Below, in pieces: positions 1 to 64,000 of a stretch of 64,000 nucleotides of DNA (position 1 is its first letter; each line of letters begins with the position of its first letter). Both the position numbers and the translations under genes were made by a program. Location of the stretch: contig NZ_SOHL01000013.1 in the NCBI RefSeq assembly GCF_004403985.1, positions 62,001 to 126,000 on the forward strand, in the 5' to 3' direction. Under the pieces are notes generated by a model that was given only the letters and a program-made list of their open reading frames with translations, was not told the DNA's origin and made no database searches. The stretch comes from Cryobacterium gelidum (lineage in GTDB: Bacteria > Actinomycetota > Actinomycetes > Actinomycetales > Microbacteriaceae).

Positions 1-1069
1 CGGTGACGTGGCCCACCTTGCGACCGGGCCTGCTGGCCTTGCCGTAATTGTGTACCTTCACAAGCGGATGCTGCGCGAACGCACCCGCATAACGGTCACC
101 GAGCGAGCCGGACGCGGGCCCGCCGAAGATGTTCACCATGACCGTCCACGGGTCTCGGGCGCCGGTCGCCCCGAGCGGCAGGTCCAGCACCGCCCGCAGG
201 TGCTGCTCGAACTGGCTCGTCGTGGACCCGTCAATCGACCAGTGACCGCTGTTGTGCGGTCGCATCGCCAGCTCGTTGATGAGGAGGCGCTCATCCGTTG
301 TCTGGAACAGCTCGACGGCGAGCACGCCGGTGACACCGATACCCACGGCCACGGCCACGGCGATGTCGGTGGCGACGTCGGCAAGTCGGCCGGCGGACTG
401 CGGGGCCGGCGCGATGACCTCGGCGCAGACACCGTCTTTCTGCACGGTCTCCACGACCGGCCAGACCGCGATCTCACCGTTCGGACGGCGCGCGACGACC
501 TGAGCCAGCTCCCGGCTGAAGTGCACGAGCTCCTCGACCAGCAGTGCGCCATCGTTGCCGTCTTCGGCGAGCGCCAGAAACCAGTCATCGACGTCGTGCT
601 CGTGGCTGACCACCCGCACGCCCTTGCCGTCGTAGCCGCCCCTGGCGGTCTTGACAACGGCGCGGCCGCCGTGGGCCTGCAGAAAATCTGCCAGACCGGC
701 GGCGTCGGTGATGCGGGCCCAGTCTGGTATCGGCAGGCCCAGTTCGGCGAGTTTTTCGCGCATCAGCAGCTTGTCCTGGGCGTAGAGCAGGGCGTCGGGG
801 CCGGGGTGCACGATGATGCCTTCGCGCACGAGCTCGCGCAGGATCTCCTGCGGCACGTGTTCGTGATCGAAGGTGAGCACGTCGACGGTCTTCGCGAAGG
901 CGAGAACGGTGGGCAGGTCGCGGTAGTCGCCCACGCTGACGGCGGCGAGCTCGGCGGACATACCGTCGGCTTCGGCGAGAACCTTCAACTCGATGCCGAG
1001 GTTCACGGCCGCGGGAATCATCATGCGGGCCAGCTGGCCCGCGCCAATTACACCGACGGTTAAAGCCAT
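1..1069 (-). CDS. purK: N5-carboxyaminoimidazole ribonucleotide synthase (PurK), 3' end cut by the window
   Basis: PurK carboxylates 5-aminoimidazole ribonucleotide at N5 using ATP and bicarbonate, in cytosolic de novo purine synthesis. Reading leftwards from the ATG at 1069 the frame stays open for 356 codons to the window edge. The N-terminus begins MALTVGVIGAGQLARMM, the glycine-rich start typical of PurK. The ATP-grasp domain follows, with VVKTARGGYDGKGV near residue 150 and an EELVHFSRE segment, then the NELAMRPHNSGHW motif near residue 285 that is diagnostic for PurK. The family is usually 370-390 residues, so only a short C-terminal part is missing. It is divergent from the GtrA-like gene. 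purE would be expected just beyond the left edge. Confidence 0.93.
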   Translation of the reverse strand, partial: MALTVGVIGAGQLARMMIPAAVNLGIELKVLAEADGMSAELAAVSVGDYRDLPTVLAFAKTVDVLTFDHEHVPQEILRELVREGIIVHPGPDALLYAQDKLLMREKLAELGLPIPDWARITDAAGLADFLQAHGGRAVVKTARGGYDGKGVRVVSHEHDVDDWFLALAEDGNDGALLVEELVHFSRELAQVVARRPNGEIAVWPVVETVQKDGVCAEVIAPAPQSAGRLADVATDIAVAVAVGIGVTGVLAVELFQTTDERLLINELAMRPHNSGHWSIDGSTTSQFEQHLRAVLDLPLGATGARDPWTVMVNIFGGPASGSLGDRYAGAFAQHPLVKVHNYGKASRPGRKVGHVT

Positions 1070-1194
1070 CTGTTCACCAATTTCTATGCGAGCGTTCAGG
1101 TAAACGCAAGTGGATACTCAGCCCGGAGATTTCAGCACGCCGTAGACTGCGAGACTTCAGTGCTTTTCTACTTTACCGAACGTCGGACGGACGC

Positions 1195-1737
1195 ATGTCG
1201 ATCACCCTGAAGCAGCGCCTGCTCAGCTTTGTGAGTCAGGGCCTCAAGTTCGGCGCCGTCGGTGCACTGGGCTTCGTGGTGGACTTCACCGTCTTCAACC
1301 TGCTGCGCACCACCGTGCTGGACTCGGCCGACGTGCATGCCGGCCCGATCTACGCCAAGGTCATCTCGACCGTGCTGGCTATTCTGGTGAACTGGCTTGG
1401 TAACCGCTACTGGACCTTCAGAGGGAACCGTCAGAACCGCACCATGCGCGAAGGCGCAGAATTTCTTGCTGTGAGCCTGGTCGGCATGGGCATCGGCATC
1501 GCCTGCCTGTGGTTCAGCCACTACGTACTCGGTTACACGAGCGTTCTCGCCGACAACATCTCGGGCAACGTCGTGGGCCTCTTCCTCGGAGCGGTGTTTC
1601 GTTTCACGCTGTACCGCTACTGGGTGTTTGCGCCGGGACGGGCCGATGCGCCTGCCGGAGCGGGGGCATCCGTTGTTGCGACGCGCACCGGCTCCATGAC
1701 CCTGCCAGCCGGTCTAGCGGCGACCCCAGAACGCTGA
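1195..1737 (+). CDS. GtrA-family small integral membrane protein
   Basis: This is a 180-residue protein of the GtrA/DPMS family, four-helix membrane proteins thought to move lipid-linked sugars across the membrane or to assist cell-surface polysaccharide synthesis. The N-terminal GLKFGAVGALGFVVDFTVFNLL and the segment VNWLGNRYWTF are typical of the family. Four hydrophobic segments are visible (about residues 18-38, 52-70, 88-108 and 118-140), followed by a polar alanine/glycine-rich tail. Its 3' end overlaps the 3' end of the convergent PH-domain gene by 24 bases. GtrA beside purK is a recurring actinobacterial arrangement. The substrate cannot be read from the sequence. Confidence 0.85.
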   Translation: MSITLKQRLLSFVSQGLKFGAVGALGFVVDFTVFNLLRTTVLDSADVHAGPIYAKVISTVLAILVNWLGNRYWTFRGNRQNRTMREGAEFLAVSLVGMGIGIACLWFSHYVLGYTSVLADNISGNVVGLFLGAVFRFTLYRYWVFAPGRADAPAGAGASVVATRTGSMTLPAGLAATPER

Positions 1738-2298
1738 CTCCTCGGAGATCGCCGAGTGCTCCTGCCGGCGTGAACCCATGACGGTGCTCGCTTTTTCCAT
1801 GAGGTCGTGCAGCACGCTCTGCACGAGGTCGACGTTGGGAACGTCCTTCAGGACGAGTGGATGCTCCAGCCCCGAATTGATCAGCACGGTGCCGGAGTGA
1901 AACCCGGCTTGCACCCAATTCTGCCGCACGCTCACGTCGTAGCCGCGGCTGTGCAGCAGTTCCTGGCGGGTGCGCACGAAGAATCCGTGGCGAAAGATGA
2001 TGCGGCGGGTGGTGATGGTATAGCGCTTGGTGAGCCAGGCGGCGAGCGGCAGCAGCCAGCCGAACACGGCGAGCACGATGGATCCGGCGAGCACGGCCGC
2101 GTTCTGCCAGGGCTCGGGCATGTTGCCGAAGAAGTAACCGGTAGCGCCGGCCAGGGCGAACAGGACCACGGTGGGCCAGAGTAGGATCCGGACGTGCGGA
2201 CGTAGGCGGGCGACGACTGTCTCGGGCCGGCTCTCGCGGGCGTAGCCGGAGGATTCGGTATCGTCTGGCTCGTCCGGCGCTTTCTTCTTCTCTTTCAT
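1714..2298 (-). CDS. PH-domain (YdbS/bPH2-like) membrane protein
   Basis: This 194-residue protein has a charged, lysine-rich N-terminus, two adjacent hydrophobic segments (about residues 40-62 and 68-90) and then a bacterial pleckstrin-homology-like domain. The domain shows TKRYTITTRRIIFRHGFFVRTRQ and later HPLVLKDVPNVDLVQ, the pattern of bPH2/YdbS-type proteins, whose role is mostly unknown. The ATG at 2298 is chosen because it gives the charged cytoplasmic N-terminus directly and lies 8 bases after the birA stop. A longer in-frame reading upstream would run back into birA. It probably shares a transcript with birA. Confidence 0.82.
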   Translation of the reverse strand: MKEKKKAPDEPDDTESSGYARESRPETVVARLRPHVRILLWPTVVLFALAGATGYFFGNMPEPWQNAAVLAGSIVLAVFGWLLPLAAWLTKRYTITTRRIIFRHGFFVRTRQELLHSRGYDVSVRQNWVQAGFHSGTVLINSGLEHPLVLKDVPNVDLVQSVLHDLMEKASTVMGSRRQEHSAISEESAFWGRR

Positions 2299-2306
2299 TA
2301 CTTCTA

Positions 2307-3149
2307 TTAATACCTCAGGTGGGTGACATCGCCAGCGGCGACAGACCGTTCTTCGCCATCGGTCTGGTTGATGACCGTCAGCCGGCCCCCGGAGTCGATG
2401 GCCGTGGCGGTGCCGATCAGGTCGCCATCGCCGGGCAGCTCCACCCGCACGACGCTGCCGAGGGTGCCGCACAGCGCGGAGACGTCCGTATGCAGGCCGC
2501 TTCGGAGCGCGTCGCCGTGGGCGGCGAGAAAGACCCGGTACAGCGTGACGAGCTCCCGCAGGTAGGCGGCGAGCACCGCGTCGGGGTCGGGCTTGCTGCG
2601 GGTGACCAGCAGCAGCGAGGTGGAGGTGAGGGTGGGCAGGTCATGCTCGTCGAGCGAGAGGTTGAGGCCAGCACCGATGATGATGCCGGAGGCGTCGGGC
2701 AGCAGCTCACAGAGAATGCCGCACACCTTGTAGCCGTCGATGAGCACGTCGTTGGGCCACTTGAGGGTGACTTCGTGGCGGGGATCCTCGGCCTCTTTGA
2801 CTCCGGCGACCGGCTGCATGCCGGCCTCGACCACGCCGCGCACAGCCCGGGTCATGGCGGCGCCGGCCAGGAGGGGAAACCAGCCGAGGCTGTGCTGTGG
2901 CAGCGTTTCCCCGGTTGTGGTGCGCGGGCGGATGAGCACGGAGATGGCCAGGGCTTTGCCGGTCGGGGCCAGCCAGACGCGGCCGAGCCGGCCACGCCCC
3001 TGAGTCTGGTTGTCGGTGACGACCACCGACAGGTCGGGCCAGGCGGCGGCATCTGCTGTGGCGTGTTCCCTGAGCACGTCATTGGTGGAGGCGGCCTCGG
3101 AACGGTACTCGAACCGGCTCACCTCGGTGCGGCTGAGCGAAAACTCCAT
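2307..3149 (-). CDS. birA: Biotin--[acetyl-CoA-carboxylase] ligase (BirA, no DNA-binding domain)
   Basis: BirA activates biotin as biotinyl-AMP and transfers it to the lysine of biotin-carrier domains. The 280-residue protein carries the biotin-adenylate loop GRGRLGR at residues 51-57 and KWPNDV at 130-135, followed by an SH3-like C-terminal domain. There is no N-terminal helix-turn-helix, so this is a monofunctional ligase and not the bifunctional E. coli-type repressor. It is divergent from pccB. The window holds two biotinylation targets, the alpha subunits at 10740-12518 and 39090-40826, each with an EAMKM motif. The reading frame stays open upstream on the antisense of pccB, but no homology supports an extension. 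Confidence 0.95.
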   Translation of the reverse strand: MEFSLSRTEVSRFEYRSEAASTNDVLREHATADAAAWPDLSVVVTDNQTQGRGRLGRVWLAPTGKALAISVLIRPRTTTGETLPQHSLGWFPLLAGAAMTRAVRGVVEAGMQPVAGVKEAEDPRHEVTLKWPNDVLIDGYKVCGILCELLPDASGIIIGAGLNLSLDEHDLPTLTSTSLLLVTRSKPDPDAVLAAYLRELVTLYRVFLAAHGDALRSGLHTDVSALCGTLGSVVRVELPGDGDLIGTATAIDSGGRLTVINQTDGEERSVAAGDVTHLRY

Positions 3150-3338
3150 TGTGGCTACCCTCTCGTTGGCAGGACTCCTGCAATTCTTTAGAATATGGCC
3201 GTAGAGCACCTGGTTCCGGCCAGATTGCACGAGTTGCGCCGCTGGGAGGGCCGGCCGGAGGGGAAACGACCAGTGTTGCGCGGCAAAGTTGTGGATTATC
3301 GTCAACGGGGAGCGGCCCAGGGGTGCCGGTAGAGTGAA

Positions 3339-4946
3339 ATGGTGATTGACAAGACGCCCGCCGCGGCACCGGACCTGTATACGACGGCGGGAAAACTCGC
3401 TGACCTCAAGCTGCGCTATCACGAAGCCGTGACCGCCAGCGGAGCCACCGCTATCGAGAAGCAGCACGCCAAGGGCAAGATGACCGCCCGCGAGCGCGTC
3501 GACCTGCTGCTCGACCAGGGTTCCTTCGTGGAGCTCGACGAGTTTGTGCGGCACCGCACCGTGGCTTTCGGGATGGAGAAGAAACGGCCATATGGTGACG
3601 CGGTCGTCACCGGGACCGGTACCATTCACGGCCGCCAGGTTGCCGTGTACTCCCAGGACTTCACCATTTTCGGCGGCTCGCTCGGTGAGGTCGCCGGCGA
3701 GAAGATCATCAAGGTGATGGATCTCGCCCTCAAAACGGGAGTGCCGATCATCGGCATTCTCGACTCGGGCGGAGCGCGCATTCAGGAGGGCGTCGTGGCC
3801 CTCGGCAAGTACGGCGAGATCTTCCGACGCAATACGGCCGCGTCCGGCGTCATTCCGCAGATCTCGATCATCTGCGGCCCGGCCGCCGGCGGCGCGGTCT
3901 ACTCCCCCGCGCTGACCGACTTCGTGATCATGGTCGACAAGACCAGCCAGATGTTCGTCACCGGCCCGGACGTCATCAAGACCGTCACCGGCGAGGACGT
4001 CGGCATGGAAGAGCTCGGCGGCGCCCTCACCCACAACAAGGTCTCGGGTGTGTCGCATTATCTCGCGAGCGATGAACCCGACGCGCTCGACTTCGCCCGC
4101 GCCCTGCTGAGCTACCTGCCCGACAACAACCTGGCCGAGCTGCCCGTGTTCGACAGCGAGGTCGAGCTGGAAACAACGGATGCCGATCGTGGCCTGAACA
4201 CGCTCATCCCCGATTCGCCCAACCAGCCCTACGATGTGAAAACGGTCATCGAGCACATCGTCGACCATGGCGACTTTCTCGAGACGCAGCCGCTGTACGC
4301 GCCGAACATCGTCGTCGGGTTCGCCCGGGTCGAGGGTCGCTCCATCGGGATCGTCGCCAACCAGCCCAACGCTATGGCTGGCACGCTCAACATTGAGGCC
4401 GGCGAGAAAGCCTCGCGCTTCGTCCGGTTCTGCGACGCGTTCTCCATCCCCATTCTCACCCTCGTCGACGTGCCCGGGTTTCTGCCCGGCACCGACCAGG
4501 AGTGGACCGGCATCATCCGTCGTGGCGCCAAGCTGCTCTACGCCTACGCCGAGGCCACCGTGCCGCTCGTCACCGTCATTCTGCGCAAGGCCTACGGCGG
4601 CGCGTACATCGTAATGGGGTCCAAGCAGCTCGGCGCCGACATCAACCTGGCCTGGCCGACCGCGGAGATCGCCGTCATGGGCGGCCAGGGCGCCGTGAAC
4701 ATTCTCTACCGCGCCGAGATCAAGGCGGCCGAACAGGCCGGCGAAGACGTCGCCGCCGTACGCACGCGCCTCGCCAACGAATACACCTACAACGTGGCCA
4801 GCCCGTTCCTCGCCGCGGAACGCGGAGAGCTCGACGGCATCATCGAGCCGGCCGCGACGCGCGTGTCCGTCATCAAGGCGCTGCGGGCGCTGCGTACCAA
4901 ACGGGCGACCCTGCCGGCCAAGAAGCACGGGAACATACCGCTGTGA
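3339..4946 (+). CDS. pccB: Acyl-CoA carboxylase beta (carboxyltransferase) subunit, PccB type
   Basis: This 535-residue carboxyltransferase moves CO2 from carboxybiotin to acetyl- or propionyl-CoA. It is full length for the actinobacterial AccD/PccB family. Visible hallmarks are [14 protein letters not shown] near residue 45, [10 protein letters not shown] near 140, the oxyanion-forming [16 protein letters not shown], and in the second half [13 protein letters not shown] and [13 protein letters not shown]. The start is the ATG at 3339; the GTG directly after it is an alternative. It is followed after 17 bases by the epsilon subunit, so the two are probably one operon. The alpha partner is likely the gene at 10740. 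Confidence 0.95.
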
Positions 4947-4963
4947 GGACGTCTAACACCACG

Positions 4964-5212
4964 ATGTCTACTGACACCGCGATGCCCAAGCCCTCAGAGT
5001 TTGATCCGTCGGAGCTGAGTTTCGTGACCACCCGCGTGAGTGACACCGAAGTATCGGCGGTGACCGCCGTCATCCGTGGTTTGTTGCGGGAGGAGACCGA
5101 CGAGCGCCGGGCCGCGCCCGAACACCACCAGAGTGCGTGGCAGCAGAACCAACGATCCATCCGCCGGCCGCTGCACCCCGGCGTCGGCCGCTGGCGCGGC
5201 TTTACCGGCTAG
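4964..5212 (+). CDS. accE: Acyl-CoA carboxylase epsilon subunit
   Basis: This 82-residue protein lies 17 bases downstream of the carboxyltransferase gene. It contains FVTTRVSDTEVSAVTAVIRGLL, similar to the conserved helix of AccE/PccE epsilon subunits, which bridge alpha and beta subunits in actinobacterial acyl-CoA carboxylases. The C-terminus is basic, with WQQNQRSIRRPLHPGVGRWRGF, also typical of these small proteins. ATG 4964 is used; a second in-frame ATG at 4982 would shorten it by six residues. Identity rests on position, size and the pattern of the helix, because the family is poorly conserved. Confidence 0.85.
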   Translation: MSTDTAMPKPSEFDPSELSFVTTRVSDTEVSAVTAVIRGLLREETDERRAAPEHHQSAWQQNQRSIRRPLHPGVGRWRGFTG

Positions 5213-5403
5213 GGGCGCAACCACCTGTCGGTCTGTCCTCCTAAATGCCTACTTTTGCCGGTGGGAGCAGTGGTCCAAACTAGGGAGTGCTCGGTGGGGC
5301 TCCTGGAGTCCCACCACCAATCATTCGCTGACTAGGGTAAGCGGGCGAATGTGTTGGGGGCGAGAACGGATGACATTCGGGTTGTCGTCCTTTCTCGAAG
5401 GCT

Positions 5404-5437
5404 CGTTAGGGGATCGGCTTCGGCTGGTCCCCTAACG
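5404..5437. terminator. Hairpin between convergent operons
   Basis: A perfect 10-bp inverted repeat (cgttagggga at 5404-5413 and tcccctaacg at 5428-5437) encloses a 14-base loop. It lies between accE and the convergent two-component operon ending at 5450. There is no long T-run, so it may act as a bidirectional hairpin terminator or transcript-stabilising structure. The rest of the interval 5213-5449 shows no gene. Confidence 0.7.
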
Positions 5438-5449
5438 CATTTGTACCCG

Positions 5450-6502
5450 TCAGGCCGAAACGGCGGGCGCTACCTGCCGGGGGATTTCAATCCACAGGTC
5501 GACTTCTTCTTCGCCGGAGGAGTCAGGTCCGAGAGCACTCACCGCCGGGTCCGGGCTACTCAGGCCCACCACCGTGACCGCAATATTCCCGCTGTCGGCC
5601 GACGTACGCGCGATGATCTTGTCTGCGCTGGTGCGGCCGATGGCGGTCGCGAGGGTGTTGAGCACGACCTCCAACTCGGAACCATCCAGGTCGTCGATCC
5701 CGCCTTCGTCGAGCAGGGTCACGCTCGCGCCTCGCCGTCGGGCAGTCATGACCTGCTCGCGCACCGCCGGGTTGAGTAGACGCCGCCCCCGAATTTCATC
5801 ACGGATGGCCGCTTCGAGCAGTCGGCATTCCTGACGTTCCGCCTCGCTGAGCTGCCCGTTGCTCTCGACGATGCGTCGAAGCATGGGCATGGCGAGGCGC
5901 ATGGTCTGGGTCAGTCGCACCTGGCGCTCGTAGAGGTGCGCCTCCTGGGCGGCGTGCCATCCGCTAGCCTCACGTTCGGCCCGGGCATACTGGCGGGCAT
6001 CCCGGCTCGCCTTCACGAGCGCACGCGACAGCAGCACGGCGGCCACCACCCAGACCACGCTGCCGATGACGCCCATCTGTGCCAGCGCGCCGACGCCAGC
6101 CCAGAGCACGCTGTGCACCACGAGCGCGCCCACGCCGATCAGCGCCAGCTGCGTGCGCTTGCGGGTGGCCGTGATGGTCATCAGTGTGCCGACGGCAGCG
6201 ACGTACCAGGTGGCGTAGCCGAGGTAGCCGGCGGACGCGTCGAGCTGGCTGCCCACGATGAGCGGAATCGCAATGCAGACGGCCACGTTGAACAGGGCCA
6301 GCGGCAGCGACATGCGCATGGGGCTGTCTGGCCAGAGGCTCGCGGCCGTCGCCACGACGTACAGCCCCATGGCGACCAGGATCGGCATCGAGGAGGCCGG
6401 TTGGTTGATCGAATATAGGCCGAGCACCACGTGATAGCCGGAAAAGAAGGCCGCCACGATGAGGGCAAGGGCACGGGAAACAACCACGACGCCGGCCATC
6501 AT
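5450..6502 (-). CDS. Polytopic membrane protein with degenerate kinase-like C-terminus
   Basis: This 350-residue protein has five or six hydrophobic segments in its first 170 residues, then a helical stretch rich in Arg and Glu (about 170-235) resembling a dimerisation helix pair, then an alpha/beta domain ending VDLWIEIPR. The layout matches the kinase encoded just upstream (6499-7872), and the two overlap by 4 bases. However, no phospho-accepting histidine, N-box or DxGxG glycine box can be found. It is best read as a kinase-like partner that has lost catalysis, probably working with the kinase and response regulator of the same operon. No specific name is supported. Confidence 0.7.
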   Translation of the reverse strand: MMAGVVVVSRALALIVAAFFSGYHVVLGLYSINQPASSMPILVAMGLYVVATAASLWPDSPMRMSLPLALFNVAVCIAIPLIVGSQLDASAGYLGYATWYVAAVGTLMTITATRKRTQLALIGVGALVVHSVLWAGVGALAQMGVIGSVVWVVAAVLLSRALVKASRDARQYARAEREASGWHAAQEAHLYERQVRLTQTMRLAMPMLRRIVESNGQLSEAERQECRLLEAAIRDEIRGRRLLNPAVREQVMTARRRGASVTLLDEGGIDDLDGSELEVVLNTLATAIGRTSADKIIARTSADSGNIAVTVVGLSSPDPAVSALGPDSSGEEEVDLWIEIPRQVAPAVSA

Positions 6503-7872
6503 CGACCGCCCATATCGCGCCCGGACAGCGTGTTCTCGACCTGGGCCGCCTCGTCCGCGTCACCGGGCCCCTTGCGTCGCGGCCAGGTGAGGGTGATGAC
6601 CGTGCCGTGGCCGGGGCTCGTGCACAGTACGGCTATGCCGCCGGCGGTGGCAACCCGATCGTGGATCGAGACGCGCAGGCCGAGACGGGCGCTGGCGACG
6701 CTGGCGAGCTCGAAACCTCGGCCGGTATCGCTGATTTCAATGGTGCATCCGCTCTGGTCATTGCCTCCCACCGTGAGCCGACGCGATTTTGCCGGGCCGG
6801 CGTGCTGCACGCTGTTGACCATGGCCTGCACGCTGGCCGAGTAGAGCGCCTCGGCGGCGTACTCCGGAATGGTGAGGCCCTCCACGCACAGCTCGGTCAC
6901 GGTGAACGATCCGGTCGCGGCCGCAGCGGTGCGCAGGCGTGCGGCGAGCGTGCTGAGCGCGGTTGAGGCATCGTCGATGCTGCGTTCTCCGCTGGCTTGC
7001 TGCAAGCGGGTGATCGCGCTGTGAGCCATCGCCGCGGCCAGCTGCGCGCCCCTGGCATTGCGCACCCCCGCAGCGGAGAGCAGCGTCGCGAGCACGCTGT
7101 CGTGCACGATGGAGTCAACCTCGACCCGCTCCACTTCGGTGGCGTGATGGCGCACCGCCACGGAATACTTGGAGAGGGCGTTGGACTGGGCGGTGTCGAC
7201 CTTGGCCGTAGCCTCGCGCAGCACGTAGATGATGATGAGCACGACGCCGCCGAGCAACATGGCATAGCAGGTGTCGAGCACGGCGAGCAGATTTTCGGCC
7301 TCGCCACCGGACGGCAGCACCCGGATAAGTCCGAAGGCGACCGGGGTAACCACGGTGTAGGCGGCCGCCCAGACGAGGGGCAGTGCGATGGCCGCGCACG
7401 AGGTGGCGACGGTGCAGAGGTACCAGAGCCACGGCTTGCTCGCGAACACCATGGTGGGATCGATCATGAGCACCGGCCAGAGGAGGAGCGCGACGAGGTA
7501 GATGCCGCTCACCGCGGCCGCGGAACTGCGAACGCCGCGCCGGATGACCGTGCTGACCACGAACACGAGAAGAGACAGGGCGAGCAGGCCCGCACCGACG
7601 ATGGCCGCTTCCGTTTTGCGGCTCGGCAGCTGTTCGAGCATGACCGGCAGGGTCTGCACAGCGAAGATCACCGCGACTCCAGCAACCGATCGGGACAGCA
7701 CTGTCTCGATCTGGGCGTGGCTGATCGGGTTGCGCGGCTGCCGGCCGCGGCCGAAGAGGCTGTTCTCGCCCCGAGGACCATCCGTCCCGATGAGCGCAGA
7801 CGGCCCGGTGGCGGTAACGACCAGGGCGCCTCGGCTGCTGCGGTCGCCCAGGCGGACGGCCCGTTTAGACAC
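6499..7872 (-). CDS. Membrane sensor histidine kinase, HisKA_3/NarX-like
   Basis: This 457-residue sensor kinase has about six membrane segments between residues 60 and 220. A HisKA_3-type dimerisation helix follows, with the likely phosphorylated His257-Asp258 in VDSIVHDSVLATLL. The ATPase domain has an N-box (Asn353 and His357 in MVNSVQHAG) and a glycine box at DTGRGFE (Asp382). The GTG start at 7872 is chosen because GGAAGG lies 8 bases upstream and it overlaps the response-regulator stop by 8 bases; GTG 7881 is an alternative. It is the middle gene of a regulator-kinase-pseudokinase operon. The signal is unknown. Confidence 0.85.
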   Translation of the reverse strand: MSKRAVRLGDRSSRGALVVTATGPSALIGTDGPRGENSLFGRGRQPRNPISHAQIETVLSRSVAGVAVIFAVQTLPVMLEQLPSRKTEAAIVGAGLLALSLLVFVVSTVIRRGVRSSAAAVSGIYLVALLLWPVLMIDPTMVFASKPWLWYLCTVATSCAAIALPLVWAAAYTVVTPVAFGLIRVLPSGGEAENLLAVLDTCYAMLLGGVVLIIIYVLREATAKVDTAQSNALSKYSVAVRHHATEVERVEVDSIVHDSVLATLLSAAGVRNARGAQLAAAMAHSAITRLQQASGERSIDDASTALSTLAARLRTAAAATGSFTVTELCVEGLTIPEYAAEALYSASVQAMVNSVQHAGPAKSRRLTVGGNDQSGCTIEISDTGRGFELASVASARLGLRVSIHDRVATAGGIAVLCTSPGHGTVITLTWPRRKGPGDADEAAQVENTLSGRDMGGR

Positions 7873-8569
7873 CGCGGTCACCTTCCGTTGCGTCGAGCCC
7901 CGGCAGGATTCCGTCTTCGACGGCGCGACGCAGCAGATCGACCTTGGTCGGCGCGGGGCGCCCGACCTCCACATATTTCACCCGAATGCGGTCGAGGTAT
8001 TCGCGGGCGGTCGAGTGCGCGATGCCGAGCTGCATGGCGACCATCTTGAGCGGCAGTCCCGAGGCGTACAGGTGCAACACGTCGCGCTCGCGGCGGCCGA
8101 GCTGCGCCTTGGCGAAGTCCCGGTCGGCGTCGATGGCGGTGGCCCACTCGAGGTTGTTGAGCACGTCACCGCGGGCGACGGACGCGACGGCAGCCATGAC
8201 CGTGGTGGTCGGCGAGGACTTGGGAATCACTCCGGCCGCTCCGGCGGCGAGCGCTTCGCGCACCGAGGCGACGCGGTCGGCAATGCTGTGCACGAGCACA
8301 GCCGAGCCGGTGGTCGCTGCGAGATGCACGTTGTCGGTGACGCGCGACCCGTCACCGAGCGACAGGTCGAGCACGATCACGTCGCACTGGCGGCCGGCGA
8401 GGCCGTCCACGAGAGCCTGCGCGGTTGCCGCCGCGAAGAGCACCTCGTAACCGGCGTTCTCGCAGGCGGCCTGTAACCCCAGTCGTACTGACTCGTGATC
8501 GTCGACGATTCCCACGCGAACGGGATTCTCGGGTGCGGAGGGGATGGGATCAGTTGCTGCGTGGCTCAC
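7865..8569 (-). CDS. NarL/LuxR-family response regulator
   Basis: This is a 234-residue two-domain regulator starting with GTG at 8569. The receiver domain shows the acidic pair Asp23-Asp24, the phospho-acceptor Asp68 (VIVLDLSLGDGS) and Lys117 (VIPKSSP). A LuxR-type helix-turn-helix follows from about residue 160: GRRERDVLHLYASGLPLKMVA, then a recognition helix with STAREYLDRI. It is the first gene of the leftward operon with the kinase at 6499-7872. In this family a phosphorylated dimer binds DNA; its targets are not evident in the window. Confidence 0.92.
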   Translation of the reverse strand: MSHAATDPIPSAPENPVRVGIVDDHESVRLGLQAACENAGYEVLFAAATAQALVDGLAGRQCDVIVLDLSLGDGSRVTDNVHLAATTGSAVLVHSIADRVASVREALAAGAAGVIPKSSPTTTVMAAVASVARGDVLNNLEWATAIDADRDFAKAQLGRRERDVLHLYASGLPLKMVAMQLGIAHSTAREYLDRIRVKYVEVGRPAPTKVDLLRRAVEDGILPGLDATEGDRGV

Positions 8570-8607
8570 TCGGGGCTGTCCTTCGGCTTGTCTGACCTCA
8601 ACGATAG

Positions 8608-9924
8608 CTATTTACTCAGCAAAGCGACGGCTTCGACGTGATGAGTATTTGGAAACAGGTCAAAGGCGCGCAGTGTGCGCAGCTGGTATCCCTGTTTCTG
8701 GAACAGCGCGACGTCGCGGGCCAGGGCGACCGGGTCGCAGGCCACGTAGACGATTTGTTGCGGAGCGAGGGCGACCAGCTGGTCAACGACGACCTTGCCC
8801 GCTCCGGAGCGCGGCGGGTCGAGTACGACGGTGGCAGCGGTGAGCCGGGCACGCTCCGCGGCATCCGCTTCTCGCAGCAGGCGCTGCAGAAAGCGGTCGA
8901 CGCGGTCGGCCTCGGCCGTGGCGCCGGCCCATTCCTTGAGGTTGCGGGCAGCGAAAGCCACCGCCTCGGGGTCGCTTTCTACCGAGGTGATGCGGGTCGA
9001 CTGGCCGAACTTGTCGCCGACGGCCGCGGCGAGCAGGCCGACACCGCCGTAGAGGTCGAGGTTGGAGGCGCGCGGGTCGAACATGGCGGGATCGATGATG
9101 TTCTGCACCGCGTGGTATAGGGTGTCGGCGGCCATCGAGTGCACCTGCCAGAAGCCCGACCGGTCCAGTTCGAACTCGCGGTCGGCGACGATCTCGTGAA
9201 TGAGACCGTGCGGCACCTTCTTGGGCTTGCCGTTGGCATCTTTGGCCGAGACGAGCACCTGCACGTCGCCCTTGCTCGGCGCGACCAGGTCGACTTTCGC
9301 CGCGTTGTGAAAGAGCGTGTCGAGCGGGGCGCGCAGTTCGAGCTCGTGCTCGGCGAGCGGCAGGTCATCGACGGGAATCACCCGATGACTGCGCGCGGCG
9401 TACGGGCCGATGGTTCCGTCGGCTGCCACATGCAGGCTCACCCTGGTGCGCCATCCGGTGCCGTCCATCGCATCGCCGGGGCTGGCTTTCGGGCTGACCG
9501 CGACCGGCTCAACCACAACGGATGTGTCCAGACCGGCCATGCGCTGCAGCGCGTCGGCGAGAACCTGGCGCTTGAGTTCGCGCTGAAAACTGAGTTCGAT
9601 GTGGCCGAACTCGGCGCCGCCGGCGCGGTCTTCCGGTGCGCGATCAACGGATGCCGCGCCCCAGATGTGCGGCTGCCGTTCGCCGGCGGCGTCGATGACG
9701 GCGACAGTTTCCGCGCGCCAGAAGCTTTTGTGATTGGCCTCGGTGAGGCGGGCTCGCACCCGTTCGCCGGGCAGGGTATCACTGACGAAAATCACGCGAC
9801 CTTCGTGGCGGGCGACGAAGATTCCGCCGTGCGCGACGTTGGTGATGTCCAGCTCGAGCTCGTCACCGACGCTCGCAGACGGGGTCGGGTCGGGGGCCTG
9901 GGGCTGGGAACTCGTGTTGCTCAT
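8608..9924 (-). CDS. TrmA/RlmD-family 23S rRNA or tRNA (uracil-5-)-methyltransferase
   Basis: This 438-residue S-adenosylmethionine-dependent enzyme has an N-terminal TRAM RNA-binding domain (VGDELELDITNVAHGG, residues about 20-85) and a C-terminal Rossmann methyltransferase domain. Diagnostic motifs are LDLYGGVGLLA (SAM binding), VVLDPPRSGAG, and YVACDPVALARD, whose cysteine is the expected nucleophile attacking C6 of uracil. A histidine/glutamate-rich end (THHVEAVALL) closes the family fold. ATG 9924 is preferred over the ATG six codons upstream because the latter starts inside AT-poor spacer without a ribosome site. Which uracil is methylated cannot be decided here. Confidence 0.9.
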   Translation of the reverse strand: MSNTSSQPQAPDPTPSASVGDELELDITNVAHGGIFVARHEGRVIFVSDTLPGERVRARLTEANHKSFWRAETVAVIDAAGERQPHIWGAASVDRAPEDRAGGAEFGHIELSFQRELKRQVLADALQRMAGLDTSVVVEPVAVSPKASPGDAMDGTGWRTRVSLHVAADGTIGPYAARSHRVIPVDDLPLAEHELELRAPLDTLFHNAAKVDLVAPSKGDVQVLVSAKDANGKPKKVPHGLIHEIVADREFELDRSGFWQVHSMAADTLYHAVQNIIDPAMFDPRASNLDLYGGVGLLAAAVGDKFGQSTRITSVESDPEAVAFAARNLKEWAGATAEADRVDRFLQRLLREADAAERARLTAATVVLDPPRSGAGKVVVDQLVALAPQQIVYVACDPVALARDVALFQKQGYQLRTLRAFDLFPNTHHVEAVALLSK

Positions 9925-10007
9925 CTCTTGATGATCCCACACCGCTTCGCGACTGCCCGTTCTGGCCTGCTTGAATGGATGCTCCGCTCCCGTTTACGAA
10001 GGAAAGC

Positions 10008-10661
10008 ATGCGCCTCTACTTGGCCTCCACGTCTCCCGCCCGACTCGCCCTGCTGCGGGCGGCCGGCATCGAACCGGTGCTGATCGACCCCGCCGTCGAC
10101 GAGGCGCGGGTCGTTGCCGAGACCGAAGCGTCGCGCGGCGATGCGTTGGAGCCGCGCGTTCTCGTGGAGTTGCTGGCGCGCGCGAAGGCGGAGGCGGCGG
10201 CGGCATCCGCTCTACTGACGGAGCCGCTGGACGGGCTGCTGCTGGGCGGCGACTCGGTGTTCGTGCTCGATGGCGTCATTTACGGCAAACCGCACACGGC
10301 CCAGACTGCGCGGGAGCGGTGGGAGCGCCAGCGCGGGCGCACCGGCACACTCTATTCCGGCCACTGGCTGATCGAGGTCGAGGAGGGCGTACCCGGCCGG
10401 GCGATCGGCGCGGTCGCTGAGGCCGAGGTGACCTTTGCCGACGATCTCGACGACGCTGAGCTCGACGCCTATGTCGCCACCGGTGAACCCCTGTACGTGG
10501 CGGGTGCGTTCACGATCGACAGCCTGGGCGCTCCCTTTATCACGAGCATTGTCGGCGATCCGTCGACCGTCGTTGGTTTGTCGCTGCCAACGCTGCGGCG
10601 CCTGGTGCGCGGGCTGGGACACGAGTGGCCCACCCTGTGGAATCGCCCGGGAGCGCTGTAA
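10008..10661 (+). CDS. maf: Maf-family nucleotide pyrophosphatase
   Basis: Maf proteins hydrolyse dTTP/UTP or modified nucleotides to monophosphates, acting as house-cleaning enzymes. The 217-residue protein opens with MRLYLASTSPARLALL, the family signature (S-x-S-P-x-R), and has the metal/substrate region GGDSVFVLDGVIYGKP near residue 80 and the C-terminal SIVGDPSTVVGLSLP. The start at 10008 is supported by AAGGAAAG just upstream; an in-frame ATG at 9975 lacks one. It sits immediately before the biotin-carrying carboxylase alpha gene, as in related genomes. The central insert is rich in arginine and glutamate. Confidence 0.92.
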   Translation: MRLYLASTSPARLALLRAAGIEPVLIDPAVDEARVVAETEASRGDALEPRVLVELLARAKAEAAAASALLTEPLDGLLLGGDSVFVLDGVIYGKPHTAQTARERWERQRGRTGTLYSGHWLIEVEEGVPGRAIGAVAEAEVTFADDLDDAELDAYVATGEPLYVAGAFTIDSLGAPFITSIVGDPSTVVGLSLPTLRRLVRGLGHEWPTLWNRPGAL

Positions 10662-10739
10662 TTGTAGGCATCCGCAATATTCTGCCGGGCCTTTTGTGGG
10701 ACAGAACCAAAAGGGAGAGGACGGTGGGCAATAGGCTAA

Positions 10740-12518
10740 GTGACTGTGTCACTCATAACGAAGGTCCTCATCGCCAACCGAGGCGAGATCGCCGTTCGGG
10801 TCATCCGTGCCGCGAAGGACAGTGGAATTCTCTCTGTTGCCGTCTACGCCGACCAGGACCGCGATTCCCTGCACGCCCGTCTCGCTGACGAGGCGTACGG
10901 ACTCGACGGCACCAGCGGCGCAGAAACCTACCTCGTCATCGACAAGATTCTCTCGATTGCCCGGCGGTGCGGTGCGGATGCCGTGCACCCCGGCTATGGC
11001 TTTCTCGCCGAGAATGCGGACTTCGCCCGCGCCGTGATCGGCGCCGGACTCACCTGGATCGGGCCGTCACCCGAGGCGATCGAGCAACTCGGCGATAAGG
11101 TCTCCGCCCGGCATATCGCCGAAAAGGTCAACGCTCCGATGGCGCCCGGCACCCTCAACCCCTGCATTGACGCGGCCGAGGTGCTCGCCTTCGTCGATGT
11201 GCACGGCCTGCCCGTGGCGATCAAGGCCGCCTTCGGTGGCGGCGGACGTGGCCTCAAGGTTGCCCGTACCCGCGACGAGGTTGCCGAGATGTTCGACTCC
11301 GCCACCCGCGAGGCCATCACCGCCTTCGGCCGCGGCGAATGCTTCGTCGAGAAGTACCTCGATTCCCCCCGCCACGTTGAGACCCAGTGCCTTGCCGACA
11401 TGTACGGCAACGTCGTCGTCGTGTCGACGCGCGACTGCTCGCTGCAGCGCCGGCACCAGAAGCTCGTCGAGGAGGCGCCCGCGCCGTTCCTGACCGAAGC
11501 CCAGACCACGGAAATGTACCGGGCGTCCAAGGCCATTTTGAAGGAGGTCGGCTATCTCGGGGCCGGCACCTGCGAGTTTCTCATCGGCCAGGACGGGACG
11601 GTGTCGTTCCTCGAGGTCAACACCCGCCTGCAGGTTGAGCACACCGTCTCCGAAGAGGTCACCGGCATCGACCTGGTACGCGAACAGTTCCGCCTCGCCG
11701 AGGGTGGCGAGCTGACCTATGGCGACCCGGTCGCATCCGCTCACTCCTTTGAATTTCGCATCAACGGCGAGGATGCCGGCCGCGGCTTCCTGCCAGCACC
11801 CGGCCCGGTGCACGTGTTCAAACCCTCGGGGGGCCCCGGCGTGCGCGTCGACACCGGCGTGCAGTCCGGCGATGTGATCAGCGGATCGTTCGACTCGCTT
11901 ATCGCCAAGCTCATCGTCACCGGCGCGACCCGTGAAGAGGCCCTCGAGCGCTCACGTCGAGCACTCGACGAGTTCGAGGTGGCCGGCTTGCCAACCGTGC
12001 TGCCCTTTCACCGGAAGGTCGTGCGGGATCCCGCGTTCGCGCCGACCGACGGTAAGCCGTTCACCGTCTTCACCCGTTGGATCGAAACCGAGTTCGACAA
12101 CGACATCGAACCGTGGACCGGCAGCATGGAAGACACCACGGGGCCGCAGAAACGGCACAGCATCGTCGTTGAGGTGGAGGGACGCCGCATCGAGGTGACC
12201 CTGCCCACCCGGCTGCTGCCCGGCGGCGCGAGCGCCCGTTCGGTCGGTCCAGCGCCCCGGCGCCGCGGCGGCCTGACGGCCGTCGACACCGCCACCGGAG
12301 ACGCCATCAAGGCGCCGATGCAGGCGACCATTGTGAAGCTGCTCGTTGCCGCGGGCGACACGGTCATCAAGGGCGACCTGCTGCTCGTTCTCGAGGCCAT
12401 GAAGATGGAGCAGCCGCTCGTCGCCCACCGTGACGGCACCGTCGGCAACGTCAGTGCCGTCGTCGGCGAAACGGTCTCCTCCGGCTCGGTGCTACTGACG
12501 GTCTCCGACGCCGTCTAG
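10740..12518 (+). CDS. accA3: Acyl-CoA carboxylase alpha subunit (biotin carboxylase + BCCP)
   Basis: This 592-residue protein carboxylates its own biotin with ATP and bicarbonate and hands the carboxyl group to a beta subunit such as the one at 3339. The biotin carboxylase domain begins [20 protein letters not shown], has the ATP-grasp loop [12 protein letters not shown] near residue 165 and [12 protein letters not shown] near 295. The C-terminal biotinyl domain has EAMKMEQ with Lys555 as the expected biotinylation site. The alpha/beta/epsilon set suggests an acetyl-/propionyl-CoA carboxylase for malonyl- or methylmalonyl-CoA supply. The start is the GTG at 10740; GTG 10746 is possible. The symbol follows the mycobacterial name and is only indicative. 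Confidence 0.93.
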
Positions 12519-12546
12519 GCCCACGACACCCGGTAGGTGACCTGCC

Positions 12547-12613
12547 GTCGGGGCGGGTTTTCCGCACTGCCTGAGCGAGCAGCGGATGACCCGCTCGCGC
12601 GGCCCACCCCGAC
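12547..12613. terminator. Large imperfect inverted repeat between convergent genes
   Basis: GTCGGGGCGGG at 12547-12557 pairs with CCCACCCCGAC at 12603-12613 with one mismatch. Inside it, ccgcactgc can pair with gcagcgg. It fills most of the 103-base gap between the carboxylase alpha gene and the convergent lpdA-like gene, so a bidirectional terminator is likely. There is no T-run. Confidence 0.5.
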
Positions 12614-12621
12614 AACTTCTT

Positions 12622-14058
12622 CTACAGCACGACGTGCATCGCCCGGGCCGCATCGGTAATCGATCCGGTGAGCGAGGGGTAGACCGGGAACGTGCGCGCG
12701 ACCTCGTCGACGGTGAGCCGATGCTCCACCGCGAGCGCGAGCGGAAAAATGAGCTCGCTGGCTTTCGGGGCCACGATGACGCCGCCGATAACCGTGCCAC
12801 TGCCGGTGCGGGCGAACAGCTTGACGAAGCCGTCCTTGATCCCCATCATCTTGGCCCGCGGGTTCGACGAGAGCGGAAGCTTGTAGATCTCACCCTGGGC
12901 GAGTCCGTCTTCGATCTGCTTCTGGGTATAGCCGACGGTCGCGATTTCGGGCTGGGTGAAGATGTTCGCGGCCACGTTACGGATCTCGATCGGATTGACG
13001 GTGTCGCCCATCGCGTGGAACACCGCGGTGCGGCCCATCATCGACGCCACCGATGCCAGCGGGATCTCGGTCGTGCAGTCCCCGGCCGCATAAATGTTTG
13101 GAATCGAGGTGCGGGCAACCCGGTTGACCTGGATATGCCCGGAGTCGGTGACCTGGACACCGGCCTGTTCAAGGCCGATGTTGGCGGTGTTCGGAATGGA
13201 GCCGACGGCGATGAGGCAGTGGCTGCCCTCGACCGTGCGACCGTCTTCGAGGACGGCGACGACGCCGGTTGTGGTGCGTTCGACCGAGGAGGCCCGCGAC
13301 TTGGAGAGCACGGTCATGCCGTTGCGCTTGAAGACGTTCTCGATCACGTTGGCGGCGTCGGCGTCTTCACCGGGCAGAACCTGGTCGCGGCTGGAGATGA
13401 GGGTGACCTCCGCGCCCAGGGCGCGGTAGGCCGAGGCGAACTCGGCACCGGTGACACCGGAGCCGACCACGATGAGGTGTTCCGGAATAGCCTTGAGGTT
13501 GTAGAGCTGGGTCCAGGTGAGAATGCGTTCACCGTCGGGCATCGCAGAGGCCAGCACGCGCGGGCTGGCTCCCACCGAGACAACGAGGGTGTCGGCGTCG
13601 ATGCGGTCGAAGTCGGTGGCCGTCGCGTCACCCGAGGTGGCGACGATGATGCCGGAGGTGCCGTCGAGACGTCCGTGGCCCTGCACGTAGCGCACGCCGG
13701 CCCGAATGAGCGTCGCCTTCATATCTTCGGACTGCTGGCGGGCGAGGGCAAGCAGGCGTTTGTTCACGGCGGCCAGGTTGATGGCCACTTCCGGGCGCAG
13801 CGGTTTTCCGGTGTCGCCGCGCACGAAGAACTGCACACCCAGATCGGTGGCTTCTCCGATCGAGTTCGCGGCCTCGGCCGTCGCGATGAGGGATTTGGAG
13901 GGGACGACATCCGTTATCACCGCGGAACCGCCGACACCGACGCTCTCGATGAGAGTGACATCGGCACCCTGTTGTGCTCCGGCGATGGCCGCTTCGTATC
14001 CGCCGGGCCCACCGCCTAAAACTACAATGCGCTGCTTGCGTTCGAACTCATAGGCCAT
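12622..14058 (-). CDS. lpdA: NAD(P)H-quinone dehydrogenase, LpdA type (lipoamide-dehydrogenase fold without the redox disulfide)
   Basis: This 478-residue flavoprotein of the pyridine nucleotide-disulfide oxidoreductase family has the FAD-binding IVVLGGGPGGYEAA at residues 11-24, the NAD(P)-binding IVVGSGVTGAEFASAY, and IYAAGDCT for the second FAD contact. In true lipoamide dehydrogenases two cysteines lie in GGTCLNVGCIPSK. Here the aligned segment is GGSAVITDVVPSK, with Ala46 and Val51 in place of the cysteines. That is the pattern of mycobacterial LpdA, described as a quinone reductase that does not act on lipoamide. ATG 14058 is used; ATG 14067 is an alternative. Confidence 0.88.
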   Translation of the reverse strand: MAYEFERKQRIVVLGGGPGGYEAAIAGAQQGADVTLIESVGVGGSAVITDVVPSKSLIATAEAANSIGEATDLGVQFFVRGDTGKPLRPEVAINLAAVNKRLLALARQQSEDMKATLIRAGVRYVQGHGRLDGTSGIIVATSGDATATDFDRIDADTLVVSVGASPRVLASAMPDGERILTWTQLYNLKAIPEHLIVVGSGVTGAEFASAYRALGAEVTLISSRDQVLPGEDADAANVIENVFKRNGMTVLSKSRASSVERTTTGVVAVLEDGRTVEGSHCLIAVGSIPNTANIGLEQAGVQVTDSGHIQVNRVARTSIPNIYAAGDCTTEIPLASVASMMGRTAVFHAMGDTVNPIEIRNVAANIFTQPEIATVGYTQKQIEDGLAQGEIYKLPLSSNPRAKMMGIKDGFVKLFARTGSGTVIGGVIVAPKASELIFPLALAVEHRLTVDEVARTFPVYPSLTGSITDAARAMHVVL

Positions 14059-14240
14059 GTACTCCATTCTCTCAACCCACGCAGCCCCCGCCAAACCGCG
14101 AAAGCGGCCGGGCAGACCAGTCTGTCCTTCGAACAAGACGAAATCGAGCCGAATGGCCATCAGGGCGGCCGCTCGGCGCGCCGATGAGCAGAATTCGCAC
14201 AGAATCTCCGTGCCGTTGGCGGGGGTTCTAGAGTAGTGAA

Positions 14241-15074
14241 ATGTTCACGAACGAGATCAACCCGTTAGACCTGCCCGAAACAGATCCGTTTGAGGCTGCA
14301 CGGTCGGCCGCCGCGGAGATCGCCGGCATCACGGGAGTACCCCGGCACGACATTGCTCTCACACTCGGCAGCGGCTGGGCCAAAGCCGCCGACCTGATCG
14401 GCGAGACGACGCACACCGTGTCCGCCGCGGACATCACCGGGTTCAGCGCTCCCGCACTGGCCGGCCACGCGGGTACGCTGCGCTCGATTTTGCTGCCCAG
14501 CGGTAAGCGCGCGCTCGTGATCGGCGCCCGCACGCATTACTACGAGGGCCACGGCGTGCGTCGCGTCGTGCACAGTGTGCGCACGGCGGCGGCGGCCGGA
14601 GCGACGACGATGATCCTGACCAACGGGGCCGGCGGAATCCGTGAGTCCTGGAAGCCGGGCACCCCGGTGCTGATCAGCGACCACATCAACCTGACCTTTG
14701 ATTCCCCGCTCGAGGGCGCGACCTTCGTCGACCTGACCGACTTGTACTCCAAGCGGCTGCGCGATCTCGCGCGTGGAATCGACCCGACCCTCGACGAGGG
14801 TGTGTACTGCCAGTTTCGCGGGCCGCACTATGAGACGCCGGCCGAGGTGCAGATGGCCAAGGCCATCGGCGGCCACATCGTGGGCATGTCGACCGCGCTC
14901 GAGGCCATCGCCGCCCGGCAGGCCGGCATGGAGGTTCTGGGCCTCTCGCTCATCACCAACCTCGCCGCCGGCATCCAGACCACACCGCTCAGTCACGGCG
15001 AGGTCATCGAGGCCGGCACGCTGGCCGAACCGGTGATCAGCGCGCTCCTCGCGCGGATCGTGGCCGCCCTGTGA
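14241..15074 (+). CDS. punA: Purine-nucleoside phosphorylase (trimeric PNP type)
   Basis: PNP splits inosine, guanosine and their deoxy forms with phosphate into the base and (deoxy)ribose-1-phosphate. The 277-residue length and motifs match the trimeric PNP/MTAP family: LGSGWAKAAD near residue 35, RTHYYEGHG with the phosphate-contacting histidine near 95, ILTNGAGGIRE near 120 and the substrate loop QFRGPHYETPAE followed by VGMSTALEAI. Its stop overlaps the GTG start of the phosphosugar mutase by 4 bases. It would feed ribose-1-phosphate to that mutase, with adenosine deaminase at 18035-19153 completing the salvage set. Confidence 0.94.
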   Translation: MFTNEINPLDLPETDPFEAARSAAAEIAGITGVPRHDIALTLGSGWAKAADLIGETTHTVSAADITGFSAPALAGHAGTLRSILLPSGKRALVIGARTHYYEGHGVRRVVHSVRTAAAAGATTMILTNGAGGIRESWKPGTPVLISDHINLTFDSPLEGATFVDLTDLYSKRLRDLARGIDPTLDEGVYCQFRGPHYETPAEVQMAKAIGGHIVGMSTALEAIAARQAGMEVLGLSLITNLAAGIQTTPLSHGEVIEAGTLAEPVISALLARIVAAL

Positions 15075-17188
15075 CCGGCAGCGACCGTCACGACGCGAGC
15101 GGCTTAGCCCATCGCGACGAGAGCGGCGAGCGGCCCGAAAAACGCACCGGTGGTCGCCATTCCGGCCCACCAGCGGATGACGCCTCGCCGGCCACCCCGA
15201 ATATCGCCCACGACGTCGCCGATACCGATGCGGCCGACGAGATCCGCACTCCCACCCGCGCCCTGCCGATCGTGCCGGACAGCGACGACGCCGGCTCCGA
15301 GCCGACGGTTGCCAGGGAGAACATCGTGCAGAACAACGACGACGACCTCGACGAAGCGACGATGGCCATTCAAACGATCACGCCCGACGGCAACGCGGAT
15401 GGTGTTGCGGATGATGACGTCGTCGACCTTGCTACCGCGCCGGTCGCGCAGGAGACCCCGAAGACCTCGGACACTGCGACCGACCGTACCGCGGCGCTGC
15501 TGCAGGCCGCGCGGGCCTGGCTGAATCAGGATCCCGACCCGGAGACGCAGGCGCAGCTGCGCGCACTCATCAACGCCGTCGACGACGGCGACACCGTGGC
15601 CCTCTCCAACCTGCACTCCCGGTTCGACACCCGGCTCGCCTTCGGCACAGCCGGGCTGCGCGGCGAAATCGCTGCCGGACCGAACCGGATGAACCGCGTG
15701 CTGGTCTCGCAGACTGCGGCCGGTCTGGCCACCTACCTGCGGCGTCATGCCGCGCCGGGCGTGACGCCGTCGGTGGTCATCGGCTACGACGGACGCAAGA
15801 ACTCGCAGATCTTTGCGACGGACACGGCGTCGCTCATGGCCGGCGCCGGGGTGCGCGCCATCCTCCTGCCGCGTCTGCTTCCCACGCCGGTACTCGCCTT
15901 CGCGGTGCGACACCTCGACGCGAGCTGCGGCGTGATGGTGACGGCCTCGCACAACCCGGCCAACGACAACGGCTACAAGGTCTATCTGGGCGGCGCGAAT
16001 AACGGCGCCCAGATCGTCTCCCCCGACGATAAGGCCATCTCGGACGAGATTCTGCGTGTGGCTGCCGACGAGCACGTGCCGCACCTGCCGCGTGGCAGTT
16101 ACGAAACAGCCGACGAAGACGTCGTGCAGGCCTACATCATTCAGACCGCGGGCCTCGCCCACACACCGCGCGCGCAGGTGAACGCGGTGTACACCGCCAT
16201 GCACGGCGTCGGCTGGGACACCACCCGCCGGGTGCTTGAAAAGGCCGGATTCGACCTGCCGACCCTCGTCGACGCGCAGATCGCCCCGGACGCCGCCTTC
16301 CCCACCGTGGCATTTCCGAACCCGGAAGAACCCGGCGCGATGGATCTCGCCTACGAGACCGCGCGCGAGGTGAGCGCCGAGCTCATCATCGCCAATGATC
16401 CGGATGCCGACCGCCTCGCCGTCGCCATCCCCGACCTGTCCAGCGCGAGCGGATACCGCCGCCTCAGCGGCAACGAGGTCGGCGCCATCCTCGGCTGGCG
16501 CGCCGCCGCGCTGGCCGCATCGCCCGACGGCGACACCGACGGCGGCCTCGCGGAGAACACCGGCACGCTCGCCTGCTCGATCGTGTCGTCGCCGGCGCTA
16601 CGCGCGGTAGCGGATGCCTACGGCCTGCGTTTCGTAGAAACCCTCACCGGGTTCAAATGGGTGTCGCGGGTGCCGGACCTCATCTACGGCTTCGAAGAGG
16701 CCCTCGGCTACCTGGTCAACCCGGACACCGTGCGCGACAAGGACGGCATCTCGGCCGCCGTCGTGCTGCTCTCGCTCGTGAGCGACCTCAAGTCGGAGGG
16801 GAAGACCCTCGCCGGCTATCTGGACCTGTTCAGTGAGAAGTTCGGACACTTCGCGTCGGGGCAGATCTCTGTGCGGGTGAGTGAACTGTCGACCATTGCG
16901 CTGGTCATGACTCGGCTGCGGGAGTCCCCGCCGACGCACGTGGGCCGCATTCGGGTTGACGAGATCGATGACTTTCGGTGGGGGTTTGGTGACCTGCCCC
17001 CGAGTGACGTCTTGCGCATCCGCCTGACCGACGGATCACGTGTGATGGTGCGCCCGAGCGGAACCGAACCCAAGCTCAAGGTATACATCGACACCCGCTG
17101 CACGGTCGGTACCCTGGTGGAGCGTCGTTCCGCCGCGCAGGCCGCCCTCGACGAACTCGACCGTGGCATGCGCGCCCTGATCGCGTAG
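15071..17188 (+). CDS. Phospho-sugar mutase (PGM2/phosphopentomutase-like) with long acidic N-terminal extension
   Basis: The catalytic part, about residues 140-705, is an alpha-D-phosphohexomutase with the phosphoserine loop TASHNPANDNG (Ser293), the magnesium loop NDPDADR (443, 445, 447), the sugar loop GFEEALGY and the phosphate-binding RPSGTEPKLKVYID. About 565 residues fits the PGM2/YhxB group, which includes phosphopentomutases, and not the shorter GlmM/ManB group. Coupling to the PNP gene favours interconversion of (deoxy)ribose-1-phosphate and 5-phosphate. The first 138 residues are low-complexity and rich in Asp, Ala, Thr and Pro, with no recognisable domain. ATG 15362 (residue 98) is an alternative start, so the 5' end is uncertain. 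Confidence 0.85.
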   Translation: MTGSDRHDASGLAHRDESGERPEKRTGGRHSGPPADDASPATPNIAHDVADTDAADEIRTPTRALPIVPDSDDAGSEPTVARENIVQNNDDDLDEATMAIQTITPDGNADGVADDDVVDLATAPVAQETPKTSDTATDRTAALLQAARAWLNQDPDPETQAQLRALINAVDDGDTVALSNLHSRFDTRLAFGTAGLRGEIAAGPNRMNRVLVSQTAAGLATYLRRHAAPGVTPSVVIGYDGRKNSQIFATDTASLMAGAGVRAILLPRLLPTPVLAFAVRHLDASCGVMVTASHNPANDNGYKVYLGGANNGAQIVSPDDKAISDEILRVAADEHVPHLPRGSYETADEDVVQAYIIQTAGLAHTPRAQVNAVYTAMHGVGWDTTRRVLEKAGFDLPTLVDAQIAPDAAFPTVAFPNPEEPGAMDLAYETAREVSAELIIANDPDADRLAVAIPDLSSASGYRRLSGNEVGAILGWRAAALAASPDGDTDGGLAENTGTLACSIVSSPALRAVADAYGLRFVETLTGFKWVSRVPDLIYGFEEALGYLVNPDTVRDKDGISAAVVLLSLVSDLKSEGKTLAGYLDLFSEKFGHFASGQISVRVSELSTIALVMTRLRESPPTHVGRIRVDEIDDFRWGFGDLPPSDVLRIRLTDGSRVMVRPSGTEPKLKVYIDTRCTVGTLVERRSAAQAALDELDRGMRALIA

Positions 17189-17276
17189 GGGTTGGCCGTC
17201 CCCTGCGCGCATCGGTGAGTTGGCGCGACTCTGGAGCGCGCTTCCGCACGGGCGGGCCCACGGCCCGGCGACGCGG

Positions 17277-17552
17277 TTAGGATCCGAGCGAGATCTCAAG
17301 TTTGGCGACGAGTTCGTCGAGGTCGAAGTAGTTGTTGATGACGATGACGTCGGCATTGGTCTTGCCGATCGCGTCGACGAGCTCCGACGACGTCAGAATG
17401 ACCTGGGCGTCGGCCGCGGCGGCACGCACGCCGGCGACATCCGTGGCCTGCACGCTCGCCTGGATGTCGAGGCGTTCCAGGGCGCGCTCGGCGTTGACCT
17501 TGAGGATGGCCGAGGTACCCAGGCCGACGCCGCACATCACGACGATCTTCAT
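17277..17552 (-). CDS. PTS sugar transporter subunit IIB (ascorbate/galactitol type)
   Basis: This 91-residue protein starts MKIVVMCGVGLGTSAILKVN, in which Cys7 is the expected phospho-cysteine and the following loop is the phosphate-binding loop of lactose/galactitol/ascorbate-type IIB domains. It would accept phosphate from the IIA protein encoded by the neighbour, whose stop overlaps this start by 1 base (TGATG). No IIC permease gene is next to the pair. The gene is convergent with the phosphosugar mutase. Confidence 0.85.
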   Translation of the reverse strand: MKIVVMCGVGLGTSAILKVNAERALERLDIQASVQATDVAGVRAAAADAQVILTSSELVDAIGKTNADVIVINNYFDLDELVAKLEISLGS

Positions 17553-17998
17553 CAGGCGGTCTGTCCGAACACGCTCTGCACGAACTCGGCGGTGGTCGCG
17601 CCGACCAGGGCTGGAATCACCGCGGGGTCGTTGAACACGTTGGCGAGTTCGGCGACGAACTGCAGGTGGTCGTCTGCGCCGGCCACGGCCAGGCCGACGA
17701 TCACGCTAACCGGGTCGTTGTGTGGGTGCCCGAAGGCGACCGGCTCGACGAGGGTGACCACGCAGAGGCCGTCGGAGAGGACATCCGCTCCGGGGCGGGC
17801 ATGGGCCAGCGCCAGTCCGGGCGCGATGACGATGTAAGCGCCAAATTCGCGAATCACCGCGATCATGCGTTCGGTGTACGCGGAGGTCGTAACACCGGAA
17901 CGCACGAGGGCGTCACCGGCTGCCCAAATGGCGGCCGGCCAGTCGTCGACGTGCGCGCCGATTGTGATGGCGTCAAGCGGGAGGTGCGGGAGTGGCAT
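17552..17998 (-). CDS. PTS sugar transporter subunit IIA (mannitol/fructose family)
   Basis: This 148-residue IIA protein has the active-site segment IVIAPGLALAHARPG, with His66 expected to be phosphorylated by HPr, followed by the NDPVSVIVGLAVAGADDHLQFV region typical of PTS_EIIA type 2 domains. ATG 17998 is preferred to the GTG at 18004 because GAAAG lies 5 bases upstream of it. It lies 36 bases after the adenosine deaminase stop on the same strand and may be in one transcript with it. Confidence 0.85.
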   Translation of the reverse strand: MPLPHLPLDAITIGAHVDDWPAAIWAAGDALVRSGVTTSAYTERMIAVIREFGAYIVIAPGLALAHARPGADVLSDGLCVVTLVEPVAFGHPHNDPVSVIVGLAVAGADDHLQFVAELANVFNDPAVIPALVGATTAEFVQSVFGQTA

Positions 17999-18034
17999 GG
18001 TCACTTTCGGATAAGTGGGGTCGTGCTGGTGAGA

Positions 18035-19153
18035 TCAGGCCTCGCCAAAGCCCGCTTCGATGGCCTCGACGAGTTCTTCGCGGTCTTCCAGCGGCAGGAA
18101 CGCAGCGTGGGCCGCGTTGAGCTGGAAGGTCTCGAGGTCGCCGAGGTCGTAGCCGAAGGCGTCGGAGAGCAGGGCGAGTTCCTGGGTGAGGGTCGTATCG
18201 CTCATCAGACGATTGTCGGTGTTGACGGTGACCTTGAAGCCGAGCTGGTAGAGCAGGTCGAACGGGTGGTCGAAGAGTTCCTCGCCCCAGGCGGCGACCG
18301 CTCCGGTCTGCAGGTTCGAGGAGGGGCTCAGTTCGAGCGTGATCTCGCGGTCACGCACCCACTGGGCCACCGGGCCCAGGGTGACGAAGGTGTTGTCGTC
18401 GTCCTGGCGTTCGATGGTGACGTCTTCAGCCAGACGTACACCGTGGCCGAGGCGCAGCGCGCGGCCGTCGAACAGGGCGCCGCGGATACTGTCGAGGCCG
18501 TCCGCCTCGCCGGCATGCACGGTGACCGGCATGAATTCGCGCGCCAGCAGGTCGAAGGCGGCGCTGTGATTGCCGGCAGGGAAGCCGGCCTCAGCGCCGG
18601 CGATGTCGAAGCCGACGACACCGTCGAAACGGTAACGCACGGCGAGTTCGGCGATTTCGAGGCCGCGGTTCGCATGGCGCATGGCGGTGATGAGCTGGCC
18701 GATGCGGATGCTGCGGCCCGACTGCTCGACGTTCTCGATGCCCGCTTCGATTCCGTCCTGCACGGCCTCGACGACCTCGTTGAGGGTGAGGCCGCGGGCC
18801 AGATGCTGCTCGGGAGCCCAACGGATCTCGCCGTAGATGACGCCGTCGTCGGCGAGGTCCTCGACGAATTCGCGGGCGACCCGGCTGAGACCCTCGCGGG
18901 TTTGCATAACAGCGGTGGTGACGTCAAAGGTCTTGAGGTATTCCACGAGCGAGCCGGCATTGGACTGGTCGGAAAACCATTCACCGAGCGCGTCGGCATC
19001 CGTTGTGGGCAGCCCGAACCCGATGGCATCGGCTAGTTCGATGATGGACTGCGGGCGCAGCCCGCCGTCCAGATGGTCGTGCAGCGACACCTTGGGCAGG
19101 GTGTTTATGCTCGTGCCGCCGCCAGGCATAAGGAATTCCTCGATCAAAGTCAT
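18035..19153 (-). CDS. add: Adenosine deaminase
   Basis: The enzyme converts (deoxy)adenosine to (deoxy)inosine in the cytosol. The 372-residue protein shows the zinc-binding LHDHLDGGLRP (His25, His27), VHAGEADG with a zinc histidine and catalytic glutamate region, LGHGVRL, and NTDNRLMS with the zinc-binding aspartate. The family order of these four motifs is intact. A GAGGAG ribosome site stands 9 bases before ATG 19153. It supplies inosine to the phosphorylase at 14241 and heads a leftward group with PTS IIA and IIB. Confidence 0.95.
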   Translation of the reverse strand: MTLIEEFLMPGGGTSINTLPKVSLHDHLDGGLRPQSIIELADAIGFGLPTTDADALGEWFSDQSNAGSLVEYLKTFDVTTAVMQTREGLSRVAREFVEDLADDGVIYGEIRWAPEQHLARGLTLNEVVEAVQDGIEAGIENVEQSGRSIRIGQLITAMRHANRGLEIAELAVRYRFDGVVGFDIAGAEAGFPAGNHSAAFDLLAREFMPVTVHAGEADGLDSIRGALFDGRALRLGHGVRLAEDVTIERQDDDNTFVTLGPVAQWVRDREITLELSPSSNLQTGAVAAWGEELFDHPFDLLYQLGFKVTVNTDNRLMSDTTLTQELALLSDAFGYDLGDLETFQLNAAHAAFLPLEDREELVEAIEAGFGEA

Positions 19154-19409
19154 ACGAACAAGCTCCTCGATGCCGGTAGCGGGTGTGAACTACAACCGCC
19201 CGCCCAGCATATCGGAGCAGCTCTGAACGGACCGTGAGAAACCCGGCAAACGTCTGGCTCTGCACCGCCCGGACACGGCCGCCCGTGTGATCGACCCGCT
19301 GGCGAGGGCGCCACACCACAACCGTGAATCCGCCCCGGACCGCGGGGCGCCGCGTGACTTCCCCAAGCCGACCGGGTTGGATAGATCACCACGACAAACC
19401 GGGAGCCCC

Positions 19410-20393
19410 ATGCCGAAGACCACCCGAGCCAGAATCAACAGACCGCTCCCCGACATTCAGATTCCCGACCTGCACGGCAAGGTCGCCGTCGTCACCGGGG
19501 CCAACAGCGGCCTCGGATTCGGTCTCACCGGGCGCCTCGCGCGGGCGGGCGCCGAGGTCATTCTCGCCGTGCGCAACAAGGAGAAGGGCGCCGAGGCCGT
19601 GGCGCGCATTCGCAGGCAGACCCCGGAGGCGACCCTCACCATCCGTCATCTCGATCTGGCCTCACTCTCCAGCGTCACCGATTTCAGCGACGAACTCGTG
19701 CGCGAGGCGCGCCCGATCGACATTCTGCTCAACAACGCCGGACTCATGATGCCGCCGGTTCGCGACGAAACCGAAGACGGGTTTGAGCTGCAATTCGGCA
19801 CCAACCACCTCGGCCATTTCGCGCTCACCGCCCACCTCCTACCGCTGCTGCGCGCAGCCGGAACGAGCCGGGTCGTGAGCCTCTCGAGCCTGATCGCCCG
19901 CACCGGGCGCCTCGACTTCGACGACCTGCAAGGCCTGCGCTACCGGGCGCACCGCGCCTACGGACTCTCCAAACTCGCCACGCTCATGTTCGCTCGGGAA
20001 CTCAACCGGCGCAGCATCGCCGGTACTTGGGGCGTGCGCAGCATCGCCGCACACCCGGGCGCGACCGTCACCAACCTGCAGATCACCGGCCCCACACACA
20101 AAGGCGCGTCGGCCCGGGTTTTTCTCGCCGCTAACGCGGCCTCGCACCGTATCGGCTGGATCTGGCAACAGATCGACCAGGGCATCCTGCCGGCCCTCTA
20201 CGCGGCCACAAGCCCGGCGGCGGCCGGCGGCGGCTATTACGGACCCGGCGGATTCGGCGAACTCACCGGCGCCCCCGCTCCCGCCAAGTTGCCGCCGCGA
20301 TCGCTCGATGAAGCAGCTGCCCGCCGCCTCTGGTCGATCTCGGAGGAACTCACGAACATGACGTACCCGACCGGGCAGATCAGCTGTCGATGA
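19410..20393 (+). CDS. Short-chain dehydrogenase/reductase (retinol-dehydrogenase-like)
   Basis: This 327-residue SDR has the NAD(P)-binding TGANSGLG starting at residue 29, the NNAG motif near 108, and the catalytic Ser159/160 and YGLSK (Tyr184, Lys188). The sequence [24 protein letters not shown] and the C-terminal [10 protein letters not shown] match the oxidoreductases related to retinol dehydrogenase/WW-domain oxidoreductase common in actinobacteria. ATG 19410 is preceded by GGGAG. Its last 14 bases overlap the end of the convergent hydrolase gene. The substrate is unknown. Confidence 0.88.
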
Positions 20394-21219
20394 CCTTCAC
20401 GAGCACGCGGGCCAGCCGTTTGCGAATGATGTGGTCGTTGGCCTCGACGCGGTGCATGGTGACGTGGCGCATCCGCTCAATAATGGTCATGCTGCCCTGC
20501 GCGATGAACGCGTCAAGCGCTCCGTAGATCACGTCGACCGGCACCGTGAGGCTTGCAATGTCGCTCACCACGGTCTGCGATTCAATGCAGTGCTCCATCG
20601 ACCTGATGAACGGCGTCCAGGTCTTCTCGGTCAGCTCGAAGATACCCTTGGGCAGCAGGCGCGACAGGATCGCGGCGTTGGCGAGCGTGAATTCCTTGTT
20701 CGTGCGCAGAAAGTCGCAGGCGCGCAGGTATGCGCTGACCCGCGCCTTGACCCGCGGATCGCCGATGTCGCCCGGTGAGACGTAGACCGGCGGACCGACC
20801 AAGACCATGCGCGACACCGTGCCGCGCCCGGCCAGACGCCGCCAGAATGTCGCGACAAGGCCCTGTCGCTCCATCGCCGCGTAGCGCGTGCTGATCAGGC
20901 TGCCGAGTGAGTGGCCGACGAGCACAAACGGCTCGCGCAATTTCAGAGAGCGGATGGTCGCGGCCAAGGCCCGGACGTGATCCTCCAGCCGGTATTCGCA
21001 TCCGTCCGGTGCCGGCGACTGCCCGAACCCGAGAATGTCGACCGCGATCACCCGGTGGTTCGGAGTCAGCAGCGGGATGACCGCGTAAAAGGTGACCGAC
21101 GACGACGCGATACCGTGCACCAGAATCACGACCGGGCCGGTGCCGGAATCCGTTGCGATATGCAACAGCGGCCGGCGCGACCGACGCGCCTTGCGCATCC
21201 GCTCCATCCACCAAGTCAT
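20380..21219 (-). CDS. Alpha/beta hydrolase
   Basis: This 279-residue alpha/beta-hydrolase-fold protein has the oxyanion segment LVHGIASSS near residue 35, the strand DILGFGQSP, the nucleophile elbow GHSLGS near residue 103, a likely catalytic acid in [10 protein letters not shown] and a final histidine in EANDHIIRK. There is no signal peptide. A cap insert rich in charged residues (about 115-200) differs from better-known esterases, so the substrate cannot be proposed. It is divergent from the DUF4349 lipoprotein gene. Confidence 0.85.
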
Positions 21220-21359
21220 ACGTAATTATCGTCTGCTGCACCGAATCGGCGGGGTGAACCGTCGACCCGCACTGTGCGGTCAACCATCGAGTCTCAATTG
21301 TGATCCGACTCCCAGACTGCCTCCAGACAGTGGCCGCATGCGCGCCGGTACGGTGAATC

Positions 21360-22220
21360 ATGAGACGAACTTGGGGTGTGACCGCGGTTCTGCTGACGGC
21401 TGTGCTGTTGGCCGGGTGCACGGGTTCCAGCAACTCGGTAAGCACCGATTCGTCGGGGAGCAGCTCCGGCGGCGTCGTTCCGGCCGAGGGCGACCGCGTT
21501 GCCGAGGGCAGCCGCGTCACCGGCACCACCAGCGACGTGAACACCGCCAACCGCGACGTCGTCACCACCGGATCCCTCTCGATCACGGCCACCGACCCGG
21601 TCGCAGCGAGCGAGTCGGCCGTCACGATCACCGAACAGGCCGGCGGACGGGTGGACAGTCGCAGCGAGAACCCGGCCACCGGGATTCAACCGGCGAGCGC
21701 GAATCTGTCCCTGCGCATTCCCTCTGACGAACTCGACCGCACCCTCGCCGAGTTGAAGACGCTCGGCCGGCTCAACTTCGTCACGCTCACCGCGCAGGAC
21801 GTCACCCAGCAAAGCCAGGACCTCGACGCCCGGATCACCGCGCTGACAACCTCGGTCGACCGACTGCTCGCGTTGATGGCCTCGGCCACGAGCACGACCG
21901 ACCTGATCAGCATCGAAAGTGCGCTGTCGAGTCGGCAGGGTGAGCGTGAAAGTCTGCAGTCCCAGCGCGACCTCCTTGCCGACCAGATCGACTACTCGAC
22001 CGTGCAGCTGGAGCTGGTCGCGGAGGGCACCGTCGCGCCGGGCGGCCCCGATAACTTCTGGAGTGGAATCGTCACCGGCTGGACCGCGCTCGTGACCGCG
22101 CTCGGCGGCTTGCTGGTTGCCCTCGGCGTGGCGCTGCCCTGGCTAGTCGTGCTGGCGATTTTGGGAGCAATTGTGTCTCTGATCGTTCGGGTGTTCGCGC
22201 GCCGGCGCAAGGCTGCATAG
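21360..22220 (+). CDS. DUF4349-type lipoprotein with C-terminal membrane anchor
   Basis: This 286-residue protein has a lipoprotein signal (VLLTAVLLAGC) with the lipidated Cys near residue 20. A Ser/Gly-rich linker is followed by the region NRDVVTTGSLSITATDPVAA and a coiled-coil-like stretch (about residues 130-205), the usual DUF4349 plan. One long hydrophobic segment near residues 240-275 and an RRRK tail follow. It would thus be tethered at both ends outside the membrane. The function of the family is unknown. It is 10 bases upstream of the acyl-CoA dehydrogenase gene. Confidence 0.85.
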   Translation: MRRTWGVTAVLLTAVLLAGCTGSSNSVSTDSSGSSSGGVVPAEGDRVAEGSRVTGTTSDVNTANRDVVTTGSLSITATDPVAASESAVTITEQAGGRVDSRSENPATGIQPASANLSLRIPSDELDRTLAELKTLGRLNFVTLTAQDVTQQSQDLDARITALTTSVDRLLALMASATSTTDLISIESALSSRQGERESLQSQRDLLADQIDYSTVQLELVAEGTVAPGGPDNFWSGIVTGWTALVTALGGLLVALGVALPWLVVLAILGAIVSLIVRVFARRRKAA

Positions 22221-22230
22221 GCTTGTCCAT

Positions 22231-23499
22231 GTGACCGAGTTTTCCCCTGCCCCAGCCCTGCCCGAAACGCTTCCGGCGGCGTCCGTTCTTGTACCCAGAG
22301 GCGACGAAAAGGCGGCGGTGAGAACACCGGCACAGACCGACCTTCTCCTGTCGGCGGAGCTGCTGGCGGGCATCCGCTCGCGGGCCGCCGGGTACGACCA
22401 GGCCAACACTTTCTTCACCGACGACCTCGACGAGCTCGTCGCGGCCGGTTACCTGCGCTCCCTCGTGCCCGCAGAATTCGGCGGGCTCGGCCGCACCCTG
22501 CAGCAGACCGCGCGCGCGCAGACGCGGCTCGCCGCGCACGCCCCGGCCACCGCCCTCGCCGTGAACATGCACCTCATCTGGACCGGCGTCGCCGCGAGCC
22601 TGCACGCTCAGGGCGACCACTCGCTCGATTTTCTGCTCGAGGAGGCCGGCCGCGGCGAAATCTTCGGCTTCGGCGTGAGCGAACCCGGCAACGACCTCGT
22701 TCTGTTCGGTTCGACCACGGATGCCCGACCCCAGCCCGGCGGCGGCTACCGGTTCACCGGCACCAAGGTTTTCACCTCCCTCTCCCCCGTCTGGACCAGG
22801 CTCGGCACCCTCGGTCTGGACTGCTCGGACCCGACCGCACCCTTGATCGTCTGGGCTTTTCTCGACCGAGCGGATGCCGGCATCCGCTCGAAAGATGACT
22901 GGGACACCCTCGGCATGCGCGCCAGCCAGAGCCAGAGCACCCTGCTCGACGGTGCGCTGGCGGGCCCCGACCGGGTCGTGCGGCGGCTGCCGGTTGGCCC
23001 GAACGGCGACCCGCTGGTGGCCGGCATCTTCGCCAACTTTGAAATTCTGCTCAGTGCCGTCTATACCGGAATCGGCCAGCGCGCGCTCGAACTCGCGGCC
23101 CTGGCGGCGCATCAGCGCACGTCACGCAAGAACGACGGGCGCACGCACGCGCAGGATCCGGTGGCACGCTGGCGCGTGGGCGACCTCGTCATCGCGATGG
23201 ACGGCATCTACCCGCAGATCGACGCCCTCGCGCGCGCGGTCGACGAGCAGACCTGGGAAGTCGGGCCCGCCTGGTTCGCCCAGCTGTCCGGGCTCAAGTA
23301 TCGGGCCATCCAGAACGCCAAGTTTGTCGTCGACACCGCCGTGCAGGTCGTCGGCGGCTCCGCCTACACCGCAAGCTCCGAACTGGCGCGGCTCTACCGC
23401 GACGTGCTCGCGGGCTTCTTCCACCCCTCCGACGCGGACTCCGCGCACGCAACCGCCGCAGCATCCGTTTTGGGACCCCTCGATGTGCGCACCTCATGA
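22231..23499 (+). CDS. Acyl-CoA dehydrogenase family protein
   Basis: This 422-residue flavoprotein of the acyl-CoA dehydrogenase superfamily starts with GTG 22231. It has the N-terminal helical domain (LVPAEFGGLGRTLQQ), the beta domain with GFGVSEPGNDL and FTGTKVFTSLSP, and a C-terminal helical domain with VQVVGGSAYTASSELARLYRD. The ending RDVLAGFFHPSDADSAHA resembles the branch containing DszC-like flavin-dependent oxidases more than beta-oxidation enzymes, and no clear catalytic glutamate was identified. It ends in a 4-base overlap with the ThrE gene, indicating translational coupling. Confidence 0.85.
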   Translation: MTEFSPAPALPETLPAASVLVPRGDEKAAVRTPAQTDLLLSAELLAGIRSRAAGYDQANTFFTDDLDELVAAGYLRSLVPAEFGGLGRTLQQTARAQTRLAAHAPATALAVNMHLIWTGVAASLHAQGDHSLDFLLEEAGRGEIFGFGVSEPGNDLVLFGSTTDARPQPGGGYRFTGTKVFTSLSPVWTRLGTLGLDCSDPTAPLIVWAFLDRADAGIRSKDDWDTLGMRASQSQSTLLDGALAGPDRVVRRLPVGPNGDPLVAGIFANFEILLSAVYTGIGQRALELAALAAHQRTSRKNDGRTHAQDPVARWRVGDLVIAMDGIYPQIDALARAVDEQTWEVGPAWFAQLSGLKYRAIQNAKFVVDTAVQVVGGSAYTASSELARLYRDVLAGFFHPSDADSAHATAAASVLGPLDVRTS

Positions 23500-24842
23500 G
23501 TTTTAGCAAAACCACCGCCATCTCCCTCGACCACGCCGGCTACACCCGGGCGGTGCTCGACCTCACCATGCGCCTCGCCGAGGTGATCTTCACCGCCGGC
23601 GCCGGCGCCGAAGACGCGACCGCCGCCATGATCGCGCTGACCCGCGCGTATGGGCTCAAGGGCACCGACGCGAATATCACGCACACGACCATCACGCTGA
23701 CGCAGGAAGATGCGTTCACACACGAGTCGATCATCCGCAGCCGCAACGTGAAGTACCGCACTCTCGACTATTCCAAGCTCACCGCGACGTCGGAGCTCAT
23801 CGCCGACATCATCGAGAAGCCGATCGAGGTCGCCGAAGCCCGGAAAATTCTGGCGACGATTGTGAGCTCGAAGCCGCAGGTGCCCAAGCAGTGGCGCCGC
23901 ATCGGCTGGAGCCTGGTCGGAACGGGCGCCGCCGTGCTCATCGGCGCCGGACCCACCGTGATCATCGCCGCGTTCATCGCCACCTGGATCATCGACTGGA
24001 TCACCTCGGTGCTGGACCACCGCCAGGTTCCGCTCTTCTATCAGACCGTCGTCGGGGGCGCGATCGGCCCGATCGTCGCCGCGATCGTCGGGCTGATCGA
24101 CCCCACCGCGAACCCTTCGCTCGTGGTCGTCGCGACCATCATCATGCTCCTGGCCGGCGTGACCACGTTCGGCGCCGTGCATGACACACTCTCGGGGTTT
24201 TACCTCACCGGCACCGCCCGAATGGTGGAGGCCCTGCTCATCACTGCCGGTCTGGTCACCGGGGTGTCCGGCTCCGCGCTCTTCCTGGCCCGGTTCGGGC
24301 TGCTGCTTGAGATCGATTCGAACCCGATTGTGACGCTGGGCGTTCTGCCGGTGCTGCTCGTGGCAGCGATTGTGATCGTGATCGGCTTTGCGCTCGCCGT
24401 GCAGGTGCCGTGGCGCGCGGTCTGGGTGGTCTGCGTGCTCGGTGCCCTCGCCGAATTTCTGTTCGTCGCGGCCTTGGCCGGCGGATTCGGACTGGTGTGG
24501 GCCTCGGCGGCGAGCGCCCTCGGCGTCGGGCTGTTGGCCGCAGTCACCGCCCGCATCGTGCGCACCCCGCCGCTGGTCATCATGGTCACGGCTCTCGTGC
24601 CGCTGGTGCCGGGACTCACCCTGTTCCGTGGGCTGCTCATGCTCTCGGAGGGCGACATCAACGGGTTGCTCTCCCTGCTCACGGCGGCGGGTATCGCGAT
24701 GGCCCTGGCGGCCGGTGCCCTGCTGTCACAGTACGTCGTTCAGATCGTGTGGGGACCGGCCCGCCGGCTGCAGCGGCGCTTCGTCGGCCCGCTCATGGCT
24801 CTGCCGGTGCGGCTCGGCCGGGATTCCACCAAGCGCATCTAA
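23496..24842 (+). CDS. thrE: Threonine/serine exporter family protein (ThrE)
   Basis: This 448-residue membrane protein joins an N-terminal ThrE domain (soluble part residues 1-130, then five helices) to a C-terminal ThrE_2-type five-helix unit. The N-terminal YTRAVLDLTMRLAEVIFTAGAGAEDAT and SGFYLTGTARMVEALLITAGLVTG are characteristic. In Corynebacterium ThrE exports threonine and serine. About ten membrane segments can be traced between residues 135 and 425, and the end is basic. The start overlaps the preceding acyl-CoA dehydrogenase gene (ATGA), so both are likely in one transcript. Confidence 0.9.
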   Translation: MSFSKTTAISLDHAGYTRAVLDLTMRLAEVIFTAGAGAEDATAAMIALTRAYGLKGTDANITHTTITLTQEDAFTHESIIRSRNVKYRTLDYSKLTATSELIADIIEKPIEVAEARKILATIVSSKPQVPKQWRRIGWSLVGTGAAVLIGAGPTVIIAAFIATWIIDWITSVLDHRQVPLFYQTVVGGAIGPIVAAIVGLIDPTANPSLVVVATIIMLLAGVTTFGAVHDTLSGFYLTGTARMVEALLITAGLVTGVSGSALFLARFGLLLEIDSNPIVTLGVLPVLLVAAIVIVIGFALAVQVPWRAVWVVCVLGALAEFLFVAALAGGFGLVWASAASALGVGLLAAVTARIVRTPPLVIMVTALVPLVPGLTLFRGLLMLSEGDINGLLSLLTAAGIAMALAAGALLSQYVVQIVWGPARRLQRRFVGPLMALPVRLGRDSTKRI

Positions 24843-24881
24843 CAGCCCTGGCCAGGGCCCTCGGTACGGACCCCGATACGG

Positions 24882-24926
24882 ACCTCGGTACGGTGGCGAA
24901 CGGACGCCGCCGCGACGTACCGAGGT
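24882..24926. terminator. Hairpin with short repeats downstream of thrE
   Basis: ACCTCGGTACG (24882-24892) is exactly complementary to CGTACCGAGGT (24916-24926), with a 23-base loop. Just before it the segment tcggtacggacc recurs in near-copies at about 24860-24895. It lies between thrE and the convergent small gene ending at 24939. No T-run follows on either strand. Confidence 0.5.
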
Positions 24927-24938
24927 CAATGCGACCGG

Positions 24939-25184
24939 TCAGTTGGGAACGTCGGCCTCGCCGTCGATTTCGGCCACGTCTTCTTCGACGAAGCGGTACG
25001 GGATGGGCTCTTCGGTCTCGCGACCGCGCTTGTAGGTGCGGCTGATGGTCTCGGTGTCTTCGACCGCCTCGAGTACGATCACGTCTTGGTAGGCACCGTC
25101 GGTATATTCCAGCTCTACCTCGGTTCCGGCGGCAATCGGGTTCGGACCAAACAGTACGGCCCGGTAGGTGGCGCTGTGGCTCAT
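24939..25184 (-). CDS. Small conserved-looking hypothetical protein
   Basis: This 81-residue acidic protein starts MSHSATYRAVLFGPNPIAAGTEVELEYTDGAYQDVIVLEAVEDTETISR when read in pieces, suggesting a small beta-rich fold without membrane segments or signal. ATG 25184 has GAAAGG about 9 bases upstream. The upstream in-frame stretch is cysteine-rich and unlikely to be translated. Codon use and the ribosome site support a real gene; I do not recognise the family. Confidence 0.65.
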   Translation of the reverse strand: MSHSATYRAVLFGPNPIAAGTEVELEYTDGAYQDVIVLEAVEDTETISRTYKRGRETEEPIPYRFVEEDVAEIDGEADVPN

Positions 25185-25375
25185 GACGGTGACCTTTCGA
25201 CGAGGTAGGGGTTCAGTGCAGCGACAGCATACGACACACCGGCAGTCATGCACAGGGCGACTCGTGCCTTGTTCTGCAGTTCAGCTCCCCGGTCGGGGAC
25301 GGAGATGCCGTTTGCGCTAAACCCGCGTATTCTCAAGGTGACGGGGCCCCACGGCTCGGCGCGAAGGAGTACATA

Positions 25376-25498
25376 ATGGCTGACAAATCACCGAAAAAGG
25401 ATGCAACCAAGAAGGTTGCCGACAAGTCCCTCAAGGAAAAGAGGGCCGATAAGAAGGCCAAGTCTGAAGAGACCGCTTCTCGGGCCCGCAAGAGCTAG
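25376..25498 (+). CDS. 40-residue lysine-rich protein
   Basis: A short gene begins at ATG 25376 and ends at TAG 25496-25498. It encodes 40 residues, about a third of them lysine, beginning MADKSPKKDATKKVADKS and ending with an alternating Lys/Ala/Glu helix. AAGGAG stands 6 bases before the start, one of the best ribosome sites in the window, and a very strong terminator follows at 25555. A nucleoid-, RNA- or ribosome-associated role is possible from charge alone. No family is recognised. Confidence 0.7.
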   Translation: MADKSPKKDATKKVADKSLKEKRADKKAKSEETASRARKS

Positions 25499-25554
25499 GT
25501 TCTGCATCTTCTCGGTACTGATTCAGTACCAGGCGCTGGAGCAGCAATCACGTG

Positions 25555-25587
25555 AGGTGCCGCCACGATCGTGGCGGCACCTTTTTT
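25555..25587 (+). terminator. Strong intrinsic terminator
   Basis: AGGTGCCGCCACGA (25555-25568) and TCGTGGCGGCACCT (25569-25582) form a perfect 28-base palindrome, in practice a 12-bp stem with a 4-base loop. T residues continue to 25587. It is placed to end the transcript of the 40-residue lysine-rich protein and to insulate the editing-domain gene at 25622. Confidence 0.92.
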
Positions 25588-25621
25588 CTCGCCACAGAAC
25601 ATCCGTTTGAAAGGACCAGCC

Positions 25622-26491
25622 ATGACCCTGCCCACCGACGACACCCGCGTGCTCTACCCGAGCGGCGCCGTCGACACCCAGGCGATCGTGGTGCACTCCG
25701 AGCCGCTGCGCGACGGACGCTTCGCCGTGCTGCTCGACGCGACCTGCATGCATCCGGTCGATGCGGGCTGGCCCGACCAGGGCCCCGATCTGGCCCTGCT
25801 GCACCACGGCGCCGCGTTCTGGCCGGTCGAGGATTGCATCGTGGGAGCCACCGACGGGTCGGCGCTGTACATCGGCGACGACATTCCGGTGGCCAAGGGA
25901 ACGCCCGGCTGGGCCTTCGTCGTGGTGCACGTGGTCGATGCGGCAGGACTCTCCTCCGGCGACACGGTCACCGTCGAGGTCGACGAAAGCCTGCGCGATG
26001 CCACGAGCGCCGGGCACACCAGCTGCCACCTGGCCGCGCTCGCCCTCAACGGCGCCCTTGCCGATCGCTGGAAGAAAGAGATACGGCCCGACGCCCTCGG
26101 CCACCCCGACTTCGACGCTCTCGCCATCCACGAGTCGCTGATCGGCCAGAACGCCTCCGTCGACACCTACCGTCTCGGCAAGTCGCTGCGTAAGAAGGGC
26201 TTCTCCGTCGAGGGCTTCGCCCAGGCGATCGAGTCAATCACCGCGACCGTCAACGCAACCCTCTTCGAATGGACAACAGGGGATGCCGCGGTGCGGATCG
26301 AGCGCGACGGCGATCGGCTCACCGATCGCCGTTACTGGGTCTGCGAACTGCCGGGAGCGAGCGTACGTATCCCGTGCGGCGGCACCCACGTTGAATCGCT
26401 CGGCACGCTCGGCGTCGTGACCGTAGCCCTCTCCCTGCATGACCTGGACGGAACAGACGTGCTCACCATGAACACGTCCGCCACGCGTTAG
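25622..26491 (+). CDS. AlaX-like alanyl-tRNA editing domain protein
   Basis: This 289-residue protein resembles the second additional (editing) domain of threonyl/alanyl-tRNA synthetases found free as AlaX. The zinc-site residues are present as GHTSCHL (His-x3-His) near residue 135 and CGGTHV near 255. The N-terminal half forms the beta-rich part found before the editing core. Such proteins clear mischarged Ser- or Gly-tRNA(Ala). A hydrolase acting on another substrate is also possible, because the first 110 residues are not strongly familiar. The start is supported by the AAAGGACC upstream. Confidence 0.78.
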   Translation: MTLPTDDTRVLYPSGAVDTQAIVVHSEPLRDGRFAVLLDATCMHPVDAGWPDQGPDLALLHHGAAFWPVEDCIVGATDGSALYIGDDIPVAKGTPGWAFVVVHVVDAAGLSSGDTVTVEVDESLRDATSAGHTSCHLAALALNGALADRWKKEIRPDALGHPDFDALAIHESLIGQNASVDTYRLGKSLRKKGFSVEGFAQAIESITATVNATLFEWTTGDAAVRIERDGDRLTDRRYWVCELPGASVRIPCGGTHVESLGTLGVVTVALSLHDLDGTDVLTMNTSATR

Positions 26492-26638
26492 CCCCGCACC
26501 CGCCTGCGCTCACTCTCCGACCCGCCTTCGCCGAGTTGAGGCCTGACGTTGCCTCGGCAGATAGCGCGAACCCATTTGTGCATTGAGAGCAATCTGGGAG
26601 GCAACCCTTACCCCACGACCCGCACTATGCATGGTTTT

Positions 26639-26658
26639 ATTGCAAGAGATTGCGCAAT
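26639..26658. promoter_or_regulatory. Possible operator upstream of acyl-CoA dehydrogenase gene
   Basis: The 20-base stretch ATTGCAAGAGATTGCGCAAT contains the 10-base palindrome ATTGCGCAAT (26649-26658) preceded by another ATTGC half-site, 50-70 bases before the start at 26709. The surrounding 100 bases are AT-richer than their neighbours, as expected for a promoter. No dedicated regulator gene lies nearby. The rest of 26492-26708 shows no gene. Confidence 0.3.
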
Positions 26659-26708
26659 TCCACGCATTGGCGCAGAATTTAGGGGTACCAGGTCAGAGAG
26701 GACCAGCC

Positions 26709-27932
26709 ATGAGCATTGTCGTTGACAGCACGCAAACCGGCAGCACCGATATGGACGCACCGAGCCCCGAATTCTTCACCGGGCCCACGGCCGACTTCCT
26801 CTCCTACCAGGACCTCCTCACTCCCGAGGAGCAGCAGTTACTCACCAACGCTCGCACGGTGTTCGAGCGCGACGTGCGCCCCATCATCGCCGAACACTGG
26901 AACAACGCCACGTTTCCGTTCGAGGTCATCCCCGCTCTCGCCGCCCTCAACCTCGTTGACCTGTGCGCGCGCGGCAATAACTACCTGCTGCACGGATTCA
27001 TGACCCTCGAACTTTCCCGAGTCGATGCCTCCATCTCCACCTTCGTCGGCGTGCACAGCGGCTTGTTCGCGGCGGCCATTGCGCAGCTCGGCACCGACGA
27101 TCAGCGTGAACGCTACCTGGCCGATGCCCTCTCCCTGCGCAAAATCGGCGCGTTCGCGCTCACCGAGCCAAACCACGGCTCCGATGTCTCGCGCAACATG
27201 GAGACGACGGCCACCCGCACCGGCTCCTCGTGGACCCTGAACGGCGTCAAACGGTGGATCGGCAGCGGAACCTTCGCCGCCAACTTACTCATCTGGGCGC
27301 GCGACACGGCCGACAACCAGATTAAGGGCTTCATCGTCAGTGCGGCCCTGGCCGGGTTCACCGCCGAGGCGATCGAGAACAAGATCGCCTTGCGCATCGT
27401 GCAGAACGCCACGATCACCCTCGACAACGTCGTGGTCGCCGAGCGCGATCGCCTGCCCGGCGCCACGAGCTTTCGCGACACGAACCGTCTGCTCACGAAT
27501 TCGAGGGTCTGGGTCGGTTGGCAGAGCGTTGGGCTGCAGTTCGCCGCTTACGACTACGCGTTGCGCTACGCGCTCGAACGCCGGCAGTTCGGCAAGCCGA
27601 TCGCGTCGTTTCAACTGGTGCAGGAGAAACTCGTGCGCATCCTGGAGAACGCGACCACCTCGCTGGGCCTGATGGTGCGCATCGCCCAGTTGCAGCAGGC
27701 CGGCACGCTGCGGCCTGAGCACGCCGCGATGGCGAAAGCCTCCTGCAGCGCCCGCATGCGGGAGTCCGTGGCGCTCGGCCGCTCGGTGCTCGGCGGCAAC
27801 GGCATCTCCACAGACTACGGAATGGCCCGCGTCTTCGCCGACGCCGAAGCGCTCTATACCTATGAGGGCAGCTACGAGGTCAACACCCTCGTGGTCGGCC
27901 GGGCCATCACCGGCATCTCCGCGTTTCAATAG
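26709..27932 (+). CDS. Acyl-CoA dehydrogenase, glutaryl-CoA-dehydrogenase-like
   Basis: This 407-residue flavoenzyme is full length for the family. It shows the FAD-binding GAFALTEPNHGSDVSR, the adenine-contact segment RRQFGKPIASFQLVQEKL, GGNGISTDYGMARVFADAEALYTYEGSYEVNTLVVGRAITG near the C-terminus read in pieces, where the glutamate in YEGSYEVN is the likely catalytic base. These segments place it nearer glutaryl-CoA dehydrogenases than medium-chain enzymes. ATG 26709 follows AGAGAGGACC. It is convergent with the thiolase/CoA-transferase module, which may consume its product pathway. Confidence 0.87.
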   Translation: MSIVVDSTQTGSTDMDAPSPEFFTGPTADFLSYQDLLTPEEQQLLTNARTVFERDVRPIIAEHWNNATFPFEVIPALAALNLVDLCARGNNYLLHGFMTLELSRVDASISTFVGVHSGLFAAAIAQLGTDDQRERYLADALSLRKIGAFALTEPNHGSDVSRNMETTATRTGSSWTLNGVKRWIGSGTFAANLLIWARDTADNQIKGFIVSAALAGFTAEAIENKIALRIVQNATITLDNVVVAERDRLPGATSFRDTNRLLTNSRVWVGWQSVGLQFAAYDYALRYALERRQFGKPIASFQLVQEKLVRILENATTSLGLMVRIAQLQQAGTLRPEHAAMAKASCSARMRESVALGRSVLGGNGISTDYGMARVFADAEALYTYEGSYEVNTLVVGRAITGISAFQ

Positions 27933-28027
27933 CGTTCGTCCTCGGCCATCCGCTCGTCGAGCCGTGCGTCTGGGTACCCGTTCTTCGCCGAGCCGTGAGA
28001 TTCAGGTTATTCTTCGCGATTTTCGGG

Positions 28028-28040
28028 CCGAGAGTCTCGG
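28028..28040. terminator. Small inverted repeat between convergent genes
   Basis: CCGAGAGTCTCGG forms a 6-bp stem with a single-base centre between the acyl-CoA dehydrogenase gene and the convergent thiolase gene. The same half, actctcggg, recurs about 20 bases to the right. It may be part of a weak bidirectional terminator. Confidence 0.3.
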
Positions 28041-28100
28041 GTCGGTAGTGCAAACTCTCGGGATGGGGAGAGGCTGGCGCCGCCCTCGCGACGGATGCTG

Positions 28101-29318
28101 TTATGCGCGCTCGAAGACCGCTGCGAGACCCTGCCCGCCGCCGATACACATGGTTTCGAGCAGATACCGGCCGTCGGTGCGCTGCAGGTGGCGGCTCGCG
28201 GTGGCGAGGATGCGAGCGCCCGTCGCGCCAACCGGGTGGCCGAGCGAGATGCCCGAGCCGTTCACATTGGTGCGGGCCCAGTCCTCCGGGGTGAAATTCC
28301 ACTCCCGGGAGACGGCGAGCACCTGCGCGGCGAACGCCTCGTTGAGTTCGATCAGGTCCATGTCGGCGAGGGTGAGCCCGGCGCGTTCGAGCGCGAGTTT
28401 CGTGGCGGGCACCGGGCCGAGGCCCATGCGCGAGGGTTCGACGCCGGCGCGGGCCCATGCCGCGAGGCGCACCAGCGGCACCAGGCCGAGCGCGGCGGCC
28501 CGCTCCGGGGTAGTCACGATGCACGCGGCGGCGGCGTCGTTTTGCCCACTGGCGTTTCCGGCGGTGACGGTGGCTGCGGCATCCGATCTGCCCATGATCG
28601 GCTTCAGGCCGGCGAGGGCATCGAGCGTCGTTTCGCGGGGGGTCTCGTCGGCGGAGACGACCACGGGGCCCTTGCGTCCCGGCACGGTGACCGGCACGAT
28701 CTCGTCGAGGAAGCGGCCGTCGGCGACGGCGGCGAGGGCGCGGCGCTGTGATCGGGCGGCGAGCTCGTCTTGCTCGACCCGGTCGAGGGAATAGTCGCGG
28801 CGCAGGTTCTCGGCGGTTTCAAGCATGCCGCCGGGCACTGGAAAGTTGCGGCCGCCGGCCGTTTCGCGGCCGCGGCCGAGGGCGTCGCGTAGCAGCACGC
28901 CGGCGGTTCCGGCCAAGCCCCAACGGGAATCGACGGTGTACAGCGGAGCCTGGCTCATCACATCGACGCCGCCGGCGATGAGCAGGTCGCTCACGCCGGT
29001 CTGCACCTGCATGGCGGCGTCGAGAACAGCCTGCAGACCACTGCCGCAGCGCCGGTCGACCTGCAGACCGCCGACCGTGACGGGCAGGCCAGCGTTCAGT
29101 GCGGCGACGCGGGCTACCGGCGCGGCCTCGGCTGAGGGGTACGCCTGACCGAAAATGACGTCGTCGACGAGGGCGCCATCGAGTCCGGTGCGTTCGATCA
29201 GTGCAGCGATCACCGCCGCGGCGAGGTCGGCCGGCGCGACGGTTTTGAACGCGCCGCCGAACCGGCCGATCGGGGTGCGGAGTGGTTCGCAGATGACGAC
29301 CTGGCGTAGCGTGGTCAT
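28101..29318 (-). CDS. pcaF: Thiolase, 3-oxoadipyl-CoA / acetyl-CoA acyltransferase type
   Basis: This 405-residue thiolase carries the nucleophilic cysteine in [12 protein letters not shown] near residue 90, the catalytic [17 protein letters not shown] histidine near 350 and the second cysteine in [10 protein letters not shown] near 385. It follows two CoA-transferase subunits with 4-base overlaps, the order of pcaIJF. The likely role is therefore cleavage of 3-oxoadipyl-CoA into succinyl-CoA and acetyl-CoA at the end of aromatic degradation. A general acetoacetyl-CoA thiolase cannot be excluded because no ring-cleavage gene is in the window. Confidence 0.88.
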
Positions 29319-29989
29319 TCGGTTGCCCCGATCAGCGTCGTGATAGTGGTCGGCGGCGAAGGAACGAGCAATGTCGCCTCGGTGGCGGCCTGCACCGCGT
29401 CGACGGTGACGCCCGGCGCGACTTCGCGAAGCACGAGACCGCCCGGCGTGACATCGATCACGGCAAGATCGGTGATGATACGGGTGACGACGGCCTTGCC
29501 GGTCAGTGGCAGGTCGCAGATCTTTTTAATCTTGAACTCACCGCTCTTGGTCCTGTGTTCCATCACGACGATGACGGTGGAGGCGCCGTGCACGAGGTCC
29601 ATTGCGCCGCCCATGCCCTTGATCATCTTGCCGGGCACGGCCCAGTTGGCGATGTCGCCGACGATACTGACCTGCATGGCGCCGAGTACGGCGACGTCGA
29701 TCAGGCCGCCACGGATCATGCCGAAGCTCTGCGCCGAATCGAAGTATGCGGCGCCCGGGTTGACGGTGACGGTTTCTTTGCCGGCGTTGATGAGCTTGGG
29801 GTCGGCCTCACCCTCCCAGGGGTACGGTCCGACGCCGAGCACGCCGTTCTCGGAGTGCAGCACGACGTGCACACCGTCGGGGAGAAAATTCGGAATGAGC
29901 GTCGGCAGACCGATTCCCAAATTGATGTAGGAATCGGGGGCGAGTTCCTGCGCGGCGCGCGCCGCCATTTCATCGCGCGTGAGGGCCAT
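29315..29989 (-). CDS. pcaJ: 3-oxoacid (3-oxoadipate) CoA-transferase subunit B
   Basis: This 224-residue beta subunit of a family I CoA-transferase contains [16 protein letters not shown] near residue 50, where the glutamate forms the CoA thioester intermediate. It also contains [14 protein letters not shown] and [16 protein letters not shown], as usual. It starts on the last base of the subunit A stop codon (TGATG) and overlaps the thiolase start by 4 bases, so the three genes are tightly coupled. It is paralogous to the protein at 48596-49246. Confidence 0.9.
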
Positions 29990-30804
29990 CAGTTCGCTCC
30001 GTTTCCTTCAGTGCGGGCACGAGCGGATGCCGTCGGCCGTCGCCGCGTCGTCGTTTTCTCGATCGGCAGCTCGGCGGCGTCCACCGCGCCGAGCTGTACG
30101 ACGCGGTTCACGTAGATGCCGGCGAGGTGCACCTGGTCGGGGTCGATCTCGCCGGGTTCGACCAGTTCGTTTACCTCGGCGATGGTGATGCGGCCGGCCA
30201 TGCCGGCCACCGGGTTGAAGTTGCGGGCGGATTTTTCAAACACGAGGTTGCCGTGCCGGTCGCCCTTGGCGGCGCGCACGAGGGCGTAATCGGTGACGAT
30301 AGCCTCTTCGAGCACGTATTCCTTCTCGCCGCCGAGCGAGGAGAAACGGCGGGTCTCCTTCGGTGGAGACGACACGGTCACCTCTCCGCCTTGGCCGTAG
30401 CGCCAGGGCAGACCGCCGTCGGCGACCATGGTGCCCACCCCGCTCGCGGTGAAGAACGCCGGAATTCCGGTGCCGCCGGCCCGCAGCCGCTCCGCGAGGG
30501 TGCCCTGCGGGGTGAGCTCGACCTCGAGTTCGCCGCCGAGGTAACGGCGGGCAAAGTCTTTGTTCTCGCCGATGTACGAGGCGATCACCCGCGCTATGCG
30601 GCCTTCGCGCAGCAGCTCACCGAGCCCCCAGCCGTCGACGCCGCAGTTGTTCGAGGCGACCTGCAGGTTGGTGCTGCCGAGTGCGAGCAGCGCACGAATG
30701 AGCACGATCGGCACGCCGACCAGGCCGAATCCACCGACGGCGAGCGAGGCGCCATCGGGAATGTCGGCGACGGCAGCCGCGGCGGATGGGTAGGTCTTGT
30801 CCAT
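29989..30804 (-). CDS. pcaI: 3-oxoacid (3-oxoadipate) CoA-transferase subunit A
   Basis: This 271-residue alpha subunit has the family motif GGFGLVGVP near residue 24 and [22 protein letters not shown] near residue 118. It has an insertion of about 20 residues around residue 150 ([20 protein letters not shown]) that is absent from its paralog at 49262-49978, and a basic C-terminal tail. ATG 30804 is preceded by AAGGAC. The frame remains open for 123 codons upstream, but that part is arginine/alanine/proline-rich with no family resemblance and is not included. Confidence 0.9.
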
Positions 30805-31173
30805 GGTGCGGAGTCCTTTGGCTGGGCCGAACGGTGGTGTCGTCGGGTCCTGAGCGGCTGCATCGAGCCCGGCGCCAGTCGCGCGGCCGCGGAGAGCGCG
30901 GAGTTGACCGGGCAACGCGAATGCCGACCGTGCAACCCTCCCACAGGTTCCCGGCACAGTCGTCCCAGAGGGCGAGAACAACGCCCCATCGCGGGCCGGT
31001 TGTCGGCACGTGCGGCGGGTACAGCGCCGCCAAGTCCGTCGCGCCTTAGCGGGAACGGTCGACGCGTCTGCGTGCGACCGTCGTGACGACGATCGGCCCG
31101 CCGCCCGGCGCTTCTTGCGCCCTGCCTCCGTCGCAGCGGAGAATGCGCGTCCCGGCATCCGCCTGGCGGACAC
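30805..31173. other. 369-base gap without a recognised gene
   Basis: Between the CoA-transferase operon and the ureohydrolase stop there is GC-rich sequence with open frames on both strands, but neither gives a protein-like composition. Both are dominated by Arg, Ala, Pro and Gly. It must contain the promoter of the CoA-transferase operon next to 30804. Otherwise nothing is seen; it may be a decayed gene. Confidence 0.5.
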
Positions 31174-32151
31174 CTAGGTACGGTCTGAGGCGGCCTCCAC
31201 GCGCGGCGTCATTGCAGAAATGAGCTCGTAGGCAACGTGGGAGGCAGCGATTGCGGTAATCTGCGCGTGATCATACGCGGGCGACACCTCGACGACATCC
31301 GCTCCAACGAGGTTCACCCCGCTCAAGGCACGAATGATCGCGAGCAGTTCACGGCTGGTCAGGCCGCCGGCCTCGGGCGTGCCTGTTCCGGGGGCGTGCG
31401 CCGGGTCGAGCACGTCTATATCGACCGACACGTACACCGGACGGTCGCCGATGCGGGCGAGCATGCGTGCGATCACCGCGGCCACACCTTCGGTCTCCAC
31501 CTCGTGCCCGGCGATAATCGCAAACCCGAGCCGAGCATCATCTTTCAGGTCTTGTCTGCTGTAGAGCGGGCCACGGATGCCGATGTGCAGGCTCGACTCG
31601 AGGTCGATCAGGCCTTCCTCGGAGGCGCGTCGAAACGGGGTCCCATGGGTGACCGGCGCCCCGAAGTAGGTGTCCCAGGTGTCGAGGTGCGCGTCGAAGT
31701 GCAGCACGGCAACCGGGCCGTGCTTGGCGGCGACCGCCCGCAGTAGCGGAAGCGCGATGGTGTGATCGCCGCCGATCGTTACCAGCCGCGTGCCGTTCTG
31801 CCCCAGATGCCGCGCCGCGGCCTCGATCTGGGTTACCGCTTCATCGATGCTGAACGGGTTCGCCACGATGTCACCGGCGTCGACGACCTGCTGCGCATTG
31901 AACGGCTCCACGTCCTGTACCGGGTTGTAGGGACGCAGCAGACGACTCGCCTCGCGCACGTGGGCCGGGCCGAAACGGGCGCCCGGGCGGTAGCTCACGC
32001 CGCTGTCGAAGGGAACACCGACCACGACGATGTCGGCATGGTCGACCTCGTCCAGACGGGGCAGACGGGCGAAGGTGGCGATGCCGGCGAAGCGCGGCGA
32101 CTGGCTCGCGTCAGAGGGACCAATTGGTGCGGCGGGGGTAGTGGGCGACAT
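31174..32151 (-). CDS. Ureohydrolase (agmatinase/guanidino-acid hydrolase family)
   Basis: This 325-residue enzyme has all the dinuclear manganese ligands of the arginase family: GGDH (His130), DAHLD (Asp153, His155, Asp157) and SVDIDVLDP (Asp244, Asp246). Enzymes of this family hydrolyse guanidino compounds to urea plus an amine; alternatives include agmatinase, guanidinobutyrase and guanidinopropionase. ATG 32151 is chosen because AGAAGGA stands 5 bases upstream; a TTG at 32166 is in frame. It sits last in a leftward group behind an XRE-cupin regulator and a cyclase, suggesting a catabolic substrate and not polyamine synthesis. Confidence 0.88.
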
Positions 32152-32252
32152 GATGATCCTTCTCAATGAGCGAGCGACAGGTGGGCTTGTGGCGTTTGGG
32201 CGAACCGAGGGGCGTGCGAATGCTCGGGGCAGCGACTACGTGCGACGGATCG

Positions 32253-32801
32253 CTACGGGGCGGGAGTCATCACCCAGAGTGCCACGCACTCCGTGGTGAG
32301 CGAGGCGTTGCGCCAGGTGTGTGGGTCCCGACCGCGAAAGGTCATCGCGTCGCCGTTGTCGAGGGAGAACTCCTCGGTGCCAATGGTCAAGGTCAGCGAG
32401 CCACTCACCACGAAGACGAACTCCACGTCGCAATCCAGCGAGTACAGGTCAGCCCCAGCCGATCCGGCCGGCTCGATCGCCGACTGGATGACCTGGAGCT
32501 GGTTTTGCGTGCCCGGCGTCACTAGGTATTCGGCCGCACCGCGACCGCCGAAGTTGATCGGAGAGCCCGCACCCGCGCGCACGATCTGTGCGGCTGGCGG
32601 CTCGAATAGATCGCCGACTCGTAAACCCACGGCGTCACAGATCGACACGAGCGTGGCCACGGATGGCGAGACCTGGTCACGCTCCAGCTTGCTGACAAAC
32701 CCCTGGCTGATTCCTGCCGCGGTCGCTACTGCGTCGAGGGTGAGGCCTCGGTTCAATCGGGCCGCGCGGAGGCTGGATCCGATCGGAACTTGTCGCGCCA
32801 T
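32253..32801 (-). CDS. XRE-family regulator with C-terminal cupin sensor
   Basis: This 182-residue protein has an N-terminal helix-turn-helix (IGSSLRAARLNRGLTLDAVA then AGISQGFVSKLERDQVSPS, residues 7-48) and a C-terminal cupin (about 105-178) with the DCDVEFVFVVSGSLTLTIG and WRNASLTTECVALWVM strands. Such regulators sense small metabolites through the cupin. It lies 8 bases downstream of the cyclase gene and probably controls the divergent promoter region 33479-33573. Confidence 0.9.
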   Translation of the reverse strand: MARQVPIGSSLRAARLNRGLTLDAVATAAGISQGFVSKLERDQVSPSVATLVSICDAVGLRVGDLFEPPAAQIVRAGAGSPINFGGRGAAEYLVTPGTQNQLQVIQSAIEPAGSAGADLYSLDCDVEFVFVVSGSLTLTIGTEEFSLDNGDAMTFRGRDPHTWRNASLTTECVALWVMTPAP

Positions 32802-32809
32802 CCTTGACC

Positions 32810-33478
32810 CTACGCCTCGAGCTGCAGGGCGACGGCTCGCACCGGCGCCCCGTCGGCTGCCTCAAAGGCTATCGGCAGAAGTGAGATAAGCGGGTCGGCG
32901 AAGTCGATGGCCGCCAGATTAGTCAGATTCTCCGCTATCACACCGGCCTGCGCGGCGATGAGGTGGTGCACCGGGAAACCCTCCCCCGGGTGCTCATCAT
33001 CGGGTGTCTCGTCAATGTTGATGGCATCAATGCCAAAGGTGCGCACCCCGAGCGCAATCATGCGGCGGCAGGCTTCCGCATCGAGGAACGGGTTCTCGAA
33101 GTAGACGTCGGTGCCGTAATGCGCGCTCCAGCCGGTGTGCAGCAGCACGATGACGCCCGGTTCGAGCTGCTCCAGCACCGGGGCCACATGCTCCCAGGTG
33201 ATCCGGCCGCGCGGGCCGAGGTTGCGCGCGTCCACGATCACACCGCGACCGGCGAACCGATCCAGCGGCAGTTCGTCGAGTTTCGGGGCGGATTCATCGA
33301 AGTGGTAGGGGGCGTCGACGTGGGTTCCGGTCTGCGATCCCATACTCACGCTCAGCAGGTTGAATCCGTCGCGTTCAATCGTGCTGTGCACCTCAAAACG
33401 CGGCGCAGGGTCTCCGGGATACGTCTGGGTGGCGGCGTTCACGACGAGCGACAAATCGACCACCTTGTTTATCCTCAT
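32810..33478 (-). CDS. Cyclase-family metal-dependent hydrolase (kynurenine formamidase/isatin hydrolase-like)
   Basis: This 222-residue protein has the metal-binding GSQTGTHVDAPYHF (His53, Asp55, His59) and the HTGW motif (114-117) of the cyclase family, whose members open amides or cyclic imides, for example N-formylkynurenine or isatin. FGIDAINIDE and HHLIAAQAGVIAENL follow the usual plan. ATG 33478 is used; the TTG two codons upstream lacks support. It heads the leftward operon with regulator and ureohydrolase and faces an NCS1 permease, so a nitrogen-containing ring compound is a likely substrate. Confidence 0.86.
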   Translation of the reverse strand: MRINKVVDLSLVVNAATQTYPGDPAPRFEVHSTIERDGFNLLSVSMGSQTGTHVDAPYHFDESAPKLDELPLDRFAGRGVIVDARNLGPRGRITWEHVAPVLEQLEPGVIVLLHTGWSAHYGTDVYFENPFLDAEACRRMIALGVRTFGIDAINIDETPDDEHPGEGFPVHHLIAAQAGVIAENLTNLAAIDFADPLISLLPIAFEAADGAPVRAVALQLEA

Positions 33479-33490
33479 GGTCAAGAACTA

Positions 33491-33510
33491 TTGCACATTA
33501 GTCAAGTGCA
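33491..33510. promoter_or_regulatory. Inverted repeat in divergent promoter
   Basis: TGCAC (33492-33496) and GTGCA (33506-33510) are inverted arms nine bases apart, in the 95-base gap between the divergent cyclase (start 33478) and NCS1 permease (start 33574) genes. It is a candidate site for the XRE-cupin regulator. Confidence 0.4.
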
Positions 33511-33573
33511 CCGCTAGTGTCGACTCCAGCTTGTTTCTATCCCCATCCATGAGTCATTCCGAAGGCAGTCCAC

Positions 33574-35142
33574 ATGATCGACAACAATGACGTTGCCCCC
33601 GGCACGGGAGCAGTCGGCCTGAACTCCCGTCCGAAGGTCACCGAGGTCGAACAGTATGGGATCGACACCATCCCCGACGCCGACCGCACTTCGACCTGGG
33701 TCGACCTGCTGCGCATCCAGTTTGGCGGGGCCAACACCTTCGCCACGGTTCTGCTCGGCACCTTTCCGATCGTTCTCGGCCTCTCGTTCTGGCACGCCGT
33801 GCTGGCCACCGTCGCCGGGGTGCTGGTTGGCGCTCTCTTCCTCATGCCCATGGGACTTTTCGGGCCGAAAACCGGCACCAACAATGCTGTCTCATCCGGG
33901 GCTTTCTTCGGCGTGCGCGGCCGAGTGGTCGGATCGTTCCTGTCGCTGCTGACAGCAATCGCGTTCTACTCGATCTCGGTCTGGGTCAGCGGGGACGCCC
34001 TTGTGGGTGCTCTCACCCGGCTGGCCGGCGTGAACGACTCGATCGGCCTGCGCACGATCGTGTACGGAGTGATCGGCATCATCGTAATCATCGTGGTCGT
34101 GTACGGATTTCAGTTCATGCTCCTGGTCAACAAGACCGCCGTCATCGCGAACACGACGCTCATTCTGTTGGCCATTGTCGCCTTCTCCGGAACGTTCGAT
34201 GCCGGCTACAACCCCGGTCCCTCGGCTTTCGCGCTCGGCGGATTCTGGCCGACATTCGTCGCCTCCGCGCTCATCGTCATGAGCAACCCCATTTCGTTCG
34301 GAGCTTTCCTCGGGGACTGGGCGCGGTACATTCCGAAAAGCACCCCGCCGCGCAAGCTGTTTATCGCCACATTTTTCGGGCAGTTACTGACACTGATTCC
34401 GTTCCTGTTCGGCGTTGCAACGGCCACGATCGTTGCCGGTCAAGGCGACTACGTGTTTGCCTTGATCCAGGCCAGTCCGATCTGGTACGCGGTGCTGCTC
34501 ATGGTCGTCGCTTTCATCGGCGGCCTGTCGACCGGCAGCACCTCGCTCTACGGCACCGGCCTCGACTTCTCGTCGGTGTTTCCCCGATTCAGTCGGGTGC
34601 AGGCAACCATCGCCATCGGCGTTGTCGCGTTCCTCTTCATTCTCACCGGGAGGCTGTTCTTCGACCTGCTCGGAGCCGTCAACGCTTTCGTCGGTGCCAT
34701 CATCGTGACAACCACGCCGTGGATCGTCATCATGGCGATCGGCTATTTCGTTCGCCGCGGCCACTTCGATGCCCGAAACCTGCAGGTTTTCAATAAGGGC
34801 GAGACCGGCGGCGTGTATTGGTTTCACTCCGGGGTCAACTGGCGCGGAATGGTCGCCTGGATCGGCGCTGCTACGATCGGGCTTCTCTTTGCCAACTATC
34901 CGCCGGTAATCGTCGGCCCGTTCATCAACGTCGGTGGCGGTATCGACCTCAGCCTGCTCATTGCGGTAGTCGCTGCAGCAGCGCTCTATCTCGGAGCGTT
35001 ATGGCTCTTTCCTGAACCCCGCTTCGTGTTCGGCGCCGACGGCTCACGTATCGTACCCAGCAAGCCCGGCGACCCCGAACCCATCGTGACCGACCACGCA
35101 TCGACCGCTGCCAGGGTCGCGGTCGCACGGGCGCGCGCGTGA
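33574..35142 (+). CDS. NCS1-family nucleobase/heterocycle permease
   Basis: This 522-residue membrane protein has twelve predicted helices in the arrangement of cytosine/purine/hydantoin symporters. The signature EVEQYGIDTIPDADRTSTWVDLLRIQFGGAN at the N-terminus, read in pieces, and FGAFLGDWARYIPKSTPPRK in the middle are characteristic of NCS1 proteins. It probably imports a purine-, hydantoin- or pyrimidine-like ring with a cation. GAAGG stands before ATG 33574. It starts a rightward operon with a SnoaL-like protein and two SDR proteins. The hydrophilic C-terminal 45 residues are cytoplasmic. Confidence 0.9.
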   Translation: MIDNNDVAPGTGAVGLNSRPKVTEVEQYGIDTIPDADRTSTWVDLLRIQFGGANTFATVLLGTFPIVLGLSFWHAVLATVAGVLVGALFLMPMGLFGPKTGTNNAVSSGAFFGVRGRVVGSFLSLLTAIAFYSISVWVSGDALVGALTRLAGVNDSIGLRTIVYGVIGIIVIIVVVYGFQFMLLVNKTAVIANTTLILLAIVAFSGTFDAGYNPGPSAFALGGFWPTFVASALIVMSNPISFGAFLGDWARYIPKSTPPRKLFIATFFGQLLTLIPFLFGVATATIVAGQGDYVFALIQASPIWYAVLLMVVAFIGGLSTGSTSLYGTGLDFSSVFPRFSRVQATIAIGVVAFLFILTGRLFFDLLGAVNAFVGAIIVTTTPWIVIMAIGYFVRRGHFDARNLQVFNKGETGGVYWFHSGVNWRGMVAWIGAATIGLLFANYPPVIVGPFINVGGGIDLSLLIAVVAAAALYLGALWLFPEPRFVFGADGSRIVPSKPGDPEPIVTDHASTAARVAVARARA

Positions 35143-35149
35143 GCCGCGC

Positions 35150-35554
35150 GTGAGCAAGGACGAGATCGACGCGCTGGCCGCCATTGACGCCATCATCGAT
35201 GATTTCTCTCGACACCGGCGTGAGGCGTATTTTTCCGGCTTTGCGTCTGATGCGACTTTCCTCTTCCCTACTGCACTACACCGCCTCGACAGCCGGGCAG
35301 CCTACGAATCGCTCTGGGCCGACTGGGAAAGAAACTTCGGCTTCCAGGTCCTGGGCTGCTCCTCCAGCAATCGACGGATACAGATCTTCGGCGGTACCGC
35401 GGTTTTCAGCCATGATGTCGAAACGACGCTCCGCGAGGGCGATACCGAGCGCACAGTACTCGAGCGTGAATCGATCATCATGGAGCGCCGGGAGGGCACC
35501 TGGTTGTGTGTTCACGAACATTTGTCAGCGCGGCCCCTCGAAGGCGCGTCCTAG
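35150..35554 (+). CDS. SnoaL-like / nuclear-transport-factor-2 fold protein
   Basis: This 134-residue protein starts with GTG 35150, 7 bases after the permease stop. The sequence IDDFSRHRREAYFSGFASDATFLFP near the N-terminus and GTWLCVHEHLSARP at the end fit the NTF2/SnoaL cone-shaped fold, also used by DUF4440 proteins. Members bind or isomerise small ligands. In this operon it may process the imported ring compound. No catalytic residues can be assigned. Confidence 0.78.
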   Translation: MSKDEIDALAAIDAIIDDFSRHRREAYFSGFASDATFLFPTALHRLDSRAAYESLWADWERNFGFQVLGCSSSNRRIQIFGGTAVFSHDVETTLREGDTERTVLERESIIMERREGTWLCVHEHLSARPLEGAS

Positions 35555-36244
35555 GTGGGCGGGGTAGCCATCGTGACCGGCGCGGCCAGCGGGCTCGGGG
35601 CATCCGTCTGTCAGGCCTTGCATCGTGACGGCTGGACCGTCGCCGGCCTCGACCTGCGACCGTCGAACACCGACCTGAGCCTGCAAGCCGATGTGACGGA
35701 CGCTGCAGCTGTGGCCTCCGCCGTGCAGCGAGCGACAGCCGAACTCGGCCCGATCGATGCCCTCGTGACCGTCGCGGGCATCTACGAAGAGCTACCGGTC
35801 GAGTCGATCACTGACGAACGTTGGAACCGCATGCTCGCCGTCAACATCGGCGGCACCGTCAACGCCTGCGCCGCCGTCGTGCCAATCATGCTCGCACAGA
35901 ATGCCGGCACGATCGTCACCATTTCATCGGATCTTGGCGTGGGTGGCAGCCAGGGCGACGCTCATTACGCTGCGACGAAAGGGGCGATCGTCGGCTTTAG
36001 CCGCAGTCTCGGTGTCGAACTCCAAGGCAGCGGGGTGACCGTGAATTCTGTGGCGCCCGGTGCGGCCGATACGCCCATGCTCGCCGCCGACTCTCCCTGG
36101 CGCGCAGAGAGCTTTCTCGGCACGTTGCCGGTCGGTCGCCTCGTTCGTCCCGAGGAGATCGCCGCCGCCGTCTTGTTTTTACTGGAGGTCTGGCCAGCAC
36201 TCGTCGGCCAGATCATCTCACCGAATGCAGGCGCGACAATCTGA
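35555..36244 (+). CDS. Short-chain dehydrogenase/reductase, classical
   Basis: This 229-residue SDR begins directly after the preceding stop codon with GTG 35555. It has TGAASGLG (8-15), Ser124/125 (VTISSD), YAATK (Tyr138, Lys142) and the usual NSVAPGAADTPM. It is complete for the classical family. It overlaps the next, degenerate SDR by one base (TGATG). An oxidation or reduction step on the imported compound is the natural role. Confidence 0.9.
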   Translation: MGGVAIVTGAASGLGASVCQALHRDGWTVAGLDLRPSNTDLSLQADVTDAAAVASAVQRATAELGPIDALVTVAGIYEELPVESITDERWNRMLAVNIGGTVNACAAVVPIMLAQNAGTIVTISSDLGVGGSQGDAHYAATKGAIVGFSRSLGVELQGSGVTVNSVAPGAADTPMLAADSPWRAESFLGTLPVGRLVRPEEIAAAVLFLLEVWPALVGQIISPNAGATI

Positions 36245-36885
36245 TGACAAGCACGAGTAATCCAGTGAGGATCGCCCTGGTCGCACTCCAGGATCCGGCG
36301 CAACGGAGGGTCGTCGTCGCGCGGCTCACCGCCGACGGTGTGCGGGTCGCAGTACTGGGCGAGCCGGTCGACGGCGCCGTCTTGGCGGTCGATCCCGGTG
36401 AGGCTGTTGCGTCGGTGCAGCGGGTTGAAGCCGAACTGGGGGCGCTCAGTGTGCTGGTCTGCGATGCTGCGCCGCCGGCATCCGCTCGATTCGTTGACAC
36501 CGACCCGGCCGACTGGTTTGCCGGTGTGCAGAGGTCGATGTTCGTTCCGTTCGCGCTGATCCGGGCGGCCGTTCCGGCCTTGCGACGCGCCGGTGACAGC
36601 CGAATACTGCTTATCGGTAACGGCTGGGGCGCCGCGCAGCTAGAGGATTCCACCGCCCGCGCCGCCGTGCAGGGAGGCCTGGTCGCCTTGATGAAGACAC
36701 TGGCCCGCGACCTCGGCCCCGATGGGATCATCGTCAACGAGATCGCCCTCCCAGCCCGGTCACTGGATCAGCCCGCACTCGCATCCGCTCTCGCCGCGGC
36801 CATAAGCTACCTCGCCGGGCCCAATGGAGCCGCCATGGCGGGTCAGATACTCACCCTCGGGCGCGGCGGTGAACTGCGCCCGTAG
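36244..36885 (+). CDS. Degenerate SDR-fold protein lacking catalytic motifs
   Basis: This 213-residue protein aligns with the SDR fold through its central and C-terminal parts, for example LALIRAAVPALRRAGDSRILLIGNGWG-like strands and ALMKTLARDLGPDGIIVNEIALP. The nucleotide-binding TGxxxGxG is replaced by ALVALQDPAQRR. At the active site the Tyr-x3-Lys pair is replaced by STARAAVQGG (about residues 136-145). It is coupled by a one-base overlap to the intact SDR upstream. It is probably a non-catalytic partner forming a heteromer. No specific family name is known to me. Confidence 0.75.
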   Translation: MTSTSNPVRIALVALQDPAQRRVVVARLTADGVRVAVLGEPVDGAVLAVDPGEAVASVQRVEAELGALSVLVCDAAPPASARFVDTDPADWFAGVQRSMFVPFALIRAAVPALRRAGDSRILLIGNGWGAAQLEDSTARAAVQGGLVALMKTLARDLGPDGIIVNEIALPARSLDQPALASALAAAISYLAGPNGAAMAGQILTLGRGGELRP

Positions 36886-37016
36886 CGTCGAACCGATCCA
36901 ATACGTGTGGCCCAAACATCGCCGCATTCCTGCGGACTGGATCACGATCGGCCCGCCCCGGCGCCGCATGTCGCGGCAGCGACGCGTTGAGCCAATGTGC
37001 CCGGAACAGTTGCGAG

Positions 37017-37031
37017 GATTGTTGAACAATC
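37017..37031. promoter_or_regulatory. Palindromic operator upstream of the NRAMP-family gene
   Basis: GATTGTTGAACAATC is a perfect palindrome with 7-base arms and a single central base, 64 bases before the transporter start. Its first 13 bases recur exactly (reverse orientation) upstream of pxpA at 43379-43391. The FCD-type GntR regulator encoded inside the same locus (38365-39045) is the obvious candidate to bind both. Confidence 0.7.
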
Positions 37032-37095
37032 ATAAGCTTTCTGACATTCAGTGACCGCCGGCGCTGACTCGTATCCCAGAGAAGTGAGCAGCACC

Positions 37096-38325
37096 ATGGC
37101 CACGATCATTTCACGCAGCATGGGCAAGCCCAAGAAGCTCAAGAACAAACACCGCAGCGCACTGCTCGGAGCCATGTTCCTCATGGCGACCAGCGCGGTC
37201 GGCCCCGGTTTCATCGTGCAGACGACCACCTTCACCGTGCAGCTTGGCGCAGCCTTCGCCTTCGCCATTCTCGTGTCCATCCTCGTGGACATCGCCGTGC
37301 AGCTGAACGTGTGGCGCGTGATCGGGGTAAGCGGCAAGCGCGCGCAGGAACTCGCCAACACCGTTCTGCCGGGCGCTGGCTGGTTTCTGGCCGCGCTCAT
37401 CGGCATCGGCGGGCTGGTCTTCAACGTCGGCAACATCGCCGGCACCGGCCTCGGCATCAACGTTCTGTTCGGCATCGACCCGAAGATCGGCGGTCTCATC
37501 TCCGCCGCCGTGGCCATCGGCATCTTCCTGAGCAAGCGCGCCGGGGTGGCCCTCGACAAGATCGTGGTCGTGCTCGGCGCCGTCATGATCCTGCTCATCG
37601 GCTATGTGGCGGTCGTGTCGCAGCCGCCCCTCGGCGAAGCGCTCACGAACGCCGTCATTCCCGACAACATCGACTTTCTGATCATCACGACCCTTATCGG
37701 CGGCACCATCGGCGGATACATCACCTACGCCGGGGCGCACCGCATGATCGACGCGGGCGTCTCCGGGCGTGAAAACGTGGGCGAGATCACCAAGAGTTCC
37801 ATTCTCGGCATCATCATCACCGGCATCATTCGGGTACTGCTGTTTCTCGCGGTCCTCGGCGTCGTCGCCGGCGGCGTCGCCCTCACGAGCGACAACCTCG
37901 CGGCCGAAGCGTTCCGGTCCGCGGCCGGCACCATCGGTCTCAAGTTGTTCGGCGTGATCCTCTGGGCGGCCTCGATCACCTCGGTGATCGGCGCCGCGTA
38001 CACCTCCATCTCGTTTGTCACGACAGCCAAGACCTCGCCGCGCAAACGCAGCATCGCGACCTGCGTGTTCATCGCGGTGTCGGCCACCGTCTTCACCCTG
38101 CTCGGCCAGGCGCCCGCCACCCTGCTGATCATGGCCGGTGCCGTGAACGGGCTGATCCTGCCGGTCGGCTTCGCGGTGATTCTCTGGGTGGCCTGGCGTC
38201 GCCGCGACTTGCTCGGCGGCTATGTGTACCCCAAATGGCTGCTCGTAATCGGCGTCGTCGCCTGGCTGCTGACCCTGTATCTCGGCTACCGCTCGCTCGG
38301 CGGTCTCGCGCAGCTGTGGACGTAG
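37096..38325 (+). CDS. NRAMP-family (YcsG-like) transporter
   Basis: This 409-residue membrane protein has eleven hydrophobic segments. MATSAVGPGFIVQTTTFTVQLGAAFAF, read in pieces, resembles TM1 of the NRAMP superfamily, where DPGN is the metal motif in classical members; here it is VGPGF, so metal transport is doubtful. In Bacillus the relative ycsG lies with ycsF-kipI-kipA, the same neighbourhood as here, which suggests import of 5-oxoproline or a related compound. ATG 37096 is chosen; GTG 37084 and GTG 37051 are in frame. It is convergent with the GntR gene. Confidence 0.83.
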   Translation: MATIISRSMGKPKKLKNKHRSALLGAMFLMATSAVGPGFIVQTTTFTVQLGAAFAFAILVSILVDIAVQLNVWRVIGVSGKRAQELANTVLPGAGWFLAALIGIGGLVFNVGNIAGTGLGINVLFGIDPKIGGLISAAVAIGIFLSKRAGVALDKIVVVLGAVMILLIGYVAVVSQPPLGEALTNAVIPDNIDFLIITTLIGGTIGGYITYAGAHRMIDAGVSGRENVGEITKSSILGIIITGIIRVLLFLAVLGVVAGGVALTSDNLAAEAFRSAAGTIGLKLFGVILWAASITSVIGAAYTSISFVTTAKTSPRKRSIATCVFIAVSATVFTLLGQAPATLLIMAGAVNGLILPVGFAVILWVAWRRRDLLGGYVYPKWLLVIGVVAWLLTLYLGYRSLGGLAQLWT

Positions 38326-38364
38326 CAACTATCCGCAGCGTTGACGGATGCTGCGCCCCGGCCA

Positions 38365-39045
38365 CTACGAGCGGGCGTGGGCCTCGAGCAACTGCTCTTC
38401 GGCACGGCGCAGGTAGTCGACCATGAGCTCGGCCGCCGCAGATCGCTCCCCGGCCTCGAATCGTTCGAGAATACCGTCGTTGTCGTCGATGTAGGGCGAG
38501 TGGAAGAGCGGATTGGCGACCATGGAGTGGAACACCAGACGCATCTCCGCGAGCACCTGCGTCATCTGCAGGTCGAGGCGGTTGCTTCCGGTGAGGGCCA
38601 CGACGCCCGCGTGAAAGTCCTGGTTGGCGCTGGCCATGCCCGGCACAGAACCGGCGCTGCGGGCGTCGCGGCCGCGAGCGATGGCGGCGTGGAGGGCATC
38701 CGTTTTCGCGCTGGTCGACCAGGTGAGCGCTGCCGGTTCGAGAAAGCGCCGTACCCGGTAGATCTCGCGAATGTCATCGGCGGTCGGCCGGGTCACGAAG
38801 ACTCCGCGGTTGGGGATGCGCGTCACAACGTGCTCACCGGCCAACGTCGCGAAGGCCTCGCGCAGGGTGTTGCGTGAGACGCCGAGCACCTCGCAGAGCG
38901 GTTCCTCCGACAGTTTCGCGCCGGGCGCGAGCTGACCGGCCGAAATACGCTCGCGCAACATCGATGCGGCCCACAGGCCGGTTTCGGCGTGGCGCACGTC
39001 GACGCTCTGGCGACGCAGGTCGGGAAGGATCTCGTACAGGGTCAT
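38365..39045 (-). CDS. GntR-family regulator, FCD subfamily
   Basis: This 226-residue regulator has a winged helix (about residues 22-90: LRERISAGQLAPGAKLSEEPLCEVLGVSRNTLREAFATL in pieces) and a helical FCD ligand domain with the metal-binding type residues DFHAGVV, FHSMV and a C-terminal helix. FadR/FCD proteins bind palindromes like TTGTNNNACAA as dimers, matching the two sites at 37017 and 43379. It is the last gene of the pxpA operon and probably represses the locus until its ligand is bound. Confidence 0.9.
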   Translation of the reverse strand: MTLYEILPDLRRQSVDVRHAETGLWAASMLRERISAGQLAPGAKLSEEPLCEVLGVSRNTLREAFATLAGEHVVTRIPNRGVFVTRPTADDIREIYRVRRFLEPAALTWSTSAKTDALHAAIARGRDARSAGSVPGMASANQDFHAGVVALTGSNRLDLQMTQVLAEMRLVFHSMVANPLFHSPYIDDNDGILERFEAGERSAAAELMVDYLRRAEEQLLEAHARS

Positions 39046-39089
39046 AGCCCCAGCGTATCCATTCCGGCGGGGTCGATTCCCGGTGCCGG

Positions 39090-40826
39090 TCAGTCCTCGA
39101 TATTGGCGACGACCGAGTGCACGGTCACGGTGTCGCCGGGAGTCACGAGCAAACCGCCCACAGTCCCGGAGCGGTGCGCGACGACGGTCGACTCCATTTT
39201 CATGGCCTCGAGCACCAGCAACGCCTCGCCTTCAGCCACCGTGGCACCGATTTCGACCAGCCATTTCACGACGGTGCCGCCCATGGTGGAGCGCAGCGCG
39301 GTCGGATCCGGCTCGTCGGCGGGAGCCGGGGTGACCGGGGCAGAACCGCCGCCCTGAGCGAGGCCGGCCAGGAGGTTCTCTGGCAGGCCCAGCGCCATTC
39401 GTCGCCCGTCCAGTTCGATCGTGATGGTTCGCCGACCTTGCAAAGGAACGACCGGGGTGAACGCGGGGTCAGCGGCAAGCTGCTCAGCGAACTCGGTTTC
39501 GATCCAGCCGGTGTGCACGCCGAGTCGGTCGGGCCCGGTGAACGCGGGCAGGTCCACGATCGCGCGATGGAACGACAGCACCGTCGGCAGGCCCCCGATC
39601 TCAAACTCGGCGAGCGCCCGGCGGGCGCGCCGCAACGCCTGTGGCCGGTCGGCGCCGGTGACGATGAGCTTGGCGAGCAGGGAATCAAATTGCGGGGCAA
39701 CCTCATCGCCGGAGCGGATGCCCGCATCCACCCGAATCCCCGGTCCCGTCGGCACGGTGAACGTCGTCACGATGCCGGGCGACGGCAGGAAGCCGCGGCC
39801 CGGGTCTTCCGCATTGATACGGAATTCGAAGGAGTGGCCGCGCGACACCGGGTCTTCCGACACCGGCAGCGGCCCACCGGCGGCAATGGCGAGCTGGGCG
39901 AGCACGAGGTCGACTCCCGAGGTCTCCTCGGTAATGGGATGCTCCACCTGCAGGCGTGTGTTGACCTCGAGAAAGGAGATGCTGCCGTCGTCGGCGAGCA
40001 GGTATTCCACGGTGCCGGCGCCGGCATAGCCGGCCTCCCGGCAGATGGCTTTCGCCGAGGTGTAGATGAGCTCGCGCTGTTCGTCGGTGAGAAACGGGGC
40101 GGGTGCCTCCTCGACGAGCTTCTGGTTGCGGCGCTGGAGCGAGCAGTCACGGGTGCCGACGACGATCACGGCGCCGTGTCCGTCGGCCAGGATCTGCGCC
40201 TCGACGTGCCGGGGCTTGTTCAGAAACCGTTCCACGTAGCACTCGCCGCGACCGAAGGCGGCTATGCTCTCCCGCACCGCCGAGTCGAACGATTCCTCGA
40301 TCGCGTCGAGTTCCCAGACCACCTTCATGCCGCGGCCGCCTCCGCCGAACGCCGCCTTGATCGCGACGGGCAGTCCGTGCTCAGCGGCGAACGAGCGCAC
40401 CTCGGCGGCGGTCTCGACGGTGCCGTTCGAGCCGGCCACCAGCGGTGCGCCCACGCGCACGGCAATCTCGCGCGCTGACACCTTGTTACCGAGCACCCGA
40501 ATGCTCTCCGGGCTCGGCCCGATCCAGATCAGGCCGGCGTCGTGCACGGCTTGGGCGAAGTCGGCGTTCTCGGAGAGAAACCCGTAGCCGGGGTGCACAG
40601 CGTCGGCGCCGGCCCGGCGGGCGATAGCCAACAATTTCGGCACATTGAGGTAGGTGTCGGCGGGACTGTTACCGTCCAGCGCGTAGGCCTCGGTGGCCAG
40701 GCCCACGTGCAGCGCGTCGGCATCGACGTCGGCGTAGACGGCGACCGAGTCGAGCCCGGCGTCGGAACAGCCACGAATGATGCGCACGGCAATTTCGCCG
40801 CGGTTGGCAATGAGTACTTTCTGCAC
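39090..40826 (-). CDS. Biotin carboxylase-BCCP protein of the Pxp locus
   Basis: This 578-residue protein has the same plan as the carboxylase alpha at 10740: [18 protein letters not shown] at the start, [25 protein letters not shown], and a C-terminal biotinyl domain with EAMKMES where Lys543 is the expected biotin site. It starts with GTG 40826, 3 bases after the PxpBC stop. No carboxyltransferase subunit of the AccD type is in the locus. The PxpB/PxpC fold is related to the carboxyltransferase part of urea carboxylase, so the partner may be the protein encoded next door. Confidence 0.9.
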
Positions 40827-40829
40827 GGG

Positions 40830-42572
40830 TCAGCTCTCGTTCGGGGTGTCGGAGGCGCTTACACGCCCGGTATCACGGGTCAGAGTATTTTCACGCGGCA
40901 CAGCGTACTCACGCGGCACAGCGTACTCACGCGGCACAGCGTACTCACGCGGCACAGCGTGCTCACGCGGCACAGCGTGCTCACGCGGCACAGCGTGCTC
41001 AAGCGGCACAGCGTTCACAGCGGCAAAGCGGATGCGTGCCCCCGTGCCGAGCTGCGCGGCCCGGTCAAGGTCGGCGTGCAGCACCACGCCGAGCACCGGA
41101 TAGCCGCCGGTGACCGGGTGGTCGGCGAGAAACAACACCGGAAGGCCCGAGGCGGGCATCTGAATGGCCCCGGAGACGGTGCCCTCGCTCGGCAGTTCGC
41201 CGTTTCGTGAGCGGACCAGGGCTGGCCCGTCGAGGCGCAGGCCAATGCGGTTCGACTGGGCACTGACGCGCCAGTCGGTGTGGTCGAAGTCGGCGAGCGT
41301 GTCGGCGCTGAACCAGTCGGCGCGCGGACCGGGCAGGTAGCGCAAGACCGTCACGTCGTCGGGCGCCGCCGCGGGGATTTCAGCCGCCCCCACAACGCTC
41401 GACGGCGAGGCTGGCAGCACCCGCAGCGCGGTTCCGACGACGAGAGGAGCCGGACCGAGTCCCGACATCGAGTCGGTGGAGCGGCTGCCGAGCACGAGCG
41501 GCACGTCCAAGCCTCCGCGCACGGCGACATAGCTGCGCACGCCCCACAGCGGGGCATCGAGGCTCAGCTGTTCGCCGGCGTGCAGGGCGAACGGCGCATC
41601 GGTGGGTACGACGCGGGTGGCGGCATCCGTTCTGCCGATCGTGATGACAACGGATGCCCCGGTCACCGCGAGCACCTGCTCGGTGCGTGCCTTCAGCACG
41701 AGGCCGCCGAGGGCGTTTTCGAGGACGGCGGCCGAGGCTGGGTTACCGACCAGCCGGTTGGCGCGGCGCAGGGAACCACGGTCGAGGGCGCCGGCGCCGG
41801 CCACCCCGAGGTGGGCGAGGCCGGTGCGGCCGAGGTCCTGCACGGTGGTCTGCAGCCCGGGCTGCACGACGAGGAGGTCCGCGGCTGCCGCTGCGGTCGC
41901 GACGGTGTCAGCATCCGCTGCGTCGACCGGCGGCGCGGCCCGGACGAACTCGCGCACGGCACGAAACTGCACCCGATTGCCGGGTTGCACGAGGGCGGGC
42001 TGGTCGCGGTCGAGGCTCCACAGGGTGGCCTCGGTGCGACCGATCAGTTGCCAGCCGCCGGGCGTGACCCGCGGGTACACGGCCGAATAGCTGTCGGCGA
42101 GCGCCACCGAGCCGGCCGGAACGGCCCGGCGCGGGCTGTTGCGCCGCGCAACTGTGAGGCGGCCGTCGCCGACGAGGTATGCGAAGCCGGGGGCGAAGCC
42201 ACCGAACGCTGCGGTCCACGGCTGCCCGGTATGTGCAGCGATGACGCCGTCGCGCCCGAGGCCGGTGAGGTCACCAACCTCGTCGAGGTCGTCTCCGTCG
42301 TAGATCACGTCGATCTCGACCAGGGTGTCAGCGCCGGTGGCGTCGGCATCACCTGGATCGAGGGCGTGCAGCCGGGCAGCGAAGCCGCGGGCGGCTGCGG
42401 CGGAGTCGGCCGTCACGAGTATGGTTTCGGCGGCGGCGACCAGGTCTACCTGACCGGGCAGCGGATGCTCGCGGAGCGCCTCATACAGGCCGAGCACCTC
42501 GTTGAGCCCGCCGAGCTGCACGAGCACGGCCCGGTCGCCGACGGGACGAATAGACGTGATGGGGGTGGTCAT
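40830..42572 (-). CDS. PxpB-PxpC (KipI-KipA) fusion, ATP-dependent 5-oxoprolinase subunits
   Basis: Residues about 1-230 are the PxpB/KipI (AHS1) domain, with ITSIRPVGDRAVLVQLG and FGGFAPGFAYL. Residues about 235-520 are the PxpC/KipA (AHS2) domain, with PGLQTTVQDLGRTGLAHLGV and ASGLPVLFLADHPVTGGYPVLGVV. With PxpA they hydrolyse 5-oxoproline to glutamate at the cost of ATP. The two are separate proteins in Bacillus and E. coli; here they are one chain. After the domain end (about residue 521) comes a tail of six near-identical hexapeptides (EHAVPR x3, EYAVPR x3) and a short polar end, not expected in the family. It lies 3 bases after pxpA. Confidence 0.9.
   Translation of the reverse strand: MTTPITSIRPVGDRAVLVQLGGLNEVLGLYEALREHPLPGQVDLVAAAETILVTADSAAAARGFAARLHALDPGDADATGADTLVEIDVIYDGDDLDEVGDLTGLGRDGVIAAHTGQPWTAAFGGFAPGFAYLVGDGRLTVARRNSPRRAVPAGSVALADSYSAVYPRVTPGGWQLIGRTEATLWSLDRDQPALVQPGNRVQFRAVREFVRAAPPVDAADADTVATAAAAADLLVVQPGLQTTVQDLGRTGLAHLGVAGAGALDRGSLRRANRLVGNPASAAVLENALGGLVLKARTEQVLAVTGASVVITIGRTDAATRVVPTDAPFALHAGEQLSLDAPLWGVRSYVAVRGGLDVPLVLGSRSTDSMSGLGPAPLVVGTALRVLPASPSSVVGAAEIPAAAPDDVTVLRYLPGPRADWFSADTLADFDHTDWRVSAQSNRIGLRLDGPALVRSRNGELPSEGTVSGAIQMPASGLPVLFLADHPVTGGYPVLGVVLHADLDRAAQLGTGARIRFAAVNAVPLEHAVPREHAVPREHAVPREYAVPREYAVPREYAVPRENTLTRDTGRVSASDTPNES
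40892..41015. repeat. 18-base tandem repeat in the 3' end of the pxpBC fusion
   Basis: Six consecutive copies of cacgcggcacagcgt(a/g)ct run from 40892 to 40999, three with A and three with G at the variable base, followed by a degenerate seventh copy to 41015. The unit is in frame and encodes E(H/Y)AVPR. The degenerate copy encodes the natural domain end NAVPL, so the array looks like an expansion of the gene's own 3' end. Confidence 0.93.
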
Positions 42573-42575
42573 CGG

Positions 42576-43334
42576 CTAGACGAAACTCGCCACGGAGACG
42601 CCGGCGGTGTGCAGGGCCGCGCGCACCGCAGCGGCGAGCCGCACCGCATCGGGGGTGTCGCCGTGCAGGCAGATGCTCGCCGCCGGCACCGCGATGACCG
42701 ATCCGTCGATCGCGACCACGGTGCCGTCGACGGCGAGGCGAACAACCTGCGCGGTCACCTCCTCGACCGAGTGCAACACTGCGCCCGGCAATGACCGCGG
42801 CACGAGGCTGCCGTCGGGGTTGTAGGCGCGGTCGGCGAAAGCTTCGGCCACGGTACGCAGCCCGGCGGCCTGGGCGAGGCGTTCGATGTCACTGTTCGGC
42901 AGCACCATCAGCGGCAGGCGATAGTCGACGGCGAGTACGGCATCGACCACGGCCTGCGCCTGCACCGGGTGGTGAGCGATGGTGTTGTAGAGGGCGCCGT
43001 GCGGCTTCACGTAGCGCACTGCGGTTCCGGCTGCGCGGGCGAGGGCTTGCACGGCGCCGATCTGGTAGATCACATCGTTGCTGAGTTCGGCCGGATCCAT
43101 CTCGATGAACCGGCGTCCGAAGCCGGCCAGGTCCCGATAACCGGGGTGCGCGCCCACCGTCACGCCCGCAGCGGCCGCAGCGGCGCAGGTGGCGCGGATG
43201 GTCGTGGGGTCGCCGGCGTGAAACCCGCCGGCGACGTTGACGCTGGTCACCGAGGTGATGATGGCGGCGTCGTCGCCGCAGGTCCAGTTGCCGAAGGACT
43301 CTCCGACGTCGCTGTTCAAATCGATGGTTGGCAT
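42576..43334 (-). CDS. pxpA: 5-oxoprolinase subunit A (PxpA; LamB/YcsF family)
   Basis: This 252-residue protein begins [17 protein letters not shown], the invariant start of the LamB/YcsF family. It contains [28 protein letters not shown] and VKPHGALYN, and ends with [11 protein letters not shown]. PxpA is thought to activate or open the 5-oxoproline ring together with PxpB and PxpC. It is first in the operon pxpA-pxpBC-biotin carboxylase-gntR, and its promoter overlaps the operator-like site at 43379-43391. Confidence 0.95.
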
Positions 43335-43378
43335 GGTTCCCGCCTGTCGTTCACCCTAGACTGCCGCATTTCGACAAG

Positions 43379-43391
43379 TTGTTCAACAATC
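43379..43391. promoter_or_regulatory. Palindromic operator upstream of pxpA
   Basis: TTGTTCAACAATC, read on the other strand as GATTGTTGAACAA, is identical over 13 bases to the left part of the site at 37017-37031. It lies 45 bases upstream of the pxpA start. The TTGTTNAACAA core is a perfect palindrome. Confidence 0.7.
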
Positions 43392-43491
43392 GAGCCGAAA
43401 TTACGTGCCTAGGGAAACGAATCCCGCCAGAAACGCTCGGAACTTTGCCCCATTATGGGTGCCGCCCATAAGGGGTAGACAACGAGTGCAC

Positions 43492-43520
43492 TGCCGCATA
43501 TTGTATTAGTACTTGCGGCA
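43492..43520. promoter_or_regulatory. Inverted repeat at the protease promoter
   Basis: TGCCGCA (43492-43498) and TGCGGCA (43514-43520) are perfect inverted arms 15 bases apart around an AT-rich centre (tattgtattagtact), 41 bases before the protease start. A second palindrome, CCCATTATGGG, is at 43449-43459. Both suggest repressor or activator binding at this promoter. Confidence 0.5.
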
Positions 43521-43560
43521 ATACAGTCCGCTGGATGCGATCGATAACTGGAGTGAAGCA

Positions 43561-44541
43561 ATGATGCGAAGCAAAGTTAGATCTGGCGCCCTCTCGGCGC
43601 TTCTGATTGGCACCTTAATCGGGACCGGCGGTTTCCTGTCCGCCGGCGCAGCCTCCGCCGCCATCGCGCCGGAGTCGCGAGTTACTTCTGCGTCCTCGGA
43701 TGTCGAACGCTGGGTCGTTCCTCAGACCCAACAGGGCGGTGACTATTGGACGTCCGAGCGCATGCAGTCCGCCATCCCCGGCGAGGTCCTGGTGCAAGAC
43801 AATGTGGCAGCCGGAGTAGTCGGCGCGGTCAAGGCCGGAACCACGTCTCTCGTGTCCCCACAGGCGCCCAGCCCCGACAGGTCGACTGCGGCCACCCGCG
43901 TCTCCCCCATCTCCCACATCGGTAAGATCTTCTTCACCCTCGGTGGCACTGACTACGTCTGTTCAGGCAACGCTATTTCCGCGGCCAACAAGAACACGGT
44001 CGTCACCGCCGGACACTGCGTCAACGAAGGCCCGGGCGCTTTCGCGTCACGGCTCATCTTCGTGCCGGCCTATGAGAACGGCGCGGCACCCTTCGGCCAG
44101 TGGAATGCCACCGAACTGTACGCTCCCACCCAGTGGAGCAACAGTGGTGACATCAGCTATGACACCGGCTTCGCCATCGTGTCCTCACCCACCGGCACGT
44201 CACTGAGCGACAGCGTCGGCGCGTCGGGCGTCACGTTCAACCAGAGCCGCGGCCTCACGTACACCGCCTACGGCTATCCGGCAGCCGCACCGTTCAATGG
44301 TGAGACCCTGCAGTCCTGCTACGGCACCGCCACCCCTGACCCCTACGGCCAGAGCCAGTCGCAGGGCATCCCCTGCAACATGACCGGCGGATCGTCGGGC
44401 GGCCCGTGGATGATCGGCAGCGGTTCCAACGGCCTGCAGAACTCGGTCAACAGTTTCGGTTACAACAACATCGCGAACACCATGTTCGGACCCTACTGGG
44501 GGTCGGTCATCAAGAACACCTATGTCGCCGCATCCGCGTGA
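43561..44541 (+). CDS. Secreted trypsin-like (V8/glutamyl-endopeptidase-type) serine protease
   Basis: This 326-residue preproprotein has a signal peptide to about residue 34 (SAGAASAA), a propeptide to about 115 containing YWTSERMQSAIPGE, and a chymotrypsin-fold domain with His152 (VVTAGHC), Asp201 (YDTGFAIV) and Ser279 (GGSSGGPW). The cysteine pairs C134/C153 and C253/C272 fit the fold. It is exported by the Sec route and probably digests extracellular protein. ATG 43561 follows TGGAG; the adjacent ATG 43564 is equivalent. A trypsin-like variant with the SSGGP loop is typical of this actinobacterial group. Confidence 0.92.
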   Translation: MMRSKVRSGALSALLIGTLIGTGGFLSAGAASAAIAPESRVTSASSDVERWVVPQTQQGGDYWTSERMQSAIPGEVLVQDNVAAGVVGAVKAGTTSLVSPQAPSPDRSTAATRVSPISHIGKIFFTLGGTDYVCSGNAISAANKNTVVTAGHCVNEGPGAFASRLIFVPAYENGAAPFGQWNATELYAPTQWSNSGDISYDTGFAIVSSPTGTSLSDSVGASGVTFNQSRGLTYTAYGYPAAAPFNGETLQSCYGTATPDPYGQSQSQGIPCNMTGGSSGGPWMIGSGSNGLQNSVNSFGYNNIANTMFGPYWGSVIKNTYVAASA

Positions 44542-44737
44542 CCCGAGCGACGCACACCCGGTTGCCCGGCAGCGCCTCGATTCCGATGCCGCTGACTGGA
44601 CTGACGAACGGATGCGCGCGGCCCGGCCGCGCATAATCCGCCTGAACCCCGACGGGTCGCGCGAGCTCGACGACGCAACCGCCGTGCCGGAGGCCAAACG
44701 GACGGCCGACGCGGATACCCCGCCGACGGAATCCTGA
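44522..44737 (+). CDS. Small protein with a protease-propeptide-like motif
   Basis: This 71-residue frame starts inside the last 20 bases of the protease gene in another frame. Its middle reads DWTDERMRAARPRIIRL, matching the protease's own propeptide segment YWTSERMQSAIPGEVLV at W, T, E, R, M, A and P. It has no signal peptide and is rich in Asp, Ala and Pro otherwise. It may be a separate regulator or remnant of the propeptide family, or a chance frame. The terminator at 44744 follows directly. Confidence 0.45.
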   Translation: MSPHPRDPSDAHPVARQRLDSDAADWTDERMRAARPRIIRLNPDGSRELDDATAVPEAKRTADADTPPTES

Positions 44738-44743
44738 ATCAGT

Positions 44744-44776
44744 GAAAGCCCCGCCCGAGACTTGGACGGGGCTTTC
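44744..44776 (+). terminator. Intrinsic terminator after the protease locus
   Basis: GAAAGCCCCG (44744-44753) pairs with CGGGGCTTTC (44767-44776) around a 13-base loop, just after the small gene ending at 44737. The A-tract and T-tract on the two sides allow action in both directions. Confidence 0.8.
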
Positions 44777-44857
44777 CCCGATTGATCCGACGACTAGACC
44801 GGAGCAGTTTTCCCGACCGTGAACGCTGCCGCTGAGGCGCTGTCCAGAGCCTGCCAA

Positions 44858-44944
44858 ATTGTCGAACAATCCCACACGTGTTGAGACGCGACGTCTGTCA
44901 CGGCGCAGGCGCGGCCTCCCAAATCTAAGAGAATTCTCACTTAG
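44858..44944. promoter_or_regulatory. Palindromes upstream of the first repeat protein
   Basis: ATTGTCGAACAAT (44858-44870) and the imperfect palindrome CTAAGAGAATTCTCACTTAG (44925-44944) lie 58-145 bases before the start at 45002. The second contains GAGAATTCTC, and a related GAGA/TCTC palindrome stands before the next gene (45528-45541), which could make both targets of the adjacent OmpR-type regulator. Confidence 0.45.
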
Positions 44945-45001
44945 ATCTTGCTCCGCGCTCACCCGCGGGGCCCACACTGATAGGACGGACCGGGAGGCAT
45001 C

Positions 45002-45517
45002 ATGAACGTGCGCAGCAACTGGGGACGACCGCTGCTCGGGGTCGTCGGCGTCGGAGTCGCGGTAGTTCTGCTCGTCACCCTCTCGGCGGCGCTGGCCGAT
45101 TCGCTCGCCATTGCCGAACAGCCAGGGACATCCATTGGCGTTCCGGCCGTGGCGGTGCAGCCGACCGGGACACCCACTAGCGCTCCGGCCGTGGCGGTGC
45201 AGCCGCCCAGGACGTCCGCTGGCGCTCCAGCCGTGGCGGTGCAGCCGACCGGGACGTCCACTGGCGCTCCAGCCGTGGCGGTGCAGCCGACCGGGACGTC
45301 CACTGGGGCGGCGACACCGGCACCGACGCCGAGCGCTGACCCGACGGGCACCGACCCGACCAGCCCCAGCGCGACCCCCGAAGTTGTTCCCCCTCAGGAT
45401 CCCGTCGTCGTCGACGATCATGGCGGTGACAACCCCGGTCACGATGACGATATCGGCACGGACGATTCCGGCGAAAGCTCCGGTTCTGGCAGCGGGTCGG
45501 GCAGCAGCAGCGGCTAA
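45002..45517 (+). CDS. Membrane-anchored or secreted repeat protein
   Basis: This 171-residue protein has one hydrophobic segment (about residues 11-34) that is either a signal peptide or an N-terminal anchor. The exterior part has four 14-residue repeats of APAVAVQPTGTSTG type (48-103), then a Pro/Thr/Ser-rich stretch and an acidic DDHGGDNPGHDDD cluster ending in Ser/Gly repeats. The acidic/serine end resembles that of the neighbour at 45648. No enzyme domain is present; a cell-wall or surface stalk role is plausible. Confidence 0.72.
   Translation: MNVRSNWGRPLLGVVGVGVAVVLLVTLSAALADSLAIAEQPGTSIGVPAVAVQPTGTPTSAPAVAVQPPRTSAGAPAVAVQPTGTSTGAPAVAVQPTGTSTGAATPAPTPSADPTGTDPTSPSATPEVVPPQDPVVVDDHGGDNPGHDDDIGTDDSGESSGSGSGSGSSSG
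45143..45310. repeat. Four 42-base in-frame tandem repeats
   Basis: The units encode PAVAVQPTGTPTSA, PAVAVQPPRTSAGA and two identical copies of PAVAVQPTGTSTGA. The last two are nearly identical at DNA level, showing recent duplication. Confidence 0.9.
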
Positions 45518-45527
45518 TTCCTCTGCG

Positions 45528-45541
45528 TGAGAGCGCTCTCA
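45528..45541. promoter_or_regulatory. Perfect 14-base palindrome before the acidic repeat gene
   Basis: TGAGAGCGCTCTCA is self-complementary and sits 107 bases upstream of the start at 45648, just after the stop of the first repeat protein. It may be an operator or the stem of a weak terminator. Confidence 0.45.
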
Positions 45542-45647
45542 TTTACTTCTCGTGCCGGTCTTATCGGCGTGCGGTTGATTGAGGTTGTGGAGATCGACAC
45601 CACGAAATCCATCCGCCGCTTACTCGGCGCAGACGAAAGGCCACCCC

Positions 45648-46319
45648 ATGTTTCAGATGACGAAGAAGCGCACCCTCACCCTCGCAACCCTGGGCCTCGC
45701 CGGGTTGATGTCGGTCGGCGTGATCGCCGCCCAGGCGAACACCGTCCCCAACGTCGTGGCTCCGACCAGCACGTCGAGCAGCAGCCCCGCCTCTACCGAT
45801 ACGCCCAATGCCCCCGGTGCCCCCGACGACAGTGACGGACGCGTCGGCTCGGGCAACGGCATCGACGATGGAGCCGACGCCCCCGACGACAGCGACGCAC
45901 GTATCGGCTCGGGCAACGGCATCGACGATGGAGCCGACGCCCCCGACGACAGCGACGCACGTATCGGCTCGGGCAACGGCATCGACGATGCCCCCGACGC
46001 CCCCGACGACAGCGACGGACGCATCGACGATCACGTCGATGACTCGATCAGTAACGATGTGGACGACGCCCCGGACGACAGCGACGGACGCATCGGCTCC
46101 GGTCATGGCGCCGACGACGTGAACGAAGCCCCCGACGACAGTGACGGCCGAGTCGACGGCAACTCCGGCTCCGGCAACGCGGTCACGGTCCCGGTCACGG
46201 TCGACGACTCAGGACACGATGAAAGCAGCGATGACTCCGGCAGCGATGATTCCGGCAGCGATGATTCCGGCAGCGATGACGGCGCCGACGACTCGGGCCA
46301 CGGCAGCGATCACGAGTAA
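45648..46319 (+). CDS. Secreted highly acidic repeat protein
   Basis: This 223-residue protein has a signal peptide (MTKKRTLTLATLGLAGLMSV, cleavage likely after AQA near residue 30). The mature part is strongly acidic, built from 20-residue units of APDDSDARIGSGNGIDDGAD type (residues 58-170), followed by a DDSGSDDSGSDDSG tail. Asp/Gly-rich repeats suggest calcium binding, but the exact RTX nonapeptide is not present. A histidine kinase and OmpR regulator follow on the opposite strand, convergent and only 29 bases away, and may control or sense it. Confidence 0.75.
   Translation: MFQMTKKRTLTLATLGLAGLMSVGVIAAQANTVPNVVAPTSTSSSSPASTDTPNAPGAPDDSDGRVGSGNGIDDGADAPDDSDARIGSGNGIDDGADAPDDSDARIGSGNGIDDAPDAPDDSDGRIDDHVDDSISNDVDDAPDDSDGRIGSGHGADDVNEAPDDSDGRVDGNSGSGNAVTVPVTVDDSGHDESSDDSGSDDSGSDDSGSDDGADDSGHGSDHE
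45819..46157. repeat. 60-base in-frame repeats encoding acidic units
   Basis: Three near-identical 60-base units lie at 45819-45998, with two or three decayed copies up to about 46157. The two central copies are almost identical at nucleotide level. The repeat is coding in one frame throughout. Confidence 0.9.
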
Positions 46320-46348
46320 CCCGCTCAGCCGATGAATGGGCTGTCGAC

Positions 46349-47005
46349 TCAGGTGAGTCGGTAGCCCATTCTGCGTACCGTCTCAATGCGTTCCGCACCG
46401 AACTTCGCGCGCAGGTACCCCACATAGACGTCGACGATGTTCGACCCGGGGTCCCAGGAGTAACCCCAGACCCGGCTGAGCAGCTGTTCCCGGCTCAATA
46501 CCTGGTCGGGGTGACGCAGAAATTCTTCGGCGAGCGCGAATTCTCGGGCAGAGAGGTCGACCTGTCGGTTCCCCAGTGTTGCCCGCCGGGTACGCAGGTC
46601 GAGTTGCAGCCCGTCGACGCTGAGCACGGAACTCGTCGCCCGCGGGGCTTCCGCCATGCGTAGTCGCGCCCGCGCCAGCAGCTCGTCGAACCGAAACGGT
46701 TTCGACATGTAGTCGTTGGCGCCGCCCTCGAGGCTCGCCAGGGTGTCTTCAGCCGAGTCGCGGGCGGTCAGCACGATCACCGGCAGCTTGGAACCGTCGG
46801 CCCGCAGCTGCCGTAGCACCTCGTAGCCGTCGAGTCCGGGCAACCCGATGTCCAGAATGAGCAGGTCGAAGCCGCCGGTGATGGCGTAGTCGAGGGCATC
46901 CGTTCCGGTGCGCACCACGACGGTGGCGAACCCGGCGGCGACGAGTCCCTTCTCGACGAAACTGGCGATGCGGTCTTCGTCTTCGGCGATCAGAATGCGA
47001 CTCAC
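46349..47005 (-). CDS. OmpR-family response regulator
   Basis: This 218-residue regulator has a receiver domain with acidic residues at 8-10 (IAEDED), the phospho-acceptor Asp52 (LLILDIGLPGLDG) and Lys102 (YMSKPFRFDELL), then a winged-helix DNA-binding domain with LSAREFALAEEFLRHPDQVLSREQLLSRVWG in pieces and VDVYVGYLRAKFG. It overlaps the kinase gene stop by 4 bases, so the pair is coupled. Confidence 0.93.
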   Translation of the reverse strand: MSRILIAEDEDRIASFVEKGLVAAGFATVVVRTGTDALDYAITGGFDLLILDIGLPGLDGYEVLRQLRADGSKLPVIVLTARDSAEDTLASLEGGANDYMSKPFRFDELLARARLRMAEAPRATSSVLSVDGLQLDLRTRRATLGNRQVDLSAREFALAEEFLRHPDQVLSREQLLSRVWGYSWDPGSNIVDVYVGYLRAKFGAERIETVRRMGYRLT

Positions 47006-48462
47006 GAGCGGATGTCCTTCAGGTCGGGTGACGCAGGCGCCTGGTCGGTGGGGAGGTCGATGGTGAACGTAGAGCCGCCGCCAGGGGTCGGGGCGACCAG
47101 GGCCGTGCCGCCGTGGGCCTGCGCGATGGCCGCCACGATGGCCAGGCCGAGGCCGGAGCCGGCCGGCCCGCGTCCGGGAGTTCCTCGCTGAAACCGGTCG
47201 AAGACACGTGGCAGCAGCTCGTCGCTGATGCCGGGCCCGTGATCGCTCACCCAGAGGTGCAGGTGGGGCCGACCGGCGGCATCCAGTGTGAGGGCGCTGC
47301 CGAGCTCGATCACTCCGGTCGGCGCTCCGTGCGTGACCGCGTTGGCGGCCAGCTGCAGCAGCGCCTGGGTCAGTTTGTCGGCGTCTACTAGCACGACAAC
47401 ATCGGCCGTCGCCGTCACGACCCAGCTGTGTGCCGACAGTGCCGCCGCTTTGAGGCGCACCCGCTCCACGAGCGCAGTGATATCGGTGGGGTGGACGTTT
47501 GCAAGTGCGGAGCGTTCGACCTGGGCGAGGGCCGAGATGTCACGCACGAGGCCGCCCATGCGGTCGAGTTCGTCGATCGCGAGATCGCGGGTGGCCACGA
47601 CGTCTGACGCATTGTCGGGGTTCATCAACTCGAGGTGCCCTCGCACGATGGTGATCGGCGTCTTCAGCTCGTGTCCGACATCATCGAGCAGCTGGCGCTG
47701 CCCGGTGAGCGCGCCCTGCAGGCGGTCGAGCATATCGTTCACGGTGGAGGTCAGAGCCGACACGTCGTCATGACCGACCACCGGGATGCGTTCGCTCACA
47801 TCCGACGCGGTGATACGCGCGGCAGCCTCACGCAGGCCGCGAATCGGTCGCAGCAGGCGACCCGCCACGACCCAGCCGACCAGCCCGACGACGATCAGGG
47901 TCACCAGGCCCACGATCAGATAGGTGCGGGAGGCATCGGAAACCGGCTTCAGTTCGGCGTTGAGATCGAAAGCGGCAATGAACGTGCCCCGCGCCGGGTC
48001 GCCGTCGACGGAGACCGGTACGAAGACATAGCGCAGCAGGCGGCCCGACGCCGTGACGGTGCCGAGAACGACCTCGCCCGAGCCCGTTTCGGTCTCGCTG
48101 CGCTGAACGAGCGCGTCGTCGGCGAGTCGAAAGTCGACGGCACGGGGTTCGAGCGCCGCGACCCCATCGATGACGGCAAGGGTGCTCTCATTGGTCGCCG
48201 GGCGAACCCCGGCGATAACCGCCCGCAAGGTGCCGCGCAGGTCGCGAGCTGCGGAGTCGGCCGCGACGATACGCACGTCGTCGACGGTGTCGATGAGCAC
48301 CGCGTCAATCTCGCCCAGGGTGCGTTCACTCTGCACCACGTACGCGGTCGTTCCCGCGATCGCCAGGCCGGCCGCGGTCACGAGCAGGATTGCGGCCAGA
48401 ATGCGCACGCGCACCGACAGCGTCGGGCTCCGCCGCGCACGCACACCGATCGGGTCCGTCAT
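47002..48462 (-). CDS. HAMP-containing sensor histidine kinase
   Basis: This 486-residue kinase has TM1 near residues 17-40 and TM2 near 175-197, with an extracytoplasmic sensor between them that lacks a recognisable domain, then a HAMP segment. HisKA follows with VGHELKTPI (the phosphorylated His), the N-box QLAANAVTHG, G1 DHGPGI, F-box VFDRFQRG and G2 GSGLGLAI. ATG 48462 is chosen because the upstream 32 residues are rich in Cys and Pro and poorly supported. Its ligand may be related to the secreted repeat proteins or protease nearby. Confidence 0.92.
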   Translation of the reverse strand: MTDPIGVRARRSPTLSVRVRILAAILLVTAAGLAIAGTTAYVVQSERTLGEIDAVLIDTVDDVRIVAADSAARDLRGTLRAVIAGVRPATNESTLAVIDGVAALEPRAVDFRLADDALVQRSETETGSGEVVLGTVTASGRLLRYVFVPVSVDGDPARGTFIAAFDLNAELKPVSDASRTYLIVGLVTLIVVGLVGWVVAGRLLRPIRGLREAAARITASDVSERIPVVGHDDVSALTSTVNDMLDRLQGALTGQRQLLDDVGHELKTPITIVRGHLELMNPDNASDVVATRDLAIDELDRMGGLVRDISALAQVERSALANVHPTDITALVERVRLKAAALSAHSWVVTATADVVVLVDADKLTQALLQLAANAVTHGAPTGVIELGSALTLDAAGRPHLHLWVSDHGPGISDELLPRVFDRFQRGTPGRGPAGSGLGLAIVAAIAQAHGGTALVAPTPGGGSTFTIDLPTDQAPASPDLKDIRS

Positions 48463-48595
48463 GCACTCAGTATGGCGGGTGCCAACGAGAGGCCCGAACG
48501 CGCACCAGAGCGGATGCTGCCGCCCACAGCACGGGCCGGCTCGCGTGGGCTGCGCCACGGCATCCGCTGCATCGGGTCGGAGCGAGCTCCTCGCA

Positions 48596-49246
48596 CTATC
48601 GGGGCGGAGCAGTTTCCGCGACCGTGAACGCTGCCTCTGTGGTGTCCTCCACGTCTTGCAGGCTCACACCGGGGGCCCGCTGGCGAAGCATGAGGCCGGC
48701 CGGAGTCACGTCGAAGACGGCGATGTCGCTGATGATGCGATCGACGACCCGCACGCCGGTCAGCGGCAGGGTGCATTCGGTGACGATCTTCGGCGTGCCG
48801 TCTTTGGCGACGTGCTCGGTGAGCACGACAACGCGCGGGGTGCCGGCGACGAGGTCCATAGCGCCGCCCATACCCTTGACCATTTTGCCGGGAATGGTCC
48901 AGTTGGCGAGATCGCCCCGCCCGGACACCTGCATGGCGCCAAGGATGGCGACCTTCACGTGACCGCCGCGGATCATGCCGAACGAGGTCGCCGAATCGAA
49001 GATCGACGCCCCAGGGAGCACCGTGACGGTCTGCTTGCCGGCGTTGATGAGGTCGGCATCTTCCTCGCCCTCGAACGGGAACGGTCCCATGCCGAGCAGC
49101 CCATTCTCGCTCTGCAGGGTCACGTGGACACCCTCCGGCAGGTTGTTGGCGACGAGCGTGGGAATGCCGATGCCGAGGTTCACGTAATCGCCATCACTGA
49201 GTTCTTGCGCCGCGATCGCGGCCATTTCATCTCTGGTCCAAGCCAT
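48596..49246 (-). CDS. CoA-transferase subunit B (second copy)
   Basis: This 216-residue beta subunit has [18 protein letters not shown] with the catalytic glutamate, [14 protein letters not shown] and [16 protein letters not shown]. It is clearly paralogous to the protein at 29315-29989 but differs in its C-terminal third. A GAGGAG site stands before ATG 49246, 15 bases after the subunit A stop. With a dedicated IclR regulator alongside, it probably activates a particular 3-oxoacid such as 3-oxoadipate or acetoacetate. Confidence 0.9.
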
Positions 49247-49261
49247 GGTTCTTCTCCTCGA

Positions 49262-49978
49262 CTACAAGCTGGCCAGCACGGGCCGGCTGCGCACCGTGCG
49301 CTGTTCAATGTCTTTGACCCGCGCCGAGGCCTGAATCAAGCGCTGCACATAGACACCGGGGGTGATCACGTGGTTCGGATCGATACCGCCGGGCTCCACG
49401 ATCACCTCGGCCTCAGCAATCGTCACGAGGCCGGCGGTGGCGACCACCGGGTTGAAGTTGCGGGCCGTGAATCGATACTCGAGGTTGCCGAGGGTGTCGG
49501 CGCGCCAGGCCCTGACCAGGGCGACGTCCGCGACGATTCCGCGCTCCTGCAGAAAGGTTTCACCGTCGAAGTCGGCGAGCGGCTTACCCTCGGCGATCAA
49601 CGTGCCGACGCCGGTCTTGGTATAGAACGCCGGAATGCCCGCGCCACCGGCCCGCAGCCGCTCGGCCAGGGTGCCCTGGGGGCTGAATTCGACCTCGAGC
49701 ACGCCGGCCAGAAACTGCTCGGCGAACAGCTTGTTCTCACCGACATAGGAGGCGATCACCCGGCGCACCTGGCCCGCTTCGAGCAGCACGCCGAGGCCCT
49801 TGCCGTCGATACCCATATTGTTCGACACGACGGTGAGATCCTTGACACCGGAGGCCCGCACCGCGTCGATGAGATCGGCCGGAATACCGCTCAGCCCGAA
49901 TCCACCGACCGCGAGCACCATCCCATCGCGCAGAACGTCGTGCAACGCCTCGCTCGCGCTGGCCTGAACCTTGGACAT
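49262..49978 (-). CDS. CoA-transferase subunit A (second copy)
   Basis: This 238-residue alpha subunit has GGFGLSGIP near residue 23 and [22 protein letters not shown] near 120. It lacks the internal insertion of the paralog at 29989-30804. ATG 49978 has GAGGAG upstream. It is divergent from the IclR regulator; the shared 168-base gap contains the palindrome at 50012-50026. Confidence 0.9.
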   Translation of the reverse strand: MSKVQASASEALHDVLRDGMVLAVGGFGLSGIPADLIDAVRASGVKDLTVVSNNMGIDGKGLGVLLEAGQVRRVIASYVGENKLFAEQFLAGVLEVEFSPQGTLAERLRAGGAGIPAFYTKTGVGTLIAEGKPLADFDGETFLQERGIVADVALVRAWRADTLGNLEYRFTARNFNPVVATAGLVTIAEAEVIVEPGGIDPNHVITPGVYVQRLIQASARVKDIEQRTVRSRPVLASL

Positions 49979-50011
49979 ACTGTCTCCTCATTGAGTGGTG
50001 TCGAACGTGCC

Positions 50012-50026
50012 GTCCACCTCGTGGAC
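50012..50026. promoter_or_regulatory. Palindrome between CoA-transferase and IclR genes
   Basis: GTCCACCTCGTGGAC has 6-base arms around CTC. A related TCCACATTATGGA (50121-50133) lies 14 bases before the IclR start. Sites of TCCAC...TGGA type in a divergent gap next to an IclR gene are good candidates for autoregulation and control of the CoA-transferase. Confidence 0.55.
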
Positions 50027-50146
50027 ACTACCTCGTTACGTCATGGTATTCAGCGCCGACAGACCCTGTCAATCGTTATCCTGTTGCCACTCCACCCCGT
50101 GAACAGTAGGCTGCAAATTATCCACATTATGGACAGAGGTATCGAC

Positions 50147-50986
50147 ATGGTCACTCAGCCACCTACACACGAGACGCAGAGGGCACGCGACGGACAGCCG
50201 CTGCTCCCGGCACAGCCGGTGCACGGGGCACAGGTCGTCGGCCGCATCGCCCTGCTGCTGCGCCTGGTCGGTCGCAATCCCTCCGGCACCCCCCTGACCG
50301 AGATCGTGCGGGACTCCGGCCTGACCCGGCCCACCGTGCACCGCCTGCTCACGTCGCTCGCCGCCGAGGGCCTGCTCGACCACGATGCCGTTCGCCATAC
50401 CTGGCACTATGGCCCCGAGATCTTCGTCATGGGAACCGTCACCGCCGCCCGCTACCCGATCGAAGAACTCGCCCGGCCGAGCCTCGTCCGCCTGGCCGAA
50501 GAGACCGGCGAGAGCGCGTTCCTGTCCATCCGGCGCGGCGCCGAAACCGTGTGCCTCCTCCGCGAAGAGGGCAGCTTCCCGATCCGTTCCTTCGTGCTGC
50601 ACGAGGGGGTACGTTTTCCGTTGGGCGTCGCATCCGCTGGACTGGCCATTCTGGCCTACCTGCCCGAACCCGAAGTGGATGCCCTTCTCGTCGATACCGA
50701 GGCGTTCGCGGCTCGCTGGGGCGGTCAGCACTCCCCCGCCAGCATCCGCGCCAATCTCGAGCGCACCCGGGTCACCGGCTATGCCGTGAACCCCGGACTC
50801 ATCCTGGAGGGCAGCTGGGGCATGGGCGCCGCCATCTTCGACCGCAGCGGCCGCCCCGGCTGGGCGCTTTCACTGACCGGCATCGAGCCGCGATTCAAAC
50901 CCGAGCGTCAGAGGGTCCTCGGCCAACTGCTGCTAGAGGAGGCCAGCCGCATCAGCCAGACCCTGCAGCGCCCGCCGATCGCCTAA
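50147..50986 (+). CDS. IclR-family transcriptional regulator
   Basis: This 279-residue regulator has an N-terminal winged helix (VGRIALLLRLVGRNP, then TPLTEIVRDSGLTRPTVHRLLTSLAAEGLL, about residues 35-85) and the IclR effector domain with the conserved ETGESAFLSIRRG, GVRFPLGVASAGLAILAYL and RTRVTGYAVNPG-like segments. ATG 50147 is favoured over ATG 50129 because AGAGGT lies 7 bases upstream. The frame stays open far upstream on the antisense of the CoA-transferase genes, but that part is not protein-like. PcaR-type regulation of a ketoadipate or acetoacetate step is the natural guess. Confidence 0.9.
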   Translation: MVTQPPTHETQRARDGQPLLPAQPVHGAQVVGRIALLLRLVGRNPSGTPLTEIVRDSGLTRPTVHRLLTSLAAEGLLDHDAVRHTWHYGPEIFVMGTVTAARYPIEELARPSLVRLAEETGESAFLSIRRGAETVCLLREEGSFPIRSFVLHEGVRFPLGVASAGLAILAYLPEPEVDALLVDTEAFAARWGGQHSPASIRANLERTRVTGYAVNPGLILEGSWGMGAAIFDRSGRPGWALSLTGIEPRFKPERQRVLGQLLLEEASRISQTLQRPPIA

Positions 50987-51317
50987 CCACGCCCGATCCG
51001 CCGCTGTGCCCATAATCCCGGATTCTGCGCCGAGACCCTGCCGCGTCAGCTGCCCCAGGAACAACTCGCACTAGCATCAGCAAAAAAATCTTCATAAGAT
51101 CACGCGGGAGCACGCCCCCGTCTCAGAGTTGTGCCAGTATGATCCCAACATTCGGTGGCACCGATTCGCTTCCGGCACGAGATTCCCCGTTGCGATGGCT
51201 GAATGAGGCGCAGTGAGTCTCCGCGTTTGTTCCGGAACGTGATGAACGGCACACATGTGAGGTGGCCGTGGTTTGGCGCGGCACCGACGACACCTATTTC
51301 TGAACGGGGTCGACGCT
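50987..51317. other. 331-base gap upstream of the RND operon
   Basis: No gene is seen. The stretch contains an A-rich run followed by the palindrome ATCTTCATAAGAT (51088-51100), AT-richer than its surroundings and 218 bases before the first RND gene, so a regulated promoter is likely here. The remainder shows only short, poorly composed frames. Confidence 0.5.
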
Positions 51318-54300
51318 ATGACTGGTTGGTTGGTTCTTTGGAGCTTGAAGTTCCGCCTTCTCGTGCTGGCCATCGCGGCCGGGACTGTGGGCTTCGGGAT
51401 CGTCAATCTGCCGGAACTGGCGGTGGACAACCTCCCCGAATTCGCCCCCCCTCACGTGCAGGTCCAGACCGAGGCCCTCGGGCTGTCCGCGGTCGAAGTC
51501 GAGCAGCTGATCACGTCTCCAATGGAGGCCGATCTGCTCAACGGTGTCGCCTGGCTGGATGAAATTCGTTCGGTATCCGTACCGGGTCTCTCCTCCATCG
51601 ATCTGATCTTTGAACGCGGCACCAACGTGCTCCGTGCACGGCAGCTGGTCGCTGAACGGCTCACCCAGGCGTTTGCCTTGCCGAACGTGTCCACTCCGCC
51701 GGTACTGATGCAGCCATTGTCCTCGACCAGCCGGGTCATGATGATCCAGTTCACCTCCAAGGAGGTGTCACTGCTCGACATGTCCGTCCTGGCACGTTGG
51801 AACGTCAAGCCCAAATTGATGGGCATACCGGGCGTCGCGAACGTTTCCATCTGGGGCCAGCGGGAACAGCAGCTTCAGGTGCAGGTCGACCCCAACGAGC
51901 TGCAGGCGCGAGGCGTGACCCTGAATCAGATCGTCGAAACGACCGGCAATGCCGTCTGGGTGTCGCCGCTGAGCTTCCTGGAAGCATCCACACCAGGCAC
52001 CGGCGGATTTCTGGAATCTGCCAACCAGAGGATCGGCATCCAACACGTCCTGCCGATCCAGAACCCCGAAGACCTCGGCAAGGTCGCCGTCGAGGGTTCC
52101 GGTTCGGTCGGCCAGGGGCAGCTATTGCTCGGAGATGTGGCCAGTCTCTCGGAAGATCATCAACCCCTGATCGGCGACGCCATCACCGGCGCTGAGCCGG
52201 GTCTGCTGCTGGTCATCGAGAAATTCCCAGACACCAGTGTCAGCGAAGTCACGGCGGACGTCGAGGATGCCCTCGACGACCTGACGCAGGGCATGGCCGG
52301 GATAACGGTCAACTCCACCGTCTTTCGCCCGGCGTCCTTCCTGGAGAGCGCCTTGGAGAACCTCGCCCTGGCACTGTTCGTGAGTCTGCTCCTGGTCATC
52401 GCCACGATCTGGCTCGCTTTCCGTTCGTGGCGTTATGCACTGATCGGTGCCGTCGCGATCGGGGTATCCGCGACGGCCGCCGCAGCGTTGCTCTTCGTGC
52501 AGGGCGCGGTCTTCAACACAATGGTCTTTTCCGGGCTGGTGCTGGCCTTAGCCATTGTGGTGGGTGATGTGATCGGGGACCTGCACGCTCTGCGGCTGAG
52601 CGAGCGGGCGGGCGGTATCCGAGGCTCCTCGATGCGAGCTGACCAGAAGACGCCAGCCGCTCCGGATGCCATGGCGCAAGATGGCCTGCTGATCCGGGCA
52701 ATGAAACGCTCACGCACCCCGGCCATATTCGCCGCCATGGTCTCGGCCCTCGCAGTAGCCCCGGCTCTTTTTGTCGGCGGCTTGGACGGGCGGCTGATTC
52801 AGCCGCTGGTCTGGGCGTATCTGCTGGCCCTGCTCGTTGCCATGATCGTGGCACTGACCGTCACCCCGGCGCTGGCTAGTTTCGTTCTGCGCGGCAATCG
52901 TGCCACGCCGCCGGAGCCGATTTTTGTGGATCGACTGCGGGCCAGCTATCAGAACGCAATCGACAATATGACTTCAGGTCGGCGGTGGGTTGCGGCGGGG
53001 ATCGTCGCGGTGATCGCGATCGCGTCGGTGGCGGCCCTCCCACTCCTGGCCGGGGACAAGCCGATTCTGGCCGAGGTCCCTGACCGCACCATTCTGGTGC
53101 AGTGGGAGGCTGCGGCGGGCACCGCGGGCACCGAAATGGACCGCATCATGGAGAACGCCGGCGCCGAGCTACGGCAGGTGGCCGGCGTCGAGTCTGTGGG
53201 TGGCCACGTGGGTCGGGCCATCACCTCGGACACGGCATCCAACGTGAGCGCTTCCGAGCTTTGGGTCACGATGAGCACCGGAGCAGACTTCGGCGCCATA
53301 CGGCAGGCCGTGCAGGAGATCGTGGACGGATACCCGGGGTTGTCCAATGAGGTGCTCACCTATCCGGAACGGCAAATCAAAACGGTGCGCTCGGCCGGGG
53401 ATGCGGCCTTCGCGGTGCGCGTTTACGGCATCGACCTCACCATCATGCGGGAGAAGGCCGAGGAGATCCGGCAAATTTTGGCCGACACCGAGGGCATAGT
53501 CAAGCCGCGGGTGGACGTATCAGTGGATCAACCCATCGCGGAGATCGAGGTGGATCTGGCAGCCGCCGAAGAATTCGGCATCAAGCCGGGTGACGTCCGA
53601 CGAGCAGCCGCCACCATTCTGCAGGGAATCGAAGTCGGCTACCTGTTCGAACAGCAAAAGGTTTTCCAGGTTGTGGTGAAAGGCGATGAGGCCTCCCGCA
53701 ACAGCCTCACGAGCGTTCGAGAACTGGTCATCAACACTCCGAGTGGCGGTCATGTCCAGCTGGGCGAGGTCGCCACGGTCACGGTCAGGCCGAACCAGAC
53801 GGTCATCAACCACGACGATACCTCGCGCAGCATCGATGTGGTGGCCGGTATCCAGGGACGAAGCTTGGCTGCTGTCACGACCGACATCCAGGCCGCCATC
53901 GCGCAGCTGGAGTTCCCGATGGAGTACCACGCCGTAATCCCACCGCAGTATGAGGAGCAGCAGGCAGCCGGGCAGCTCGTCTGGTGGTTGTTCGCCGCGG
54001 CGGGAATTGCAATTCTCATCCTCCTGCAAACGGTGCTGGGCGGCTGGCGGCTGGCCGCTTTTACCTTCATTCTCCTTCCCGTGCCCATGCTGAGCGGGCT
54101 GGTAGCGGCCGTTTTGACCGGCGGCATCAACTCGCTCTACTTACTGGTGGCCTTCGCGGTCGTGCTGGCGATCGCGACGCGGGACGTCATCCTGCTCCTC
54201 GGCCGATACCAGACCCTGCAAGTCTCCGACCCATCGCTGAGCTCAGCCACTCTGATGCGGCGGGCCGCCACCGATCGGCTGGCTCCGACCGTCGTAGCCG

Positions 54301-54539
54301 CCCTGGTCATCACCCTGGCACTGATTCCCATGGTGCTGTTGGGCGGTGTCGTCGGAACCGAGATCCTCTTGCCGCTGGCCGTGATCATCTGGGGTGGGCT
54401 GCTTGGCGCGGTCCTGCTGACGCTGGTTATTTTGCCCATTCTCTTCGTTCGATTCGGCCCAACGAGCCAGACCGACTGGGAAAGTTCACTCGTAAGTAGC
54501 GATGGACCAGGACTGCACGAAAGGCAGGAAGCGCTGTGA
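51318..54539 (+). CDS. RND-superfamily permease, heavy-metal (CusA/CzcA-like) branch, with altered TM4
   Basis: This 1073-residue protein has the RND plan: TM1, first large exterior loop (VDNLPEFAPPHVQVQTEALGLSAVEVEQ in pieces), TM2-6, second loop, TM8-12. The early motif [15 protein letters not shown] matches its neighbour RND. In heavy-metal RND pumps TM4 carries the proton-relay aspartate followed by an I-E-N motif. Here the segment reads VVGDVIGDLHAL, with Gly416 at the aspartate position and His423 replacing the glutamate; a second Asp417 remains. A hydrophilic insert follows (about 430-455). It may be a non-relaying partner of the second RND protein. The last 4 bases overlap the lipoprotein start. 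Confidence 0.85.
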   Translation: MTGWLVLWSLKFRLLVLAIAAGTVGFGIVNLPELAVDNLPEFAPPHVQVQTEALGLSAVEVEQLITSPMEADLLNGVAWLDEIRSVSVPGLSSIDLIFERGTNVLRARQLVAERLTQAFALPNVSTPPVLMQPLSSTSRVMMIQFTSKEVSLLDMSVLARWNVKPKLMGIPGVANVSIWGQREQQLQVQVDPNELQARGVTLNQIVETTGNAVWVSPLSFLEASTPGTGGFLESANQRIGIQHVLPIQNPEDLGKVAVEGSGSVGQGQLLLGDVASLSEDHQPLIGDAITGAEPGLLLVIEKFPDTSVSEVTADVEDALDDLTQGMAGITVNSTVFRPASFLESALENLALALFVSLLLVIATIWLAFRSWRYALIGAVAIGVSATAAAALLFVQGAVFNTMVFSGLVLALAIVVGDVIGDLHALRLSERAGGIRGSSMRADQKTPAAPDAMAQDGLLIRAMKRSRTPAIFAAMVSALAVAPALFVGGLDGRLIQPLVWAYLLALLVAMIVALTVTPALASFVLRGNRATPPEPIFVDRLRASYQNAIDNMTSGRRWVAAGIVAVIAIASVAALPLLAGDKPILAEVPDRTILVQWEAAAGTAGTEMDRIMENAGAELRQVAGVESVGGHVGRAITSDTASNVSASELWVTMSTGADFGAIRQAVQEIVDGYPGLSNEVLTYPERQIKTVRSAGDAAFAVRVYGIDLTIMREKAEEIRQILADTEGIVKPRVDVSVDQPIAEIEVDLAAAEEFGIKPGDVRRAAATILQGIEVGYLFEQQKVFQVVVKGDEASRNSLTSVRELVINTPSGGHVQLGEVATVTVRPNQTVINHDDTSRSIDVVAGIQGRSLAAVTTDIQAAIAQLEFPMEYHAVIPPQYEEQQAAGQLVWWLFAAAGIAILILLQTVLGGWRLAAFTFILLPVPMLSGLVAAVLTGGINSLYLLVAFAVVLAIATRDVILLLGRYQTLQVSDPSLSSATLMRRAATDRLAPTVVAALVITLALIPMVLLGGVVGTEILLPLAVIIWGGLLGAVLLTLVILPILFVRFGPTSQTDWESSLVSSDGPGLHERQEAL

Positions 54540-54985
54540 AGACCTTGAGTTCGTTGAAACGTGGCACACTGTCGGCCGCAGCATTGACCGCGGTCATCCT
54601 GACGGGCCTGACTGGATGCGCCACCCCTGACGCCGACGCGACCAGCGGCATCGCAGCAGCCACGAAGGAAGAGATCGCGGGTACCGACCTGAACCGACTG
54701 ACCCTCACGGAGAAGGCCGTCGAACGACTCGACCTCGCGACGGCACCGGTCGCGGCGGGCATTAGCGGGCTGGACATCCCCTATGGGGCCCTGATCTACA
54801 CCGCGAACGGTGACACCTGGGTGTACACCAGCCCCGAACCGCTGGTCTTCATCCGCGCAATGGTCGTCGTGGACCGCATCGACGGGCAGGTTGCGCGGCT
54901 CAGTGCGGGTCCGGCCGTCGGCACAGCTGTCGTCACGGTAGGCGCTGCCGAACTCTACGGCGCCGAATTCGACGCGGCGCACTGA
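54536..54985 (+). CDS. Minimal membrane-fusion-like lipoprotein
   Basis: This 149-residue lipoprotein starts with GTG 54536 and has a lipobox ending LTGC near residue 28. The mature part IPYGALIYTANGDTWVYTSPEPLVF, GQVARLSAGPAVGTAVVTVGAAELYGAEF resembles only the last (membrane-proximal) domain of RND membrane fusion proteins such as CusB. The barrel-sandwich/lipoyl and hairpin domains, which reach an outer-membrane channel in Gram-negatives, are absent. Gene overlap on the left and a 1-base gap on the right place it in a tripartite operon with the two RND permeases. Confidence 0.75.
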   Translation: MKTLSSLKRGTLSAAALTAVILTGLTGCATPDADATSGIAAATKEEIAGTDLNRLTLTEKAVERLDLATAPVAAGISGLDIPYGALIYTANGDTWVYTSPEPLVFIRAMVVVDRIDGQVARLSAGPAVGTAVVTVGAAELYGAEFDAAH

Positions 54986-54986
54986 C

Positions 54987-57900
54987 ATGCGTCGGATCGT
55001 CGGGTTCAGTCTCAAGTTCCGGGCGGTGATTGTTGCGGTGGCCGTCGGGATCATGTTGTTCGGGGGGGTACAGCTGAGCACGGCATCCGTCGACGTCTTC
55101 CCGGAGTTTGCCCCACCCAAGGTTGAAATCCAGACCATTTGCATCGGCCTGACTGCCGAGGAGGTCGAACAACTGGTCACCGTGCCGTTGGAGGAGGCCC
55201 TCAACGGGGTCGAGGGCCTGGAGGATCTCCGCTCCAAGTCGGTCGAACAGCTCTCCTCCATCGTGCTGATCTTTGAGCCGGGTGCCGACCTGTTGGAGGC
55301 TCGCCAACTCGTCTCGGAGCGAATAGCGACGGTGACCCCGACGCTGCCTACCTGGGCGGCACCACCCCTGATGCTGCAGCCGTTATCCTCGACCAGCCGC
55401 GTGATGAAGATCGGGCTGACCAGCGATGAGCGCTCGCTGATGGAAATGTCCATGATCAGCTACTGGACAATCCGAGCGCACTTGCTACGCGTACCCGGTG
55501 TGGCCAATGTGGCGATCTGGGGCGAGCGACTGCAAATGCTCCAGGTACAGGCCGAACCCGACAAGATGCTGGCCCAGGGGGTGTCCCTGAATCAGGTGAT
55601 GGATGTCACCGCGAACGCTTTGGATGCCGGGTTGCTGCAATATTCCCCCGGTGCCCTGATCGGCACCGGGGGCTACATTGGCACCCCGAACCAGCAATTG
55701 GGAATCCAGCATGTCCTTCCCATTGCCACGGCTGAAGATCTCGCCAATGTCACGATCGAGGAACGGAACGGAGACACGCTCAAACTCGGCGACGTGGCAC
55801 GGGTCGTCGAAGACCACCAGTCGCTGATCGGCGACGCCGTCATCAACAACGGTGAAGGGCTTATGTTGATCGTGGAAAAGCTGCCCTGGGGCAACACCCT
55901 CGAGGTGACCGAGGGCGTCGAAGCGGCACTCGAGAAGATGAAACCGGGACTGAGCGGCATCGAGATCGATACCTCGATCTTCCGACCGGCGACCTTCATC
56001 GAGGAATCCCTGGACAACCTGACCCTGTCGCTGCTGTTGGGCTGCCTCCTGGTGATGACGGTGCTCGGTGCCTTCCTGTTCCAATGGCGCACGGCGCTGA
56101 TCAGCCTGATTGCCATTCCACTCTCCCTCGTGTCAGCGGCAGTGGTTCTGTATCTCACCGGAAGTTCGGTCAACACCATGGTGCTGGCGGGGCTGGTCAT
56201 CGCCGTGGGTGTGGTCGTGGACGACGCCATCATCGACATCGAGAACATCATTCGCCGCTTGCGCCAACACCGCATCGAAGGCGGAACGAGGTCCACCGCG
56301 TCGGTGGTGCTCGAGGCCTCGCTCGAAGTTCGCGGGCCCATCGTCTACGCCACGGTGATCATCGTGGTCGCAGCCGTGCCGATCTTTTTTCTCGAGGGAC
56401 TCACCGGGGCATTCTTTCGACCTCTGGCCATCGCTTACACCCTGGCCGTGCTGGCCTCCATGGTGGTGGCGCTGACCGTCACGCCGGCGCTGGCACTGAT
56501 CTTCATGCGCGAGGTCCCGTTGAAAGCGCAGGAACCGCCACTGGTGCGGATTCTCAAACGCGGGTACCACAGGGTGCTCAGGCCAATTGTCCACCGACCG
56601 TTGGGCGGGTATATCGCCTTTGGAGCATTGGCGACGGCCGGTGCCGTGGTCGCACCGTTCCTCGGCCAGTCGCTGCTCCCGGACTTCAAGGAGCGGGACT
56701 TCCTGATGCACTGGGTCACCCAGCCGGGCACCTCGGTCAGCGAGGAATATCGGATCAGCCAGCGGGCCTGCCAGGAACTGCTCACGATTGACGGTGTCAA
56801 TAACTGCGGCTCGCACATCGGGCAGGCGTTCGCGGCCGACGAGGTCGTTGGCGTGCACTTCGGCGAGAATTGGATCAGTATCGACCCAGCTGCAGACTAC
56901 GACCAGACCCATGCCGCCGTTCTGGAAGTGGTTGAAGGGTATCCCGGCATTCACCGCGACGTGCAGACCTACCTGAAGGAGCGGATCAGGGAGGTGCTGA
57001 CCGGTTCGAGTAACGCCGTGGTGGTGCGGCTCTACGGCGATGACCTGGGCCTGCTCCGCGAGACTGCGGATGACATCTTCGAAATCTTCACAGCAATCCC
57101 TGGGGCAGTCGACGAGCATGTGGCCTTGCAGGTGGACATTCCACAGCTCAGCGTCAGGGTGGATCTGGACAAGGCCCAGCAGTATGGCCTGAAGCCGGGC
57201 GACGTGCGGCGCGCGGCGGCAACGCTGGTGGCCGGCGAGGAAGTCGGTGACGTCTACCGGGGCGGCAAGGCCTACGACGTGCAGGTGTGGAGCCCGGTCG
57301 AAATCCGCTCCGACGTGACCAGCATCCGTAACCTGCCCATTGATACGCCCAGCGGGACGCAGATCCGCCTGGCCGATGTCGCGGACGTCTTGCTGATAGC
57401 GACGCCGAATGTGATCCAACGCGAGGATGGCTCCCGGCGCATCGACATCGAGGCCAATGTGGAGGATGGCACCTTGGCCACGGTGGTCGCCAGCCTGGAG
57501 GCCGGTTTGGCGGACCTTGATCTGCCGACCGGGTTCCACGCCGAGATTCTCGGTGAGTACCAAGAACGAGAGCAAGCCACACAGCTTCTCCTGACGCTGG
57601 CCGTTCTGGCCTTGGCGGCGATCTTCCTTCTGCTCCAGGCGGCGTTTGGCAGCTGGCGACTGGCGACACTGATCATGCTGACGTTGCCGATCGCCCTGGT
57701 CGGCGGAGTGTTCGCGGCCTTCCTCGGCGGCGGCGTATTGTCGCTCGGCTCAATCGTCGGGTTCCTCACGGTAATGGGAATCGCCGCACGCAACAGCATC
57801 CTGCTGATCAATCACTGTCAACATCTGGAGAAGCAGGAAAATATGCAGTTCAGTGCCGACTTGGTGTTACGCGGGGCAGGGGAGCGCCTCTCGCCCATTC

Positions 57901-58136
57901 TCATGACCACGCTGGCCACGGGGCTTGCCCTGGTGCCGCTGGTCGCCCTGGGCAATATCCCCGGACACGAGATCGAACATCCAATGGCGGTCGTCATCCT
58001 GGGCGGACTGGTCACGTCGACCCTGCTCAACCTGTTCGTGGTGCCGTCCCTGTACCTGCGATTCGCCAAACCGAAGCCAGCACAGCCCGCGCAGCCGTTA
58101 GAGATCCGGGAGCCTGTTCCCGCCGATGCCGGCTAG
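54987..58136 (+). CDS. RND-superfamily permease, heavy-metal (CusA/CzcA-like) branch
   Basis: This 1049-residue permease begins [21 protein letters not shown] and has the usual twelve helices and two exterior loops. TM4 keeps the expected [16 protein letters not shown] with Asp412, Asp413 and Glu419. [20 protein letters not shown] marks the start of the second loop, and [19 protein letters not shown] marks TM10. The closest known activity is proton-driven export of metal ions or other toxic compounds. It shares long identical stretches with the first RND, such as [11 protein letters not shown]. Confidence 0.9.
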
Positions 58137-58192
58137 GCACCTACTCAGCGGAGCATTCACAGCAGCACCCGAGCAGTGAAAGGTCAACCGAC

Positions 58193-59113
58193 ATGCTCCG
58201 ATTCCGAACAGCCCTCATGGTGGGCGCATCCGTCGTCCTGCTCGCGGCGTCTGCCCTGGCAGTGGTGACTTTCACGACATCAGCCGGGTCAGCGCCCGTG
58301 GCATCAGCCGAGGAACGGTGCGGTCCGGGCTCGGCCCTGAATTTTGTGCCCGCCGATTTTCAGGACAGTCCCCGGATCGACAATGAATGGATCCCGCTCG
58401 AACCGGGCATGGAGTACACGCTGGAGGGCACCGTCACCTCGGCGGACGGGGTGCAGGATCGCGTCGTGGTGCACACCGTGACGGGGCTCCGCAAAATCGT
58501 CAACGGCGTCGCCACCCGGGTCCTGTGGGATCGCGACTATGCCGACGCCCAGTTGGCCGAATCCGAATTGGCCTTCTTCGCCCAGACCGGCGAGGGGGCA
58601 GTCTGGCTGCTCGGCGAATACCCCGAGGAGTACGAGAACGGTGAGTTTGTGGGCGCGCCCAGCACGTTTATCAGCGGCGTGGATGGTGCAGTGGCGGGCA
58701 TCGTCATGCCAGCCGCTCCGCAGGCAGATACTCCCGCACACGTGCAAGCCCACGCGCCGTCGGTGGGTTTTCTGGACTGTGGAACGGTCCTCCGTCACGG
58801 TGAACAGGCCTGCACCCCGGTGGACTGTTTCGAGAACGTACTGGTCATCGAGGAGACGAACCCGCTTGATCCAGATGGCGGACACCAGCATAAGTTTTAT
58901 TCGGCCGGGCTGGGCAATATCCAGGTGACCGCCGTTGGCGGGGCCGACCAGGAGGAGCTTCGCCTCGTGAAGATCCGACGGCTAGATGCGCCCCAGCTCG
59001 GCGCCGTGAACGCTGAAGCGCTCACGCTCGACCGCCGCGCTTTCGAGGTGAGCCCGGATGTCTATGGCACCACGTCGCGCGCCGTGATCGATACGCCTGC
59101 ACCGCGTGACTGA
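58193..59113 (+). CDS. Secreted protein of unknown function
   Basis: This 306-residue protein has a signal sequence or N-terminal anchor (residues 7-38) and a mature domain starting RCGPGSALNFVPADF. It contains the recognisable pattern DNEWIPLEPGMEYTLEG, VHTVTGLRKIVNGVATRVLWDRDY, and HKFYSAGLGNIQV, seen in a widespread actinobacterial family of secreted proteins without known role. Cys43 plus three cysteines in LDCGTV and ACTPVDCF may form disulfides. It follows the second RND gene by 56 bases with its own AAAGG site and may be an accessory exterior subunit. Its C-terminus resembles the truncated protein at 63767-64000. Confidence 0.8.
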   Translation: MLRFRTALMVGASVVLLAASALAVVTFTTSAGSAPVASAEERCGPGSALNFVPADFQDSPRIDNEWIPLEPGMEYTLEGTVTSADGVQDRVVVHTVTGLRKIVNGVATRVLWDRDYADAQLAESELAFFAQTGEGAVWLLGEYPEEYENGEFVGAPSTFISGVDGAVAGIVMPAAPQADTPAHVQAHAPSVGFLDCGTVLRHGEQACTPVDCFENVLVIEETNPLDPDGGHQHKFYSAGLGNIQVTAVGGADQEELRLVKIRRLDAPQLGAVNAEALTLDRRAFEVSPDVYGTTSRAVIDTPAPRD

Positions 59114-59194
59114 AGCAGCTCGCCCGACCGAGTGCGCGGCCGCCCGTGCGATGGCCACGCGCCGAAGGCGCGATCCAATTGTCCGGTCAGAGCT

Positions 59195-62100
59195 TCACTC
59201 GTCCCGCAGGAGTTCTGTGGGTTTGAGGCGCCCGATCTGGAAAGCCGCGGCGGCTGATGAGAGTGCTGTGGCGCACAGCACGAGCGCCGCGAGCACCGCC
59301 AACTCGGCCTTGGGCACAGCCAGCGCGGGAGAGAGAGTAAAGATCGGTCTGAGAACCTGCACGAATTGAGACGCCATGCCGATGCCGACCAGCACGCCGA
59401 TCGCGGTGCCGAGCGTTGCGGAGATGCCGGCCTCGGCCAGCACGAGAGCGCGGATGTCACTGCTGGACATTCCTTGGGCGCGCAGGGTGACGTACTCTCG
59501 GCGGCGTTGCAGCAGCATCCCAAAAACAAACATCGCCGTGGCGGTTGCTGCCATGAGGAAGGTGAAGAACGAGTCGAGTTGCAGCAGGCCCCGCACGTTG
59601 AGCGCGGTGAGGCTCGACTGGTCCCGGTCCAGAGCCGTCTCTGAGGTCAGCACCTCGAAGTTTTGCTGCAATTCTTGACCGGCGGAGAGCGCCTGAACTT
59701 CAGAGAGCCCCTGAACCGTGCGATCAAGGCCCGGGACGCTGCGGTCCGAGCTGGCGACGAGGTAATAGTCGGCGTCGGTGAGGCCCGTTTCGCGTTGGTA
59801 GAAATCCAGATTCGCAACAATGTCAGTCCCCTGGGCCGCACCGGGAAACTTGGTGAACAATCCGACGACACGCATCGGCGTTCGTGTTTGCTGATCGGTA
59901 TCGCGGGCCAGCAGCACCTCCACCGGATCCCCGATCTTGAGTTTCAAACCCTCGGCCAGGGCGATGTTGACGAGGATCCCATCCGGTGTCGACCGCAGCG
60001 CCGACAGCATCCGGCCGGCCGTGCCGGAGACGAACACGGAATCCGGCAGGGCAGCGACGGTGCCGAACGTGTCCGGGTCGATAGCCGCGAGGCTGGTGAC
60101 GTCTTCGTTGAAGTCGCTGGTGAGCACGGAGTTCTGGGACGAGAACACGACCGGGGTCGCACCGGCCACGCCCGAAACGTCAAACTCGGCACTGAGGGCT
60201 GTTGGGTGCGGCCGGTCACTTGTGGGATTCGGTGTCAACCGAATGTCCGAGCCCACCTGGAACCGAGCATCCGCAACCTTGGCGGTGTCGTAGACCGTGG
60301 CAAAGCAGGCGAGCATGGTGCCGAGGCTGACGACCAGACCCACCGTGACGACGCCACCGGTCAACGCCGTCAGCCGGCGGGTGATGCTGCGCCAGAGCAC
60401 ACCGGAGCGTAGCCGGGTGAAAGGCTGGGCGCCGCGACCGGATGCGGCGCGCGCGGTGATCTCCTGCAGCAGGTGCGCAATGAACAGTGTGCCCGCCAGC
60501 CAGGCGATAATAGGCGCCACGAGCAGCTGCAGTGGCAGCGTCACGGCCTGGCCGGCATACACCGAGCCTGGCGGGGCATCAAACGCTCCGAGCCGCAGGG
60601 CTACCAGCTGCAGGGCGACCGCGATGGCCAGCGCGATGAGGTCAACGGGGAGACGGTGCCAACTCGGGGTGGTGCGCTGCGAACTGATATTGAGTTGCTG
60701 TTTGATCTCTCGGGTGATCAGGCTCCGGCCGGGAACATACAGGGCGAGCGCCGTGACCAGCATGCCGCCGCTGACCCCGATCAGCGTGGATTGAAGCAGG
60801 GCGGCGGGCGACGCCTCGAACAGGATGGAGCGCCCGAGCAGCGCCAGCACCGTCGCGAAGCCCAGAACCGTTCCGAGGAGTGATCCCACCCCCGCGATCG
60901 CGACCGTGCGCAGCGCGAGCAGGAACAGCAGATGCTTGCGAGCGGCCCCCCGCACACGCAGGAGGGCGTTCTCACGGCGTTGGGCACCTGCGAGCAAGGT
61001 TCCGGCGTAGGCCGTGAGGATGGCGGCCAGGATCCCGCCCGGCAGTCCCAGAAAGACGAACAGGCGCTTGGCAACCGCCGCATCTTCCGCGGCGACGTGC
61101 AGCGTATTGGAGATGTTGTCGATCAGGTAGTCCTGACCGGAGGCCACGCCCTGCACGGCCTCGGCGATCCCGCTGGTCTGGGCGAAAGCGGTTGCCGGAT
61201 CGGAATTCAAGATGCTTCGCTCGATCAGCACGTCGAGCTCCTCGAGCGGGAGACTGTTGAGGGCGCTGTCCCGTTCGGCCGCTGCGGCTTCGAAGGCCGG
61301 CTCAACCTGGTCGCTGTAGACGCTGGGGTCCACGACCACGGTGAAGGGCACGTACCTGAATTTCTCGAGCGTGCCGGCCTCTCTGCTCTCGAAGAGCGGC
61401 CGGGCACCAGACAGGTCGGTAATACCGGTCACGTCGAGCGAAAGCGGTGCGGCCCCGCCGGGCAATTCGATCGTGACGGTACCGCCAACGCTGAGGCTCA
61501 GGGCACGTGCCGTCTCCGCACTGATCAGTGCCCCGCCTTGGCGCATGCTGCCGGAGCGAATCTTGACCGAGGGATAGTGGGACAGATACCGGGTGTCGAA
61601 GGCGAAAAGCTTGACCGGGCCAGGAACGGCGATCCCGCGGGCGGTGAGAGTTTCGGCAGCCATGTCCACGAGCACCAGCGGGTCGGCGGCCGCCACTCCG
61701 GGAACATCCGCTACCGTGTCGGCGAGAGTCTGCAGCGCGGTGGCCCTCGGGGCGTTCGCGAGGGCCGGGGTAACGGCCTCGCGGGTCGAAATCGTCGCCC
61801 GCACGGGCAGATCCGCGGTCGACGCAACGGATGCGGTTGCCCGCAGACGGTAGGTGATCCGAACAGAAACAGCGGGCTCGACCGTGCCGATGTTCAGCCC
61901 GGTGCCTGCTTCGCCTTGGAACAGCGGGCTGCCTCCTGCCACATCGACGATGGGTGTTTCGTTTTGATCGGTCGAATCCGCGACGTACTCGAGCGCGACA
62001 TTCGGTGGCACCCGAACCACGACTTCGTGGGCGGGCGCGAAACCGTCGTTGGCGATGGTCAGAGTGACGAGGGTTGTGTCGCCCGCATCCAGTGCGTCGT

Positions 62101-62344
62101 CGGCCATCGTTTGTTCCAGCCGGATGCCGCCGCCGAGGGGAGTTGTCAGCACCCGCTGCATGTCGAGCGTCAGGGGCGCGACAGCTCGCCTTGTCATCGA
62201 TGCACCGGACCCGTCGATAAAGAACAGCACCGCCGAGAACAGGCCTACCCCGACGACGACGCCCACCAGGGAGGTAAGCGTACGCCGCGGGTTGCGAAAC
62301 AGATCCCGCTGAACGAACCCGCCGAGAGTCACCTGCCCGCTCAT
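59195..62344 (-). CDS. FtsX-like ABC transporter permease with an exterior DUF11-like domain
   Basis: This 1049-residue permease has two FtsX/MacB units: TM near residues 22-44, four helices near 420-560, one pair near 590-650, and the last group near 680-700 and 935-1030. After TM1 the exterior region includes a beta-sandwich-like stretch (about residues 72-172) with TLVTLTIANDGFAPAHEVVVRVPPNV in pieces, a pattern of the DUF11/CARDB repeats usually seen in surface adhesins, and then a MacB-type periplasmic-core-like segment. Its start overlaps the ATPase gene by 4 bases. It probably exports or releases a lipid, lipoprotein or peptide. Confidence 0.85.
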   Translation of the reverse strand: MSGQVTLGGFVQRDLFRNPRRTLTSLVGVVVGVGLFSAVLFFIDGSGASMTRRAVAPLTLDMQRVLTTPLGGGIRLEQTMADDALDAGDTTLVTLTIANDGFAPAHEVVVRVPPNVALEYVADSTDQNETPIVDVAGGSPLFQGEAGTGLNIGTVEPAVSVRITYRLRATASVASTADLPVRATISTREAVTPALANAPRATALQTLADTVADVPGVAAADPLVLVDMAAETLTARGIAVPGPVKLFAFDTRYLSHYPSVKIRSGSMRQGGALISAETARALSLSVGGTVTIELPGGAAPLSLDVTGITDLSGARPLFESREAGTLEKFRYVPFTVVVDPSVYSDQVEPAFEAAAAERDSALNSLPLEELDVLIERSILNSDPATAFAQTSGIAEAVQGVASGQDYLIDNISNTLHVAAEDAAVAKRLFVFLGLPGGILAAILTAYAGTLLAGAQRRENALLRVRGAARKHLLFLLALRTVAIAGVGSLLGTVLGFATVLALLGRSILFEASPAALLQSTLIGVSGGMLVTALALYVPGRSLITREIKQQLNISSQRTTPSWHRLPVDLIALAIAVALQLVALRLGAFDAPPGSVYAGQAVTLPLQLLVAPIIAWLAGTLFIAHLLQEITARAASGRGAQPFTRLRSGVLWRSITRRLTALTGGVVTVGLVVSLGTMLACFATVYDTAKVADARFQVGSDIRLTPNPTSDRPHPTALSAEFDVSGVAGATPVVFSSQNSVLTSDFNEDVTSLAAIDPDTFGTVAALPDSVFVSGTAGRMLSALRSTPDGILVNIALAEGLKLKIGDPVEVLLARDTDQQTRTPMRVVGLFTKFPGAAQGTDIVANLDFYQRETGLTDADYYLVASSDRSVPGLDRTVQGLSEVQALSAGQELQQNFEVLTSETALDRDQSSLTALNVRGLLQLDSFFTFLMAATATAMFVFGMLLQRRREYVTLRAQGMSSSDIRALVLAEAGISATLGTAIGVLVGIGMASQFVQVLRPIFTLSPALAVPKAELAVLAALVLCATALSSAAAAFQIGRLKPTELLRDE

Positions 62345-63063
62345 GTCGGTCCCGCCATCCGGCCGGCGCGCATTTCAAGCACGGTACTCATCCGTTCGGC
62401 CACTGCCCGGTCGTGCGTGACCACGACCAGCGTGGCGCCGTGTGTCGCGTGGTGCTGCAGCAGCAGTTCCACCACCCGGTTTACGCTCGCCCCGTCGAGG
62501 GATCCGGTCGGCTCGTCGGCCAGGATGATACCCGGATTGTGCACGATCGCCCGAGCGACGGCGACCCGTTGACGTTGGCCGCCGGAGAGCTCGTCGGGGA
62601 AGCGTCGCTCGAGAGAGATCACGTCGAGCGACTCAAGCAATGCCCGGGTTTGGGCTGGCTCGTCGGCGAGGCCGGCCAACACCGCCTGCAAACCAACATT
62701 CTCGGAGGCGGTCAGGAAGGGCTGTAAGTTGCCGGCTTGGAAGACGAAGCCGAAGTGTCGGCGACGGAGGGCGGCACGGTCCGGCTCTGCCATCGCCGAG
62801 AGGAGGTGGGGACCCACCCGAACCTCGCCGGATGTTGGCGTCTCGAGACCGCCGAGGATTCCGAGCCGGGTCGATTTTCCAGATCCGCTCGGCCCGACAA
62901 TGGCCACGCTCGTGCCGGGTTCGACCGTCATCGTCACGCCATCCAGGGCTCGAATCGGTCCGGACGCCGTGGTGTACCTCATGCTGAGGGCGGTAACGGC
63001 AACGCGAAGGCCCCATCCCTTGGCAGTTGCCGGGTATTCGCGCGGTTCGATCGACCCGATCAT
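62341..63063 (-). CDS. ABC transporter ATP-binding protein (LolD/MacB type), second ATPase
   Basis: This 240-residue ATPase has Walker A GPSGSGKST, Q-loop VFQAGNLQPF, signature LSGGQRQRV, Walker B IILADEPTGSLD and switch THD. The first 22 residues before the ATPase core are unusual. It overlaps both neighbours by 4 bases (ATGA), so the group is translated as one unit. With the other ATPase, it would supply the two nucleotide sites for the single long permease. Confidence 0.92.
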   Translation of the reverse strand: MIGSIEPREYPATAKGWGLRVAVTALSMRYTTASGPIRALDGVTMTVEPGTSVAIVGPSGSGKSTRLGILGGLETPTSGEVRVGPHLLSAMAEPDRAALRRRHFGFVFQAGNLQPFLTASENVGLQAVLAGLADEPAQTRALLESLDVISLERRFPDELSGGQRQRVAVARAIVHNPGIILADEPTGSLDGASVNRVVELLLQHHATHGATLVVVTHDRAVAERMSTVLEMRAGRMAGPT

Positions 63064-63767
63064 GACGCGCGTTCCAGATGGCCGCCGCTCAGTCGAAGAA
63101 CGCGCGAACTCAGCGAGACGATCTCGGGGTTGTGGGTGACCAACAAGACGGCGAGGCCACGGTCACGGCAGGCCGTATGGAGGGTGTTGATCACCACTCT
63201 GGCGGTGGCTCCGTCGAGCTGCCCAACAGCCTCATCGGCCAGAAGCAGCTCGGGGTCGTTCGCCAGCGCAAGTGCCACGGCGACGCGCTGCGCCTCGCCG
63301 CCGGAGAGCCGCCGCGGCAGGTGGCCGGCCCGATCTTCAAGATCGACCTGCTTGAGAAGCGCGTGGATGTGAGCAGCACGGGCGGTTCGCCCGGCGAGGC
63401 GAATCGCCAGTGCAATGTTTTCCCCAGCGGTAAGGAACGGCACGAGGTTTCCGGACTGCAGCACGATGCCGATTCGCGTGGCCCGCAGCTGAGCGCGCCG
63501 GGTGTCGGGCAGGGCGCCGATATCCTGACCATCGAAGATCACCTGGCCGGAGTCGGGAACCAACAACCCGGCGATAAGCGAGACGAGCGTGGACTTGCCG
63601 CAGCCGGACGGGCCCACCAGGCAGGTGATCTCACCACGCGGCAGCTCGAGATCCAGTGCCTTCAGGACCGACGTTGTCTCGCGGGCAGTGCGGTAGGTTT
63701 TGGACACGGCGTGCAGGCTCAGCAGCGGCCGGTCCTCTGCTGCGAGAGCCGAGTCCTCGCTCGACAT
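63060..63767 (-). CDS. ABC transporter ATP-binding protein, first ATPase
   Basis: This 235-residue ATPase has Walker A GPSGCGKST, Q-loop VLQSGNLVPF, signature LSGGEAQRV, Walker B LLLADEAVGQLD and switch THN. Its Walker B lacks the DEPT sequence of the partner (DEAV), and the D-loop is GQLD. ATG 63767 overlaps the stop of the upstream gene (TGATG); the GTG at 63770 is an alternative. The two ATPases are clearly different proteins and not a recent duplication. Confidence 0.9.
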   Translation of the reverse strand: MSSEDSALAAEDRPLLSLHAVSKTYRTARETTSVLKALDLELPRGEITCLVGPSGCGKSTLVSLIAGLLVPDSGQVIFDGQDIGALPDTRRAQLRATRIGIVLQSGNLVPFLTAGENIALAIRLAGRTARAAHIHALLKQVDLEDRAGHLPRRLSGGEAQRVAVALALANDPELLLADEAVGQLDGATARVVINTLHTACRDRGLAVLLVTHNPEIVSLSSRVLRLSGGHLERAS

Positions 63768-64000
63768 CACGGGGTACGGGTCGCTTTCACATCACCGAAA
63801 AGCTCGGGTAACTCGGTGGCGGCTTGTTGGTCGATGCGGAGTGCCTCGGCGCTTGCTTCGGTCAGCCCTTCCGGGGTAAGCCTCGTGACGTTGATGAGCC
63901 GTTCGACGTCTTCGTGGCGGCTCTGGCCGCGGGGTTCATTGCGGATTTGGCCGACGCCATTGGCGTAGTACTTGAACTCGTTATCGAGCGCGGACCGCTT
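63767..64000 (-). CDS. C-terminal part of a protein related to the secreted protein at 58193 (window edge)
   Basis: Reading from 64000 leftwards, 77 codons end at the TGA at 63767-63769. The visible end contains EFKYYANGVGQIRNEPRG, then ERLINVTRLTPEGLTEASAEALRID. It resembles the end of the protein at 58193-59113 (HKFYSAGLGNIQV, then LVKIRRLDAPQLGAVNAEALTLD) in order, spacing and key residues. It is the first gene of the ABC exporter operon, linked by the TGATG overlap. The N-terminus lies beyond the window, so a signal peptide cannot be confirmed. Confidence 0.75.
   Translation of the reverse strand, partial: KRSALDNEFKYYANGVGQIRNEPRGQSRHEDVERLINVTRLTPEGLTEASAEALRIDQQAATELPELFGDVKATRTP

Follow-up and report, generated by a model that had tools for sequence, protein, structure and literature searches.

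A tandem pair of actinobacterial RND permeases, one of them with an eroded proton relay

The closest described two-permease RND pumps are MdtBC, MuxBC and SmeJK of HAE-1 clade B, in which, as at the locus described here, tandem paralogous permeases and an adaptor are encoded in one operon. According to excerpts of the published work, MdtBC-type pairs are ~50% identical, MdtBC is a B2C heterotrimer with unequal subunit roles, and relay mutations are more damaging in MdtB than in MdtC (PMC4338810). The excerpted text of a survey covering 6205 RND permeases from Gram-negatives counts 203 tandem pairs, all of clade B; Actinobacteria lay outside that survey, and no actinobacterial two-permease RND pump was found among the matches listed in our literature search, whose coverage leaves out most subscription journals. 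Mechanistic studies are still asking how many of the three RND protomers need a functional proton relay, and linked-trimer work on AcrB, as excerpted from a review, indicates that all three do.

A two-permease operon and its relatives

The locus lies on the forward strand of a 64,000-nucleotide stretch of Cryobacterium gelidum DNA, which was analyzed whole and is referred to as the window. RND1 (51318..54539) encodes a permease of 1073 residues with an eroded proton relay, and RND2 (54987..58136) a permease of 1049 residues with a complete one; 39 RND1s and 40 RND2s were compared. Both frames are open, and PF00873 (ACR_tran) matches each nearly full length (468 bits for RND1 and 725 bits for RND2, cut-off 28). 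Two RND paralogs in one operon, as claimed in an earlier note on this DNA, are indeed what the locus holds: the permeases are 41% identical over 1049 alignment positions (BLASTP), and a third gene, LIP (54536..54985), sits between them, its GTG start overlapping the RND1 stop. LIP encodes a 149-residue lipoprotein with lipobox Cys28 that resembles one part of RND adaptors, the membrane-proximal domain. A fourth gene, DOWN (58193..59113), starts 56 bases past RND2 and encodes a secreted protein of 306 residues with a predicted YmcC/LolA-like beta fold; it recurs in that place at 14 of 40 fetched related loci and is missing from the closest locus, L004. Pfam assigned no family to LIP or DOWN of the window, and matches among other members were scattered and weak (CusB_dom_1 in 1 of 30, E 0.047). 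A two-component or ABC neighbor was sought as a part of the system at 40 actinobacterial and five Gram-negative loci; such genes lay near few of the actinobacterial loci, and they were rejected as components.

The earlier assignment to the heavy-metal branch stands as a nearest-relative label only, because both proteins fall below the 701-bit cut-off of the NCBIfam CusA/CzcA family TIGR00914 (RND2 567, RND1 306) and the CusA methionine columns hold other residues in RND2. At what we take to be the triad positions, CusA 573, 623 and 672, the RND2s have His (40/40), Phe (36) or Ala (4), and Glu (40/40). Among proteins of solved structure, ZneA and CusA are closest in sequence to RND2, and ZneA, then drug pumps, to RND1. 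Given the missing CusA-type sites, a "CusA/CzcA-like" annotation in Actinobacteria should not be taken to prove that a pump exports metal.

The permeases occur together wherever intact loci were found. Among 18 loci examined, the order RND1-LIP-RND2 is kept in all 15 that belong to the clade, the other three (24% identity) lying outside it. Matches to the RND1 clade (≥46% identity) were recovered from 5 of 394, 3 of 299 and 5 of 197 genomes in three samples, all of which also have RND2; matches to the RND2 clade were present in 16 of 376 genomes, and where no adjacent pair was seen (G1057 and G948) contig ends interrupt the locus. One TGA was counted within the RND2 match of G1018, and the L153 frame is open up to that point. 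These searches covered samples of groups, with the best two to three candidates per genome scored. Related genomes in which RND1 occurs alone, which the earlier note had offered as evidence against its reading, were looked for and not seen in the genomes sampled (394, 299, 394, 197 and 376, partly shared), and no unbroken locus among those found held a solitary RND1 or RND2. A single mini-adaptor gene is present in 37 of 38 complete triads.

RND1 (30 rows, SH-aLRT 100) and RND2 (30 rows, SH-aLRT 99) formed sister clades in a tree of 75 rows, nested among single-permease Gram-negative pumps and apart from MdtB/MdtC, a placement that rules out common descent with MdtBC. The tree left out eight close Arthrobacter pairs, partial loci L160-L162, Act_L090 and Act_L054; L103 and L109 were dropped as duplicates of L011 and L017, and the frames of Act_L027, L029 and L066 were also omitted. 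The tree joins CusA with a pMOL30 protein, a grouping that is possibly false and leaves the RND1/RND2 split unaffected. Within loci the two partners are 37-64% identical (38 loci). By this phylogeny, RND1 and RND2 derive from one tandem duplication, and their association in actinobacteria is old.

The proton relay in the two partners

In a MAFFT alignment with E. coli sequences, Gly416 of RND1 shares a column with RND2 Asp412, CusA Asp405 and AcrB Asp407, and His423 falls in the column of AcrB Glu414; both residues lie in the RND1 TM4 motif VGDVIGDLHA (52560..52589). The earlier claim that RND1 has lost the aspartate at the CusA Asp405 position and has His423 for the glutamate is borne out by this alignment. 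An alignment artefact in TM4 was ruled out, as the same ungapped pairing of this segment came from BLASTP, from two MAFFT alignments and from phmmer against 7wlv; the phmmer alignment of RND1 to ZneA, which is gapped across the segment, was excluded. The change at Gly416 is not a sequencing slip, because 24 of the 39 RND1s carry Gly (20), Thr (3) or Asn (1) at that position. That another Asp or Glu of RND1 might occupy the relay, the second counter-case named in the note, proved half true: the Asp405 column holds Gly, but Asp417 is kept in the AcrB Asp408 column, so "lost the relay" is too strong for RND1. Asp421, Arg955 and Arg987 are likewise retained.

RND2 keeps [10 protein letters not shown] in TM4 (56217..56246; Asp412, Asp413 and Glu419), as the note had read it. 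When relay residues were scored across actinobacterial homologs, a check that the note had proposed, seven AcrB relay and support columns read D, D, E, N, R, R and T in 40 of 40 RND2s, and loss of the first Asp was confined to one partner, RND1, among the loci compared. Both TM4 aspartates are present in 15 of the 39 RND1s, from other lineages, and the pairing is therefore older than the loss, which is derived and falls at two separate places on the tree. The Asp417 column holds Asp in 38 of 39 RND1s and Glu in one; the TM4 Glu is retained in only three. The RND1s form a series from the complete Asp-Asp/Arg/Arg/Thr set (L148), through loss of the TM4 Glu and then of the first Asp (the Micrococcales clade), to a separate, near-total loss in L156, where the AcrB D407, D408, K940, R971 and T978 columns hold N, D, S, M and V.

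Throughout the RND1 clade without the Asp407 equivalent, Asp417, Asp421, Arg955 and Arg987 are invariant (23/23), and they account for four of the just six charged sites that never vary in the membrane region of this clade. This invariance shows that the core is still selected, and it may still move protons. RND1 could then still function as a proton pump whose relay has been rewired around one Asp, with Asp417 acting alongside Asp421, Arg955 and Arg987, either as an active partner in a mixed trimer or alone; it might carry one proton, with another stoichiometry or pKa, as CusA works with a single Asp. The near-constancy of the Asp417 column speaks for such a relay, as do the Asp-Ala found at these two columns in E. 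coli CusA and the good evidence, given in the excerpted text of a review, that AcrB Asp408 itself, the residue better supported there, cycles. However, the single Asp of CusA occupies the other of the two positions, and extrusion by AcrB is abolished by substitution of any relay residue, according to review text seen as excerpts. In RND1, moreover, drift has also affected the positions of the Glu, the Asn and the Thr as well as the CusA methionine columns, and the L156 RND1 is still open and paired despite the loss of three further relay positions. We consider an RND1 that works as a pump in this way possible but rather unlikely.

Selection, docking hairpin and lipoprotein

Each of the 39 RND1s has a long open frame, and RND1 omega, at 0.083-0.359 in the 12 pairs tried, exceeds that of RND2 in 12 of 12. 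Judged by these ratios, RND1 is under purifying selection, and the frames and omega values together rule out a pseudogene. Its faster evolution relative to RND2, seen in the tree as well as in omega, and its lost relay residues are what a decaying duplicate heading for loss, with no function left, would show; yet the same open frames and low omega, together with a docking hairpin that is near-invariant across the loci compared, make such decay highly improbable.

The constraint on RND1 is distributed unevenly among its domains, the boundaries of which were set at what we take to be the AcrB numbers; the comparison took 13 of the 23 Micrococcales pairs, together with 15 further pairs. In the 13 Micrococcales pairs, mean pairwise identity of RND2 minus that of RND1 was +0.34 for TM2-6, +0.32 for TM7-12 and +0.29 for PC1, and -0.03 for PN1, -0.08 for DN and 0.00 for DC. 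By this measure the membrane domain and PC1 of RND1 are relaxed, whereas its PN1, DN and DC match those of RND2 in conservation. The division is not a sharp one: RND1 trails RND2 in PN2 as well (+0.11, interval 0.05 to 0.17), and the two do not differ in PC2. In a control set of seven MdtB/MdtC-type pairs, the relay was complete in 14 of 14 proteins, on which we reject the idea that tandem permeases generally lose it, and the membrane domain differed by -0.08 and -0.05 (MdtC minus MdtB), MdtC being slightly but measurably less conserved. L175 and L176, with a single permease each, were left out of this set, and the L174 MdtB row is an unannotated frame running past the gene, for which only aligned columns were counted.

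The docking hairpin is extended in both partners. It spans residues 209-231 of RND1 (51942..52010), identified by alignment with what we take to be the AcrB hairpin span, and its RND2 counterpart, which differs in sequence, residues 208-230 (55608..55676). It is 23 residues long in all 39 RND1s and in the 39 RND2s covering the region, and 12 residues long in 15 of 16 outside RNDs and 16 in the other (AcrB), so that an 11-residue extension is common to RND1 and RND2 and absent from the 16 outside sequences. The hairpin is only weakly enriched in fixed residues specific to RND1 (3 of 24, P 0.047, with the region picked post hoc), and no argument is built on a strong cluster there.

RND1 and RND2 might instead be separate homotrimers with different substrates, co-transcribed and served by a common lipoprotein, the relay changes in RND1 reflecting a different coupling. 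RND permeases are mostly homotrimers in the published excerpts seen, the paralogs differ at the CusA methionine columns, and RND1 is still selected, all of which would suit such an arrangement. It accounts poorly for the absence of solitary permeases from the unbroken loci found, the single mini-adaptor gene, the relaxation of the RND1 membrane domain and PC1 beside conserved PN1, DN and DC, and the loss of the first relay Asp in one partner only, and we judge it improbable.

The lipoprotein itself is a reduced adaptor. LIP, represented by an alignment of 30 of the 39 copies found, matches the adaptors of related pumps with an hhalign probability of 99% (E 2.1e-18, 91 columns), with weaker matches in further comparisons (best E 0.003 and 9.4e-4), and its predicted structure matches CusB (Z 13.8 over 96 residues) and ZneB (Z 13.2 over 94). 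The barrel, lipoyl and hairpin domains are missing: in two alignments, ~200 residues of the Methylomonas adaptor, lying past its N-terminal strand and before its C-terminal part, have no counterpart in LIP. In its modeled fold, LIP looks like a CusB/ZneB-like adaptor cut to its membrane-proximal domain, the rest having been deleted. BesA of Borrelia, also a structural match to LIP, is an RND adaptor without the alpha-hairpin, according to excerpts of the published description; in LIP, unlike BesA, the barrel and lipoyl parts are gone too and the membrane-proximal domain alone remains.

A candidate mixed pump among known RND systems

We propose that the operon probably encodes one two-permease pump, an obligate mixed RND1:RND2 trimer with RND2 as the motor and RND1 mainly as an interlocking subunit, because RND1 has lost key motor parts but kept the parts that lock it to its neighbors. 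After a single tandem duplication in Actinomycetota, the two permeases would most likely have come to form a mixed trimer in a monoderm cell, where RND2, with its complete relay and substrate cleft, would do the energized work. RND1 would be retained for its pore, docking and interlocking-hairpin surfaces. It has lost the TM4 Glu-Asn along with the first Asp of that helix and, in the window copy, the TM11 Thr; its membrane domain and PC1 are relaxed, and its residual Asp417/Asp421-Arg955/Arg987 charge network would either lock the protomer or support a weaker, rewired proton step. LIP may cap the docking surface or stabilize it, as a monoderm cell has no outer membrane to span. These sequence patterns fit a mixed trimer in which RND1 is less energized than its partner. 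The invariance of the four-residue charge network, the two aspartates in 15 of 39 RND1s, the unclean domain split and the MdtC difference in the control count against the model. In covalently linked AcrB, one dead protomer abolishes the function of the trimer (review, excerpted text), and a motor-short mixed trimer would therefore need a different cycle.

If the proposal is true, two-permease RND pumps arose at least twice, the naturally one-sided pair and the graded relay loss across living species allow the number of relay-bearing protomers that a pump needs to be tested without engineered mutants first, and the system shows the needs of an RND pump in the absence of an outer membrane. We give even chances to the wider reading, in which heteromeric RND pumps arose a second time, independently, outside Gram-negatives and HAE-1 and went one step further than MdtBC: RND1 kept its trimer and docking interfaces and gave up motor and substrate cleft, and the adaptor was reduced to its membrane-proximal domain.

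The analogy with MdtBC, from which the earlier note had argued, extends to tandem paralogs found together but is weaker than was assumed, because both subunits retain every relay residue in 7 of 7 MdtB/MdtC-type pairs, with only a slight domain difference; the RND1/RND2 pair also arose by an independent duplication in a different RND branch. CusA, CzcA and ZneA (HME) resemble the pair in sequence, and CusB and ZneB are the best matches to LIP by predicted structure, whereas CusA is a single permease with Asp-Ala and Glu rather than Asp-Asp with Arg, and the pair lacks Met at the 573/623/672 columns and scores below the TIGR00914 cut-off. The nearest outside relatives found are single-permease pumps on Methylomonas, Hymenobacter and Sphingobium plasmids (49-54% identity to RND2), which share the TM4 sequence [13 protein letters not shown] with RND2; unlike the pair described here, they have one permease, a longer adaptor, a TolC-family channel and, in 3 of 3, a two-component system nearby, and they lack the docking-hairpin extension.

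Operon structure and the TM4 proton relay

The operon comprises four genes in head-to-tail order on the + strand: RND1 (51318-54539), an RND permease of 1073 aa; LIP (54536-54985), a 149-aa lipoprotein whose GTG start overlaps the RND1 stop; RND2 (54987-58136), an RND permease of 1049 aa that begins one base past the LIP stop; and DOWN (58193-59113), a 306-aa secreted protein that follows a 56-base gap. ACR_tran matches span nearly the full length of RND1 and RND2 alike, and their 41% identity and same-strand adjacency agree with an earlier note that described them as paralogs in one operon. One more ACR_tran protein of the source genome, of another type (TM4, VVDDSIVVIEN), lies on a separate contig. 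Two genes identified by eye as encoding a response regulator and a sensor kinase (46349-48558, - strand) are located 2.8 kb upstream, and relatives of both adjoin Gram-negative pumps in loci L143-L146. Further upstream, a secreted protein (45579-46319, + strand) carries Asp-rich repeats (DAPDDSDGRIGSGNGIDD) that leave long open frames on the opposite strand.

We aligned TM4 with E. coli CusA, MdtB, MdtC and AcrB from the MG1655 record. The alignment confirms the note's observation on RND1: Gly416 occupies the column of RND2 D412, CusA D405 and AcrB D407, and His (H423) replaces the glutamate in the AcrB E414 column. The loss of relay aspartate is partial, as RND1 retains Asp at the AcrB D408 column (D417). 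An additional Asp one turn on (D421) is common to RND2 and five close Gram-negative relatives and is absent from CusA and AcrB. The K940 and R971 columns hold Arg in RND1 (R955, R987), and those of N415 and T978 hold Ala.

Across the family, all 40 RND2 sequences read D, D, E, N, R, R and T in the seven columns that form the AcrB relay and its support. In RND1 (n = 39) the first relay column is Asp in 15, Gly in 20, Thr in 3 and Asn in 1, and the second is Asp in 38 and Glu in 1; Glu, Asn and Thr persist at their positions in 3/39, 8/39 and 11/39, respectively, and either Arg column is Arg in 38/39. When the 23 RND1s with Gly or Thr are compared, just 35 of their 399 membrane-region columns show no variation, including 6 of the 38 with a charged consensus. 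Four of these six are D417, D421, R955 and R987, whose invariance counts against a wholly dead RND1 motor. The main rival to the mixed trimer that we favor below is that the RND1 relay has been rewired, which we regard as possible but rather unlikely.

Origin and distribution of the pair

In a maximum-likelihood tree of 75 rows, RND1 (30 rows, SH-aLRT 100) and RND2 (30 rows, SH-aLRT 99) form sister clades that branch from among the single-permease pumps found in Methylomonas, Hymenobacter and Sphingobium, followed by those of Burkholderia and Acidithiobacillus, with CusA and a pMOL30 CusA/CzcA-family protein further out. MdtB and MdtC are positioned elsewhere, a topology that rules out common descent with MdtBC and establishes an independent tandem duplication. 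An extra LIP copy directly upstream of RND1 in locus L149 (10946-11428), compared with a single LIP in the other 37 complete triads, is consistent with duplication of a whole ancestral LIP-RND cassette. The Gly/Thr RND1s group as one clade, and the Asn-bearing RND1 of L156 (4154-7549, genome G1049) falls apart from them, beside L154, in which Asp-Asp is kept. The L156 protein represents a separate, near-total relay loss (N, D, S, M and V at five AcrB relay columns, with Ser and Met replacing both Arg) opposite an RND2 with a complete relay. This distribution of states indicates that the duplicate was already paired when relay parts were lost.

The complete RND1-LIP-RND2 triad was found in 37 fetched loci and the window after removal of duplicates, and three further loci are cut by contig ends. 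Among related loci from the class, family and phylum genome searches, no unbroken locus examined carried RND1 without RND2, in line with the pairing proposed in the note. Clade members occur in 5/394 genomes of the class (the tally of 75/394 otherwise includes distant RNDs), 3/299 of the family, 5/197 of the family of genome G002 and 16/376 of the phylum; this patchiness suggests that the pair was transferred as a unit. All five same-genus genomes among the matches listed in the family search are without the pair. The remaining listed matches have at most 28% (class search) or 29% (family search) identity to RND1, and at most 32% to RND2 in another genome search. Two diverged copies of the whole operon are present in G002 (L103/L104) and in genome G851 (L113/L114). 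A KSB1 contig (L019) carries two nearby tandem RND permeases, 2023-5166 and 5974-9081, outside this clade.

Domain conservation and accessory proteins

Nei-Gojobori estimates of dN/dS for the 12 pairs tried, in some of which dS was close to 0.9, were 0.083-0.359 for RND1 and 0.053-0.204 for RND2, higher for RND1 in 12/12 pairs; RND1 is still selected, though differently from RND2. Domain boundaries were presumed to follow AcrB numbers. Mean pairwise identity over 13 Micrococcales pairs (RND1 versus RND2) was 0.44 versus 0.77 in TM2-6, 0.47 versus 0.79 in TM7-12, 0.51 versus 0.80 in PC1, 0.68 versus 0.79 in PN2, 0.52 versus 0.54 in PC2, 0.81 versus 0.78 in PN1, 0.71 versus 0.63 in DN and 0.68 versus 0.68 in DC, a pattern that recurs more weakly in 15 other pairs. 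At the CusA M573 and M672 columns, RND2 has His (40/40) and Glu (40/40), identical in 5/5 Gram-negative relatives, and RND1 has His in 6/39 and Glu in 4/39. Together, the domain identities and these drifted columns indicate that RND1 retains most pore and docking surfaces, with motor and cleft loosened.

A docking-domain hairpin carries an 11-residue extension in both paralogs: it is 23 aa long in 39/39 RND1s and in all 39 RND2s covering the region, compared with 12 aa in 15 of 16 outside sequences and 16 aa in the other (AcrB). In RND1 it is near-invariant among the compared loci, even without the first Asp. We take the extended stretch to be the AcrB DN hairpin. Adjacent AcrB protomers are linked by an element that extends from the DN of one to the DC of the next (PMC8277102). 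A mixed trimer of RND1 and RND2 is the best-supported reading of these sequences and, in our judgment, a moderately probable one.

LIP, for which no Pfam family was found, has the lipobox Cys in 28/30 aligned copies (39 were found). Its profile matched the C-terminal part of the adaptors of five Gram-negative relatives (99% probability, E 2.1e-18, 91 columns), whose strand its N-terminal strand also resembles by eye; matches to solved adaptors were weak (E ≥0.003). The predicted model has a pLDDT of 85.8, with block means of 96-98 across residues 41-140, and matched CusB at Z 13.8 (96 residues) and ZneB at Z 13.2 (94 residues), followed by rows with Z ≤9.8; the best Foldseek E was 9.4e-4. LIP is best read as an RND adaptor cut down to its membrane-proximal domain. 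A review states that hairpin-less adaptors had been anticipated in Gram-positives, an expectation that was not borne out, and names BesA as the hairpin-less adaptor (PMC4446572).

DOWN adjoins RND2 in the window and in 14/40 fetched loci. Some of the fetched loci end too early to judge, but it is absent from L004-L018 despite >2 kb of downstream sequence and is therefore an optional partner. Loci L152, L159 and L162 have it as two tandem, diverged copies. Structural matches of its model (pLDDT 89.3) include YmcC-like and DUF1849 proteins at Z 11.1-11.7 and, at Z up to 8.9, LolA, a carrier of lipid-modified proteins. This resemblance, close to what the tool rates as common, is only a hint, yet it weakens the assumption of a metal substrate. 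A convergent cassette (59195-63770, - strand) follows the operon and, judged by eye, encodes a large permease of the FtsX/MacB type (1049 aa) together with two ABC ATPases.

Comparison with MdtBC and AcrB

The analogy with MdtBC drawn in the note does not extend to the lost relay: in seven MdtB/MdtC-type pairs (E. coli and six plasmid-collection records), all seven relay residues are present in 14/14 proteins, unlike in RND1. This control also rules out one-sided relay loss as a general trait of two-permease pumps. Membrane-domain conservation is slightly lower in MdtC than in MdtB (-0.08 and -0.05, intervals excluding zero), whereas the gap between RND1 and RND2 is 0.34 and 0.32. Relay mutation was reportedly more damaging in MdtB than in MdtC (PMC4338810). 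Substituting AcrB relay residues is reported to abolish extrusion, and a linked trimer to lose its function when a single protomer is inactive (PMC8277102). Further literature drawn on comprises PMC12802153 and PMC7015380.

No description of an actinobacterial two-permease RND pump was found in the literature searched, a scope outside which most subscription journals lie. The actinobacterial genes encode an independent two-permease RND system, predicted to assemble as a pump, in which one subunit has an eroded motor and the adaptor is minimal. All 203 tandem RND permease repeats in a survey that excluded Gram-positives belong to HAE-1 clade B (PMC10872679); beside these known two-permease pumps, the actinobacterial pair would represent a separate origin.
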